Origin: Eutreptiella sp. 'Long Island Sound 2002'
Taxonomy: Eukaryota; Euglenozoa; Euglenophyceae; Eutreptiales; Eutreptiaceae
Direction: 5' to 3'
NCBI GenBank assembly: GCA_964036045.1
Contig: OZ038392.1
Coordinates: 18,672,112 to 18,736,111 of the forward strand
Length of the DNA: 64,000 bases
The position numbers and the translations under genes are program-made. Shown one piece after another: positions 1-64,000 of the stretch. Each line of letters opens with the position of its first letter. Position 1 is the stretch's first letter. The notes under the pieces were generated by a model, which had not been told where the DNA came from, ran no database searches, and saw only the letters and a list, made by a program, of their open reading frames with translations.

Positions 1-1318
1 GGCTCTTCACTAACACATCGCGGAATGCATTAGCCAAGTCACAGGCTAAGTGACCAAGCTTAAACTTGTTCACTTGTGTTACACAACAAAGACGTGGCGG
101 GGTGAGATCAATGCCGGCTCCTATAAGCGGACACTGACTATCTACACAAAGGAGATGACTTAGAAATTGGCTCGTAGGCAGAAATTTGATGGATGTGGTA
201 CTACAGGAATTCCTCAGAGTGTGATATCCAAAGAGAACAAATGGAATAATCAAATGACTCATGGTATGTGTTTGTGTGTGTGTTGTATGTGTAGTGTGAT
301 GAGGGAGGGAAAGTGTGAAAGATCCAAGTAAGTCTGTCATGCTGATGGTCTGGTCGGGGGGATAGAGAATGTAATGTTGTAGACTACAGACACTCAATTG
401 AGCACTCTCAAACCCGGTAATTGAGGCTGTACCAGGCAATCTAGCGAAAGTTAACCAAGCGGAACGTACCCGTAGTGGTTCGGTAGCAAATTTGAGGATA
501 AACTAGCTCTTAAGACAAAATGACCTAGGTCAATGATCGCGAGGGTTGGAAAAGAGATTCATTCCTCACAACTTGCAGTTAATCAACAAAAGTTGAGTGG
601 ATACGAATTGATTGTTCGTCGCTGCGACCCAAAACTCGGGGTCTATTGCGCAAAAGGTGCTCATAGAACTACGTAGGGCAGATCAATTACGGACCATATT
701 GCATGTTGAGCGGTATGGGCAAGCCCTTGCAATAAGGAAGTAATGCAATAAGTATGAAATGTAAGATTTGCAAAGTGAAACGCAATGAATGAGTGACCTT
801 TGTGGACGAAATGAATGAAATGCAATCCGAATGGAGAGTAGAATACGTCACTAGTCAAACGCTTGCCTTGACGGCCATGCAGTGAAGGATGAGATGCATG
901 GTAGAGCGAAATGATAACAAATCACTTCCTAGCTCAAATGCAATGGTGCTCAAGTGAAATAGCTTGATAAATTCAGGCTTCCAGAAAGGGTCTCAGCACA
1001 CGCATGAGTGGCCGACCGTGTCCAGAAGTCATGCAGTCTATGCAAGGTCTCGGCAACCCATGAGAGGGCACGGACCGTGCTTAGAACTACATTGAATTAT
1101 GTCGGGAGGTACGGTAAGGAGATGAAAATCAGTTAAATGGCATTGCATGCTAACATTCCGGCCTGCACCTACTGGAATGGTTACCTCTATTACAGTACCA
1201 GCGCCTTGCGGCACTTCTCCTCACCACCCTGCCCTACAGGGGGAGGACCAGAGACATTAAGTTGCTTACGCAACCGTTAGCATTAGGGTAATACCATAAA
1301 ATCAATGCACCTCCTACA
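1..1318. other. non-coding DNA, nothing recognised
   Basis: No open frame here has recognisable protein similarity, and I see no RNA gene. There is a short TG-rich patch near 270-300. The only open frames are short and look random in composition. Confidence 0.5.
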
Positions 1319-1361
1319 CTAGCTAGTTAGCTAGCTAGTTGGCTAGAGTAAGTAAGTAAGT
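1319..1361. repeat. simple repeats CTAG/TTAG and GTAA
   Basis: A run of CTAGTTAG-type units is followed directly by four tandem GTAA tetramers. It is a low-complexity microsatellite with no evidence of function. Confidence 0.7.
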
Positions 1362-1849
1362 AAGTTTTGCAAGCTTCTTCCGCGACCAGTTACCACCACC
1401 AATCTCTCTCATCGGAGAATGGTCACAAAGACCCAAAGAGAGATCAATGCCAATGGTTTGGTCGAGTGCGGTCTTTTAATGTTTCACTTGGGTGCTCCTG
1501 CATTGAGTCTTCTCTTCCGCCTTCCGCTCACACCCGTCTTTCGCCTCCCTACTCCCTGGTGGCAACAAGCCCCACGCCTTCTTTGTCCCCATGACAACGG
1601 GCCAGCCGAACTGAGCCACTCAGCCTGGGGAGTCGAAGGGAAAGGCTTAGACGGTGAATGCGGCGGTCGCAAACGGTCTGTTAATGGTTGTGGCCAAGTT
1701 TGTTTTGTGGCCCAAAAAGACAACAAAATGTTTCACTATTTATTGCGTGTCTAAGATAATTATGAGGTATCTACCTTTCTACCTAGGCTAAGCCTAGTCA
1801 GAATGAATCAAAACTGATGCAAACAATCACAAACTGCAATATCATACAA

Positions 1850-2900
1850 TGATTCAAGGTTAGAAGACCACAGAAATCGCGAATGGTTTTGCAAAACAAT
1901 GACCGAAAACCATGTTTTTCCTTGAAAATGCCCAACTTCTGCACCTTTTTTCTGTACCATGTTGCTGAGATGTCAGAAAAAGAATATCTGAACTCTGTAG
2001 GGCATGTCCTCAGGTTTGCGAAACATATTTGATGTTGCCCCAACTCATCATAGGCTCAGAGAAATAGAAGTTGGGGGGAGACACATGAATCTCACATGAC
2101 ACACATGCTGAAAAACCATCAAAAAAGCATAAGGAAACCGAGATTTTTCACTGCCATTGCATTTTCCACAAAGTCCAACGAATGGATATCTGCAAACTAG
2201 ACACCATTATCTTTCGAAAACAGCTTTGATGACTGATCAACTCACCATAGGTCCTGAGAAAGGTATTTTTCTTGTAGCATCATGACCAACAGGTGTGAAA
2301 ACATGCTTTCATGCACTAAGTTGACTACCATGGGAAAAATTCATTCTTGACCAAAGAAATTCAAAGAAAACATGTTTTTGGAACTCCATGCTCCAGTGTT
2401 TGTAAAACACCTTGGTTCAGGTTCGAACTCACCATGGTCCGAGAAAAATGATTAAACATCCAAAATCATTTTGCATGATTTTTGACCAAGCGGTTTGTGT
2501 AGTAACTTGTTGCATTTTCACCATAGCCATTCTTATTTTCTGAAAATAAACATGACTCAGGAATCGAAAGCACGTACTTCAGTGTTGTTCAGAAAAATAA
2601 TATTGAACCTCAAACCTTTTTTCTCTGGGAGATATGAAGGAAGCACCAAAGGCACTTTTGAGGGGTTTTTGGGGTTTGGTTCATGGGTGACTTTGTTGAG
2701 GATGAGAAAAATAGCGAAAGAATTGTTTTCAAAAAAGTGAAGTAAAGTATAGAAGCGTACCACTGTCTACTTCCGAAAAATACGTGGTTCAGATTTTTTC
2801 AGCGCAGTGGTGCGAAGATATGCGTAAATCACCAAATGTCATCTTCGGTTGTTTTAGAGGGTTTGGCAAAAAGTGATTCATGGGTCATCCCGAAAAAATC
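1850..2900 (+). repeat. degenerate tandem repeat, unit about 190 bp
   Basis: A diverged phrase resembling AACTCACCATAGGTCC followed by GAGAAA recurs at about 2039, 2238 and 2423, with weaker echoes near 2680 and 2880. Each copy is preceded by a similar A/T-rich stretch and followed by a segment with CATGAC and CATGC words. Spacing is roughly 185-255 bp, so this looks like an old satellite-like array. The boundaries are approximate. Confidence 0.4.
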
Positions 2901-4422
2901 ACAGAAAATAGCCCTGGAGGAGTTGAAACAAAGTGAGAGTCGCATTTGAAAGCTAGCGCCCTCTGCTTTACAACAACGCTTTAGTTGGCGCGATTCGACG
3001 CACTGGCGCGTAGTTATGCGTAAAATCAAAGTAGGCAATTTTCGACATTTTTGGCCTTTTGATAGATGAAAGAGATGGAAGAAATCATGAAGAAATCAAA
3101 GCTTTTGGGCTCCAAGGAGGGTGCACAGTGACTGGGGTGGGGATTTATAGTCACGGACCGTCGCTGTTGCCCCTTCCCTTGACAGAGGGTCAACCAGAGG
3201 GACCGTAAGCAAGGAGAAGTAAAGCCTTGAGAAGCAAAACAACAAGCATGCAAAATGTAGCAAACAAAAGCCACACAATCAATGGCTCTAGGCCTCAAAG
3301 AGCCTCAAGAGAGCCTGCAGAAGCTCGCTGGCAGCGCTCTCGCAACACGTCGTCGTCGTAGAAGTCGTCGTCATCGTCGCTAAAGCTCTGGCGAAGCGCT
3401 TTGTGTAGTCCAAGTTCACCACTTCTTTGAAACTTCTTGTTAAGTTAAAATCCTTCAAAATCTTCACCAACCTCAATGAAATAAACGCACTGGACGCCTT
3501 TTCGAACTCTTCTGAAGCCTCTGGCGTCGTCGTATTTGCGTAAAGGTCGCTTCACGCTACGCTCCTCCAGTCTTCGAATTTATTCCAAGGTTCTTTGACC
3601 ATAGGAGGAAGTATACCTTCAAGACTTCAAAGTTTCCTGAACTTTTTGATAAATTCAAGCAAGGAACTCACTTTACTTGAACAGCGTACGCTGGCCCAGC
3701 TGCTGCTCGTCGTCCTCGTCGTCGTCGACTTGCTGGAACTTCAGATTACTGGACTGTCATATGCTTGTGCTTGGGTGCATATAGAAAACCCATGTTCCTT
3801 GTCTTGCACTTAAAAATCAAATGGTTTCCAATGTTCTCCATTACAATTGATCTTGTTGGCAAGTACAGGACACAGGCAACAGCAAGAAGACGAAGTTGTG
3901 AACGAACATTGAGCTGGACCAACTGGCTGGTCCAGTAATACGGGTTCACATGCCTAAATAACAAGAAAATTTATATAACAATAAATTCTCATTGCAAAGG
4001 CAATAAAACCTATATTTTATCAACTTTCTGAGTAGTCTATCTTATCACAGGCCTTGTCAACATTACGTAAATTGCTGTCGGCGGCAAAAGACGGCGACAG
4101 TTGCGAGAGGCCATCTGAAGCTTTGAAATAGCTTCAAAATAGCTTCTAATACATTAGAACCTTCTAAAATAGCATAAAACATGATTAAATCACATTATAA
4201 GCATATGAGATGTGATTTTTCATGTATGGCTACTAATGTATCCTAGATCTCTGCTCTCTGTAGTGTATCTAAGAGCAGTAGAGTCTAGCAGCAAGCTATA
4301 GGCTTGGAATATAAGCCAAATATGAGCTAATATCCTAGTGTTCTAGGATCTTGAAGCTTGGAGAGGTCTAGTATAGATCCTCCAGAAAGCTTCTGAGAGG
4401 CCTAAATGCCCTGACTTATTAC
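2901..4422. other. non-coding DNA with GTC/GTCGTC clusters
   Basis: No supported gene. GTC-repeat patches occur at about 3345-3375 and 3705-3730, and the stretch from about 3990 to 4400 is A/T-rich. I see no LTR boundary or target duplication. Confidence 0.45.
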
Positions 4423-4473
4423 AGGCTGGGCACCTCTTTTTGAGAGGTCCTGGGTTCAATTCCCGGTCAGCCT
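4423..4473 (+). ncRNA. 51-nt tRNA-like fold (acceptor stem, one hairpin, T-arm)
   Basis: The ends form a 7-bp acceptor-like stem, AGGCTGG with TCAGCCT, with one G-T pair. Next to the 3' strand is a T-arm (about 4450-4466) with a 5-bp stem and loop TTCAATT, which matches the Pol III B box GGTTCAATTCC. Between acceptor and T-arm there is only a hairpin with stem ACCTCT/AGAGGT, where a D-arm and anticodon arm would be expected. It may be a deleted tRNA copy that kept a long variable arm, a SINE head, or a minimal tRNA-like element. No function is claimed. Confidence 0.4.
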
Positions 4474-4900
4474 AGCTAAGTATGAAGATCCCATGTGACA
4501 TGGCAGTGACCTCATCGCCACATGCCCTGCCACCTCAGCACATATGGGACCCAAAACAAAGAGTGCACATCTCCTGAGATGGCACTATGGAGATTGAGTG
4601 ACCATGGGGCAGTTTTCCAACTCTTTTTCCAAAGCATTTCAGCTATCTTTGTGAATATGCAATCCGATTTGCCCGGAGTTGCAGTTTGTGTGAATATTCT
4701 TTCATCTTTCACTGTTTACAATGCAGCCCTTCATGCTTTGATCCTGATTCTCTTCTACTTGCTTATCTCTGGCTTGGGCGATCCTGGATTGGTTGTATTT
4801 CAGCAAACAAAACATTTTACTCATCAAAAACAAGCAGCAGGAAGCCCTACACCAGCAGCAAGCAGCAGGAGAGGCACAAACACAGTGGTGAAATCACTAT

Positions 4901-6004
4901 AAAACTTTCTTCGAGGGAAGCCTGATAGATAGCCGTCCATTCCCACTGGAAGTCTGCGTTAAACATCGCGGTCAGAGGGGCTGCGACAGCTTGGAACCCT
5001 TCGACAAACTGCTGGTAAAATCCACACAATCCAATGAATTGTGGAACTTCATGAACCGTAGTTGGCGGCGGCCAACCTCGAATGACCTTGATCTTTTGGG
5101 GGTCCATGTGTACTCCATCTTTGTCGATGATGTATCCACAGAAGGGTACTCGACTCTGGAAGAATGTGGATTTATCGATGCAGGGAAAGAGCTGGTGCTT
5201 ACGGAGTAGTTCATGTACCAAATCCAGATGTCATTGGTGTTCATCCGCATCCTTCCAGAAGACGAGGATGTCGTCGATGTACACCCATACAAAGATCCCC
5301 AAGTGATGTCGAAGGACATCATTCACGACGCGTTGGAACAACGATGGCGCATTACAAAGGGCAAAGGGCATAACAACCCACTCGAAGGCGCCAAATTGCG
5401 TGTTGAAGGCGGTTTTCTCGATATCTTTGCCTTGGATTCGGATCTGGTGGAACCCACTAACAAGGTCGATCTTCGAGAATACGGTGGAACCCCCCAGTGT
5501 ACTCAAGATGGATTGGATCGATGGCAAAGGATATCGATCTCTTTCAGTTCGTGTATTCAACGCTCGGTAGTCGACGCACATGCGCCATTTACCATTCGCT
5601 TTCTTCACCAGTAGGCAACCTGCTCCGTATGGACTCGAGGATGGTCTGATCCGACCAGATCGAGGCAACTTGTCCAATTGTCGTCGAAGTTCATCTAGTT
5701 GGCTCGGATCCATTTTGTAAGGGTGTACCCACGGTGGATTGTCTTCCGAATCGAGGTGTATTCGATGATCTCTTCCAGGTCGATACGGAGGTAGGTCTCC
5801 ATACTCCGCTTTCTCCCGGTCGTAGAGGTCCGCCCACTTGTGTAAACGATTCGGCAGTTTGCGTCGAACGGGGTCAAGCCCGTCATCATTGCCATCACTG
5901 GCTTGCATCTTATACATGAGATCGACCGGCACTGCTTGTCGAGGCATGCAGCACAGGTAGGTAGGGTAGGTATCTTCGGGAGCTCGGTATGCCTCCTTTG
6001 ACAT
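4901..6004 (-). pseudogene. decayed Ty3/gypsy reverse transcriptase fragment
   Basis: This is the RT core of a Ty3/gypsy (Metaviridae) polyprotein. Reading from 6004 downward, it has the pre-RT linker, the KMDPSQLDELRRQLDKL helix, the primer-grip region with MCVDYRALN, and the catalytic box YIDDI near 5285. A single in-frame TGA at 5231-5233 interrupts it. The same frame then continues through the RT thumb and the start of RNase H (CGYIIDKDG and GLCGFYQQF motifs) and loses similarity at about 4901. Protease, most of RNase H, integrase and LTRs are absent. A 147-bp piece of its 5' part (5810-5956) is repeated at 7255-7401. It is a dead fragment unrelated to the intact elements E1-E3: its RT sequence is much closer to generic chromoviral RT than theirs. 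Confidence 0.85.
5810..5956. repeat. 147-bp direct duplication, copy 1
   Basis: It lies inside the RT fragment and matches 7255-7401 with two visible substitutions. The two copies bracket a 1.3-kb block that contains the 65-bp minisatellite. Confidence 0.9.
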
Positions 6005-6538
6005 TGCAGGAAGAAGGTCTTACCAAGGGGACGTCCTGTCCCTCCCACTGCCCTATGTCAGGTGCCTCTTGAGCCGCTCCCGCATGTGCTTGGGAACGCA
6101 TTGTCACGGCCACCCGGTCCATGTGTCCCAGGTGGGAGGGTGTCCCCACATGTGTCCATGAATAGGGCCAAATGCCCCCTCCTTTGGGCGGCAGCTCTGG
6201 GGGCTGCCCAGCCGTGTGGAGTATCTCTCACCACAAGGGGTATTGCTCCCGCTAGTCTACGGTACGACCGCCTCACCCTTGTGGCTTGAGTTGCGGGGCC
6301 ACTCTGCTTGGCAGGCGACCCCCTCCTGGACTGTGTACCGGCTCGCCTGTCACCGGTTGCTTCCATGGCTCCGGGTGACGTTTGCCATGGTCCCCGATGC
6401 AGCCTCGCCGGGCTCGGACCAGTGGCCTTGGAGTACCGCTCCTGCCACTGGCCCGGTGGGTCGGCTGGGTCGCCCCAGTGCGTCCGACCCATGGGGTGTT
6501 GGTTCTTTCCTGTCCCTCGGCCGCCCTACGTGTGTGCA

Positions 6539-7210
6539 GTGTCCTGGGCCGCTTGGCTCCTGTTCACCGGTGTGCCCGCGCGGTTTGCTGTGTTGCGTCT
6601 GCGGTGTCCTGGGCCACTTGGGTCCTGTTCACCGGTGTGCTCGCTCGGTGTGTGGTGTTGCGTGTGCGGGGTTCTCGGCCACTTGGCTCCCGTTCACCGG
6701 TGTGCCCGCTGGATGTGTCGTGTTGTTCGTGCGGTGTCCCGGGCCACTTGGCTCCTGTTCACCGGTGCGCCCGCTCGGTGTGTTGCTTTGCGTGTGCGGA
6801 GTCCTGGGCCACTTGGCTCCTGTTCACCGGTGTGCCCGCTCGGTGTGTTGTGTTGCGTGTGCGGTGTCCTGGGCCACTTGGCTCCTGTTCAGTGGTGTGC
6901 CCGCGCGGTTTGTTGTGTTGTGTCTGCGGTGTCCTGGGCCACTTGGCTCCTGTTCACCGGTGTGTCCGCTCGGTGTGTTGTGTTGTGTGTGTGGCGTCCT
7001 GGGCCCCTTGGCCCCCGCTCATCGGTGTGCCCGCTCGGTGTGTTGCTTTGCGTGCGCGGTGTCCCGGGCCTCTTGGCTCTTGTTCACCGGTGTGCCAGGC
7101 CGTGGTGTCTCGTCCCTTTGTTGCCCTCGGTGCGCGCGCGTGTGCGGTGTCCTGGCCCTCGTGGCGCCCGTTCACCGGTGTGCGCGCTGTGTGCGGTGCG
7201 CGTGTGCCAT
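6539..7210 (+). repeat. minisatellite, 65-bp unit, about 10 copies
   Basis: Units begin with GTGTCCTGGGCC at 6539, 6604, 6669, 6734, 6799, 6864, 6929, 6994 and 7059, exactly 65 bp apart. A longer variant unit and a terminal copy starting at 7147 follow. The consensus also includes TTCACCGGTGTGCCCGC. Since 65 is not a multiple of three, the long Val/Cys-rich open frames across it in three phases are by-products of the repeat and not a gene. Confidence 0.95.
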
Positions 7211-7254
7211 TGGTGGTTGTGTCCCTCTTCCTCCCCCCCTAATTTTCGTTTTTT

Positions 7255-7401
7255 TTTCTCCCGGTCGTAGAGGTCCGCCCACTTGTGTAAACGATTCGGC
7301 AGTTTGCGTCGAACGGGGTCAAGCCCGTCATCATTGCCATCACTGGCTTGCATCTTATACATTAGATCGACCGGCACTGCTGGTCGAGGCATGCAGCACA
7401 G
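7255..7401. repeat. 147-bp direct duplication, copy 2
   Basis: It is nearly identical to 5810-5956 within the RT fragment. Beyond 7401 the sequence no longer matches the RT element, so this copy marks the outer edge of the minisatellite insertion or rearrangement. Confidence 0.9.
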
Positions 7402-8319
7402 AAATACTAGATCTCCCATGAGATCAGCTCGACCAAAAAATAAGATAAGTGCTAAAAATTAAGATTTCGCATCTAAAAAAAAAGCTTGGACCCAGGGGAA
7501 GGGGCATTTGGTCATGCTCAGAAAAATAGAACTCAGAAGTTGGGTTACCGATTAAAGCAGAGGAGAGTTGTAAAGGTTAATGGAAACCTATTTTTTCGTT
7601 AATATGGAAGCATTTGAAAACCTGTTGTGCGAATATTCAATAATCATCCAGCTTGTTGACTGAATTGAAGCGTCTGTCAGCAGTTCACATCACGTATGTA
7701 TGCATGTATGGACTGCTCAAATCAATGTTTGGTTCTGCAGATGGCATTTTCCTCACAAAACGATAGATGACACACTCAGTGATCTTGAACAACCTGGAAT
7801 GAAGCCATGAAGCCACACACCAAATATCCATGGCCTCGTGCAAATACCCATCTCGACAGCAGACCCGGATGACGCTAACTTCCCCATCGAAAATACCGGA
7901 ATGGGGAGAAGCAAGACTTGGTTATCAAATGCAAGCTTGAGCACTCAACATTCTCGAGCGCGAAAATCACAGAGCCCACTCACCTTCCTTCAACGAATAC
8001 TTTTTTTCAGAAACAAAGGAACAATGTTCTATGTCAATCCGTCACATGAAACAGATTCCAGACCAGACCACAGAGAGACCACACAGCACCCTCTGCATGT
8101 ATTTGGTATTTGATGTCGAAGTTTCGGCAGACTTTTGATTTCGCCTTTTTGGCGTGCCCTAGTGCACACCCTGGACTCCAGGCTCAGGAGGCTTGTACCC
8201 GGTTAGTTTGCACCATCTTGGAGCCCAAAGGGCCCGGAGGCAGGGGGCTTGGTCCTCGGGCTGGCTGAAACTGGATTTCCGGGGTGCATGTTGGTTGTCA
8301 TCATCGCAGTTGGTTGTCA
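7402..8319. other. intergenic DNA downstream of the ASST-like gene
   Basis: No supported coding region. A short tandem GATGACAACCAAC duplication at about 8296-8325 sits at the 3' end of the host gene. Confidence 0.4.
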
Positions 8320-9476
8320 TCATCCCTTGTGCACTCCCTGCCCCAAGTCCATGTATTCTCGCGAATGTCTGTTGATTTTCCATTCAGTTTGAAAGCCGGT
8401 GCTTGAGCAAACCAACACACGCATGGGTGGCTTATGAACCATTCGCAGGGCTGTGTATTGCATATAGGGTAACAACTCCAATACATGAGATGTGCAGCCC
8501 GTGGCATTATAAATAGTGATGTTTGCCAGCATGGGCTCCATGTCCCAAAAAGGGGCATGCAAGCTCAGATAACCTGAGGCAAAATGGAGGCCAAAACTGC
8601 GAACAATAATCCGAGCACCATATATAAAGGAACCATTGAAGGTACAGGCCACCAATGGCCTAGTAGAAGGTTGGTGCAAAGACTTGACAATGAGCTCCTG
8701 ATATGGTGGATTACCAAATTCACCACCAATGAGATTTGCAGGAGCATTGAAAACTGCACCACCACCTGTACGGTGTGCATTGTTAGGGCCTGTAATGTCC
8801 ACAACAGAGAAAGCCACTCTGTTGGCTTCATCAATGAAAACAACCGATATTTTGTTCGGGTATGAATTCTGTTGCGGCCAGTTCAAATCATTGTTATTAA
8901 AGACACCATACCTTCCATATCCTAGAGGGGTACAAAAATGAATATCAACCCATGGTATCGGCAGGACACCGGACCGAGAAGGGTAAAGGGGAATTGTACC
9001 ATGTTCGCCTATAGCCCAGAGCAACTTCTTGCTTCGGCGATGAAACTTGTAGGCCGTGCTCTGGTATAGCGCGGTGAACAGTACAGCATTCTCAGATGGA
9101 AAATACCACAGGCTGTTGCAATGGAATGGCTCCATATTGCTCTTGGCCGCGAGGCGGTCCGGGGTGACGATTGCTTTATGGCAAATGACTTCTTCTACTG
9201 CCATTGTCCAGATGACGCTCCCGTTCCTGTGGATCTCGGTAATGTTCTCCAGAAGATAGGTAGCATTCGACAAGAGTGGTGGGCATGGCCTGGTTAGCTT
9301 TCGCCTGCTGGCCTCCAAATAGAAAATGGAGTTTGTCGTGCGGATATACGTGGCATCATGAGTGGCAAGCCTCAAAGGAGTTTCCTCAATTCGACCATCT
9401 GTCAAATTCATTATTGCATAGGAAGGCACTGCAAACCCAAGATGATCGTCTGCCGTGTCAGTGGTGCTTGACATAA
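8320..9476 (-). pseudogene. arylsulfotransferase-like gene, 3' part (split by E1)
   Basis: This is the C-terminal ~383 codons of a secreted protein whose 5' end is at 49946-50284, 40 kb away. The E1 target duplication CATAA lies at 9472-9476 and 49946-49950. Joining the flanks with one copy keeps the frame and gives a predicted protein of about 496 residues. The order of features resembles the ASST (aryl-sulfate sulfotransferase) beta-propeller family. A segment like HxNSxxxxPSENAVLF is followed by a repeat of the type YKFHRRSKKLLWAIGEHG, then by an IHF-containing stretch where the family has its catalytic His region. Several N-glycosylation sequons (NLT, NAT, NIT, NGS) fit a secretory protein. 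It ends without a membrane anchor. The open frame extending into E1's LTR (to 9633) is artefactual. Family assignment is from remembered motifs only. Confidence 0.6.
9472..9476. repeat. E1 target-site duplication CATAA (left)
   Basis: A perfect 5-bp match to 49946-49950, immediately outside the E1 LTRs. The size is typical for Ty3/gypsy integration. Confidence 0.93.
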
Positions 9477-10008
9477 TGAAAGTGCTGCCCTGGGTCGTTG
9501 AGGGTGCCGGAGGGCTCGGGGCCGGCAAGACCAGTGGGGCAGGCACGCGAGGAGTCTCCCTGGATGTTGTTATTGGGGGTAGAACCGGATACTCGTACAC
9601 CAACGGAGGCGAGAGCAGCGACAACAGAAGCAAGGTCCATGCTGATTGTGGTCCGGCAGAAAATCCCAGTCTATGAAGAAAATTGAGGGGAATTTTTCTA
9701 AATACATCTGAGTGTCCAAAACTGTCTGAAAAGATTTAAATAATCCAATTATGTAAAAATGTTTGGCCGATCTGGCCCGCGAGCGCGCGTCAGCGGCAAA
9801 TGGCGATTCCAGCTAAAATAGCGGAACGCGGCGGATTTACGGGAAATGGACCGCGGAATCAAATCCGGCATATCAGAAATATATAGGAAATATCCTGTGA
9901 CTGAGCTGCGAGGCGGCAATTCCGCCGAAGCAAAGAAAATGACCAAAATGTAGCCAATCTGGGCAGAATGTCTGAAAATCTGAGCAGATGGGGCTAGACG
10001 CACTTACA
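9477..10008 (-). repeat. E1 3' LTR (532 bp)
   Basis: Plus-strand ends TGAAAGTGC and GCACTTACA form a 9-bp imperfect terminal inverted repeat (one mismatch). It matches 49414-49945 with about two substitutions. A minus-strand TATA-like word, ATTTAAAT, lies near 9737. Confidence 0.95.
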
Positions 10009-10018
10009 CTCCCCCTCC
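10009..10018 (-). other. E1 polypurine tract
   Basis: On the minus strand, GGAGGGGGAG directly abuts the TGTAAGTGC start of the 3' LTR. This is the expected position for the plus-strand primer. Confidence 0.85.
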
Positions 10019-11727
10019 AAAAACACACTGGGGTGTGTCGCTACGTCAACGAAGAACGTAGTGCGGGTAAGTCCCAGAAAAACATAGAAATGTAGCCTTG
10101 ATGGGCGAAATCTGCTTGATCTGACCTGATTTGGGCTGAATTGGCACTGAATCAGGCTGGATGAACCTGAAATGAGACAGAATGAGAAGTGACGAACAGT
10201 CCTCCGTGCAGTAAAACATTAGGTCAAGGGCTAAAAAGCATGTAAACGTATCGAGAATCGATACCAAACCATGCATTGGTTGAGAATGAGGTAGATTATT
10301 GATGGATTGAGTGGGGGGATCAAGATTTGGAGTGACATCTCAGCGCTCTGGCACAGTTTCGCTGTCGCGGGCACGCTACGGTGTCCTCGCCGAACTCTAC
10401 ATCGTGTTATCCCGCTTTTGTCGTTCTGAAAAGTACAGCATGTGGCTCAGAATTAGCGCATCTGGTGGATGATCACAAAATTGAGCAAGATTGAGAGTCA
10501 AATTGAGCAGAGATTAAGGGGATGAGACAATCACAGTGAGGAAAAACAAATACAGATGTAGTCTGTAGACCCTAAGTGAACCACAGAAGGTAAAGATGTT
10601 TTTCTGTTCACTTAGATCTAAACAGATCTTCGAGGAATGATGGGAGATGACAAGGCAATCAACCTAAATTGTCCCACAATGAGTAAATTCCCTGAGATGG
10701 AGGTGAAATGCGGCGGAATGTCTACAACTGAAACTACTAACACTTTCGTTTAGACTAAAGTTAATATATATTGTCGTTCATTCAGCTCAATTGTGCTTTC
10801 CGGCACGTTGGTTCGCGAGCATCCAACAGATTCCATCAAAATGTGGATCATGTGATGATGCATCATGATGGGACATGATAGCCCTGGATCCTTGGCATGT
10901 AACGCGCCGAAGGTTCTCTGAAGGCGCTTTACTGACAGTATATAACTGAGAGACACCGAATTTACAGTGGCGGTGGTGTCAATCGACTTGGACAAGGCCA
11001 ATCTTTCGATGAAGTCCCACAAGACACTTGGATTCACCATTCTCAACAGTTTCAGGTCGGATTGAGCTCACATTGGCGTGTGCCAAAAATACAACGAAGC
11101 TTACGGACTTCAGAGGTTGCTTTTAGAAGTCTTTAGAGCTCCTATCTGAAGGTTGTCTGAACAATTGACGTCTGGGTTTCGTACAACAGTGGCAGAATGA
11201 TGGACAAACCTGAGAAATTCAAGGTAAATTTGAGGATCCTGGATCTGAATCTGGACTTTGGCGTCAGCATCACAGCAAATGAAGGTGAGATCTGAGTTCC
11301 TGGCGTCGCATCTGGTGCAGCCAGTACTACAGGGGGTGCCTGTAGGAGTGAATGTCACCGGCCGGTGTTTTGATTATGTACATTTGCTTCCATCTGCACG
11401 AGTAGCCAAATTCCAAAGATGCACAGACCAACAGAGACAAGATTACCCCGAATCTGCCTGAATTAAGCCTGAGTTTGGTTTTTTCTGAACACGGCAGCAC
11501 ACTCCGTGGCTTTCGGCTTTCGACTTTCGATACGTTACCGAACGGAGACCAAAGAAAAATGGATTGATTGACGTCAAATTATCAAACATTCGCAGTTCTC
11601 CACATCATGACATAAACAGAAAGAATGAACAGTGGATTGAGCAGAATGTGATAGGATGGCTTCCTCAATTCGGCCAAGCACGAATACATGTGACCACCAA
11701 CCTGTCTGGCCTGGCCCTCGTACGGCT
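10019..11727 (-). other. E1 3' region between pol and PPT
   Basis: This 1.7 kb belongs to E1, lying between its pol (cut off at the E2 boundary) and its polypurine tract. I find no convincing coding frame. A small inverted repeat, CACACTGGGGTGTG, lies at about 10025-10038. The last codons of E1 pol, if any, should be next to 11727, but no clear in-frame continuation is visible. Confidence 0.5.
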
Positions 11728-13396
11728 TGGCAGCGAAAGTGGAAAATTGCTCAAAATGGCCAAAAATGTGCACACTCATGGTTAAGGCAAATGAGGCACA
11801 TGCCCGACTTGGACCGGAGTGTGCCATAGGGTTGATATCAAGTCATATGTGTCCGACATATCTTTGGGGCGTCGCCCAACTCCTCCGGTATTGGGAATGG
11901 CAGGGTCGCCAAGTGAGCCCATGATTTGGGATAGTCCCAAATCGCCAACATGGCGGCCACGGTATGCCAAGCCTAAGAGGAGTTATTCGCCGGGTCCAAG
12001 ATATGTTGGCTACCGAAGTATGTACCCTCATAACATACTTGGGTCATGATGTCAATTGAGCGCAACGTTGAGATACACGGTCGCCACTTGACATCATGAC
12101 GAGCCAAAAATGGCAAAATTGGCACAATGACACACAAAAGTGCCTTGAAAGGCGCACAATTATATTATAATATCTTCGGCTTGGATCGTGCAATCAACTA
12201 ATCCTTCTAAACACAATGACTTGACACCAATGACCTTCGATCCCACATATGTGCTCCACTTGGGGCGCTTTGAAAGGTTACGAGCGCTGCCTTCCAAGTG
12301 GGCACATGAAAATATGGAAAATTGTAAAACACACACCTTGCTCCCAACGCATCGCTTCGGGATCACCACACAAGCTTCCCTTCACGAAGGTTAGGCTTGC
12401 AATTGACCGTAGGGAGTATGGAGAAGGGGCTTGCACAATATGAGGTCCATTGGCGGGCTTGGCTTGGAGTAATGGACCCGCCAAATGGGCACGCAACACA
12501 ACACATGGCACATACCACACATTGCCCAAAAAGGTAGCTCCCACCACGATATGTCATGCCCCTCCAAGGGCATAACTTTGTGTCAATCGCTCATAGGAAC
12601 TCAAGGAGAGTTCCTATGCAACACCAACACTTGCGCGCTACACTCGAAAGTTATCTTAACGCACGCAATATCATGGCCAAAGAGTTATAACGCAAACTCT
12701 ACCCTCTTGACCATGATCCATTACACTAGCGCGCACGTGTGGAAACGCAAGGCATATAAAGCTTCCTAAATTACGTCGGGAGTATTGTGAATACATCCCA
12801 CGTTTCCTTATTGTCAATACTCGCAAGCGGCACGAGATATGACCCTCACAAGTGGCCTCACGAATCAACTTTGTTTTGCCCATATCTCTGAGTCAAATGG
12901 AGGGCAAGATAAAAAGGAAGTTGATTCGTGCATAGGGAAGCACGTAGGTCCACTCGAAAGAGGTCAAATCAAGTGCGGGGATGTCGAAGTCGAAAATCCG
13001 ATTTCGACATCCTGAAAAACTCGGATTAAAATTGCGAGTATTAATTATGAAAATTGCGGAAGCATCCATGCAGTTCCTGGCGACTTTGGAGCCTTCGTGA
13101 CGGATAGCGTTAAAAATTCCATTATAAACAGTTAAACTGGCGGTTACGGTAAAGTCGCGAGCCAACCGCCAGCAGTCAAAACAGTGAATATCAGAACGGA
13201 AGCATAAAAATTGACGGAAACAATGTGAAAATAAAACCCTGTTGATTCCTGATATTCTGATACACAAATCTCCGCTGGCGGTGCATCGGTTGCCGATGCG
13301 GGGCTTCACGGCACGGAACACGCCGTGCATGGGGTTAGTGGACCGGAGACCGGTTGTATGCCGTAACCTGGCCATGGGGTTCTGGCCACCGCTTCA
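11728..13396 (-). repeat. E2 3' LTR (about 1669 bp)
   Basis: It matches 37060-38728 with roughly 14 substitutions and no visible indels (about 0.8%). Minus-strand ends are TGAAGCGGT and CGCTGCCA, that is TG...CA. The first plus-strand base (T, 11728) is G in the other copy. The LTR contains many short shared frames, including one of 160 codons at 12893-13375, none with recognisable similarity. Confidence 0.9.
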
Positions 13397-13408
13397 CCCC
13401 CCTCCTTA
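13397..13408 (-). other. E2 polypurine tract
   Basis: Minus-strand TAAGGAGGGGGG directly precedes the LTR start TGAAGCGGT. The same 12-mer plus the following nine bases occurs at the E4 3' LTR. Confidence 0.85.
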
Positions 13409-14866
13409 GAGCAAACCCTGGGGGGGCTCGATAACATCCAAGCATGGCAGCGGGTACCCAGGACCACTTCCTGAAGGGGGGGGGGGTGTCACATCCTCAC
13501 TTCAGTAAGTCACAGTAAGATAGGTATCCCACAGTGGGATGGGTAGATGCTGTATAAGCTCGTAGCACATGTATAGTATCAAGTATCAAGTCCCGGGTCC
13601 TGGCGGCGATTGTTCGGCATCCAAAGGACCCGTTAACCCATACCAGGCGCACCGGGTGCCGGCTGCTACGGTCACCACCACAGTGGCAGTGGCATACACG
13701 GCCAACATAGGCGACACACGACGACCGAGGTGGTCCCACAAGTCGAGAGCGACCACAAAGATCCATCAGGCTACCCCTAGCTTCCCAAGGCCCGCCGACT
13801 GGGGAGAGTCCCCACGGGTCCTTCCTCGGGCGCACCATGTCCATATCCATACGACGCGAGTCCAGAGTGCCATAGTCGAACTCCTTACGAACCCCAAATC
13901 GTAAGGGAACTCCTCCTGAAGGGATCGGGCATCAAGGCCGTCTTTTCCCTCGCCCTACTGCCACGAAGGCCATACATGAGGGAGTCCTCATGCAGTGTGG
14001 GCGGAGGCGTCGACTCCTCAAACCACCAGTTTCCCAGGCAGACTGACCGAGGTCAGGAGCACCGGAGGCCGCCATCCGAATGCAAGTGCGTCTGCGAATC
14101 GGTAGGCTCACACTGGGACTGACAGTGGCGGACCGCTGGGAGTGTAGTCAGGCAACTGGGCTTCCCGCCTGGCGCCATCAGGATCTCCACACATCACAGC
14201 GAATAGGGCAACACGGTATCACGGGCACTCAAACAGTAGAATCTGTAATCAAGTACTGGTCCAGGCTGGACCAGGCTGTAAGGATATGTACACGGCGACT
14301 CAAGGCGCCTCTGTATCACAGTCCATCCCTCAGCGATGGGCAGATGACACTTAACATACAGATGCACATATCCTGGAGGGCAGAAAAACAAGCAACAATT
14401 TGGGTAAATAGGCGTGTAAACACACTCAGAACAGAGTGCCAAACCACGCCACGGTCAGGATAAGGCAAATGCAGGAGGATGGACAGGATAACGCCTGAGT
14501 TCAGGCATATATAGTCTCGAGACACACGTCGACTGGTCTGGATTCCGCAAATGCCATGGAACCAGACCACACACCAAAAAATCGCAATGCCGATGACAGC
14601 GGCATCCGTTGCGCAACGTCGTATGGGCTTCAAGGCCCCAAGAGCTCAGAATTATGAAGGTCAGTCGCCCTACCTGGTTTCCCAAGGATTCAGCAGGGGG
14701 GGGAGTGACGAGTAGAAGAAGAGAGGGGCCATCCTCCTCTGGATTCAGCAGGGGGGGGTATATGGCCACTCTGTCACCGAAAGATGGAACAGAGCAAGCA
14801 AGTAAGGGACGATTCGTCGGCCTCACAAGCGCTCACAACACATCAGGGGAGAGCCCAGGGCGCTGA
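13409..14866 (-). other. E2 3' region after pol
   Basis: About 1.46 kb between the pol stop and the polypurine tract, without a recognisable gene. It contains a G-run at about 13476-13488 and a duplicated phrase, GATTCAGCAGGGGGGGG, at about 14687 and 14742. Confidence 0.5.
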
Positions 14867-15252
14867 TCAGGCACCCCTGGCTGCAATCGCCCGGGTGAGT
14901 GCTGCCAAGTCCGAAACGTGGATCTTGGTCTTGTGCTTGCGGATGTACTCCATGAAGGGAGTATTGACCCGCGGCACAAACGAGGAGACGGGTTCCCAGG
15001 TGTCGTGGGACGGCCCATAGCCTCGCCAACGAACCTTGAACTCCAGACCTCCGGGTGCCGAGGCCTTCGGACGCTGAGCCAGGATCTTCTCGACAGTATA
15101 GTCGTCCTGCTCAGCATAGTCGTCGTCCGAATCGGCCTCATGTTTGGCGTAGTCCAGGGACACATGACGGCCACGGAGGTCGGGTTCCCGCACACGGAGT
15201 TGACTCTCGTGGCGCTCCCGGAACTGTCCGTGACCCACCTTGATGCGGTAGG
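14867..15252 (-). pseudogene. E2 Pol C-terminal fragment with chromodomain (separated by E3)
   Basis: These are the last ~127 codons of E2 Pol, ending in TGA at 14867-14869. They follow on from 26344 once E3 and one GTAGG copy are removed. The junction then reads through in frame (GEDTY followed by RIKVGHG). The fragment has the end of the integrase GPY/F-like region. It then has a chromodomain: TVEKILAQR, the F-K-V-R-W-R-G-Y-G strand, and the aromatic-cage stretch DTWEPVSSF. Chromodomains of chromoviral integrases bind histone marks and steer integration. The N-terminal part of the longer open frame here (to 15475) is E3 LTR read-through. Confidence 0.9.
15248..15252. repeat. E3 target-site duplication GTAGG (left)
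   Basis: A perfect match to 26344-26348. Both copies lie immediately outside the 726-bp E3 LTRs. Confidence 0.93.
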
Positions 15253-15978
15253 AGAAAGATGTCCTTGAATTATGCCCTAGGTCTTTTGATGTATTCCTGC
15301 AAGTTGGTTTTGTAGTGGAAAACCCCAAACCAAAGCAGCAAGTAGAGCAAGGACTGAATATGGATCGAATCAATGAAATCAATGATTGGTTTTGGAATCC
15401 AGTGTAACACAGAAGGGCTGCAGATAGACAAAGCAGGTATATGAACATAGATTCAATCACAAATGAATAATGCAAAAGGTTTTAAAAGAAAATTGGTCAG
15501 ACTCTAGCCTCAGTGGTTGCAATAGGCACTTCATGTGCACTCTTTTGGGTGAAATGGTGCTGGTTAGGACTGAGGGGCATAGATGTCAGGACCACACAGA
15601 AAATGACTTGGCCAAGCAACTGAATTCAGAAACAGTTACAAAGTAGGACCACAATAAGTGGTAGATTCAATTGAGTATAGGGGTCTTGGGGTGGGAGACC
15701 ACTTAGGCTTAACCTCCAAGGCCCACAAGCATGGAATGCCTGATTTATTTTGGTATGACCTCCATGAAGGAAGGTACCTCCGCTCAGTTGAGTGGTAGGG
15801 GTGAACTTCATGGGGGGGGCTAGGGTCACAACCCTAGTTACCTTGAGAAAGTGTACTTTAGGCCACAAAAGAGAGATAAAAACACTTAAGTTTGTCTCAG
15901 CATCAACAAAGGGTTTTAAGGGGGGCTTCGCCTGGATCAAGCCCTCCAAGAAAGACATGGCAGTGACTTTTTCTTACT
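15253..15978 (-). repeat. E3 3' LTR (726 bp)
   Basis: It starts AGTAAG and ends CTTTCT on the minus strand. It differs from the 5' copy at the terminal base (15253 A, 25618 G) and at one internal site near 15706. The ends are delimited independently by the target duplication and the polypurine tract. Confidence 0.93.
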
Positions 15979-15987
15979 CCCCCCTGG
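15979..15987 (-). other. E3 polypurine tract
   Basis: Minus-strand CCAGGGGGG directly precedes the LTR start AGTAAG. The purine stretch is AGGGGGG. Confidence 0.75.
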
Positions 15988-18561
15988 AGTACTAGTTGAT
16001 CAAGCTAGTAGGACCAAGGAAAAAGGCTCAAATATTCCCAAAATTACCTCAAAAAAAATGCATTAAACTCACAGAAAACATTCTCATCACTTCATAGAAG
16101 CCTATCACACTGTATGGACCCTTGAAAAACAGTGTAATGTACCGTGAATGATGTCCCTTCGAAGGGGCATTCCTCAAAAGTCGCTGGCGTGCGGCGAAAA
16201 CTTTTGGAAAAAGTGTGGGGGCAGTGGGAATTGAACCCACGACTCCCTGTCTAGAGCACATGTGTCTGTCCACTAGGGTACAGCCGAACGCTCTAATGCG
16301 GACGGTTATCGCCGTATAAACAGCGTTTTAGTATACGTCCTGACCAAGGGTCAGGGCGGAGCAATACTCCCAATGGAGGACACAAACCCCCAGGAGCTGA
16401 AAAAAATAGAAAATGGAACCAGCAGGGAGTGATTCCTGCGGTTTTGCGGAAGGGGCTGCGATTTAGCAAGTGAAATCGTTGAAAATCGACGAAACCACGC
16501 GGGAAATCGTCATTTTTACACATAACTGAAAGTCGCAGACAAGCGCAAACGAAGCGGACGCCAAGAAAAGGGTTGCGCAAGCGAAAACGGCATTTGCAAA
16601 AGAAGGTATGAGCCGTAGTTTTTAAAGTTTTAAAGAAAATTTTTGCACAGTTGCATCAAAATTTTTACAAACTTCAGAGTAAAGTATTCACAATCAGCCC
16701 GCACCACAGAGCAGTTCAACAACCCGTCTCTCAGGTATGTCTGTGTCATTTCACACTCACGCATTGCGTTCGTGTTGGTTGCTCCGTCAAAACGTTAGGG
16801 TTGTTAACGCTGTGCTCGTTGGGGGGTCGGGTGTTCATCTCGCGTGCTCTGCACAGGTGAAAGCAGGAGTGAAAGGTATGTGATGCGAATGGAGCGCGCA
16901 GCGCGTATGTAGGGTTAGAATATGCGCTGTGCTCGCGATGCATGTGCCTAATCTAGGCATCCACACGCTGTATCGCTTCACCTGTATCCCTAATCCACCC
17001 TTGTTTCTTTTCTCACAGGTTAGTGTTTGTACGTGTGCGGCCGTAGCGTTCAAGTTGAGTTGCTTAAAACGCTTAGGTTTGTTTTGTGTTCGTTTCAATG
17101 CGGCATTCACACGATGCATGGTAAGTAAGGTAGGTTAGCCCAGGAGGAGCTCACCTCCTGGTTGAGTCTGTGGTTAAGCCTCCCTTCCCTGCGTGCACAT
17201 GATGCATTAAAGGGTAGGCCACGCGAATTGCGCACGGTAAACCTTGTTTAGGCTACCCAGGGGCTCCTCGGTACGTTCTTTAAGAGAACCTGAGGAGTCC
17301 CTTAACGCTTGCTTGCTTGATAAGGGTAGCTGCTCCATGCAGCGTGTTTGCGGACAGCGTATTATAGGGCACACTGAGAAGGGTATAACACCTGGAGTGT
17401 GCCTTGGTTCCTCCGCCGCAAACGCCCTTTCATTTGCCTTTGTTTTACAGGTGGGCAGGTAGGGTGAGTGGTGCAGCAGCATTTTTTTTATGCCCTGCTA
17501 AACAGGGGCGCAGATCACACAAACAAGTAACTCCGCTCCGCCTGTGGCAGAGCAGGGAGTCCGACTTCATCGACATCTGCGCCTTGCACACGAGAGCACT
17601 CCTTCCCACCAAGCCCTTGCAGGGGAAACGCGTTGTGGCGTCCCCTGTGAGGCCACAGTTACTTAGCAGCGCTGTGTTCTCTTGTCATTTCACAGGTGGG
17701 TCGCTAGGACCCTCGAGAACTTTCTCTTCGCAACGCCAAGTAGAGTGTGCGTGTAGGAGTGGTAGTCCTGCGTGGGGGCTAGAGCCAGTTGCCCAGCGCT
17801 CGCCCACCAGGATGGTGCCACTGTAGGGTGTGTAGGACCTGTAGGGGGCGTGTCACTGTCCCACCCTTTTCCTGCAATTTTAGCTGGGTTGGTGGGCTGT
17901 GACAGTGGGTTAGGTTAGTGTTTTTGGCCACATAGCAAACAGGCGTTTTGCATGCCTTCATAGCTTTTGGCCACCCCTCCCTGTAGTAGTCAGGTAGGTA
18001 GGGAAAACAATACCTGGACTAACACTCTGGGTATTCCCCCAAGGTTTTGCGCCAGCACAGAAATTGGGCGCATAGGGGAGGGGAGACCCGGGGCGTACCC
18101 CGTGGCATCAATAAGCCAACCCTCCGGGTTTAGCAAGGGCGCAGACTTGGGTATAATTAGGACACCACTTCTGCGGCTTGCTCTTAGGACCTTAGGACTA
18201 GCACACTCACACATACGTCATGGCAAGTAAGGGTAAGGTAAACCCAGAAAGGAAGGGTAGAACCCCATGGGTCTGGACCAGTCAGGGGTCCTAACTGTGG
18301 GCTCGCTTGTCCCCAAGGAGGGAAGACACACCTTGCCTCATAACACCTTGCTTGTCATTCCCCCCTGGTGTAGAAAGCCACCGTTCTTCGTTGGCTCACC
18401 AAGGTCATTACATTAGGGCAGTACCCATGCAACACATGGTCAACAAGGCAAACACTCGCTGGGTGGCTGCAATCTTGATAAGCGGCCACCTGGCTCACGC
18501 TGGAAACCATAGGCATGGGTCTGCAGGGCACAGACAGGGTCAGTTGACTGACACAGGGTAA
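15988..18561 (-). other. E3 3' region
   Basis: 2.6 kb between the pol stop and the polypurine tract. No frame shows recognisable similarity. It contains the tRNA-like sequence at 16216-16292 and several CACAGGT words resembling splice junctions. An unrecognised third gene cannot be excluded. Confidence 0.45.
16216..16292 (-). tRNA. tRNA-like sequence (possibly Arg-TCT derived), likely pseudogene
   Basis: On the minus strand there is an A-box-like TACCCTAGTGG inside a CTGT/ACAG D-stem. An anticodon-like stem CATGT/ACAGG (one mismatch) follows, with a 7-nt loop whose centre is TCT. Next come a 5-nt variable region, a perfect T-arm GTGGG-TTCAATT-CCCAC, and a 3' TGCCCCCA. A T5 run typical of Pol III termination follows within a few bases. 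The 5' acceptor strand does not pair with TGCCCCC, position 33 is not T, and there are extra bases between the D and anticodon arms. It is therefore probably a captured or decayed tRNA inside E3. Confidence 0.45.
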
Positions 18562-21500
18562 TTAGTTTCGCTTCTTACGCTGGGACATAGTCTCAGCACG
18601 GGTTAGGAGCTGCCCCTCGTTGTTCTCAACGAGGTAAGTGCGGAAGATGGGGTTGATACTCCCATCTGGTTGTATGAAGGCTGACATAGGTTCCCAGGTC
18701 GCCTCGGACAACCCATAGCCATCCCACAGGGTAAGGAATTTCCAGCCCTGTTTATACTCGTGGCGAGCAATACCTGCAACCACGTAGTAACCATCGACTG
18801 ACATCTCATCGGCAGTCATCTCTTCGAGTTCGTCTGCCTCCTCTGGACTGGCAGCGTTCTCTAGGTCTATACGTTCAATCTCACTGTCGCTGAGGCGCCA
18901 CTCATCCCAAGACAAGTCGTCAGGGGAGTGATAGTGCCTCAGCTGCTTAGGAGCACATAGCAGTTCACCACCTAGACGTGGACTGCACCTGACATGGATC
19001 CTGGATCCATCTATCCTGATGATACGATAGGGTCCAAAGTAAGGGTCCTGTAGGCAGTTACGTGGCCAGGAGGGTAGGCGTGAATGGTGTACCAAAACAA
19101 GGTCACCAACCTTGAAGCTGGCAGGTCGCCGTAGGCGGTTCCGTCGGCTCTGTTCACGGTCACGAATGTGCCTCAGGTTAGTACCAGCCTGGTTAGCCAG
19201 AGACTGCTTGTGTTCTAGCCAATCTCCTACAGGGCTCTTGAAGTCCTCAGGAAAGGGGGTTTTGAAGAACCAAGCAGGTCGTCCTCCATGGAACAGTTCG
19301 TGGGGGGTGAAACCCGTAGAAGAGCTCCGCTGTGAGTTCATGGACAGAACTGCCCAGGGCACTAGGCGTACCCAGTCCTTAGTGCGCTCCTGTTTCATCA
19401 GGATTCTTAAGTTTTGCTCCACCACACGGTTCTGTCTCTCACAGAGAGGGTTAGACGTGTGAGTGTAGGGCACACCTGTGGTTACCTCCACGTTGAGGGC
19501 ATTTAGCACTCGTTTGTACCACCCAGTGTCACTGCGGATGCGTACATCTTCATCAGAGTGCACCTGTTTAGGTGCTCCATAGGGTTCGAACCATTGTTCG
19601 ACCAACATTTTCACAGTCTGCTCACCTGTGATTTTCTTATTGCAAGGGAACACACGGGTGAAGCGAGATAGACCACAGGTGACCACGAGGCAACTATCAT
19701 AGCCGCCAAAGCGTGGTAGGCCGTGGATGTAATCCACGTAGAGAAGAGAGTTAGCACAATAGGGTATGGGTAAGCTGGAGATCAGACCCCTATCCCTACT
19801 GTCGCTCTGCTTGCTGGCATGACAGCCACAAGCATCCACAATGGTCTGCATACGCGACCTCAGTTCAGTCAGGGTTAGACTGGAGTAGAAACACTCACGG
19901 AAGAAGTCCACTGAGCGATTAGCGCCAGTGTGACCGGAACTGAGATGGGACCACTGTAGGCACCCATCTAGTCGTGCCTCAGGCACCACAATTCGGTCCT
20001 CGTAGAAGAGGTACTGATTGTTTTTATACCACTGGTGCCCGTCAATGACACGGGGTTCGAGACCAGTGTTGAGGGTTTGGAGAATTTCTTCATACTCTGA
20101 CTGATAGTCGGTTAGACTCCAACCCTCCAGGATTCCAGCAGTGCGCATGGACAGGTCAAGCTGGACATCCATACGCTGGAAAGCCTCTTTGGCGAGCGCC
20201 TCAGAGCTCTCACCAATAAGCGCATCGAAGTTGTTGCGCGATATATAGTCAGACAGTTCATTCTTAATCCCGGGGATATGATGCACTGTCAGCCTGAACT
20301 GGCTCAGGTAAGTCCACCACCGTTTTAGCTTCGCTTTCTCTGGTGGTGGGCCCTTCTGAAATGACTTCACAGGCTCCTGGTCACACAGCCAGACAATAGG
20401 GTTAGACCCCAGGAGTCGGGATTGTGAAGATAGCACCAACATACCGGCCAGGAGTTCCTGGTCATAGGTGCTGTAGTTGGAACGCGCTTGGTTCCACTTC
20501 CAATTCCAGTGTCCCAGTGGCACCAGTCGCCACTCACTGGTAGGATAGTCGTGTTTCAACGAACCATCACGGTTCAGTCCAGTAGTACGATAATGGCAGT
20601 GGGTTAGCTCAGCGGGGTTAAGCTCCTGCCATTGATAGATCGTACCTCCCCCCCCTACATCACTGGCATCAGTGATCAGGACTATCTCGCCCTCGGGGCG
20701 GGGAACTCCCAAGCAGTTGGAGGAGGCAATCTTCTTCTTCAACTCCTGGAAACACTCTTCCTCTCTGGAGGTCCACCTCCAGGGAGTAGTTTTCTTGATT
20801 AGGTCAGTGAGGGGTGCAGAGGAGTAAGTAAAATTGTGGATGTGACGCCGATAGAAATTACAGGCGCCCACAAAACTCCTCACATCGTGTAGACCCTTCT
20901 TAGGGTCATCGCGAATCTGCATGTCCTGTAGGGGCTGCATCTTAGACGCGGCTGGTTTCCACCAGCCATACCCCACGTCGAAACCCAAATACTCCATCTC
21001 CTCTTTCATGAACTCACATTTTTCGAGTTTGATTCGGAGATGGTTTTCTTGACAAACAGTGAAGAATTCACGTAGGAGAAGGACATGGTCCTCTTTGGTA
21101 TTAGTACCCAAACTCACGTCGTCGATGTGAGCCTCCATTTCTGCACCCCGAGAAATCAACTCTTGTACTAGAGGCCTGCGCCTCAGTATGTACAAAATTT
21201 TGTTCATAAGCTCCTGGAAGAGCGCTGGGGCGTTAGCCACCCCGAAAGGCATAACCTTCCACTTGAAGACACGACCCTTAGGGGTTATAAAGGCAAGCAG
21301 CTCCTGAGCTGCGGCGGTTAGGTCAACCTGCCAGAAACCAGAGCGTTTGTCCATTTTGGTCTTATACCTACATTTGGCAATACGCTCCAGGGTGTTTTCC
21401 ATGTTAGGAATACTCCCTGAGTGGTTCTGGGTTTTCTTGTTGACCTCACCATAGTCTACAACAAGACGTAGAGCAGTCGACCCTGGTTTAGCAACAAGGA

Positions 21501-23364
21501 AACAGGGGCTGCAGTGATGGGGATAGTCCCCATGTTTGTACTCTTCAACGAGGCCAGCATCAATGCATTCTTGGATCTGGCGCTCGATTTCTTCAACCTG
21601 TTCCTGTGGAGCTGGATAGGGACGACGCCTCACTCGCGTCTTTTCAAATTCTGGTTTCAATTTCAGGTCCATCTGGACCAGTTTTTTGCAAGATAGGGGA
21701 GGCGGCAAGGCGCCGAACACCTCCTCATATGTTATCAGCAGTTTCTTCAGGTGGGGGTCAAGGTTAAGACTCTCGACTTTCTGAAGGAAATCCTCCTCAG
21801 CATGGAGGTTGCTTTTTCCATGTTCTTTCTTTTTATGCCGATCAGCAGTTTCGGCAGGTACAGTACCATCGTCCCACTCAGGGGGACATTGCTGCCCATA
21901 GTGTAGAGAGTACACTAGAGGTATCTCAGGATCAGGCAGCGTATAGGACTCATCGTCCTCCTCAGACCAGATGGAGTATTTCCAGGTCTGTCTGAGGTAT
22001 TGCAGCCGCTCTTGGCGCTCAATACCTTCGGCCTTCAGGTACAACAGCCGTCGGAGTTCTTGCGTGTCAAGCTCAGACAAGGGCATGTTATTAGCAGCAG
22101 GCCGTGCCAGAGCATCAGTACTCCGGGCCACGGGTTCACCTGTGTGCACAGGCTGCATGTGTAGCACTGGTTTCCCAACAGAGGAAGCGGGTTCAGAGGT
22201 TGACTCTAGATCTACCTCCTCTAGCAACAGCTGGGCCAGGAAAGCACTATGTTTTAGGTCAACACAGCTGGGATCAACAGAGGGAATAGTGCTGGCGATC
22301 TCAGACAGTTGGTCGTCAGCATCCTCTTTTACAGCTGCAGGTTCCAGATAGTCATCAGGAGACTCACACCCTGTAAGTGTGGCAGATAGGTGCTCAGGAG
22401 ATCGATTTTTGAGATCATAAAGGGTCAGGCCACGATTTTCGGCCATGACCTCTTTTAGTAGCACCTGGTCCAGGTCACACAGGGGTACAGGATTGAGAGA
22501 TCCATCGATGATGGACAGGAAACTGGCCCACTCAGGGGCCTGCATAGCTGTGTCTGAGTCCTCAGGCACATAGATGGGGCCGTCGGGGAGTTGCACTCTT
22601 CCCACGGTCATTCGGTCAAGCATACGGCGCCAGTAGGCATGTTCACCAGAGCAACCCCAGTCAGGGGTGCACATAACAACCCTTCCTCCCTCATAAGCGA
22701 TCTTGGTCAGGACCTTCGCGAGCAGGGAGAAGGGAGGGTTAGCATACGCTAGGCCCATTGCTTTCCAGAAGAAACGGAAAGCATTGTTCGTCTGTTTCGA
22801 GCAGTACAACTGCATGATGTGCTGTTGTTGGCTCGCAAACAATTCCACCTGGATCTCATCCAGGTTTACCTGAAGGGCCGCCAGTCCATTTTCGAGAACA
22901 TGACGGGCCAGTTGGTAATTTTCAGTACGATAGTTCGTCTTGGCTGCGTAGCGCAGCCCAGACTCTTTTCGTCCTGACAGCTCCAAAGGAACGGAGAATA
23001 GCCCACTGCCAAAGTCGCAGTGCAAAGAGTAAGGTCGCTGTAGGGACAGCATTTTAACCTGGGGGTTTCTTCTTAGAAAGTCAGTGCCAATGACAATGTC
23101 AAAGGCGTCAGTGTCCAACACTCTGCAGTGTTGAGTCACGGTTTCGTCGCCCAGACAGATGGTCACATCGACACCCCCCAAGGAATGGATGGTACGCCCA
23201 TCCCCTACTCTTATGGCCACGGTCTTAGTTTTCTTGAAAGTTTTAAGCAGGCGCCGGGCCACTATGGAAAGTGTTGCACCGGTATCAAGCACTGCTCGAA
23301 AAACCTGATCCCCGATTTTCACGAGGATCCAGAAAACCAAGTCCTCCTCTTCGGAGCCGCCCCC
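18562..23364 (-). CDS. pol: E3 Pol (protease-MTase-like-RT-RNase H-integrase-chromodomain)
   Basis: About 1600 codons in the same frame as Gag, entered through a UAG at 23365-23367 (next codons GGG GGC GGC). Order: retropepsin with DTGA close to the N-terminus; a methyltransferase-like segment with ANPPFSLL around residue 200; an acidic linker; RT (VVDYGEVN, MPFGVANAP) whose catalytic box reads HIDD instead of YIDD; RNase H (LITDASD, YDQELLA); an integrase zinc region (H, H, CGC); and an integrase core with D (YVDYIHG), D (HSDEDV) and E (CERQN). A GPY/F motif (YFGPYRI) and a C-terminal chromodomain (FLTLWDGYG, ATWEPMSAF) follow. It ends with TAA. There is no frameshift or internal stop over 4.8 kb. 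The product copies and integrates E3. Confidence 0.93.
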   Translation of the reverse strand, partial: GGGSEEEDLVFWILVKIGDQVFRAVLDTGATLSIVARRLLKTFKKTKTVAIRVGDGRTIHSLGGVDVTICLGDETVTQHCRVLDTDAFDIVIGTDFLRRNPQVKMLSLQRPYSLHCDFGSGLFSVPLELSGRKESGLRYAAKTNYRTENYQLARHVLENGLAALQVNLDEIQVELFASQQQHIMQLYCSKQTNNAFRFFWKAMGLAYANPPFSLLAKVLTKIAYEGGRVVMCTPDWGCSGEHAYWRRMLDRMTVGRVQLPDGPIYVPEDSDTAMQAPEWASFLSIIDGSLNPVPLCDLDQVLLKEVMAENRGLTLYDLKNRSPEHLSATLTGCESPDDYLEPAAVKEDADDQLSEIASTIPSVDPSCVDLKHSAFLAQLLLEEVDLESTSEPASSVGKPVLHMQPVHTGEPVARSTDALARPAANNMPLSELDTQELRRLLYLKAEGIERQERLQYLRQTWKYSIWSEEDDESYTLPDPEIPLVYSLHYGQQCPPEWDDGTVPAETADRHKKKEHGKSNLHAEEDFLQKVESLNLDPHLKKLLITYEEVFGALPPPLSCKKLVQMDLKLKPEFEKTRVRRRPYPAPQEQVEEIERQIQECIDAGLVEEYKHGDYPHHCSPCFLVAKPGSTALRLVVDYGEVNKKTQNHSGSIPNMENTLERIAKCRYKTKMDKRSGFWQVDLTAAAQELLAFITPKGRVFKWKVMPFGVANAPALFQELMNKILYILRRRPLVQELISRGAEMEAHIDDVSLGTNTKEDHVLLLREFFTVCQENHLRIKLEKCEFMKEEMEYLGFDVGYGWWKPAASKMQPLQDMQIRDDPKKGLHDVRSFVGACNFYRRHIHNFTYSSAPLTDLIKKTTPWRWTSREEECFQELKKKIASSNCLGVPRPEGEIVLITDASDVGGGGTIYQWQELNPAELTHCHYRTTGLNRDGSLKHDYPTSEWRLVPLGHWNWKWNQARSNYSTYDQELLAGMLVLSSQSRLLGSNPIVWLCDQEPVKSFQKGPPPEKAKLKRWWTYLSQFRLTVHHIPGIKNELSDYISRNNFDALIGESSEALAKEAFQRMDVQLDLSMRTAGILEGWSLTDYQSEYEEILQTLNTGLEPRVIDGHQWYKNNQYLFYEDRIVVPEARLDGCLQWSHLSSGHTGANRSVDFFRECFYSSLTLTELRSRMQTIVDACGCHASKQSDSRDRGLISSLPIPYCANSLLYVDYIHGLPRFGGYDSCLVVTCGLSRFTRVFPCNKKITGEQTVKMLVEQWFEPYGAPKQVHSDEDVRIRSDTGWYKRVLNALNVEVTTGVPYTHTSNPLCERQNRVVEQNLRILMKQERTKDWVRLVPWAVLSMNSQRSSSTGFTPHELFHGGRPAWFFKTPFPEDFKSPVGDWLEHKQSLANQAGTNLRHIRDREQSRRNRLRRPASFKVGDLVLVHHSRLPSWPRNCLQDPYFGPYRIIRIDGSRIHVRCSPRLGGELLCAPKQLRHYHSPDDLSWDEWRLSDSEIERIDLENAASPEEADELEEMTADEMSVDGYYVVAGIARHEYKQGWKFLTLWDGYGLSEATWEPMSAFIQPDGSINPIFRTYLVENNEGQLLTRAETMSQRKKRN

Positions 23365-25539
23365 CTATTCCTCATCAGGGAATTTCACATCCACTCCTGC
23401 AGCCATGAGGGACTTGGCCATCCAGGCCAAGCGCCTCTTTTTAGAATTATTCCCCTCAGGGGTAGCGTTATCCCCTTGGGGTCGCTTCTGGGGGACACCT
23501 GCGGCAGGAGCGGGTGTGGCAGCAGGAGTAGGCGTAGCAACAGGCGCTGATGAGCGCCTCTGGGGGTTAGGGGGTCCAGTCTTACCACCCCCCTTGCCAC
23601 CTCCTTTACCTTTATCCCCATTCGGGGGATTCCTGGCGGGCGTCGGGTTCTTCTGGCGCTCCGCCTCCTGACGCTTGAGTTTGTCACTCTCGCGTTTCTT
23701 GATGTGGCATTCGTCCTCATAGTGACGACGCTTGCCACAGTAACCACAGGTGATGGTACACCTGAAGTGGTCCTGATGGGTCACAGTTTTCCCATCTTTA
23801 GTATGCTGCTGACGTTTCATCTGCAGCATACAGCCACTGCGAAGATCGCAGTCAGAGGCATGACAAGGTCCCCCCTTGTCATTGACAGGTCGGCAGTAAA
23901 ACAGGGGGGGGGTGCCTGCATCAGTTGGAACCTCGTTCATGGCACGTAGGTTGCCCCTCCCTTTACCGCCTCCCTGGTTGGTGTTAGTGGGATTTTTATG
24001 CCCCTTCCCTTCGCCACGTTCAGGGGTAGGGGTACCACCTCGTCCCAAGTGTTTCTTGAGGAACTTCTCCATGTGGGAGTCGTTCTCTCTCTCAAGAGCT
24101 AGCTCAATCAAGAGATCCACCAGTGTATCATACGAGTGGGTCCTGCTCTTCCTCTCAGAGGTTGAGCGGCAATCATCCCACGTACGCTGGGGGATCTTAC
24201 TCATGAGCCACAGGTGGGGCTCAGTGGCTCCGTAGGAGCCCACATTCATCCTCGAAAATAAGTACTCCATGTCGCACACATACTCAGAAATTCGCGCAGC
24301 GGATGGAAACTCCGGGAGCATAGGTAGCTCCTCGATTTGTGTGCGTACGCTGAGGTCAGTCTCATAGACTGGGAATGTTTTCTCTAACCTCAGGAGTACC
24401 TCCGCCCAAGTAGAACAGGTTTTCACAATCTGTTTGACCTGTTTTTGCAAAAATTTCTTTTTGCATGAGCGTTTTAGCAGTGAACATTTGGTGGCCACAT
24501 CCACATGGGATTGGCCAGTCAACAAAAGGAACTCCGCAAATTCTTCTGCCCATTCTGGCAGGTTTTTAGGGTCGAACTCCGGCAGTTCCAGCTGGATGTT
24601 CGCCTGGGCAATCGGTCTGCCCATCTTCCCACCCCCCGGAGTTAGGCCTGAAGGCGACACGCCGGCAAGTGGGGCCAGGGCTGACAGCCCTCTTCTCTCA
24701 CTCTCTGTGACAGGCACGTCCTGTAGGTCCGCCATAGGCACAGTCCTGGCACGGGGGTGAAAGGGGCTGGGGCAGGTAACCTTAGGCAACAGCCTTGAGA
24801 CCCTCGATCTCTTGAGATCTTCGGCCAAGGTACTCAGCCCTGGAGAGAGAGAGAGGAACTCAGGCTTGGGTAAGGGTTCTGCAATACCCAGTTTAGCCTT
24901 AATGGCCTCTGATAAGGCCGTCACATCTGGATCTTCTGATCCAGACAGGAATTTGGCCAGCAGCTCGGCCGTTTGATCCAGGGCACCGTAGGTTGGCCTT
25001 GGATGATGTTCTTCGACTCGAGTTGGGCCCACTTCGGGAGCCCTTGGGGTTGGGTACTCAGGTCGTAGTCGTCTTGGCAGGGATGCAGTAGACGGAGGGC
25101 CTGAGTGTGAGTAGGACCCTAGATCCGTACGTGGTCTTGACCCATGTACAGCCAGTGGTTCCTCTCCATCTTCCCCACGGATGGATTTGTAGTACTCATC
25201 GTGCATGATGTACTCATCCATCTTCATCTTCAGCTTCTCATATTCCTCAGGTCCTTCAATGGCAGTTGAGGATGAAGCTGGGCAATTGGATCGTGATACT
25301 GAAGCAGCCACACGTCTGTGGAGGTGACTGAAGCTGTCTCCACCGTGTGCTGCTAAGGCCTCGGTGGTAAGGCCTTTATTCTTCTCCGCCCTTCTGCGTT
25401 CTGGATCTCCTTGGGACCCAGATGCACCACTGAGGTGATGTGGTGCTCGGTGTGGTGGTTCACTCATTGGGTGGACCACACTGCCCATTTGTACTTGGAC
25501 AGTTCGGATAGGCCAGGTCCTTACACTTGGTGTGGACAT
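23365..25539 (-). CDS. gag: E3 Gag
   Basis: The structural protein that would form the virus-like particle. The first ATG after the PBS is at 25539. The open frame extends 20 codons further upstream only through a non-ATG codon. The N-terminal third is Pro/Ser-rich and charged. A capsid-like region follows (IQLELPEFDPKNLPEWAEEF is its start). The nucleocapsid has a zinc knuckle, CGYCGKRRHYEDEC, of form CX2CX4HX4C, then a Lys/Gly-rich tail. The stop is UAG, with Pol continuing in the same frame, so Gag-Pol would be made by readthrough. Confidence 0.9.
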   Translation of the reverse strand: MSTPSVRTWPIRTVQVQMGSVVHPMSEPPHRAPHHLSGASGSQGDPERRRAEKNKGLTTEALAAHGGDSFSHLHRRVAASVSRSNCPASSSTAIEGPEEYEKLKMKMDEYIMHDEYYKSIRGEDGEEPLAVHGSRPRTDLGSYSHSGPPSTASLPRRLRPEYPTPRAPEVGPTRVEEHHPRPTYGALDQTAELLAKFLSGSEDPDVTALSEAIKAKLGIAEPLPKPEFLSLSPGLSTLAEDLKRSRVSRLLPKVTCPSPFHPRARTVPMADLQDVPVTESERRGLSALAPLAGVSPSGLTPGGGKMGRPIAQANIQLELPEFDPKNLPEWAEEFAEFLLLTGQSHVDVATKCSLLKRSCKKKFLQKQVKQIVKTCSTWAEVLLRLEKTFPVYETDLSVRTQIEELPMLPEFPSAARISEYVCDMEYLFSRMNVGSYGATEPHLWLMSKIPQRTWDDCRSTSERKSRTHSYDTLVDLLIELALERENDSHMEKFLKKHLGRGGTPTPERGEGKGHKNPTNTNQGGGKGRGNLRAMNEVPTDAGTPPLFYCRPVNDKGGPCHASDCDLRSGCMLQMKRQQHTKDGKTVTHQDHFRCTITCGYCGKRRHYEDECHIKKRESDKLKRQEAERQKNPTPARNPPNGDKGKGGGKGGGKTGPPNPQRRSSAPVATPTPAATPAPAAGVPQKRPQGDNATPEGNNSKKRRLAWMAKSLMAAGVDVKFPDEE

Positions 25540-25605
25540 TATGGACTTTTTGTTGAGCTTTTGTTCTGCACTTCTCAGGGTCGGTTCAAAAGGTCTCAAG
25601 GGACT

Positions 25606-25617
25606 GTCTCTGCTACC
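25606..25617 (-). other. E3 primer-binding site, initiator tRNA-Met type
   Basis: The plus strand reads CTCTGCTACC right beside the 5' LTR, matching the 3' end of eukaryotic initiator tRNA-Met (known to end CUCUGCUACCA) over 10 nt. The last tRNA base would pair with the LTR's terminal base, which is T in the 3' LTR and C in the 5' LTR. Confidence 0.75.
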
Positions 25618-26343
25618 GGAAAGATGTCCTTGAATTATGCCCTAGGTCTTTTGATGTATTCCTGCAAGTTGGTTTTGTAGTGGAAAACCCCAAACCAAAG
25701 CAGCAAGTAGAGCAAGGACTGAATATGGATCGAATCAATGAAATCAATGATTGGTTTTGGAATCCAGTGTAACACAGAAGGGCTGCAGATAGACAAAGCA
25801 GGTATATGAACATAGATTCAATCACAAATGAATAATGCAAAAGGTTTTAAAAGAAAATTGGTCAGACTCTAGCCTCAGTGGTTGCAATAGGCACTTCATG
25901 TGCACTCTTTTGGGTGAAATGGTGCTGGTTAGGACTGAGGGGCATAGATGTCAGGACCACACAGAAAATGACTTGGCCAAGCAACTGAATTCAGAAACAG
26001 TTACAAAGTAGGACCACAATAAGTGGTAGATTCAATTGAGTATAGGGGTCTTGGGGTGGGAGACCACCTAGGCTTAACCTCCAAGGCCCACAAGCATGGA
26101 ATGCCTGATTTATTTTGGTATGACCTCCATGAAGGAAGGTACCTCCGCTCAGTTGAGTGGTAGGGGTGAACTTCATGGGGGGGGCTAGGGTCACAACCCT
26201 AGTTACCTTGAGAAAGTGTACTTTAGGCCACAAAAGAGAGATAAAAACACTTAAGTTTGTCTCAGCATCAACAAAGGGTTTTAAGGGGGGCTTCGCCTGG
26301 ATCAAGCCCTCCAAGAAAGACATGGCAGTGACTTTTTCTTACT
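25618..26343 (-). repeat. E3 5' LTR (726 bp)
   Basis: The copy next to the PBS and gag. It interrupts the E2 pol frame at 26344. The open frame running from E2 Pol into this LTR ends shortly after with KKKSLPCLSWRA, which is LTR sequence and not protein. Confidence 0.93.
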
Positions 26344-29300
26344 GTAGGTGTCCTCACCAATCCTGCGGACCACCTCACCGGGTGTGAACCAGGTCTTGGT
26401 GCGGTGGGTGCCCATGGGGCGGGGTCTGATCACCCACACCGGGTCTCCCACCCTGAACTTCTGCGCTGTCGAGCTCGGGGCGGACTTCTGACGCTCAGCA
26501 TGCTCCTTCTCAAGCTGCTGGGGGATGTCCCGCGCCGTTTGCTCTTGCCGCGCGAAGAACTCCTTGGCATCCATAGCCATGCCATCACCAGACAAGGGAA
26601 GTCCCCTACCCAGGGGGTCCCTGCCAAACAGAATCTGGTGAGGGGACAAACCGCCCGGAGTGGGGGTGTCATGATGGGCCTTCAGAGCAGGCCACATCTC
26701 CTCGAACCAGTTCCGCCGTGGATTGGTGATGTGGATCTTGCGCAGCTTCTCGAACAGCTGCCGTCCAGCCACTTCAGCACGGCCGTTAGACCGGCTGAGA
26801 TAGGCGACGCTCTTGGCATGAAGTATCCCCATGAGGGAACACATAGCCTTGAACCAGCCACCAGTAAACTGGGGCCCTCGGTCACTGCAAATGGTGCGGG
26901 GGATGTCAAAGACGGTCAGCCAATGACGAATCATCATGACTGCCACTTCCTTGGCAAGCAACCCCTTTTTGTGTGCCGGAACGGCTACAACGTAGCCGCT
27001 GTGGCGGTCCACACAGAGAACCACACAGTCAAAGGTCTCCTTGCCAATGTGCACTTCGGGCATGGAGAAGACGTCCATGGCCACGCTCTCCATGGGCTGG
27101 TCAGGAACCGGGGTCCATTGGGGTTCCCCCTTGACGTTCCGGTTATCGGGATTGCAGGCCTGACAGACCGAACAACCCTTCCTGACCTTCTTGATGGCGG
27201 TGTAGAGAACGATATGGTCGATCTCGAACCGACGCTGCATGTCAAGAGCTTGCTTCTTGACCCCTGGGTGCAGCATGTGGTGGTGCCAAGCTTCACACAG
27301 CTCGAGCACCCGGGACTCCGGGACTAGCAGCTGACCATTCCGGTAGAGCTTGCCATCTTCCTCGGTCAGCCCCTTTGGCCACTTCTGCCCGTCGTCAGGG
27401 TCGGTCACAGCCCTATACTCGGCCGCAAAGGCCTCAGACTTGGCGTAATCGTCGGTCCAGTCGTCCTGGAGGCAAGACTCCGGGAAGAGGTGCTTGTCGG
27501 ACTCAGTTCCCACAGGGGGTGCCGGACCGGGCCTTCCGCCCGCGGCATCCACAGGGGCGAGTACACTGACCGTTCTGCTCACCCTCGAAGCGAGGGGGGC
27601 ATCTGCGGCCATGACGACGAAGCATTTGGCACCCTCCTCCTCCATCAGGCGCTCCATTTCAATGATCCTCTTGGCTTCAGCGGTCTCAGCCTCATCGCCA
27701 TGGGCAGAGATATCCTGCATGCCCTTGCTGGCGGGATAGGCCCACCTACTGAGACAGTCCGCCACGGTGTTATCCTTTCCAGGAATATAAACAACTGTAA
27801 GGTCGAACTTGGCCAAGGTCTCGTGCCATCTTGCCCGTCGGGAGGCGGGACCCGAGGGGGTGTCCACGTGCTCCTTGTGCCACGACTGCAGACTCTGATG
27901 GTCGGTGCAGACGGTGACGGGATGGAGGGCTATGTACCCAGCCCATTTCCTGAGAGCCATGACAATGGCATACGCCTCCTTTTCACGGGGCGTCCACGTC
28001 CGTCTCTGGCCTTCCGCCAGGACTCGGCTCCAGAAGGCCACGGGCACGTGCCTCCCGTCGTCAAGCACTTGCTCCAACACAGCGCCAATGGCGCAGTCGG
28101 AAGCGTCGGTGCGCAGGACGAACCCTCGGTCGGGATCCACGAGGTGCAGACCCACTGCGGATAGCAGCGCCTGCTTCATCCCCTCAAAGGCACGGTCAGA
28201 CTCTTCAGTCCAGACCAAAGCCTTCTTGGACCCCTTCTTGGTCTCCTCTCGGTTGCCCTTGAGCATGGTCGTCATGGGGGCTGCATACTCGGCATACATT
28301 TTGATATACCCCGAGTAGTAGTTGCAGAACCCCAGATACGCCCGTAGCTCAGAGACCGTTTTGGGCTTTTCCCAGTGCTCGATCGCAGCCACCTTGCCAG
28401 GTATGGGCTTTCGCTGCCCGTTCCCGACTACGTGGCCAGCGAAGACCACCTCGCTTACCGCAATGGTGGCCTTGTCACTGCTGCCCGTGAGTTTGTGCCG
28501 AACCAGAAGGTCCAGCACCCGAGTGACGTCCCTCTCGTGTGCCTCCAGGAGCTCCTCGTAGCTCATGCTGGGGTCCCCGGACGCGATGATCACGTCGTCC
28601 ACGAAGGGGTGGGCACAGTCGCGCACCGGCTCAAGCAGGTTCTCCAGCATCCGCTGAAAAGCCGCATTGCCGTTGGTAACGCCCATGGGCATCACCTTCC
28701 ACTGGAGAGGTCCAAGTGGGGTGCTCATGGCTGTGCAGGCACGGGACTCCTCGGCGAGAGGCATCTGATGATAACCATGTTTCAGGTCAATCACCGTGAA
28801 GATCCTCCGCCGGTGTTGCTTTTGCAGCATGTCCTCAATGAGGGGCAGCGTATAGCTGTCGTGCTGCGTTTGGGCGTTCAGGCCGCGGTAGTCGACCACG
28901 AGCCGCCACTCACCGGCAACCTTCTTGGGGACGACGAAGCAGGGAGAGGCCCACTCGGAGTGGCACGGCTCGAGCCAGCCTCTCTGGATGAAGTCACGGA
29001 GGATCTTCTCCATGGCCTCTTTCCTCTCGCCCCTCCGGGCAGACTCCCGGTGTCGATACACACGGGGGTCCTGCTTCAGTCGTATCTTGGCCTCGCCATA
29101 CGGTCCACGCACCGGTGGGGGGAACACAGGTTTTCCGCTGAAGAAGGTCTCGCCATACTTCTGCTTCAGCCTGGCCCTCAACGCCTGGATCTTGGGGCAG
29201 TCATCGGACTCCGCCTTGGCTTTTCCGGGCACTTGAACCACGGAGCTTACTTGAGGGGTAGCGACCCCGCTCGCTTTCGGCTCAGGTGGTCTTCCCAGGT

Positions 29301-30984
29301 GGCCCAAAGGGCCATCTCTGGTCTTGCCTCGGAACAGATCGCCGTAGGTGGGTGGGTTACCGCCAGGCGGCTCGTCTTGGCTGGACATGTGATCCAGCAC
29401 CCTCTGTACGAAGGTATTCCCGTCATAGGAACCAGAGACGATTGAGTCCACTTCCCACCAGGCTTTGTCCTGGCCTTTGCCCTCACGCTGGTTTCCCCAG
29501 TCGTGAAAGGGCTGATCCATATACCCCTGAACCAGATCCCACTCCTCTTCAGTGAGGGGGTCTTCGGAATCCGATTCCTCGATGTCAACAGGGGGAACCG
29601 CAAAGCATTGCCGCCAGGGATCTGCTATGATGCGGTTGACACACACGAAGTCCGTGGTGTCGGCCTGATCAAGGCCCCCATCCACATAGTGGAATTCCGT
29701 TGGCCATCTCTGGGGTGGCATGGGCTGTCCCTTAGCGTCCTGATAGACACTCTCTCCAGCCGGTAGGACGACCTTGTTTAAGGTCATGTTGGTCAATGAG
29801 GCTACCCAATGTTGGGTACTTTCCTCCTCGGTGCATCCCATAGGAACAACCAGCACTGCCTTGGAGCGGTCCTTGCGAATCTTCGCTATCGCTCTTGGAA
29901 TGTCCCAACGGGGGCAATGGATCCACATCAATCCCTGATGCGGACCCCAGTGCTTCTTCCACGCGGAGTCCTGGGCGCTCCAGTACTTCTGACATACCCG
30001 CAGATGGGCGGAGGTTCCTGAAGAGAACGCATCCAGGGCCAGATCCGAAGCTCCCAAGTCCGCGACAACTCGGCTCGCCACTTCCGGCCTTACGCCGTAC
30101 TCCTGGTTTGCAGGACCAGTTGGCTCAGTGTCCAGCGCGGCCACTTCGAGCTGATTGCGTTCGGGGTGGATCCATTGGCATTCCACATGGTGTTCAGGTG
30201 ACGAAAGCCACGAGAGTTGGTCGTCCTGGTACAGGGTCATGGAAGCCTGGGCCGGGAGGACGCCGGAGTCCGTCTCCATCATGAAGTCGTACCCGACGAT
30301 CATGTCCCAGTCCATCTCGGCCTCGTAGAAGCTACCGTGCAGGAGGATTTCCTTGCCGAGGTCTGGGCGGCTCAGCTCACGATGGTTCACGAACTGCAGC
30401 CCAATGGCCGCTTCCTTCGTGCCTCCCACCATGTACTGGCCGTTCGCCACCTTCAGCCTGACAGGTTTCCGACTGTCGGTCAGACACTCTGGTGGAAGTA
30501 GGCCAGCCTTGACCAAGCTGACTTGAGCTCCCGTGTCGACCAACACGTCGAATACCTTCTCCACTTCCCCGCATAAGGCACGGACCTTAAGATGCAACTG
30601 CCGCTCGCGACCGACACGGCGCACGGCGTGCAAACTCAGGATCTCCGGCCGTTCCAGAAGCTCAACAAGCGACTGGTGCAGGTCGTGGACAATGGGCTCA
30701 GGCTGCCCATCTGCAGCATCCAGCTGCGGTCCGGGTGATCCTCCGATACTCTCGGAAAGATCCTGTAGTACATCAAACACGTTCTTGGTCGCGAAGGATG
30801 GACGGGTGCAAGGGTTCGTGCCTTCACTTGCCCTCACCCCGCCTCCGCGACTGGGTGCCAGACCGGGCCTTCCGCCCGCGGCAGTCCCCTTGTGCTTATC
30901 GACTCCCGACTGGGATGGATCGGCGCTTCCCACGTCACCATCCTGCGACCGCCCTAGCTGGGGCCCTTGGCTGCAGGGGCTCCG
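26344..30984 (-). pseudogene. pol: E2 Pol, main part (cut by E3 before the chromodomain)
   Basis: It starts after the gag UAG at 30985-30987 (next codon CGG), in the gag frame. The first part is a linker, then retropepsin with DTGA (VLVDTGAQVS). A methyltransferase-like region follows that keeps DAF and VLVVPMG but has IHCPRWD where NPPF is expected. RT has VVDYRGLNAQT, MPMGVTNGNA and a catalytic box reading FVDD. RNase H has LRTDASDCAIGAV and REKEAYAI. The integrase has an HHCC zinc finger (CSVCQAC) and a core with D (AMDVFSM), D (CSDRGPQF) and E (NGRAEV). The frame breaks at 26344 where E3 inserted. Integrase end and chromodomain are at 14867-15252. E2 Pol is otherwise undamaged, so E2 was probably active until E3 landed. 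Confidence 0.92.
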
Positions 30985-33900
30985 CTAGGGGGCGTCGGTT
31001 GTGGAAGAGGGGGTGTTCTCCTCGGCCTCAACGTCGTTGATGCCCTTCTTCCTTCCCCCTTTCTTACCCTTGTTCTTGTCCTTGTCCTTGTTCTGGTCAT
31101 TCTGGTTGTTCTCCTTGTTCTTGTTATCCGACCTGGGGACCCAGTTCCGCTTGATCTCCTGGATCTCCTTGGCCAACTCGGTTCCCACCGACGACATCAG
31201 CTTGGCCAGCTCGTCCTTGTCCACCTCCATCTTGGCTTCCCGGATACCCGCGGGCGCACGCTTCTTCGACCCGTGCGCCTTCTTGTAAGCCTCCGTGTCG
31301 GCCTTGTGGACGGGGCATGTTCGGTGGTCATGGTTGAAGCCTTTCTTCCTCCCATAACACACGAAACAGCCCTGAGGGTGAGCTCGTATGAACTCCCCAA
31401 AGGACAGCGGAGGGTCGCCAATGCAGCGAGGGTCCCTCTTCTCCTTCTTCCTCCAACCCTGTTGCAGGGGCTTCCAGTTTCCCGGTTTGCTCCCCGCGCT
31501 CAGGTTGTTGGCCACGAAGGCACAAACGGCCACTTCGGCGGGCTCATCGTCGTCGTCATCGTCAACGAGAGTCTCATCGCCGCCGGCTCCCGCTGGGTCC
31601 ATGGCGTCTTCCCCGCCAGGTCCCTCGCCAACGTAGTTGACGTCGCGGTCGCCGGGCCTCAACCCGCGGGTGTGGTGGAGGTTCCGGTACTCCTTGAGTA
31701 CCTCCTCGCCAACCCACTCCAGGATCTCGTCGCAGCTCATCCGCGCCGGGATGGGCTGCAGACGGATGGTCTGGCCGCTCAACTCACAGTCGTCAAGGCG
31801 CCACATCGCGGTCTTCTCGCGATCGCCCGAGACGGTGATGAGAAGGGCGTTCCGCAGGGAGTGCCGTTTGACATCCCGGGCCACGTTCTTCTTCGCCCAA
31901 GACACCACGTTCGTATGATGCTCCTTGGGGAGCATCATCTTGACCGTGTGGTTGGACTTGGCCCTCTTGGATTCCTCCTTGGTGACCCTCTTGATCCATG
32001 CTTCCGGTAGCATGGAGAGCAGGCGAGCCTGCTCGTCACCCTCGTTCCAATCCTCCACGTTGCGGCGGAAGAGGGTGTATTTCCCTCGGAAGTCACGCCA
32101 TTCCCGTAGGCGGATCTCCCGTCCATCATGCTCAAGCTTGATGGACTTCCAGCGCTTGGCAGCCACCTGCGGAGCGTCCACCCGCTCCTGCTCGTTGAGC
32201 CACTTCTTGGCGTCCTTGAGGGTCTTGATTCTCCCCTCCTTGGTCGCCACGAAGTATAGCTCGCCGAGCACTTCCGGCAGGCGGTACCTGAACCGTTTGA
32301 AGACATATCTCTCCGCATCCGCGGGAGGTAGGTCTTCAGTGACGGTCAGCCCCCAATCGTCCAGCTTCTCCAAGAAGCGGTCGAGGTTGAGGGGGTTGCC
32401 GTCGTACATGGGGGGCTTGATGTCCTTCAAGTCTTCCCACGCGGCGGCGTCCGCGGCCTTAGAGACCATGAACGCCGGCCGCGAGGTCGACCGAGGTTCC
32501 CATCGGCCTCGCCCACGGACTCCCACGGCTGCCACATCCATCTCTTCCATGGAATCCCTGTGGCTACGCCGCGGTTCCTCCACGTACGCTGAACCAAAAT
32601 GTTCACGCCGTACTCTTTCCATGTACGCATCTTCATCACGGCGCCGGCGGCTGAGTTCAGCGGCCTCCCGTCGTACACCACGCGGCGGGCTGATGTCGAA
32701 CTCCTCCAGGTCCAGGTCCAGGTCCAGGTCCTCACCTTCGCCGACATCCCACTCCACGTCTCCTCTGGGGACCTCGTCCCTGAGTCCACCATAACGTCCT
32801 CCAGCCGTTGGGATTGGCACCGGGCCAGGTGGTGGTCCAGGTGGTGGTGCGGGGCGCCGGGGGCGTACCGGTGTCCGCGGTGGAGCACGGCGGTTGCGGT
32901 ACTCCGCGCTGAGCCACTCATCACGCCATTCCTCACTGCCACTGCCGGGCGGCACGCGCTCGTTGCGGCGGCCCGCGCTGTGGTGAGAGGGGGCGGAGAG
33001 AGAGGGGGCACTGGCGCTGGGGCGACTCCTGGGGGCTCCGCCGGGGGCGTGGGGTCTGCCTGGACCTGGTCCGGGTCCCCAGCCGTCGTCCGACGAGCCT
33101 GGCTCCAGGGGTGGGTGGTCGCTGCCGACGCTCCCACGGGCTTCCAGCGCGTCCAGCCTCTCCTGCAGGCCGCTGACGACGTTGGTCAGCGACTTGGTCT
33201 CGGCCCTGGCGATGTCCAGGTCCTTCTGCGCGCGCGCGGCGACCCCGGAGATGCGAGCCATCTCGACCTTGCCCGTGTCTACCTCGCACTCGAGGGCAAA
33301 GACCCTCCTGCGGAGGTAGACAATCCACCGCCAGGTGGTGTCCGGGTCGCCGTTCCCTGGTGGGTCGTCGGGGTCCCCAGGGGCTCCTCCAGGAGGGCCT
33401 CCGCCGGGTCCGCCCGGTCCAGGGGGTCCTCCCCCGCCCGGTGGTCCGCCTCCAGGGGGTCCACTCGGTGGGCGTCCTCCAGGGGGTCCTGATGGTCCTC
33501 CGCCAGGGGGTCCCGGTGGGTCTCCGCCGGGTCGCCTCGGTGGGTCCGAGGATGGGCGCTTCCTCGTGATGCCGAACTCCATGTCGTCATCCTCGTCCAT
33601 GTCGCCCCACCTGGGCGTCTCGGTCACGGACGACTCCGAGCTCCGGTAGGGAGGAGGGGGATCCTCATCCTCACCTTCCGGTTCCATGGGGACGTCTCCG
33701 CCGCCTCCGCCCGTCCAAGCCACCACTTGGCGATGTCGACGGCCTCGTTCATCCCCGTCACTGGCGGTGAAGAAGGGGTCACTGTCGTGGGGGTGCGCAC
33801 CCGCTGGCCTCTGCGGCCTCTCGGGGGTCTTCCCCTTGCCCTTCCTCCGTCGACGGGCGGTGGTGCCACCGCTCCCACTGCTGCCCGTGTCGGCCTCATC

Positions 33901-35331
33901 CAGCGCCATCCTGGAGGAGGCGTCCCCTTCGAAAAGCTTTCGAAGGGTCTCCACTCGTGATGCTCCCGGGGGAGTCTCGCGGCGGAGTTTGGCCTCTGCC
34001 TCCTCCATTGCGGCGGCGGTGGCTGCGGCAGCTCGCGCTTCGGCTTCCTCCCGAGCACGAGCCGCCTCGGCTTCCCGGGCCTGCAGCAGCCGCGCCTTCT
34101 GCGCTTCCAACGCTGCCAGCTCCGCCTCCGTCTTGGCCTTCTCCTCAGCGACCTTCCGTCGCGCGGCCTCGATGGCTTCCTTCTTGGCGGCGTCCTCCTG
34201 GGCCTTAGCCGTCGCTTCGGCGTGGGCCCTTTCCTCCGCCTCCTTCTTTGCCCTCTCTTGGGCAAGCGCCTCTTCCAGCGCCTTCACCTCGGCCTCCTTG
34301 CAGGCAATGGCCTCCTGCGTCAGGCGGGCTTCCTCGTCGGCTGCCGCGGACTCACCGTTGACCTGGGCAGTCGCTGCCCCGTGGGCGGCCACGGCCGTGA
34401 GTCCGGCCGCAATGGCCGCCACGGTCTGGGCGTGGATGGCCATGCCATGCGCCCACTCCGCAGCCTCCTCCTGGGCGATGCCGGCGGCGCTCTCCACGGC
34501 AGCGCTGTACTGCCTGGCCCGTTGCCGGGCAACCCGACGGTTGCAGGGCACCCCACAGGCGCGCTCACAGGCGCGCGCCACGTCCCTTTCGGGAGCGACG
34601 CTGCTGCTGGAGCTGGCCTGGTCGGCCGGCATCCTCCCGCGGTGGGCCGACTCCACGTCGCTGCTGGGGCCTGCTGGGGCCTGCCGGGCCCTCACGAGCA
34701 GCGGACGGGGCTTGGCCTGGGTCTGCTTGGCGACTTGGATGTAGTCGCCAAGGGTGGTGGAGCCGGGGTGGTGACCACCATTGGCCCGTTGGGGACTGGG
34801 GGTTGGGGTTCCGCCCTTGGCGCCTTGGGCAGCTTCGGCGGCCAGGGACTCCTGGTACTCCCGCCACCTCCGGTCCCTCTTCTTGTCCCCGGCGGACCGC
34901 TTCTCCTTCCCCGGAGACGCGCTGCTGCTGCCCTGCAGCCTGCGCTCGCTCCCCGTTTCGGGGAAGTTCTTCTCGATAACGTCCCACAGGGAGACGTTGA
35001 TCGAGGCGCCCGACGGGTACACGTTGGGCTCCTCGTCCTCCTCAATCCCGTCGGGACGCAGGCCTTCGCCGGGCCTGTCCGGCCGGGTCCACGTCCTCCA
35101 GCGCCTCTGCTGGTGGCGGTACTCGTACCCTTCCGCCCGCAGCCAGTCCTCCACGGCCTGCAGGCGGTCGGGGGTGATGTCCGTGCGGAGCTCGAAGCTC
35201 CTGGGCATGCCGCCTTCGCACTGGGGGTTGCTGTGGCGGTAGTGCTGGTCCCAAACCAACCCACGCAGCAGGCGTGCTGCATGGGGGTGGGGCCGCGGCC
35301 ACGTCCTGCCCGCTTCCTGCCAATTCACCAT
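30985..35331 (-). CDS. gag: E2 Gag, unusually long with coiled coil and Gly/Pro tract
   Basis: About 1450 codons. I prefer the ATG at 35331, in context GCCATGG; the frame is open slightly further upstream through GTG. The N-terminal half is low-complexity. It includes an Ala/Glu/Lys-rich segment of about 150 residues with heptad character (likely coiled coil) and then a run of PPG/GGP repeats. The C-terminal half has a Ty3-like capsid region (start DIKPPMYDGNPLNLDRFLEK). A Cys/His knuckle, CFVCYGRKKGFNHDHRTC, has wider spacing than the classic CX2CX4HX4C. A Lys/Asn/Asp-rich tail precedes the UAG stop. Pol follows in the same frame. Typical Ty3 Gags are a few hundred residues, so this one is several times larger. 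Long antisense frames here are shadows of the GC-rich sequence. Confidence 0.85.
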   Translation of the reverse strand: MVNWQEAGRTWPRPHPHAARLLRGLVWDQHYRHSNPQCEGGMPRSFELRTDITPDRLQAVEDWLRAEGYEYRHQQRRWRTWTRPDRPGEGLRPDGIEEDEEPNVYPSGASINVSLWDVIEKNFPETGSERRLQGSSSASPGKEKRSAGDKKRDRRWREYQESLAAEAAQGAKGGTPTPSPQRANGGHHPGSTTLGDYIQVAKQTQAKPRPLLVRARQAPAGPSSDVESAHRGRMPADQASSSSSVAPERDVARACERACGVPCNRRVARQRARQYSAAVESAAGIAQEEAAEWAHGMAIHAQTVAAIAAGLTAVAAHGAATAQVNGESAAADEEARLTQEAIACKEAEVKALEEALAQERAKKEAEERAHAEATAKAQEDAAKKEAIEAARRKVAEEKAKTEAELAALEAQKARLLQAREAEAARAREEAEARAAAATAAAMEEAEAKLRRETPPGASRVETLRKLFEGDASSRMALDEADTGSSGSGGTTARRRRKGKGKTPERPQRPAGAHPHDSDPFFTASDGDERGRRHRQVVAWTGGGGGDVPMEPEGEDEDPPPPYRSSESSVTETPRWGDMDEDDDMEFGITRKRPSSDPPRRPGGDPPGPPGGGPSGPPGGRPPSGPPGGGPPGGGGPPGPGGPGGGPPGGAPGDPDDPPGNGDPDTTWRWIVYLRRRVFALECEVDTGKVEMARISGVAARAQKDLDIARAETKSLTNVVSGLQERLDALEARGSVGSDHPPLEPGSSDDGWGPGPGPGRPHAPGGAPRSRPSASAPSLSAPSHHSAGRRNERVPPGSGSEEWRDEWLSAEYRNRRAPPRTPVRPRRPAPPPGPPPGPVPIPTAGGRYGGLRDEVPRGDVEWDVGEGEDLDLDLDLEEFDISPPRGVRREAAELSRRRRDEDAYMERVRREHFGSAYVEEPRRSHRDSMEEMDVAAVGVRGRGRWEPRSTSRPAFMVSKAADAAAWEDLKDIKPPMYDGNPLNLDRFLEKLDDWGLTVTEDLPPADAERYVFKRFRYRLPEVLGELYFVATKEGRIKTLKDAKKWLNEQERVDAPQVAAKRWKSIKLEHDGREIRLREWRDFRGKYTLFRRNVEDWNEGDEQARLLSMLPEAWIKRVTKEESKRAKSNHTVKMMLPKEHHTNVVSWAKKNVARDVKRHSLRNALLITVSGDREKTAMWRLDDCELSGQTIRLQPIPARMSCDEILEWVGEEVLKEYRNLHHTRGLRPGDRDVNYVGEGPGGEDAMDPAGAGGDETLVDDDDDDEPAEVAVCAFVANNLSAGSKPGNWKPLQQGWRKKEKRDPRCIGDPPLSFGEFIRAHPQGCFVCYGRKKGFNHDHRTCPVHKADTEAYKKAHGSKKRAPAGIREAKMEVDKDELAKLMSSVGTELAKEIQEIKRNWVPRSDNKNKENNQNDQNKDKDKNKGKKGGRKKGINDVEAEENTPSSTTDAP

Positions 35332-37059
35332 GGCAGCGGGGGCGTAGATGGTCTCGAAGTCCTTGATGTGCACTCGTTCAATTCAACGAACTGGTTGTGG
35401 TTGTTGAGGAGGGTGCTGCAGCACTGGATTGGAAGTGCGGCTGGTGCTGGTCAGCCGGTGGTTGTGGAGGTGGTTGACGCGGCCTTGCTGGTCGGCCGAT
35501 GGGACTCCGGGTCGGCCGATGGGGCTGATGCAGGAGTCCTGGTCTGTGCACCTCTTTCACGGTTGCTGCGCGGTCAGGGCGATGCGCTGGACGGCGCTGC
35601 GGGCTCCGTGACGAACTCGGCGCTGTCGCTGAGTGGCGCTGCGAGCCGCTGCGCTGCGCTGCGAGACGCTGCGCTGCGCTGCGAGCTGCGAGCTGCGCCG
35701 CGCTGCTGCGACGCGCTGCTCGGGGTTGGTGGCCCCGAGTGGCACGCGAGGGCTGGGTAACCCCGCGGCGGTGAAACGCTTTTGACGCGTTCCCGTGGGG
35801 GGCCGGCCACGGGACGCTGCGGTGACACGCACAGGTGAGCAGGCAGGCAAGGCACTACGCTCACAAGGGCATCAATACGCTCGTGTCATGTGACAAAGCG
35901 TTTCAGAATCCTTGCCACTCTGCAAAGAGGGAACAAAAGTATGTACAACAACACATCAGGATATGTACACATGGGGTTAAGACTGGACTGGGGTAAGGGC
36001 ATCACAGGACCATAGACACTCAGTCCCAACTCATATCCCAATCCCAGGTCCGACCCTCTCAGTGGCTGATGGGGGCAGGGGCTCAAACACAACCCATGCC
36101 CTGCTCAGTCCGGACCCTGAAACCCTGCCAATGGGAGAGGTATCCTACCTAGCCACAGGCGAGTTCCTGGGAACCAAGGGGCTCCAAGGTCAACCGACAG
36201 TGGCTCCCTATGCTCCCCCAACGGCACGTCCCAACTCCACTCTGAGCCAGAGATATGGCCCCGCCATTATCCCTCAGGAGTTGGTAGCTGAAAATGGGCT
36301 GTTTCAGCCCAAACTGAAATTAGCTTAAAAAACTCCAAAATTGACCCCTTGTCTGGACCCGCCAGAGGTAGGGACGAGGCAACTGACCCTATGCCTTTCG
36401 AGTACGAACTCCCTGGAGCCCTCACCCAACTTGGTTCCCTCTGAGGTCCCGGCATCAGGGCAACACGGATGAGTCAAGTGGGGTCATGATGCCAAAATCA
36501 CCAAAATTGGCGTCATTCCCACGCGTGGCTCGCCCGGCCAAGGTAAGGCCAATGGCTCACAGGGTAGGAGGCAGGACCTAGGACTTATATCTGAGTGTAC
36601 AACGTAAATTTGGGTCCGGGCTCCCTATGGGCTTAGAGAAATGGGGCCGCAAATTGACCACACGGAAGGGGGAAATTGGGGTCCCAAAATTGGGTCATTT
36701 TGGCTGCTTGAAATGAGCCAAAATTCGGTGTGCTCCCAATAGTATATCTCCACGCCGGCTTGGAGATCAGATCCGCCATTCCATACGCGATCCACCCGGA
36801 GTCCAACGGAGACTCCCATGACTTTGGCTCTGATAGATCTCCATGCCGCTTGGCGTGGTGACGATCCCAATTGGGTCCACAAATGCCAAAATGGCAAAAT
36901 TGCCCATACTCAATTTGGCCTAGCGCCTTAACGAAGGCGGCTCCGCTTCGCCCACGTGGTGTGTGGACCATGGGGACCATTACCCATAACACCCATGTCA
37001 TATATGGTCCATCGGTCCATGCGTCCGGCGTGCACGAGGGTTAGAACATAGTGCACGGC
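35332..37059 (-). other. E2 leader between 5' LTR and gag
   Basis: 1.7 kb with no recognised gene. It includes a GCTGCG-rich microsatellite at about 35620-35720. No tRNA-complementary primer site is evident beside the LTR (minus strand CGCCGTGCACTATG), which leaves E2's priming mechanism unexplained. Confidence 0.5.
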
Positions 37060-38728
37060 GGGCAGCGAAAGTGGAAAATTGCTCAAAATGGCCAAAAATG
37101 CGCACACTCATGGTTAAGGCAAATGAGGCACATGCCCGACTTGGACCGGAGTGTGCCATAGGGTTGATATCAAGTCATATGTGTCGGACATATCTTTGGG
37201 GCGTCGCCCAACTCCTCCGGTATCGGGGATGGCAGGGTCGCCAAGTGAGCCCATGATTTGGGATAGTCCCAAATCGCCAACATGGCGGCCACGGTATGCC
37301 AAGCCTAAGAGGAGTTATTCGCCGGGTCCAAGATATGTTGGCTACCGAAGTATGTACCCTCATAACATACTTGGGTCATGATGTCAATTGAGCGCAACGT
37401 TGAGATACACGGTCGCCACTTGACATCATGACGAGCCAAAAATGGCAAAATTGGCACAATGACACACAAAAGTGCCTTGAAAGGCGCACAATTATATTAT
37501 AATATCTTCGGCTTGGATCGTGCAATCAACTAATCCTTCTAAACACAATGACTTGACACCACTGACCTTCGATCCCACATATGTGCTCCACTTGGGGCGC
37601 TTTGAAAGGTTACGAGCGCTGCCTTCCAAGTGGGCACATGAAAATATGCAAAATTGTAAAACACACACCTTGCTCCCAACGCATCGCTTCGGGATCACCA
37701 CACAAGCTTCCCTTCACGAAGGTTAGGCTTGCAATTGACCGTAGGGAGTATGGAGAAGGGGCTTGCACAATATGAGGTCCATTGGCGGGCTTGGCTTGGA
37801 GTAATGGACCCGCCAAATGGGCACGCAACACAACACATGGCACATACCACACATTGCCCAAAAAGGTAGCTCCCACCACGATATGTCATGCCCCTCCAAG
37901 GGCATAACTTTGTGTCAATCGCTCATAGGAACTCAAGGAGAGTTCCTATGCAACACCAACACTTGCGCGCTACACTCGAAAGTTATCTTAACGCACGCAA
38001 TATCATGGCCAAAGAGTTATAACGCAAACTCTACCCTCTTGACCATGATCCATTACACTAGCGCGCACGTGTGGAAACGCAAGGCATATAAAGCTTCCTA
38101 AATTACGTCGGGAGTATTGTGAATACATCCCACGTTTCCTTATTGTCAATACTCGCAAGCGGCACGAGATATGACCCTCACAAGTGGCCTCACGAATCAA
38201 CTTTGTTTTGCCCATATCTCTGAGTCAAACGGAGGGCAAGATAAAAAGGAAGTTGATTCGTGCATAGGGAAGCACGTAGGTCCACTCGAAAGAGGTCAAA
38301 TCAAGTGCGGGGATGTCGAAGTCGAAAATCCGATTTCGACATCCTGAAAAATTCGGATTAAAATTGCGAGTATTAATTATGAAAATTGCGGAAGAATCCA
38401 TGCAGTTCCTGGCGACTTTGGAGCCTTCGTGACGGATAGCGTTAAAATTTCCATTATAAACAGTTAAACTGGCGGTTACGGTAAAGTCGCGAGCCAACCG
38501 CCAGCAGTCAAAACAGTGAATATCAGAACGGAAGCATAAAAATTGACGGAAACAATATGAAAATAAAACCCTGTTGATTCCTGATATTCTGATACACAAA
38601 TCTCCGCTGGCGGTGCATCGGTTGCCGATGCGGGGCTTCACGGCACGGAACACGCCGTGCATGGGGTTAGTGGACCGGAGACCGGTTGTATGCCGTAACC
38701 TGGCCATGGGGTTCTGGGTACCGCTTCA
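37060..38728 (-). repeat. E2 5' LTR (about 1669 bp)
   Basis: It matches 11728-13396. Its minus-strand start TGAAGCGGT joins E1 pol so that the LTR's first three bases (TGA) act as the stop codon of the truncated E1 Pol frame. Confidence 0.9.
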
Positions 38729-41700
38729 CTGCAAATCAGCGGCCGAACTCGAAGCTTGGTCCTCATTTGGCTCCTGGGCTGGCCTGACCGCAGGAGGGGG
38801 GATCGACGGATCAGCCCTGGAATGTGGCTGCTGAGGGCCGTAAAAGGCTGGATCTCGATTCACCACAGGTCGTTTTCCGTCGCTCTCCACTTGTCTGTCT
38901 GGTTTCGACAAACAATCTGTCAGGAGTACTCCAATTTCGGGGTGCTTCTTGAGGAAGTCGATGAACCCCTTGGTGTACCCATGGACAAAAGATTGGGCTG
39001 GTTCCCAGTTGTTGTGACTGGAATCAAAGCCCCTCCACTCACACAGAAATTCCCATTCGCCCTTGGCGTCACGTCTTGCTTCAACAATCCTCTTGAGTTC
39101 GTACTTTCCCCCTTCGATGACCCGATCAGACAAATGTTTCGCAGTCCAAAAAAGGGGTTTAACCCGATCCTTGGGGGAGGGGATCTCTCTCTTGAGGCGA
39201 TCGCCCGAAACGTCAATTTCCCTGCTGACATCCACACGAATCCTCCACCTGTTCTCACCAAGACGCGCTGTAACAGCGAATGGCCCCTCCCACAAGGGAA
39301 GAAGCTTGTCATCTCCGTCTAGGGTGGTTTCGGATTTTCGAAGCCAAACTCGATCATCGACTTCAAAATTGTGGGGGTTTTTTCGGCCTTGATTTTGGAC
39401 CCAAAGCCAGTCAGCTTGATGCTTCTCGATTAATTTCGACACAGTTTTATCTGCTCGTTGGACTTCGTCCAAAAACAGCGAAGCATCTTTACAGGGGCGA
39501 GGATTATTCAACGGCATGTTCCACCAACACTTCTTTCGTCCAAAGACAATTTCATTTGGAGAAAGGCCATGATACAAAGGCGTGTTGTGGTAACGGCGAA
39601 GCATGGCGAACAGAATCTCAAGCCAATGGAAATCCTTTTCACTCGCGAGCTCCTTACGAAGCATATTTATAAGTGAGCGGCCGGCTCTTTCGCCAGGCAG
39701 CGCTCGATGCGAGTGGATTTCACATCGGAGGTGGTGGATTCCAAGGCGAGCACATAATTCTCTCCACCATTCGGAGGTGTACTCTTTGCCTGAATCCGTC
39801 ACCACCTCGGATGGGACGTCCCAGCCTCCCATCCAGGTCTGCGCGCACCATTTGGCGGCAGCCTTGCCAGTCATCGACTCAATGTTGCAAGGCAACATTT
39901 GAATGTAGCCGGAATGACGGCACTGAATAAGGAGCACACCATTGACTTTTTTATTAGTCCAATGGCACTCTTCGTCATCGAGCTCACCGAGATAGAAAAA
40001 ATCACTCGTGACTCTGTTAAAGAGGCGCTCCGGAATAGGATGAGGCCTCAGATGGCCGTGCTTCTTCGCGCTGGGGGGCGTCGAGACAGCACATTGGGCA
40101 CATCCGGCGGCTACTTTCATGCAGTGAGTATATAGCCGTGAGCCAAACAACCTATGTTTAATCATCGACCACAGTCGACGGCCATGTGCGTGGGGGGACT
40201 CCCATTTATGCCACCAGTTTAACACTCGAGGGGCTAGGGCGTCTGGCACACACAATTTACCCTCCATCCACAGCTTCCCCCCATCCAACGAGTACTCAGG
40301 AAAAATCCCATCCTTGTGAGCATCTTTGGATTTGAGATTTCCAAAGACCTCTTTAAACATGGGATCCTGCAGGTAATCGGACGTCCAGTCACGGATTATC
40401 AGGGAATCTTTAGGCAGGGGTGGAGTTTTGGCCGGATCTCGACGCTTAATGCCTTGGATCAACCGAAATCGACTTACTCGTCGGGTATAGTCAAACCGTT
40501 TCACACTCCCTGAGGAGGGATCGGTGACTTTCTCCACGACTTTCAGTGTTTTGGTGCAGATCTCATGGGCATGCGCCGGATCTGAGATGGCCGTGATGTC
40601 GTGACACGGCAATGCGTGCTGTTTAACAGCGCACTGCATGCATGCACGTCGAATGAGTTTCTTTTCTTCCTGATCCCATTCGATGATGACATGGCGGTCC
40701 TGCTCCGTACCATGGATGTTGGTACTTTGCAACCCCTCTGAGGCGGGGTAAGCCCATCGGCTCAGAGCATCCGCTACCGTGTTGTGTTTTCCAGGCAAAT
40801 ACGACACATGGAGGTCAAACAGACTGAGAAATTCGTGCCATCTGGCCCGTCGGCCAGCTGGGCTCGCGACAGTATCAATGTGTTCAGTGGCCCAATACTC
40901 CAGAGATCGATGATCCGTCAGGACCTCGACTCGATTGGTGCCAACCCACGATTGGTACTTTTTTAAAGCACAGATGATGGCGTAGGTTTCTTGCTCACGC
41001 GGCGACCATTGCATTTGGCGTGGGGCTAGCTTCCGAGACCAAAATGCAAGAGGGTAATGATCGCCGGTGGCCTCATCAACCTGTTCAAGAACAGCTCCGA
41101 TCGCGTACCTAGAAGCGTCGGTTCTAATGTAGAAGGGTCGGTCAAATTGGGGCACATGCAACGTGGCGACTTCACAGAGGGCCGCCTTCAAGTGATGGAA
41201 GGCCTCCTCGCACTCGTCAGTCCACTTGACACGAACCTTTGAACCTGCCTTGCCCGCATCTCTCCCTACCTTCAATAATTCAGTGAGGGAGGCAGCAAAT
41301 TTGGCATAATTCGGCACAAAAGTGTGGTAAAAATTGCAACAACCCAGGAATCCTCTCAACTCCGTGATCGTCTCAGGGCGCTTCCACTTCTGAATAGCGA
41401 CGAGCTTCCCTGGACTGGGTCGTCGGGTGCCATTCTCTAGGAGAGAACCACAAAATTCGACTGATTTGAAAAATAATTTTTCCTTCTTTGGCCCACAAAT
41501 CAGCTGATTGGCGTCAAGAATGTCCAAAACTTGGTTCAGCTGCTTCTCATGTAGGGCCACCAGCTCGGCTTCGGTCAGTCCCTCCCCTTCCGTCGCGATG
41601 ATTATGTCATCTATGTACACGCTCACGAAGGCACGAAGCTCAGGATGGGTTGTGAACAGCACATCCTCCATCATTCTTTGAAAAAATGAGGGGGCGTTCT

Positions 41701-43843
41701 TCAGCCCCATGGGCATGACGGTCCATTGGACTGGGCCACATGGCGTGCACATACAGGTGAGAGGGCGGCTGTCCTTCCTCAACGGCATTTGGTGAAAGCC
41801 GTGACGGAGATCCAGCACAGAAAACAAACGACCTCTCGCCCTCTTGGCGATTTCCTCCTCAATGAGGGGCAGGGGGTGCGAATCCGCCTTGGTTTCGGCG
41901 TTGAGATTGCGGAAATCAACCACCATTCGCCAACCATCAATAGTGTTCTGGTCTGCAGGCGGTGGCTTCGGGACTGTGAAGGGTGCACAACACCATTCGC
42001 TGGTCATACAACCCTCTAGCCAACCAAATTCCCTGAGATTTCTCTCGATGATTTTTCGGAGTATCTCATGTTTGTGTCCATGATTTTCATAAGGGCGCTG
42101 TTTTTTTGCCTTGTACCCTTCACGAAGCTCGATGAAGGCTTCACCGAACTGCCCACGGACAGGGGGGTCTTTGATCAACTTCCCTGAAAGGGTTGTGTCC
42201 TTCCGTTCCTCAAAAATCTTCTCTCTTGACTTGGAACACAATTCAGTGTCCACCTGATCGCCAGGAATTACTGTCGAAAAAACTTTGGCGACTTCTTCGG
42301 CTTTGGCAGGAAGAATCTTCTTACGGATGTCCCTAAACAGGTCCGTATCAACTGCCTCTTGAAGATAGGTGGGTCGTGTGTCGAAATCTGAGAGATTCTC
42401 CTCGTGATCCAGCTCCTCGAAAGGATCCATGAAAGCTTCCACAGGGGGTTTTTCATAAAAAACTCTGAATTTGCGGCGCGATTGGAGATTTTTCCTCGCC
42501 CGTGCACTGAAGATTCTTTTCGATGTCGACCGTATTGGGGAAGAGGGAGACGAGGCGGATCCATTGGACGTTGAATCACCTTGGGTATCTGACGGACAAA
42601 AATCAGAAAAAATAGATTCATCATCAGTACCACGCTCAACCTCAGATTCAGACCCAACACAGGAATCTGTACTGGAATCAGCAGAATTAGAGTCAGAAAG
42701 CTTTCCATCCACCAGGAATGCAAGCGAACTCCAGGACCGCTGTGGCAGGGGACCTGTGTCGTCCCTGGCATACAGCTTAATCTTCCTGGGAAGTTCGATG
42801 TAATCTACACAAATGTCTTGTAATTCCTGAAACCAAGGCTTGTCGTCCCACAAGGGCACAACTAAAATTGCCTGGGTTTTATCTTGCTTGATTTTGTGGA
42901 TGACCTGCTGGATTAAGTGAAACGGAGGATTAATCCACAACTTCTTGTCCCATTTATGGGTCCAAGCGTCGCTAAAGTGCTTGTCGAAGCGCTTGTTCAT
43001 ACGGTTAGCAAAGGCATCATACTGTGGCCAAAAGGAATGGTGTTCATGAAAGTATTCACAAATTGCATCGCGCCATTTGTCGACAACTCTGTAGGATGAA
43101 GAGTGCCAGCGCGAAGGGCGTCGTGGCTGGGATTCCCTACGAAGACATTCTAACTCCTGGGAGTAATCGGCACTCCCATTCACCTCTGCAATGGTGACAT
43201 CTTCACCAAATTTTGGTGTCACTTTTTGCTTCAAAAATTCTTCTGCACTTTTAAACCCTGCGTGCAAAAAACGAAATTCAGGACGCTCCAAGGGACCTGA
43301 CTCCAGCAAAAAACAACGACGATGACCTACGGGCGCTACCCTGTTCTTGCGAAGCCAAGGATGGCCCAAATAAAGGTCATACTTTATGTCGGCACGATAG
43401 AAGTAGTCATCCTTAAGGACAACTTCTTCCACATTTTGCTCTTCCCAAAGGTCTTGAGCGACCAAATGAGTTGATATATAACAACCGCGTTGCCCACCTG
43501 CGAGAGAATGTCCAGAAACTCCCTCGAGGGTAACAGGATGAGGCGATTCAAACACGCAGTCGTCGGGTAAGAATGAATTGGATTGGAGATTTACCTCTGA
43601 TCCATTGTCACACAAACAAGTGGCGAGATGGAAATTTCCCTTGCAATCAGAGACCCACAGCTTTGTGACAAACTGACGAGCCCTGTGCTTGGACTGTACA
43701 CCAACCTCGTCCACTACAGCAGAAGGATCCGCTGCCGGATCCAGGGGAGAGGAGACAAGCGACCCTACATCAAGTAATGGTCGATCTGGAATCTGGGGAT
43801 CATGCCTGAAATCGCCTGGGGAGGGGCGATTTTCGTGGCTCCC
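38726..43843 (-). CDS. pol: E1 Pol (protease to chromodomain; extreme C-terminus cut by E2)
   Basis: About 1700 codons in the Gag frame after a UAG at 43844-43846 (next codons GGG AGC). The protease-like N-terminal domain has CDNGSEVN where retropepsins have D-T/S-G. Next comes the best preserved methyltransferase-like region (DAFANRMN, LWINPPF, ILVVPLW, WFQEL). RT has VVDFRNLNAET, MPMGLKNAP and YIDD. RNase H has IRTDASRYAIGAV. The integrase has a zinc region (H, H, CAQC) and a core with D (TSDFFYL), D (VVTDSGKEY) and E (LPGERAGRS). The GPY-like stretch reads LWEGPFAV and the chromodomain reads FLCEWRGFD then NNWEPAQSF. After the chromodomain, about 60 polar residues run into the E2 LTR, whose TGA ends the frame. 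All domains are complete. Confidence 0.92.
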   Translation of the reverse strand, partial: GSHENRPSPGDFRHDPQIPDRPLLDVGSLVSSPLDPAADPSAVVDEVGVQSKHRARQFVTKLWVSDCKGNFHLATCLCDNGSEVNLQSNSFLPDDCVFESPHPVTLEGVSGHSLAGGQRGCYISTHLVAQDLWEEQNVEEVVLKDDYFYRADIKYDLYLGHPWLRKNRVAPVGHRRCFLLESGPLERPEFRFLHAGFKSAEEFLKQKVTPKFGEDVTIAEVNGSADYSQELECLRRESQPRRPSRWHSSSYRVVDKWRDAICEYFHEHHSFWPQYDAFANRMNKRFDKHFSDAWTHKWDKKLWINPPFHLIQQVIHKIKQDKTQAILVVPLWDDKPWFQELQDICVDYIELPRKIKLYARDDTGPLPQRSWSSLAFLVDGKLSDSNSADSSTDSCVGSESEVERGTDDESIFSDFCPSDTQGDSTSNGSASSPSSPIRSTSKRIFSARARKNLQSRRKFRVFYEKPPVEAFMDPFEELDHEENLSDFDTRPTYLQEAVDTDLFRDIRKKILPAKAEEVAKVFSTVIPGDQVDTELCSKSREKIFEERKDTTLSGKLIKDPPVRGQFGEAFIELREGYKAKKQRPYENHGHKHEILRKIIERNLREFGWLEGCMTSEWCCAPFTVPKPPPADQNTIDGWRMVVDFRNLNAETKADSHPLPLIEEEIAKRARGRLFSVLDLRHGFHQMPLRKDSRPLTCMCTPCGPVQWTVMPMGLKNAPSFFQRMMEDVLFTTHPELRAFVSVYIDDIIIATEGEGLTEAELVALHEKQLNQVLDILDANQLICGPKKEKLFFKSVEFCGSLLENGTRRPSPGKLVAIQKWKRPETITELRGFLGCCNFYHTFVPNYAKFAASLTELLKVGRDAGKAGSKVRVKWTDECEEAFHHLKAALCEVATLHVPQFDRPFYIRTDASRYAIGAVLEQVDEATGDHYPLAFWSRKLAPRQMQWSPREQETYAIICALKKYQSWVGTNRVEVLTDHRSLEYWATEHIDTVASPAGRRARWHEFLSLFDLHVSYLPGKHNTVADALSRWAYPASEGLQSTNIHGTEQDRHVIIEWDQEEKKLIRRACMQCAVKQHALPCHDITAISDPAHAHEICTKTLKVVEKVTDPSSGSVKRFDYTRRVSRFRLIQGIKRRDPAKTPPLPKDSLIIRDWTSDYLQDPMFKEVFGNLKSKDAHKDGIFPEYSLDGGKLWMEGKLCVPDALAPRVLNWWHKWESPHAHGRRLWSMIKHRLFGSRLYTHCMKVAAGCAQCAVSTPPSAKKHGHLRPHPIPERLFNRVTSDFFYLGELDDEECHWTNKKVNGVLLIQCRHSGYIQMLPCNIESMTGKAAAKWCAQTWMGGWDVPSEVVTDSGKEYTSEWWRELCARLGIHHLRCEIHSHRALPGERAGRSLINMLRKELASEKDFHWLEILFAMLRRYHNTPLYHGLSPNEIVFGRKKCWWNMPLNNPRPCKDASLFLDEVQRADKTVSKLIEKHQADWLWVQNQGRKNPHNFEVDDRVWLRKSETTLDGDDKLLPLWEGPFAVTARLGENRWRIRVDVSREIDVSGDRLKREIPSPKDRVKPLFWTAKHLSDRVIEGGKYELKRIVEARRDAKGEWEFLCEWRGFDSSHNNWEPAQSFVHGYTKGFIDFLKKHPEIGVLLTDCLSKPDRQVESDGKRPVVNRDPAFYGPQQPHSRADPSIPPPAVRPAQEPNEDQASSSAADLQ

Positions 43844-45869
43844 CTAGGCGTTCTGACCTCCAGCGGCTGCGTTAACATTGTGAACACAGCCTGATTCGTC
43901 GATCCACTCATCTTGGAACGGATCATCCGCTGGATTCAGGGCATTTTCGACATAATCTCGATCCGCATCCGACACCTGATCTGCACCTGAGACCTGATCC
44001 ACACGATGATTTCCCTTTCCACGTCCACGGCCACGGCCGCCGGATGATGGGCCACCACCGTCGCCACGCCCTCTGCCCTTACCAGAGAAAGGGGTTCCTG
44101 AAGGATTTCCCTTACCTTTACCCTGTGATCCTGGAGCATTTCCTTTGTTTGTACCGGATTGAGGGGTTTGGCCTGGATTTCGATTTCCGCCTCCGGCGTT
44201 GCCATTGGGACTTGTCTGGCCGTTCGGCTGTCCTCCGGAGCCGGATGGAGTCCGATTTCCTTTGCCTTGGGACCCGCCAGGGCCTCCAGTATTTTTGTTC
44301 CCACCGGAGGGGGTCGGAGTACCCTTTCCCCCCTTTGCACCATGCACCTGTCTGTCATTCCTGTCTGAATTCTGCGAATTACTGACATTTTCACCAATCA
44401 CCTTGTGATCGTAAGCAGACCATCGGTGATTAGCAGTAGAATGCGTCTTAGCTCGGTTCGTAGAACCTAAAAGAAGGCAGATGCTACAATGATCCTGAAC
44501 ATTCCGGGTGTCATTCACCTTTTTGTTGCCCTTTTGGGCCCCATTTTGGGTGTTTTGCTGGGTATTCCTGTTTCCCCCAAGACCCTCATGGAAATTTTGA
44601 TTGGCGGCGTCAGCAAGCCTCTCAACCTCTTCCCACAGTTCCTGCGGGGTGAACGAAAACACCCAGTTCCTGGCCTTCAGGCGATGGCCGTGGAAACTTA
44701 CTCCCCTGTTGAGGACTTGGACAAACAAGTCCCGATCCTCGTGTTCATTAAACTTGATTTTCCACGTGTTTTCAGTGAATTTCACCTTGGTTAATGACGT
44801 GGGGGAGCACTTTTGAAGTGCCTCCCTGACTGTAAACCGGTTGGCCGAGGCGTCAAAGCCATCGACTTCCGCCCACCAGGTCTTGACCTTTTCTTCGGAC
44901 TGTCTATTCCGAAGGGTGGCGGCGGTTTCTGAGGGGATCTTGTCAAAAATCAGATTTTTCAGCTCGGCACTAGAAAATTTTTCGCCTGAATGTTCAGATT
45001 CTTCTACGAGATTCCAGAAGCGCTGTCTCTTGTCTTGCACTTCGTGCAAGATTAATCGCGAGAACGAAGGAAAATTCTTCAACATCTGGTGGTAATGGTC
45101 CTCAGGCAGCCGGGATCCACGTACCTCCAACTGTTCCCACACCTCATCAAAGGTAAGGGGAGAACTTGAATCCTCACGATCACTCCAGGTCCTGAGCCAA
45201 GTGTTGGCCGGCGCTCCCTCAAGGCAGTCCAAGAGGGCCATCAGGAACTGATCATCCTGGAGCTTTTGAGTCTTAACCCACAATTTAAATTCCCGTTGGA
45301 ACTGAGGCCAACGTCTGGGGTTTCCATTATACTTCGGTTGCTTGGCAACCTGGCGAAGTCGCAATGATGTAGGATTAAGGAGTGAATCCAGCCCAACACC
45401 GGCCGTAATGGCAGACACCTTGGCGGCATCATTAGCCACACCAGCTCCGGCGAGGGTCTGGGCGAGCAACATCTGGGCTATTGCATTGGAATCAACAGCG
45501 GGAAGGGTAGTACGGGAGGCAGTTCGTTTGGCATTTTGAGCCTCAGTCCTAGCCTTCGCCGATCTACTCTGAGATCGAGAGATTGTAACCCTTTCCTTTA
45601 GCTTAGTCCTGCTGATCCTTGCGTCGGTGGTCTTAGAGTCCACCGAAGGAGCAATCGAAAAAATTTCTGTCGCCTCCTCCGACGGTTCTGTTGTTTGTTC
45701 CACCGATGATGCGCCCTCAGACCTCATGTGGGTCTTGAAAAGATCTTTAATTCCCAGCGTCTGAATGATGAGTTGCATTTGATCTTTGAGCAATTGGAGC
45801 TCAGTATCTCGCTGTAATCTGCAAGAGCAGTCGGCAGGACAGTACATACCGTGTCCTGAAGGGCCTGAG
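43844..45869 (-). pseudogene. gag: E1 Gag, C-terminal part (split by E4)
   Basis: This holds the capsid-like region (KQPKYNGNPRRWPQFQREF onward, with the WLRTW and KNLIFDKIP words). It also holds a Cys/His stretch (CSIC then HSTANH) and a long Gly/Asn/Gln-rich tail, ending in UAG before in-frame Pol. The open frame apparently starting at 46075 is an artefact: its first ~68 codons are E4 LTR sequence that happens to be in frame. Removing E4 and one TGAG copy joins this part to 48564-49271 in frame for a predicted ~909-residue Gag. Confidence 0.9.
45866..45869. repeat. E4 target-site duplication TGAG (left)
   Basis: It matches 48564-48567. It is short (4 bp), but it is supported by the restored E1 gag frame. 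Confidence 0.8.
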
Positions 45870-46771
45870 TGAAGGATATTTGGGGGGAGGGCATCCTCGA
45901 AGCTTCCCTTCACGGCATGCACGACCTCATAACCCCAAACCCATGAACAACAAGTCTTCCACTTGCATTCACGCTTGTCCAAAGGATTCTGTGATCCTTG
46001 CCTCGGCCATGACACAATCTGGCGTCCTGGGCAAGGAGATGAAGGTATATGTAGACAAAGTAAATATGTAGACAAGTAATATGTACAAGTAACAATTCTA
46101 TACTATAAAATAGCATAAAAAAAGAAGACGAAATGAAGGCGACGGCGTCGCCGCCATCAGAAAATCTGACGGCTACGAGGCGTCGCCATCAGGATCTCCA
46201 CTGAGATCCTGCCCAAACTGGGCCAACCAGTGGTTTTTGGGCGAAAAACAATGAAATAAAATGATTTTTGAGTCAAAAACACTCATTTTGCGCGTCTCCC
46301 CCCAACGCGTAGCGTAAGCGACGCGACGCGTTTCTGTGCCAATTCAACCTACATATGAAAAGGCCCACTGTTGGGCTGCGCCATAGGCGTCTGAGCGATT
46401 CCTGGAATCGCCTCAGCATTTTTTGAAAAATGCGTGAACGCGCCACTTTTCGCAAAAATGGACCTTCGCGGAACGCCGCGAAAAAGGTCACGCTATAATC
46501 TTTTATTCCTAAAAACGATAAAACAATAATAAAATTGCCTAGAATCTTTAGAAATCGAGGAATAAATCCTCGTTCTGGAGCTGCGTCGCGCAGGCGACGA
46601 CTGTCGTCGCCAGCCCAAAAAAGACGTAAAATGTCGATTTCTGGGGTATTTTACAGAAATCCCACAGAAATCAGGATGCCGTAGCATCCACAGGAAAATT
46701 CCTGATCTGGCCTGGCGAAGAGCGCCACAGGCTGTGCAGCGGGTATGGGTGAAGCACCCCATACCGCTTCA
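45870..46771 (-). repeat. E4 3' LTR (902 bp)
   Basis: Plus-strand ends TGAAGGATAT and ATACCGCTTCA give a 5-bp perfect terminal inverted repeat, TGAAG/CTTCA. I saw no difference from the 5' copy. Confidence 0.95.
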
Positions 46772-46783
46772 CCCCCCTCCTTA
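46772..46783 (-). other. E4 polypurine tract
   Basis: Minus-strand TAAGGAGGGGGG abuts the LTR start TGAAGCGGT. It is the same 12-mer as in E2. Confidence 0.85.
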
Positions 46784-47661
46784 AAAGCCTTGCCTATATC
46801 CAAAGGAAGGCAAGGCCAAGGAGGCGCTCTGACCCCTGCAGTGTCCTGGTTTCAATACTGATTCATCAGAACAGTGGGGGGGGGGGGGCTTCGTGAGTAA
46901 TTTACATGGGGGGGAGCACCACCCACATGTAGAAAAAAAAATTAAATTTTTTTTTTTTTTTTTTTTTTTTTGATCTTGAAATATTCATAGGGCAATTGCC
47001 CCTCAGGCGACAACGCTGGTCCCTGGCACTCCTCGTAGCCTCTGGTGACCAGACCAGGGGCGATGCAGGGCCTTCCGCCCTGACTGATGGCACTTAGGTG
47101 CACATATTGGCCCTTTTTCTCCATGGGCATGGAAATCGATAATTCAATAAATTCGGAAAAAATTATTTAGGGTCAAACCCAAGGCAAGGCCTTCCACCGA
47201 GCCTGAATTTAGGGCCATTTCCTGCCCAAGGCAACCCGTGCCAGTTTAGGGTCGATTCCCAACCCAAGGTGACGAATGAACGCACCTAATTTGGGGGATT
47301 TAGGGTCATTTCCTACCCAAGGCGCCCCACGCCAATTTAGGAAGGGACCTCCTGCAAAAGTCAACCAACCCAAGGGGACGAATTTACGCGCCTTCTTGTG
47401 CACTTCGCAGACGTCGTCGTCGTCGCTGTGGTCGTCGCCCAGCTGCGTCGGGCTGGACTTGGGGGCTCCATAGGGTCCATGGGGAAGCCATGGTCTTATC
47501 CATCGTCGGAGTCCTTCATCGCGTTGATGCCCTTGACCTTAGCTCCTGCAGTTTCCCAGCGAACAGCGATCAGCGATCCGCGTACTCCTGCAGTCTGGGC
47601 GTCGTCGCCGTCCGCAGGCCGTCACACGCCCTTGGTGGCCTTGGCGTCGGCAGAATCCTTT
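46784..47661 (-). other. E4 interior, non-coding
   Basis: No open frame of note. It has a G13 run near 46865, a poly-T run at about 46947-46970, and a ~90-bp tandem pair (about 47208-47297 and 47298-47394) with TTTAGGGTC and CCCAAGG words. GTCGTC repeats lie at about 47412-47440. Confidence 0.6.
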
Positions 47662-48563
47662 TGAAGGATATTTGGGGGGAGGGCATCCTCGAAGCTTCCC
47701 TTCACGGCATGCACGACCTCATAACCCCAAACCCATGAACAACAAGTCTTCCACTTGCATTCACGCTTGTCCAAAGGATTCTGTGATCCTTGCCTCGGCC
47801 ATGACACAATCTGGCGTCCTGGGCAAGGAGATGAAGGTATATGTAGACAAAGTAAATATGTAGACAAGTAATATGTACAAGTAACAATTCTATACTATAA
47901 AATAGCATAAAAAAAGAAGACGAAATGAAGGCGACGGCGTCGCCGCCATCAGAAAATCTGACGGCTACGAGGCGTCGCCATCAGGATCTCCACTGAGATC
48001 CTGCCCAAACTGGGCCAACCAGTGGTTTTTGGGCGAAAAACAATGAAATAAAATGATTTTTGAGTCAAAAACACTCATTTTGCGCGTCTCCCCCCAACGC
48101 GTAGCGTAAGCGACGCGACGCGTTTCTGTGCCAATTCAACCTACATATGAAAAGGCCCACTGTTGGGCTGCGCCATAGGCGTCTGAGCGATTCCTGGAAT
48201 CGCCTCAGCATTTTTTGAAAAATGCGTGAACGCGCCACTTTTCGCAAAAATGGACCTTCGCGGAACGCCGCGAAAAAGGTCACGCTATAATCTTTTATTC
48301 CTAAAAACGATAAAACAATAATAAAATTGCCTAGAATCTTTAGAAATCGAGGAATAAATCCTCGTTCTGGAGCTGCGTCGCGCAGGCGACGACTGTCGTC
48401 GCCAGCCCAAAAAAGACGTAAAATGTCGATTTCTGGGGTATTTTACAGAAATCCCACAGAAATCAGGATGCCGTAGCATCCACAGGAAAATTCCTGATCT
48501 GGCCTGGCGAAGAGCGCCACAGGCTGTGCAGCGGGTATGGGTGAAGCACCCCATACCGCTTCA
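47662..48563 (-). repeat. E4 5' LTR (902 bp)
   Basis: The second LTR copy, followed on the right by the TGAG duplication and E1 gag sequence. Confidence 0.95.
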
Positions 48564-49271
48564 TGAGCAGGCTGTCGGACCGCTAATCTCAGTGGTTCGC
48601 AGCCAGGAGTCCACTTGGGGAGCTCCTTCAGTCCTAATTTCCAGGCTTGCCTGCCTAGCTGCCTCTAAAATTCCTTCCTCAACCGCGGCGGCTAGATCGT
48701 CGCGGATGGAAACAGAGGGATGAGGGGCGGAGGGCCCGGCAACAGGTGCCTTGGTCTTCTCCTTCGGGAAGGGACTTGCCTCCCAGATCTGCAAAAAAAT
48801 GGCAAAAGATTCATCTTCTTGAGAACACCACCACATCCTGGTATTAATTTCTTCTTGAAGGAGGAAAAAATATTCGAATAAAAAATCAGAGGCGATTCTT
48901 TCTTGACCTATCAGCTTAGACGTGGCTAATAGACAAAGGGCCTCAAGCGCCTCAAGGTTACGGGTCACTTCGGAAGACAAATGGTTGTCCCATTGTGCCC
49001 ATGAGGCTGGTCGATTATAGGTAGGTACCTCACCTGGACCACCCATCTCAATGTCGTCAATGTCGGCGTCGATGGTCTCAAAATGTGGACATTGGTAGGG
49101 AGTATTAGTACCTGCCAGGTCCGTAAGCTCCACCGGAGCGTTGCCATTAGCGTAAGCTGGGAGATTCCAGCTACTTGATGGCCAATTTCGACTGGGATCT
49201 TGATTGTAATCTGGGCCTCCACAGCTGCTGATTTGTGCCCTTCTTGGGCAATTTGGGCTTGCGCAAGGCAT
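48564..49271 (-). pseudogene. gag: E1 Gag, N-terminal part (split by E4)
   Basis: The first ATG downstream of the PBS in the Gag frame is at 49271 (MPCASPNC). Open frame upstream of it runs through the PBS and into the LTR and is not likely translated as Gag. The segment is acidic and then helix-rich (VTRNLEALEALCLLATSKLI), with no recognised domain. It ends at the E4 boundary, after which LTR sequence adds a premature TGA. Confidence 0.8.
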
Positions 49272-49401
49272 TCCTCTCAAGGCCTCGTTCGCACAGCACC
49301 ACGGCAGCGTAATCGTTACGTCTCCGGAGGTGGCGGAGTCTACGGGGCCGTACTGGGGAGCTAGCTGTGGTTGGGACACCAAAGGAACAACATTCAGGTA
49401 G

Positions 49402-49413
49402 CCTCTGCTACCA
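49402..49413 (-). other. E1 primer-binding site, initiator tRNA-Met
   Basis: The plus strand CCTCTGCTACCA lies immediately beside the 5' LTR. It equals the known last 12 nt of common eukaryotic initiator tRNA-Met including CCA, so minus-strand DNA would be primed from that tRNA. Confidence 0.88.
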
Positions 49414-49945
49414 TGAAAGTGCTGCCCTGGGTCGTTGAGGGTGCCGGAGGGCTCGGGGCCGGCAAGACCAGTGGGGCAGGCACGCGAGGAGTCTCCCTGG
49501 ATGTTGTTATTGGGGGTAGAACCGGATACTCGTACACCAACGGAGGCGAGAGCAGCGACAACAGAAGCAAGGTCCATGCTGATTGTGGTCCGGCAGAAAA
49601 TCCCAGTCTATGAAGAAAATTGAGGGGAATTATTCTAAATACATCTGAGTGTCCAAAACTGTCTGAAAAGATTTAAATAATCCAATTATGTAAAAATGTT
49701 TGGCCGATCTGGCCCGCGAGCGCGCGTCAGCGGCAAATGGCGATTCCAGCTAAAATAGCGGAACGCGGCGGATTTACGGGAAATGGACCGCGGAATCAAA
49801 TCCGGCATATCAGAAATATATAGGAAATATCCTGTGACTGAGCTGCGAGGCGGCAATTCCGCCGAAGCAAAGAAAATGACCAAAATGTAGCCAATCTGGG
49901 CAGAATGTCTGAAAATCTGAGCAGATGGGGCTAGCCGCACTTACA
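49414..49945 (-). repeat. E1 5' LTR (532 bp)
   Basis: The partner of 9477-10008, bounded by the PBS on one side and the CATAA target duplication on the other. Confidence 0.95.
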
Positions 49946-50284
49946 CATAAATCCGACGGTATCCGAGCTGATAATTTGCACCTGCCATGGACGAACCCAA
50001 CCAATAGCCATCGCACCAATGCGGTCCTTGGTCACTGAAAACAAGTAGGACTTCGTTGACTCTGTCCGCTGCGATCGGTCCAGAACAGGTGGGTTGCTTT
50101 GCGCAGCAAAAAAGATCATGTCGCGAAATTCTGCCTCCACATTACAAGCCTTGAAAAAAATTGGAGCATTGCCATTGGAGCTCAGCCGGGGCAGTTGGAG
50201 TGGACACGAGCGGGTGCTGTGCCCACAGGCCTCGAGAGATGTCCAGAAAATGAGCAAAAGTATGCCCAAAAGCATCAAAAGCAC
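49946..50284 (-). pseudogene. arylsulfotransferase-like gene, 5' part (split by E1)
   Basis: The ATG at 50284 begins a clear signal peptide (MLLMLLGILLLIFW followed by small and polar residues). About 113 codons precede the E1 insertion. The frame continues exactly in 8320-9471 when E1 and one CATAA copy are removed, which shows that the two halves were one uninterrupted coding exon. As it stands the frame runs a few codons into the E1 LTR and stops at 49931. The host allele is therefore knocked out unless another copy exists. Confidence 0.75.
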
Positions 50285-51075
50285 GTGCGCTCACAAAACA
50301 CGAACCTGCACACAGTGACAAATCCCAGATTTTACTGCTGCATCATGCCTTGTTTCCTGCATTTGTGGGGGACCAATCATCCCAAAGGCAGAGAGGGTAA
50401 GAGGAGATACCCGAGACTTCAAAAAACCAGCAGGGCCCAGAACCGACGACCAAGCGACGCCCTCCTTGACACGCAGCTATCAACTCCACTGCCACCGGGG
50501 AACAAGAACGCTAGCCGAGCACAAAGAGGACGACACCCCAGGGGGGACACAACCCGTACCACTCAACAATCAGCCCCCCTACCGATGAGTAGCATTATAT
50601 CCACCAAAACTGATCAACCAGGCCTGACTTTGAGGAGACATACTCAAGGAACAGAGGCCCCCAGGCATCCATGCAAGTGCGACACCACCAGCAAGCATCA
50701 AAAGCCAGCCGCCCCGGCACGTAGCATGGTCCCTGCCAACAAAAGCAGTGGAGATCACTCACCATGAAGCCGGTTCGGACTCCACACAACACAACAGCCA
50801 TGCTTTCCATGATTTATGGAAATTTTCACTATTCGCGAATCTTGGATTCCCCGTTTGGTTGCGATGCGATTTGACTGAAGGGCATTAACATCCTGAGGCT
50901 ATTTCGGAAATATTCATGCCATCTGGGAGTAATTCTGTCACTGTTTGCCGTGTGTAAGTGCGCGCACCCTCCCGCTGTGTGTGCGTGTGCGCCTGGCTGT
51001 CCGTTCAGTCTGTACAGTGGACCAGCCGGTCAAAAAATCTCCTACGGTGCTAATAGTGTTAGCTCTACACTTTCG

Positions 51076-51189
51076 AGAAGTTTCTGAAACTTATTTTTCT
51101 GATATTGTGACCACACAACATGACCATCAAACCTATGTAAACCATGTTTTAGGCTGTATTTATGTGTTCTCCACCTTATTTGGGTATTG
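51076..51189. repeat. ~114-bp direct repeat, copy 1
   Basis: It shares AAGTTTC-GAAACT, TGTGACCACACAA, CCTATGTAAA and TTATTTGGGTATTG with 51279-51391, about 203 bp away. Confidence 0.8.
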
Positions 51190-51206
51190 GGGGTGGGTGG
51201 GTTGGG

Positions 51207-51262
51207 GGGGGGGGGGGCTCCCAAGGGATTGGTACACAACCTGTCTATGCAGTGTTTCAGCC
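51207..51262. repeat. poly-G-anchored dispersed repeat, copy A
   Basis: A G-run is followed by GATTGGTACACAACCTG and ATGCAGT. A related copy, with its G-run and the same phrase, lies at 58601-58660. Confidence 0.7.
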
Positions 51263-51278
51263 CGGGCAGCTCAAAAAT

Positions 51279-51391
51279 CGAAGTTTCCGAAACTCATTTT
51301 TTTGATTATGTGACCACACAAAATAACCATCCAACCTATGTAAAGCATGTTTTAGGCTGTATCTATGTGTTTTCACCTTATTTGGGTATTG
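51279..51391. repeat. ~114-bp direct repeat, copy 2
   Basis: The diverged second copy of 51076-51189. Confidence 0.8.
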
Positions 51392-51922
51392 CTTAGTCGA
51401 ACCAAGTGTCCACCCGGAAAACCTGCCTCCGGCTATCTAAATCGTGACAGGCGAACCGAAAAAAGTCGAGCTACAGCACCGAAATTTGAAGTAACAAAAA
51501 ATTTTACCTCGATTTCCGGTCTGTGAGACACAAACTGAGGAAAAACGTAGCCGAAAAACAATAGTCAAAAGTGGGGTATTTACTATGGGAAGGGAAGAAA
51601 TGTGGTGGGAGAACCTCGAAATCGGGGGTAGGAGACATAGCTGATTTGTAGGGGGTAGGGTAGATGGGAAAATTGAGATGGACAATTGAAAACATTTTAA
51701 AAACCTCGTGGAAACCTGACAGTTATTGACAACACATAAACGTCACACGCAAAACAGGCACGCAGAGCATAGGGCCAAAACGAATAAGGACAATTTCTGA
51801 TGATCTCTTTCAAATGATGCCATCTGTGTACTCGGTGATTGTGCCGAGCAGCTCAAGGAGTGCTCACTTCAAGTAACGATGAGCCTTTCAGCAGTGAAAG
51901 ACATATTACTCCGGGCAAGATG

Positions 51923-52095
51923 CTATCGAAATTTCGATAGCATAATATAGAAAGGAATCTGTCGTCGATGCCTATCGAAATCTCGATAGGATTAAAACAT
52001 AAAAATCTGACAGGCGGGGGCCAATCGAAATTTCGATTGACGAAAACACAGCATCGGTGGTCATCGAAACACGGTTTCTATCAAAATTTCGATAG
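51923..52095. repeat. palindrome cluster 1 (4 copies)
   Basis: 18-bp units at 51923, 51972, 52022 and 52078, downstream of the unknown gene. The core is ATCGAAATTTCGAT. The first is CTATCGAAATTTCGATAG and the third CAATCGAAATTTCGATTG, both perfect 18-bp palindromes. The second and fourth each have one mismatch. Confidence 0.95.
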
Positions 52096-52160
52096 AGAAA
52101 GCAACACCATATCACCAGGAGAAATAAAAAACGGAGACTAAAATTATGACATATGCTCGA

Positions 52161-55095
52161 TTACTTCTTGGTGGTAGCCCGACTCGGATGAGAATCCTTG
52201 TGAGGCGAGCCCTTCTTCTTGGGCTGATCTGTAGCAGCCTTCGACAACTTGGCCTGAAAATCAGCAAAAGCAGACTTCTTCTTCTCTTTTTCCTTCTGTG
52301 CTCCTTCTTTCTTACCTTTCGCCGATTCTTTTGCCGCCTGCTTTGCTGCTTCCTTCGCCGCCTTTTCCGATTCCTTCTGCAGAGGAAGGGTGAAAGAATG
52401 ATTAAAGAAAAAAAAACATCGAGGCAGATATGTAGATATAAACAGACATACTTTCTCCTGAGCAGTAGCTTTTTTCTCTTCTTTCGTCAAGGCCTTGCTG
52501 ACTTTTTTCTCAGCGTCCTTCGCTGCCTTCGCTTGACCCTTGACTGTGTCCTTGTCTTCGTCATCGTCCGAAGAATCTTTGGCAGAACAAATAGTGAAGG
52601 AGAGGAACAAGACAAATTTGATGAGGTGTCTTTCAATGCATACCTTCGTCAGTGTCAGGAGCCTCAAGGGGATAACCCCGCTTCATTCGGTCGAGAACAA
52701 GATCCCATTGGATCGGTGGTAGGGCCTGTACCCTTTGAAGGCCAGCTGAAACTGTAAGAAAAAGCAGAAAAAATGAGTTGAGGAGTTGATTGTACTAGCG
52801 GAGGAAGGGATGCCTTGAAACATACCATCATCAGCAAATTTCGTCAATTGTTCTTTGCTTGGAGCCGTTGACAAACCAAGAAGAACGGCAACGTTAACGT
52901 GAGAACGGAGACGAAGCCGGATGTTGCTCACCAGTACGGGAGATGTAGTCTGAACCGCAACCCAGATCTCCTTGACGCTTTCTTCGATAACATCCAATTT
53001 GAGTTGATGCATGATGCAGCCCAGAATCTCTGGAGGGAATCGATTGTCATCTTCGGCCGGATTGTTGTACCGCTCGTCTTCGAAGGTAATGTACCTCGGG
53101 GGCTAAAAGAAAAACAATCGAAATTTCGATAGGAGAAAGTACGCAAAGCGACGCTATCGAAATTTCAATAGAACACACCTTCCATTCTTTGATATGGCGC
53201 AATGTCAAGACAACGAGCTGGGAAGTTGCCATGGTGTAATTGCTGGTCAAAATCCCCTTATTGTACAACGCGATGTCCCTGGTATAGAACTCATCATCCG
53301 TTGACGCAGAGATGGCGTTCAGAACAACGCGGACGTCAGGACGATCTCCAACCAAAAGCAGAACGGGCATCAACTCCTCATCAAGGACGTAAGACAACAT
53401 CATTGGACACAGGGGGCGTCCCGCAGCGGTACCCTTCGGAATCTGATAGACGAGAATCCTCTGTTTCAGTCCAGAGATTGCAGCAGGGGTTGCACCGACA
53501 GCTGGCCCGATGCGGACTTCACAGACTGCCTCTCCGGGTTTGGTTTCACCAAGCGTTACTGTCAGACATTCTGCCGACGTACTTTTGATCACAGGCTTCA
53601 CCTTCGGTTGACTGAGGGATTCGCGGAGGGTCTTAAAATCCTCATCAGACCAGATGGGGGCCTTGCTGATGGTCGTCCAAGGCGCCAAAGGATGCTGTTC
53701 GGTCCACTTCCAGCGCGGGATATGCACCTTGGAATCCTGGGGTGACAGTGATGACGTTATTCTCTTCCACTCCGCAAATTTTTTCCGAGACTCGTGCACG
53801 AAGGGGTTGTCCGGATGTTCCAAATGCCAAGAACAACTTCGCTGCTCCCGAAGTCTCCGAACGAAGGTCTTAAGCAATGGTGGCGTCAGATCTCCTTCCA
53901 GCAGCCTGTCACAAACCTTTGAAGATATGTCCGAAGATGACTGTGTTGTTTTAAATAACAATGACGCAAAGAAAGTAACTACCTGCGCAATCTCCGGCGG
54001 ATACAATCCCTCAAGCGGCTTGTAGTTGTTGAACACCGGGTTCAACTCGTCCTTCCCCTGAAGCTCGACGAGTTTCGGAATGATCGCTTTGTCCTCAACT
54101 TGGGAAACAAAACTTGCAAGAACCGTCCATCGCTTTGCAACTTCTTCGTCTGTGCCGTGCACGGCAGTGTATCCGGTCTTGTGCATCATTGTCAGTGTTG
54201 CGGCCTTTGGGGTAGGTACTCCTGCATAGATAATAAGGAAAGAATTGGTGACGTAATGTTAATCGAAGTGGACCCGCTATCGAAATTTCGATAAAGACCT
54301 TTGAGGTGACACTCGGTGAAGAGGCGATGGAGTCGTTGCTCAAACGTATGCTCAGATCCGCCATGGGATGCCCGGTTGTGATGCCCAGCGAGGGTTTGTC
54401 GAATCCAAAAGGGTGTGTCCGCACTCAAAATCAACCCGTCGTACATCCTTGTCCAATGAGGCGGTGTCTTGCCTTCTTCTTCGTACTTCTTTCGTACATC
54501 CTGGGTCCATTCGAAAGCATGTTGTCCACCAGGACACTTGAATGTAGCGCCTGACGAGGAATCGTACAATCGAAATTTCGATAGAAGGTACGATGTAATC
54601 GTCCGTAACGCAGCACGGTAATCAATCGAAATTTCGATAGCAAGGTATGCCTGTTGGAAAGAGTAAACACTTGATGTATTTGTCCTTCGGTGGTGGAGCA
54701 GCAAGGATGTCATCACCAACCAACGCTTTCTTCTTGGTAGTAACCGTTCTTGTTTGGCCGAAGCTCATGTCGCGGTCCAGTTCGATCTTCGAGTAATGAA
54801 CAAGTTCTCGGGACTCAACCCAATCGTCCAGATAGACCTGAGAAGTATCGTGCCATTCCTCAACCTCTGCGGATGTCGCTGGTCTGCTCTGCTCTGCAAC
54901 GATCTTCTTCTTCTTCTTCGGTGGAGGGGACTGTGAGAAAAGCGCGGCCTCGGAAGTATCCGTTCGGGGGCTTGCAGTGTCCGTTGACTGCGAATACGTT
55001 TGAGATGGAGGCTCATCAGAGTCCCCTGCCGGCTGCGACCGCTTCTTCTTCTTCTTGATCCGCTTCTTCGGTGACAAATGGGACTCACCGGACAT
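52161..55095 (-). CDS. eight-exon gene of unknown function, Lys-rich ends
   Basis: Proposed exons (minus strand): 55095-54651, 54550-54299, 54221-53983, 53916-53179, 53102-52826, 52751-52644, 52576-52452, 52376-52161. Intron 3 (53917-53982, 66 nt, frame-neutral) may instead be retained. Introns are 66-100 nt. Most are GT-AG with GTATGT-like donors; intron 1 appears to be GC-AG (CAG/GCATAC). The total is divisible by three and every junction keeps frame, giving about 800-820 residues ending in TAA. The N-terminus is polybasic (SPKKRIKKKKKR, then PPPKKKKK), suggesting nuclear localisation. The middle is globular with no family I recognise (TFKCPGGQHAFEW, LEGLYPPEIAQ). Near the C-terminus are an acidic DSSDDDEDKD stretch and an Ala/Lys-rich helical tail. 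Introns 1, 2 and 4 carry the palindrome. The start is the first ATG in frame; more upstream exons are possible. Confidence 0.75.
53115..53171. repeat. palindrome cluster 2 (2 copies inside intron 4)
   Basis: Units at 53115-53132 and 53154-53171 fill 36 of the 76 nt of the intron at 53103-53178, leaving only the splice sites and a short spacer. Confidence 0.95.
54277..54640. repeat. palindrome cluster 3 (3 copies, introns 1 and 2)
   Basis: One unit at 54277-54294 lies in the 77-nt intron 2. Two units at 54567-54584 and 54623-54640 lie in the 100-nt intron 1. The exon between them has none. Confidence 0.95.
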
Positions 55096-55303
55096 TGGGC
55101 AAATGTACTGAGGGTGATTAACGAGGTAAAACCTGTGCGCAAACGAGCTGAGGAACTCGCAAATGGACGATTGGGGCGACGAAAGTGCTACTTTGCTTGT
55201 GAGACCGGATATTTCTGTGAAGGTTTTTCAGTACCTCTAAATGTGAAGCGATAAGCTCAGATTCATCGGTTACGTCCAACTTAGAGTCCATATCTCGTAA
55301 ATG

Positions 55304-55550
55304 CAATCGAAATTTCGATTGAGGCAGTGGTCTATCGAAATTTCGATAGACCGCAGACGAGATACCGAGAAACGTTGTCTGATCAGGTTTACATAGACTT
55401 CGAAGGAGATGAAATAGATCCGATATGCATAAAATAGATCGAAGGAGCATTGGACCAAGCAAAGAAAGGGTTTTACATGATGAAACGATTCGATCAAGTA
55501 CTTACGCACTGAAATTGCAACAAACAAATGCGCAATCGAAATTTCGATAA
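55304..55550. repeat. palindrome cluster 4 (3 copies, between the two genes)
   Basis: Units at 55304, 55332 and 55533. The first two are perfect 18-bp palindromes of the two flavours, CAA...TTG and CTA...TAG, only 10 bp apart. Confidence 0.95.
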
Positions 55551-55606
55551 GCGACTCAAATCTCAATGTTCAGCGGCAAGAAGCCGCGGACCTTCGGCCT
55601 CATCAA

Positions 55607-57645
55607 CTATATGTTCGTCGTCCTCATCAGGTTCGCTCTCGCTGGATGGCGGGTCAAAGAGGGCAGGAGGCGGGCCTCGTGGCTGTCTACGAAGGCGTCC
55701 CTGGTATCTGTCCGGAGGGGGATAGCTTCAAGCGACCGTGTTGTCTGTAGTTTTTTCCAAGCTTTCACATAGGAAACACGATCAGCAAGAGGTGTTCTAG
55801 GAATGTGGGTCATATATTGATGGATTCCCTCTGTGACATCTCCGTGTTTGCACATTAACTTGAGAGCCCAAATCATGCACATATCAAGTAAGGGGGAATC
55901 AACAGTTAAGTCAAGTGGAGGAAGGTAACTGGGATCCCATAAAGGATCAGGTGTAACTGTCCTGTGTTTGGTCTCGAACCGTGTGAACGGCGTGTTGATA
56001 TCCGCAGCCCGTTGAACAAATGAACGTATCGTAATAACAAAATGTGTAACGAGATGTGGCTGGACCGAAGATCTGAGAACCCGTTCTTTCTGCAAGGGGG
56101 GAAGGGTGCAGTAAACATCACTTGCGCGAGAAAGATCTGTGACGTGTGGCAGCAGGGTGAGAGCATGTCCCAAACGTGACAAAGAGGCTTCACAACTTTC
56201 CTCAACGAACAGACAACCAGGAACCATGTCATACCATAACTGCCATGTACCGAGTGCAGTGCATAAGGTCCGAACATACTCTATCTTGGGAGCATGCTTC
56301 CGTGTAAGGGAGACCAGTAAAAGCAGACAATGTTCAAGAACAGTGCGTGCGGTCTTCCCAGAAATCCAGAGCAGCCCCCGCCCAAGTACATTCTCGAACC
56401 CCATACCCAATGGCCCAGAGTGCAGGTGTGAAAACATACAACACACTGTACAGGGACTGAATCTTTTGATATGCCACAGTGTTTTCAAGATTCATTGGTC
56501 GTCTGAGGGTCGACAATCTATCTCTAGCTTCGGTAATAAGACCTTTCAACACGCTGCCCGCTAACAAAAGACCGGCAAAACCTTTTCCGTGTATATGAGC
56601 TTCCGATGACAAGGCATGCTAGTCCGCACCGTGATAAATGGTTTGAGCAGCCAAGAAATAACGGGAAAGAAACGCCTGAAAGTAATGTGTACACAGTATT
56701 TGTACGGATGCCAAATGCCATAAAGCAGTGGAATGCGTTCCAAATGTGACCGGTAGTCAAAACTTCTGAGCTTCGCACCGTACATGAAACACAACACCGA
56801 TGCATGTATTTTCATGTCGACCAGCAAAGGCAAATCCCGGCCCGTATGAATCTGTATGCGACGCATCATCTCAATTAACTGCAGCAGCTCAGTGTTTGTG
56901 CTTGTTCGACACTCGTCCAGCAGCATAGGTTTCCAAATTTGTGGATGCACAATACCTCTGGCGATGTCGAGTGGCGCACGGATGAAAGGTGCCTGTAACG
57001 TCCCATCCGTAACAGCTGCAATAGTGTTCAGTAGACCCCCGATGGAGGTCCGAATGCATCTCATGACACCTGGCAGTCTGAAAACTATGCGGCGCAATGT
57101 GAGATGTCCAGGAAATCGGGGCAGCAAGATTGTAAAGAGCACGGCTACGGCAGAACAGTCAAGATGTCCAGGCGGTCCATCGGGGTTCTGCAGGAATCGT
57201 TTTCTGAAAAAATTGTCCATCCAAATGCCAACAGAAGCAATGCTCATTGCATTCCAGAGGTCATTCGAGAGATTCCTGCAGAGTCGGTATTCGAGGTGGA
57301 ACTATGCCAAACCTTGCGAGTAACTTCCGTTCGCGCTGCGAAACAGTAATGTCCAGAGCCGGGCGAAAAAGCGAGGGGTGCCGCACGCAGGTGCAGCACA
57401 CGCCAGATGTTGAAGAGCTCCTGCTGGAGTACGCTGAGCCATCTGGGCAAAGGTGTACAGTTTCTGTTTGCAACCACCTGCTCAAATGTCTGGCGGCGGC
57501 GTTTGGTTATCCTTATTCCAAGGACAAATTCAACAAATCGCCTTGACGTACCGCCTTCGCAAGCATCTTCAATAATTTGGCGTCCATTCTCCCAAGAGTG
57601 CGAAGCGAGGAATCCTCGCACGTAGGCAATGAAATGGCCATCCAT
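55607..57645 (-). pseudogene. frameshifted gene of unknown function
   Basis: A protein-like series of minus-strand frames forms one product if three frame changes are allowed: near 57275, near 56605 (at an AAAAGG run) and near 56400 (at a GGGG run). Order: N-terminal part from the ATG at 57645 (MDGHFIAYVRGFL), middle part (WNAMSIASVGIWMDNFF, LLDECRTSTNTELLQLIEMM, GIWHPYKYCVHITFRRFFP), then a C-terminal part to the stop at 55607. The WHPYKY...RFFP signature resembles, from memory, a large hypothetical-protein family of dinoflagellate and other protist genomes. That is unverified. At least two shifts sit in homopolymers, so base-call error is possible. However, the neighbouring 5-kb pol frames are clean, which favours a real pseudogene. 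Confidence 0.6.
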
Positions 57646-57730
57646 CTTTGGCGTACATGAAACTCGTACATGAAATAGAAGACAACAAATAGTCTAGCAT
57701 TTAAAATCTTTGAAATCTGTCAGACTGTCA

Positions 57731-57911
57731 CTATCGAAAATTCGATTGCAGTTTAAACAGCCTATGCTTTACAGGGTAGTTATTCCTTTAGCGGCTATCT
57801 AAATTTCGATTGGACATTCCTATCGAAATTTCGATAGGAATTGAATTCCTTTTCTGTCGAATGCTCCTATCAAAATTTTGATTCGAGATGCTCCTATCGA
57901 AATTTCGATTG
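57731..57911. repeat. palindrome cluster 5 (5 copies, upstream of the frameshifted gene)
   Basis: Units at 57731, 57795, 57820, 57867 and 57894. Those at 57820 and 57894 have the perfect 14-bp core; the others carry one to three changes. Confidence 0.93.
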
Positions 57912-58118
57912 GTTTTAGAAATAAATCGATTGTGTAGACATCTCCATCGGATAAAACATTCATATGTGTTTGATTTATTTTACCTCTTATTTCTTTTACC
58001 TTTATTTTTCTACAAAGTTGTAATTTAAAATTCATATACTACTGTAGTACAACTATGTTCCGGTAAACCTTCGTGAAGGATTTTCATGGTTTGCTCTTTG
58101 AATGTCGTTAAAGACTTC

Positions 58119-58288
58119 CAATCGAAATTTCGATTGATCCATGCAAAGCAAATTGTCACGTAGCTTCGACAATCGAAATTTCGATAGCATCATTGCTTTT
58201 TCATTCTAATTTTCACATACACAGACTATCAGGAGTCGGGTGGACAAACAGTTTGATGTAGCTAATCGTGCAACCAAAGTTTCGATAC
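58119..58288. repeat. palindrome cluster 6 (3 copies)
   Basis: Units at 58119 (perfect CAA...TTG), 58170 (CAA...TAG) and a decayed one at 58271. These are the last copies in the window. Confidence 0.9.
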
Positions 58289-58600
58289 ATGAGACTTCCT
58301 GCCTACATTGTGAACTTCCCTGCGTCTCTTTGCTATTCGAACAACAAACAACATGCAGCAATTCAAATGAAACACACTGAAGTGCATATATGCATGCGCG
58401 TGGTAACACGGTGGTACACAGCTGCTCATGTACTTGCACAACCACTGTCTTTTTAGGACATTTCTTCTTTCCCGGGATTGGCTTCATGTTTTTTAACCGT
58501 GTTTTTCGCACCGTGTGACATGTCCCTTTTTTGGTCCACTTTCCGGTGACAGGGGCCCATTTTGGGTGGACACTTGGTTCGTCTAAGTATTGGGCACGCG

Positions 58601-58660
58601 CGGGGGGGGGGGGGGGCGTTCCCAAATGATTGGTACACAACCTGCTGATGCAGTTTTTCA
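58601..58660. repeat. poly-G-anchored dispersed repeat, copy B
   Basis: A G-run followed by CCCAAATGATTGGTACACAACCTG and ATGCAGT, related to 51207-51262. Confidence 0.7.
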
Positions 58661-58849
58661 CCCTTCTACTACCTGATGACGCGTTTACGACGATCCAAGA
58701 GGCACACAAAATTCCAGTCAGGCCCATATGGCGGTGCCCGAACACTTTGCACGGGCGGGCCTTGGGAAACGCGGGCCATGTCAGTGTTGCACTTTCTATC
58801 CGGAACTCTTGTGTGCCAATGGATTTGTTATCCATCTACCAAAAGCACG

Positions 58850-60190
58850 CGCGTCAGGCCAACGCACAAATTCCCCACGGCATCTGCATTTCTTCGCCCT
58901 AAATATGCACACAAGTGCAGATGCCTATTGAATGCCACGGTTATTAATGATATTGGGAGCCATGCACCTCCTAAAGTTCGCCTACCAGCCCTGCGTGCGA
59001 TTCACCATCGTGTCTCACAATGCCCGTCTCGGCCTTCGTACGTGTGCAAGCTTGATTTAACAAATGTGTATTGGAGCATTCACATGCCGCATGCGTGACG
59101 CAGAATATTCCGATTGGACTCTGGACATTCCCGCTCGCGCTACACTAGACTCCCTTTTGCGTGGAAATATTCACTATCCATTTGTCAGCGCCTTGGCAGC
59201 ATAATTGTAAAATCAGTGGGCGATGGATTGGGATGTCTACATTGATGACATTCTAATCTCATCCCCCAATGCCGGCCTTACACAGCGTGCTACCAGAGCT
59301 GTGGCCCAGGATTTGACACATGCAGGCTTTATCAGCAGTGATAAACCTGTTATGGAACCACGTACCAAAATGTCATTTCTGGGAAAAATGCTCGGTTCCT
59401 AATCCCGTAGCATTGCCAATGAGGCACCCGTTCTGACTGCTACACTCCGTATGTGGATATTGGCTGTAGGTCGAGGCAAATTATATCCCAGGGACATGGC
59501 ACCGTTACTCGGGCGACTGCAGTGGATTGCCCGCCCGGTCACGGCGGCTTCACCATTCCTGGCAGGTGCATGCCGCAGTATGCATGCTCCTTCAGCTATC
59601 TTTACTCGCAATTTGGCCCGTGCTACAGCAACTTCCCTTCTGTTCTCCTTTCCTTCACACACAGTGCATGCGAAATCGCTTGCGCGCAGAACAACTATGT
59701 TTGCAGATACCGCCCCTTATGGCATCCGTTTCAGGGTGGGCGTCGTCATTCCTATTGGGCAATATTGTCATGAAGTATGCCCAAAATGGATCAAAAACCT
59801 GCAGCAGGCTGAACTTTTTGCAAGTTACCCTGCAGTGCGCCTTGCCGCGTACAGACGCCACGCGGCTGTAAATATTGGCCTGGACAATGACGCTGCCCGT
59901 GCGCAGTGTCTATCCATGCAAGCCATCACTAGCTGTCTTGTGCAGCAACGCATATTGCGCCGCATTTTTTGGCTGAGGGCATGGGCCAATACTGATCTGG
60001 CTTTTTTTTTCGGGCGCCCTCTGCTTTGAATCCAGCAGACAGCCTGAGTCGTGTACATGAGTTCCCATCACGGGAAGATGTGGTAAATGACAGCAAATAC
60101 CGCCGCCGTGATTGGGGTAATGCCAGTTTTCCATTTGCATTCATTCCAACGGCAATTTGTGCCCCATCCATTTATGGGGTTAGGGCAAAG
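58850..60190 (+). pseudogene. broken RT-RNase H of a DIRS-like or pararetrovirus-like retroelement
   Basis: Reading forward: a fingers-like stretch (FLRPKYAHKCRCLLN, PPKVRLPALRAI); the palm start KLDLTNVYWSI near 59060; an in-frame TGA at 59096; RLPFAWKYSLSICQRLG; a frame change near 59230; the catalytic box YIDDILIS near 59240; FLGKMLGS with a TAA at 59401; and the connection LLGRLQWIARPVT. An RNase H-like part has D (MFADTAPYG), E (QQAELFA) and D (GLDNDAARAQ). After a frame change near a T-run at about 60010, there follows NPADSLSRVHEFPS. An RNase H followed by NPAD-SR is known from tyrosine-recombinase retroelements and hepadnavirus-like/pararetroviral polymerases, not from the Ty3 elements next door. 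No recombinase, protease or terminal repeats were found. At least two stops and two frameshifts make it non-functional. Confidence 0.65.
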
Positions 60191-60280
60191 GGGTAAAAGG
60201 CCATGACACAGTGTATGCGGCATGCATGATGTACAATAATGTATAGGTCGGGCTCGCATTCGCTCGCAACTTGGTTCGTG

Positions 60281-60388
60281 AGCAAACAGGTGCACAGAAG
60301 AAGATGTCACTGGCAACCGATTTTCATTCACACATTTCGTGCCTGTCGTACACAGACTCATGCACGCTCACAAACACATGGCAGAATG
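60281..60388. repeat. ~108-bp direct repeat, copy 1
   Basis: It begins AGCAAACAGGTGCA-AGAAGAAGATG and ends CGCTCACAAACACA-GGCAGAA. It matches 60584-60691 at about 90%. It lies just downstream of the RT-RNase H relic and could be part of that element. Confidence 0.85.
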
Positions 60389-60583
60389 ACAGCTCCGTGG
60401 GAATGTGAGTTCTGCGCAAAGTGTGTTTGGGAGCGTGAGAATGACACACACATGCAAGCCTGAACACCATTGTAGATATTATTTTGTTGAGCTACACATC
60501 AACCCATGGCCGGCCCACCCATCCACCCAATATGTCCAATGCAAGGCATTTGGTGCAACACCCACTTCAGTTGGAACATGCTA

Positions 60584-60691
60584 AGCAAACAGGTGCAGAG
60601 AAGAAGATGTCACTGGCAATTGATTTTCATTCCCGCATTTGGTGCCTGTCGTACACAGACCGTTGCACGCTCACAAACACACGGCAGAACC
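60584..60691. repeat. ~108-bp direct repeat, copy 2
   Basis: The second copy, 303 bp from the first. Confidence 0.85.
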
Positions 60692-63600
60692 AAAGGTGGT
60701 TTTTGGCATAAAAATGGAGTCAAAAGGGGGCGGCAGCAGGGAGTTCTGGCCATTAACCCACCCCACCTTTCTTACTGCATACAATCACACAATTGGATTA
60801 TTGAAATACTGCATCTCCAAATTGTCACGGCATCCACATCAGACAATCTCTGTCTACTGCTGCAGACCTGAAACCGTAGACCCATGCATAGTGTGATCGG
60901 AGAGGAGGCGATCAAGAGGCACAACAATCATTTTTATTTTTCCATCTTTCATGTAGACAGTGGGTGCATAGTGTATCCCACTGAAAGCCATATGAAACCA
61001 TTTGATCATCTCGTATTCATAAAAGACCAACCCTGCCAATTTTCTGCAATATCATGCTCATCTGAAAAGAGTCTCATTGAAGAGAAACTGCCATAAATTG
61101 CACTCTTTGGACGGAACAGCCCATCAACTCATTTGCATGATGAAACCAAAAGAGTACATGCTTGTCAATGCTTCATCATCATATGGATCAGAACTGTGAA
61201 AACTCTAACCCGAAATCTGGTAGCTTCGAAGGGCTTGTAAATCACTGCATATTTGCCACAATATCCTGCAAAGAAAAGAATGCGTCGGATTTGTGCAAAA
61301 AACATAAACCTTCAAACAGAAAGCAACTATTATGAATGAATCCATGAATCCACTGAGTGTGACACAATAATGCGTTACTGGCAGACTGTAACACAAACCA
61401 CAGAAGGCCTGCATATTCACACGACCAGGCTGTCTTGGCCCTGACGCTGCTTCTTCACACCATGGGGGTGGGGGGGGGATGGTGTTGGTACGCACAACCC
61501 CCCCCCCCACACACACACTTTACGCCCCCGCCCCCAAATCCTTACAAAAAAACCCTGCTTTTGCCCCCAAACCACCCACGGAGTGCCAAAATTGACCCCC
61601 CCAAAAAATCTTACCCCAAACACCCCAACATTACAAAAAATCCCCGTGGCCAAAACACCCCCCCTTTCCTCACCAAACTCCCCCCTGATCCTTACCAACG
61701 CCCCCCCCCCCCCTATCCTTCCCAAAAAATCCCGTTTCATTCACCAAAAAAAAAAAAAAAAAAGAACCGCAATCCGTACCAAAGACCCCTCAAATCTTAC
61801 CAACAAAATCCCCAGACCCTCCAATCGTTTGGACAAGCATGGCGCTTTTTCGCACTTCTTGATTTTTATAGGGGATTTGCCTCCAATTTTTTTCTATTTA
61901 TTGAGGAATTTTGCTTCATAGTTACATATGGGTTTGCATGATGTACAGTTTGCAAGCGTCAGCTAAGTAGCCACGCCGTGCACGCTCTGTGCCTGTCTAC
62001 ATCCCTCGTGTGCATGCCACATGCAATTACGGAGGACAGCCCATAGAAGCACGTTAAGACAAAAGTAATGTGAGCCTATTTGGATGACTTTAGCGCTTGC
62101 AACGTTGCATTTGTGTAAATGTGTGTCTTGGAACTCTTGATTGCACGTTGGAACGTTGATAAATTGCACAATTTGCATGAAAACTTGCTCGCAACCACAA
62201 ACCGACAAGAACCATGTTTCCCCCCACTTTGTCCATACGGTCACCAGGGCAGGAACGGAGGAGCAGCCGTCAAATGCATGGCACCCGCAGGGATGGTGGC
62301 AGGACCTCCTCAAAGAGGCCTCGGTCCCTGACGGGTACAACCCCTCCCGCTTCCCCGAAGGGCACCACGGGGGCCACATCAGGCGGCTGAGGCACTGGCT
62401 GCAGCGGCTTGGGCTCTGGCCCAGACAGATGCCCCAGGCCGCCGGAGATGGTCGCCCGGAGCCACCGCTCAAGGACAGGCTCCCCTGGGACGTCAGGGAC
62501 GTCCAGTGAGGATGGCGCCCCCAGCCCTGCCCGCGCAAAAAAATGCCCGGAACACCAAAGGGGGTAGGACATCCTGGCCCAGCCACACCCACAAGCCAGA
62601 ACCCAAGCCGAGACTCGATCCCACCCCTTCCCCCCTTAACCCCGACTACCACCTCCCCAAAGGGCGACATCAGAGCTACACACAAATAAGTTAGTTACGT
62701 CCCAGCCTGAGGCAGCAAAGGGAGGACCCCCAGAATAAACGGCCCAGTTATACCCAACCAAAATCCCCCCTCCCTAAGCAGCCTCCCCTGACCATCATGA
62801 GCCAGCCGAGCCTGACCCGCCCTGACCCGACCCCGCGTCACAAAGGACCACCAGCCTGCCACAAACATACCAAGAACCCTTGCATCCTCACATAGTTGAA
62901 CCACAAACACAAAACACCAAAACATGTAAAAGATTATGCTGCGGTGTTGCTAACAGTACAAACAGATGAGCTGCAATGCAGGAATATGAAATAACATACA
63001 ATGCCCATGCACACAACAGCAAAAGAAAATGGTGAGTGTCTGGGGTGCTGCCAAATTGCAAGTCCCTGGCACCAGAGGTATGGCAGGGATCTGGGCCTGC
63101 AAAATGAATGGAGGGCTCTCCCTTGGCGCTGAATGGGGGTAACCAAGATATGCTGACATATAAACGGAACCTAGGGCCGTTCCTTGGCAGAAATTGTGGG
63201 CAAAATGGCAACAGAACCCTTGCTGTTTGGGGGGTCCCCAAAAGCGGGGAGGAATCAAAGAGGCTACATAACCCTTGCCTTCTTTGGAGCGGGGAGAAAT
63301 GAAAGGGGCTACATAACCCCTACCTTCTCGGGGAGGAACAAATTCGGCTCATAACTGGACTTCAAAAAAAAAACCCTCAAAACTTACCAGAAAATCCAGC
63401 AAAACTGAGCAAACGCCCCCTCACCCATTCCTTCACCCAAAAACCCGCGAAACCTGACCTAAAAAACAACCCCCCCAGAAACCCCAATTCTTACCCCCCC
63501 CCCCGACCCAAGCCTGACCCCCCCCCCCCCCCCCCCCCCGGGGGGTTTTGTCTTGGTAGAAAAGGTTTTTTTTTTGGTAAGGAAACTGGGGGTTTGCTAC

Positions 63601-64000
63601 ATACCAGGGAATGGTGGTGACGGGCAGAAAAAAACACAGGGAGAAAGAAAATGTTATCCGCACACGTCAAAAACGTATGCTTCTCTGATCTTCAGCATGT
63701 GCCAACCAATATTTTATCTCTCTCCCCATTCATCACTTCTTCCCTGAAATTCCTGCAGAAATGAAAGCCTTTAAGCGAACAAATTGGTACACGAATGAGC
63801 CAAATCGATGTCTGAGCACACCAAATTGTGCCAAAAACCAAAACACTGTTCGAAGTAGAGGTGGTGAGTGCCTGAAATTCTCTTCTGTACCATTAATGGA
63901 AGGGGTGCTCTGCTGCCTGGCCAAAGTGGCCCCTGCATAATTCTGTACTGATTTTGCACCATTAGCACCGATGGCATAGGCGTGCTGACGCTGCACGTAG
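60692..64000. other. homopolymer-rich intergenic DNA, no convincing gene
   Basis: Long C- and A-runs occur at about 61497-61560, 61690-61770 and 63480-63580, with CTTACCAA-type words recurring between C-runs. A plus-strand frame at 62141-62509 contains a fairly protein-like stretch (WWQDLLKEASVPDGYNPSRF), but I do not recognise it and the flanks give no support. Nothing else is supported. Confidence 0.4.

Follow-up and report, generated by a model that had tools for sequence, protein, structure and literature searches.

The window analyzed here, meaning the whole 64-kb stretch of DNA, contains a DNA transposon of 7,196 bp with two genes, and its non-coding parts are studded with a short palindrome. 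The features of the locus, with strands where they apply, are as follows.

51077..51262, forward strand: uninterrupted tandem unit of the target repeat, a paralogous empty site that matches the joined flanks
51387..51391: left target site duplication (TSD), TATTG, directly outside the left terminal inverted repeat (TIR)
51392..58587: whole DNA transposon, delimited by TIRs, TSD, and paralogous empty site
51392..51415, forward strand: left TIR, CTTAGTCGAACCAAGTGTCCACCC, 24 nt, with 96% complementarity to the right end
51925..52093: four palindromes (51925, 51974, 52024, 52080) in non-coding DNA 3' of gene 1
52161..55095, reverse strand: gene 1, eight exons, 801 aa, lysine/arginine-rich ends; candidate DNA-binding regulator
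53103..53178, reverse strand: gene 1 intron 4, 76 nt, palindromes at 53117 and 53156; positions common to the proteins P0012 and P0014
54222..54298, reverse strand: gene 1 intron 2, 77 nt, palindrome at 54279; position common to the proteins P0002 and P0016
54551..54668, reverse strand: gene 1 intron 1, 118 nt, weak donor, palindromes at 54569 and 54625
55306..55548: three intergenic palindromes (55306, 55334, 55535) upstream of gene 1
55566..57645, reverse strand: gene 2, candidate transposase gene, located by tblastn of the protein P0001, in pieces in three frames
57733..58286: eight palindromes (57733, 57797, 57822, 57869, 57896, 58121, 58172, and a weak one at 58273) upstream of gene 2
58564..58587, reverse strand: right TIR, pairing with the left TIR
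58588..58592: right TSD, TATTG, directly outside the right TIR

These boundaries make it clear that the island of palindromes represents the internal part of a TIR DNA transposon. The empty-site unit, which is paralogous rather than allelic, aligns to the joined flanks with 158 of 186 identities (85%, 3 gaps), and the alignment crosses the junction. A search of the window with an 18-mer at up to 3 mismatches found no third copy of the TIR. The TIRs, the target duplication, the empty site, and the frameshifts in gene 2 were all absent from an earlier sequence-only reading of this DNA, and the odd 'island in introns' that it described is now a delimited mobile element.

The palindrome, ATCGAAATTTCGAT, is present in 20 copies at 51925-58286, 13 of them perfect, five with one change, one with two, and one, the marginal twentieth copy at 58273, with three. 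At up to 3 mismatches, its 14-bp core has 27 matches in the 64-kb window, 20 of which fall inside 51925-58286; shuffled 64-kb windows gave a mean of 2.23 matches, and none of 100 reached 27. The seven matches beyond the island (one with 2 mismatches and six with 3) come close to the chance level, and no core copy with 0-1 mismatch lies outside the island in the window. When perfect palindromes of lengths 10, 12, and 14 were tallied, the island 14-mer was by far the commonest with its 13 copies, and two other 14-bp palindromes were represented by one copy each. Coding sequence accounts for 4,489 of the 6,366 bp of the island (70.5%, taking the span of gene 2 as coding despite its frameshifts at this locus), and no palindrome out of 20 touches it, for which P is ~2e-11 under uniform placement. 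The palindromes are found in introns, between the genes, and in the outer non-coding block on either side, and their density is similar in all four non-coding sectors (chi-square p = 0.80). Within gene 1, the five intronic copies are confined to three of the seven introns, a bunching above chance (Monte Carlo 0.028). Our recount agrees with the sequence-only reading on 20 units, 13 perfect and seven with one to three changes, all avoiding exons that it put at about 70% of the interval, and the re-made gene model likewise places two, one, and two copies in introns 1, 2, and 4. Its further statement that the motif occurs nowhere else in the window holds at 0-1 mismatches but not at 2-3, because the seven near-chance matches lie elsewhere.

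Rfam returned no match at the gathering threshold over 51300-58700, and a literature search with three forms of the motif gave matches only in one unrelated siRNA paper. No paired exact palindromes were found in viral or prokaryote contigs, a collection that may lack records close to the window's own genome. A single lone 18-mer match is present in one viral contig, L001.

Gene 1 is predicted to have seven GT-AG introns and an 801-aa product in which lysine and arginine make up 21% and 30% of the ends vs 13% of the middle. No Pfam family scored above the cut-off and no DNA-binding domain was recognized, and a profile of the gene 1 exon compared with the PDB gave one chance-level match (E 1.9). 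The product is a candidate DNA-binding regulator on the grounds that it is encoded by the element's other gene and has basic ends. With the 801-aa query (residues 70-700 scored), no relative was found among the 8,000 best candidates; the main exon as query found five related proteins (P0012-P0016) on other public contigs, and of these P0012, 97% identical, belongs to a cluster of 37 members. Single comparisons of the P0009 and P0010 tails with gene 1 gave E values of 0.01 to 0.6, which establish no link.

Gene 2 is broken by frameshifts at this locus, and P0001, of 697 aa, is an uninterrupted relative whose cluster has 45 members. In total, 11 proteins on other public contigs are related to gene 2. 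A GxWHxYKxCV block is invariant in all eight rows of gene 2 relatives, and D is found in six of the eight, with N in P0001 and H in P0007. Neither gene 2 nor its relatives matched a Pfam family above the cut-off or, by profile, a PDB entry, and the structure model of gene 2 was unusable (mean pLDDT 35). The distinct relatives of the element genes lie on several public contigs of different lengths, which may come from more than one assembly, and a further cluster of diverged relatives contains 267 member sequences; viral contigs yielded no relatives of these genes.

Two of the gene 1 relatives, P0014 and P0016, are read-through ORFs of a diverged copy and carry palindrome-like peptides at each of the five positions in the introns. 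These peptides are identical at 24 of 25 residues vs 29 of 49 for other intron residues (p = 0.0005), in a hand-aligned comparison at the amino-acid level that covers the introns except for the middle of intron 1, which could not be aligned, and that probably draws on a single diverged copy. Intron 1 of P0016 has three palindrome-like peptides vs the two palindromes at the locus here; from these sequences, palindrome number would appear to change between copies while the motif stays.

The sequence-only reading had offered four ideas for the palindromes, namely binding sites for a dimeric protein, hairpins in pre-mRNA, tiny mobile inserts, and seeds of introns, and of these the first fits best. 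It agrees with the independence of the half-sites, with copies in all non-coding sectors, and with their recurrence in the diverged copy. Variation in the left half-site is independent of that in the right (Fisher p = 1.0), and the ±1 flank letters are complementary in 10 of 20 copies vs 10.3 expected, which bears out the earlier remark that the flank types are freely mixed. Because the flank letters are independent, two dimer-bound half-sites fit better than an RNA hairpin. Each palindrome would then comprise two TTTCGAT[A/T]G half-sites that a dimeric DNA-binding protein occupies, and we propose that such sites accumulate in non-coding DNA because coding sequence could not retain them without a change to the encoded protein. 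On the pattern of the sequence, the palindromes are probably protein-binding sites. The gene 1 product is the likeliest candidate for the protein in question and may regulate the members of its own family by binding their non-coding DNA, although we would put its being the binder at slightly short of an even chance. The whole reading, that of regulator binding sites inside a two-gene TIR transposon with the gene 1 product as likeliest binder, stands for us at about evens.

The closest parallel is with the VANDAL21 transposon of Arabidopsis and its protein VANC21, which is reported to be located mainly at VANDAL21 introns, intergenic regions, and terminal non-coding regions, where it binds a short motif, and to bind coding probes much more weakly (PMC5735166). 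Like the element described here, VANDAL21 is a multi-gene DNA transposon in which a short motif recurs many times in introns, intergenic DNA, and terminal non-coding DNA, the motif is missing from the coding DNA that was tested, and copy number varies between family members (PMC5735166, PMC10398659). The VANC21 motif, however, is the non-palindromic YAGTATTAY, often in tandem, whereas the motif here is a palindrome of 14-18 bp that is mostly not tandem, and neither gene gave a Pfam match to the VANC domains (DUF1985, DUF287) or to a Mutator transposase. The most plausible effect of gene 1 binding would be that family members stay expressed or free of silencing, as with VANC for VANDAL21; an alternative would be that it represses or coordinates them, as TnpA does for Spm. 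Anti-silencing as the main role of the binding protein is put forward only tentatively, as less likely than not. How a transposon can evade silencing and yet leave the remainder of the genome silent is an open question, for which Arabidopsis VANC is a well-worked case. It is possible, if rather unlikely, that two-gene TIR transposons of an unclassified superfamily evolved sequence-specific self-recognition independently of the plant VANDALs, with the gene 1 protein binding the dispersed non-coding palindromes of its own family, those in introns among them, to counter silencing by the host. A transposon outside Pfam families, with the motif in each non-coding sector and a candidate partner gene, would make such convergence directly testable.

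The binding protein might instead belong to the host, as a transcription factor, insulator, or silencing factor that either is recruited by the element or serves the host in recognizing it. Any dimer could use a palindrome whose half-sites are independent, and nothing ties the site to gene 1; host targets would be expected, yet the window holds no copy at 0-1 mismatch elsewhere, and we regard this explanation as unlikely. Somewhat more doubtful is a role in excision, in which the transposase or an accessory protein would bring the ends together through these sites, as at TnpA sites in the CACTA elements, Spm/En among them. CACTA elements have, besides their transposase, a DNA-binding protein for repeated subterminal motifs (PMC2613891), and our element likewise has a candidate transposase gene, a second gene whose product may bind DNA, and a short motif in many copies, 12 of 20 in the two outer non-coding blocks. 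However, eight of 20 lie deep inside, in the introns and the middle, and the outermost 533 and 301 bp are empty (post hoc, p = 0.0006 under uniform placement over non-coding DNA and 5e-5, or 1 in 20,000, by Monte Carlo). Our element differs from the CACTA elements in these bare ends and intronic sites, in a TIR that reads CTTAG instead of CACTA, and in a TSD of 5 bp rather than 3 (PMC2613891). Zisupton/KDZ and other fungal TIR elements resemble ours in combining a large, poorly annotated transposase with a partner gene, but Zisupton has TSDs of 8 bp vs 5 bp here (PMC12730594). The element genes gave no Pfam match to KDZ, Plavaka, or TET/JBP.

An RNA-level function, with pre-mRNA stems aiding splicing or making double-stranded RNA, is very unlikely. 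In a folding comparison with shuffles that covered five of the seven gene 1 introns, introns 1 and 4 were by far the better folded (z -3.66 and -4.49), but their strong stems are what any two copies of one palindrome would form, and the one-copy intron 2 did no better than shuffles (z +0.50). Perfect symmetry reaches 24, 24, and 26 bp at the copies 51925, 55334, and 57822, and the summed symmetric extension is 31 vs 21.9 in shuffles (borderline, p = 0.057), which would suit a structural role. Against this, introns 3, 5, 6, and 7 have no palindrome, 15 of 20 copies lie outside introns, and flank pairing is unpreserved, so that the earlier hairpin idea is weakened. That the palindrome is instead a micro-parasite, an 18-bp unit spreading by itself and tolerated only in non-coding DNA, is highly improbable. 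The variable copy number of intron 1 (three in P0016, two here) and flanks that by eye have no common letters beyond two bases would be compatible with it. However, the tiny mobile inserts of the sequence-only reading lack target duplications, as flanking direct repeats measured only 0-3 bp with four unit lengths tried; moreover, a single element is affected in the window, the pair 57869/57896 looks less like an insertion than like a tandem duplication of 27 bp, and old positions are kept more than spacers. The idea of intron seeds is rejected, since the motif is missing from four of the seven introns and lies mostly outside introns.

Introner elements carry a short repeated sequence inside small introns. 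The element described here shares this trait with them, but its repeat is only part of the intron, most copies are non-intronic, and repeat-free introns occur in the same gene. The observed/expected ratio of CpG is 0.99 in the element vs 0.74 outside, a value that would fit either low methylation or a different base usage.

All 20 palindromes lie inside a single mobile element. The interval 51392-58587 is a 7,196-bp insertion, a DNA transposon bounded by terminal inverted repeats and flanked by a target duplication of 5 bp, because its joined flanks, with one TATTG kept, match a paralogous empty site (158/186 identities, 85%, 3 gaps) in an alignment that crosses the junction. TATTG stands immediately outside both inverted repeats, and no third copy of the 24-bp repeat was found within the window. 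The sequence-only reading had described the island correctly and missed this surrounding frame of inverted repeats, TATTG and empty site. The features are as follows:

51077-51262, paralogous empty site in the neighbouring tandem unit, aligning to the joined flanks
51392-51415, left terminal inverted repeat, 24 bp, 96% complementary to the right end
55095 to 52161, minus strand, gene 1, modelled with 8 exons, 7 GT-AG introns and 801 aa
57645 to about 55566, minus strand, gene 2, here in pieces in three reading frames
58564-58587, right terminal inverted repeat, 24 bp, 96% complementary to the left end

Searching the window for ATCGAAATTTCGAT with up to three mismatches returned 27 matches (shuffle mean 2.23), and the 20 at 51925-58286 reproduce the original count: 13 are exact, five differ from the core at a single position, and one copy each differs at two and at three positions; the last copy, at 58273, is a weak match. 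The claim that the motif is absent elsewhere in the window stands only for 0-1 mismatches; the seven outside matches are near chance level. The reported avoidance of the exons of both genes was borne out, as no palindrome (0/20) falls in coding sequence, which occupies 4,489 of the 6,366 bp of the island if gene 2, though frameshifted, is taken as coding over its whole span. Four copies lie in the left block, five in introns, three between the genes and eight in the right block, with no departure from even density over these non-coding sectors (p = 0.80), and the distribution tracks the non-coding part of the element. The intronic copies occupy three of the seven introns, bunched somewhat above chance (Monte Carlo 0.028). 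At 57861-57910, two palindromes 27 bp apart share their left flanks, as if by tandem duplication, and one of them has both CpGs changed symmetrically, to CA and TG.

Were the palindromes sites for bringing the transposon ends together, they would be expected closer to those ends, but no copy lies in the outermost 533 bp (left) or 301 bp (right) (uniform placement, p = 0.0006; Monte Carlo, 5e-5, 1/20,000; both tests post hoc, chosen after looking). At the RNA level, five introns out of seven were folded and strong stems formed only in those with two palindromes, as expected from any repeated palindrome within one intron, and an Rfam search gave no match at the gathering threshold. Each side of the palindrome has two flank types and, as had been proposed, these combine freely (complementary letters in 10/20 copies against 10.3 expected; Fisher p = 1.0). 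Because left and right vary independently, they appear to behave as a pair of half-sites, each recognised by its own protein subunit, unlike a selected stem; three copies that are perfect palindromes of 24-26 bp, together with a borderline summed symmetric extension (p = 0.057), count against independent half-sites. Six of the ten core changes fall at the four CpG positions (p = 0.04), five of the six being transitions, which suggests methylation-type decay. The element overall is not CpG-poor (0.99 versus 0.74 outside), which hints weakly at low methylation or at a different base composition.

Open reading frames of other element copies that read through the introns allowed conservation to be assessed. 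The gene-1 relative P0012 (96-97% identical) and the gene-2 relative P0002 retain the palindrome peptides and were excluded from the count as too similar to inform. Two further gene-1 relatives, P0014 and P0016, are probably one diverged copy, since the longest contig of each is 880,950; palindrome peptides are retained at 5/5 intron positions, with a residue change in one of them, and intron 1 of P0016 contains an additional, third copy. Identical residues number 24/25 in palindromes versus 29/49 in other alignable intron sequence (p = 0.0005). Palindrome residues thus seem to be kept more than other intron residues, in support rather than proof, because the sequences were aligned manually, the unalignable middle of intron 1 was dropped and amino acids mask silent changes.

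The known system with the most similar layout is VANDAL21 of Arabidopsis. There, the transposon protein VANC21 occurs chiefly in introns and in intergenic and terminal non-coding DNA; it binds a motif of nine bases and coding probes much less, and motif number differs among copies (PMC5735166, PMC10398659). In the features tested, the element is set apart from VANDAL by the absence of a Pfam hit, a palindromic motif and little tandem repetition; nor does it belong to CACTA (PMC2613891). We conclude that the element would work like a transposon with dispersed regulator sites, the gene-1 product being the leading candidate for their regulator. Both ends of this predicted 801-aa protein are basic, and intron 1 of the predicted model has a weak donor site. 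Its main exon has five protein relatives, P0012 with 37 cluster members (sequences, not copies per genome).

Neither gene matched a Pfam family above cut-off, the few weak hits all being sub-threshold. Gene 2 has 11 protein relatives among the 7,999 best candidates, including P0001, an uninterrupted 697-aa version elsewhere (45 cluster members, again sequences, not copies per genome), and P0011 at 24% identity. It is a candidate transposase, its relatives having in common a GxWHxYKxCV block in 8/8 rows and a possible catalytic D in 6/8; the AlphaFold model (mean pLDDT 35) is too poor for use; profile search found no relative of solved structure. P0002, in which part of gene 2 is fused to gene-1 sequence, intron 2 included, looks like an internally deleted copy. 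P0004-P0010 form a diverged second family, 29-41% identical to gene 2, in which P0004 has 267 cluster members. Its chimeric ORFs P0009 and P0010 may connect it with a partner gene of its own; single comparisons of their tails with gene 1 gave E values of 0.01 to 0.6, too weak to establish a link.

Other repeats occur in the window. Direct repeats of 1.68 kb (11722-13397 and 37055-38729; 99.1% identical, 25 kb apart) are probably the LTRs of a retroelement into which others have nested, and a 725-bp pair (15254-15978 and 25619-26343; 99.9% identical) around retroelement ORFs at 18562-25599 probably marks a young LTR retrotransposon. A 534-bp pair (9476-10009 and 49413-49946; 99.6% identical, 40 kb apart) may be outer LTRs of nested insertions. 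A 902-bp pair (45870-46771 and 47662-48563) is 100% identical and 1.8 kb apart, and a tandem repeat with a period of ~65 bp (6532-7096) lies within overlapping plus-strand ORFs with repeated peptides.
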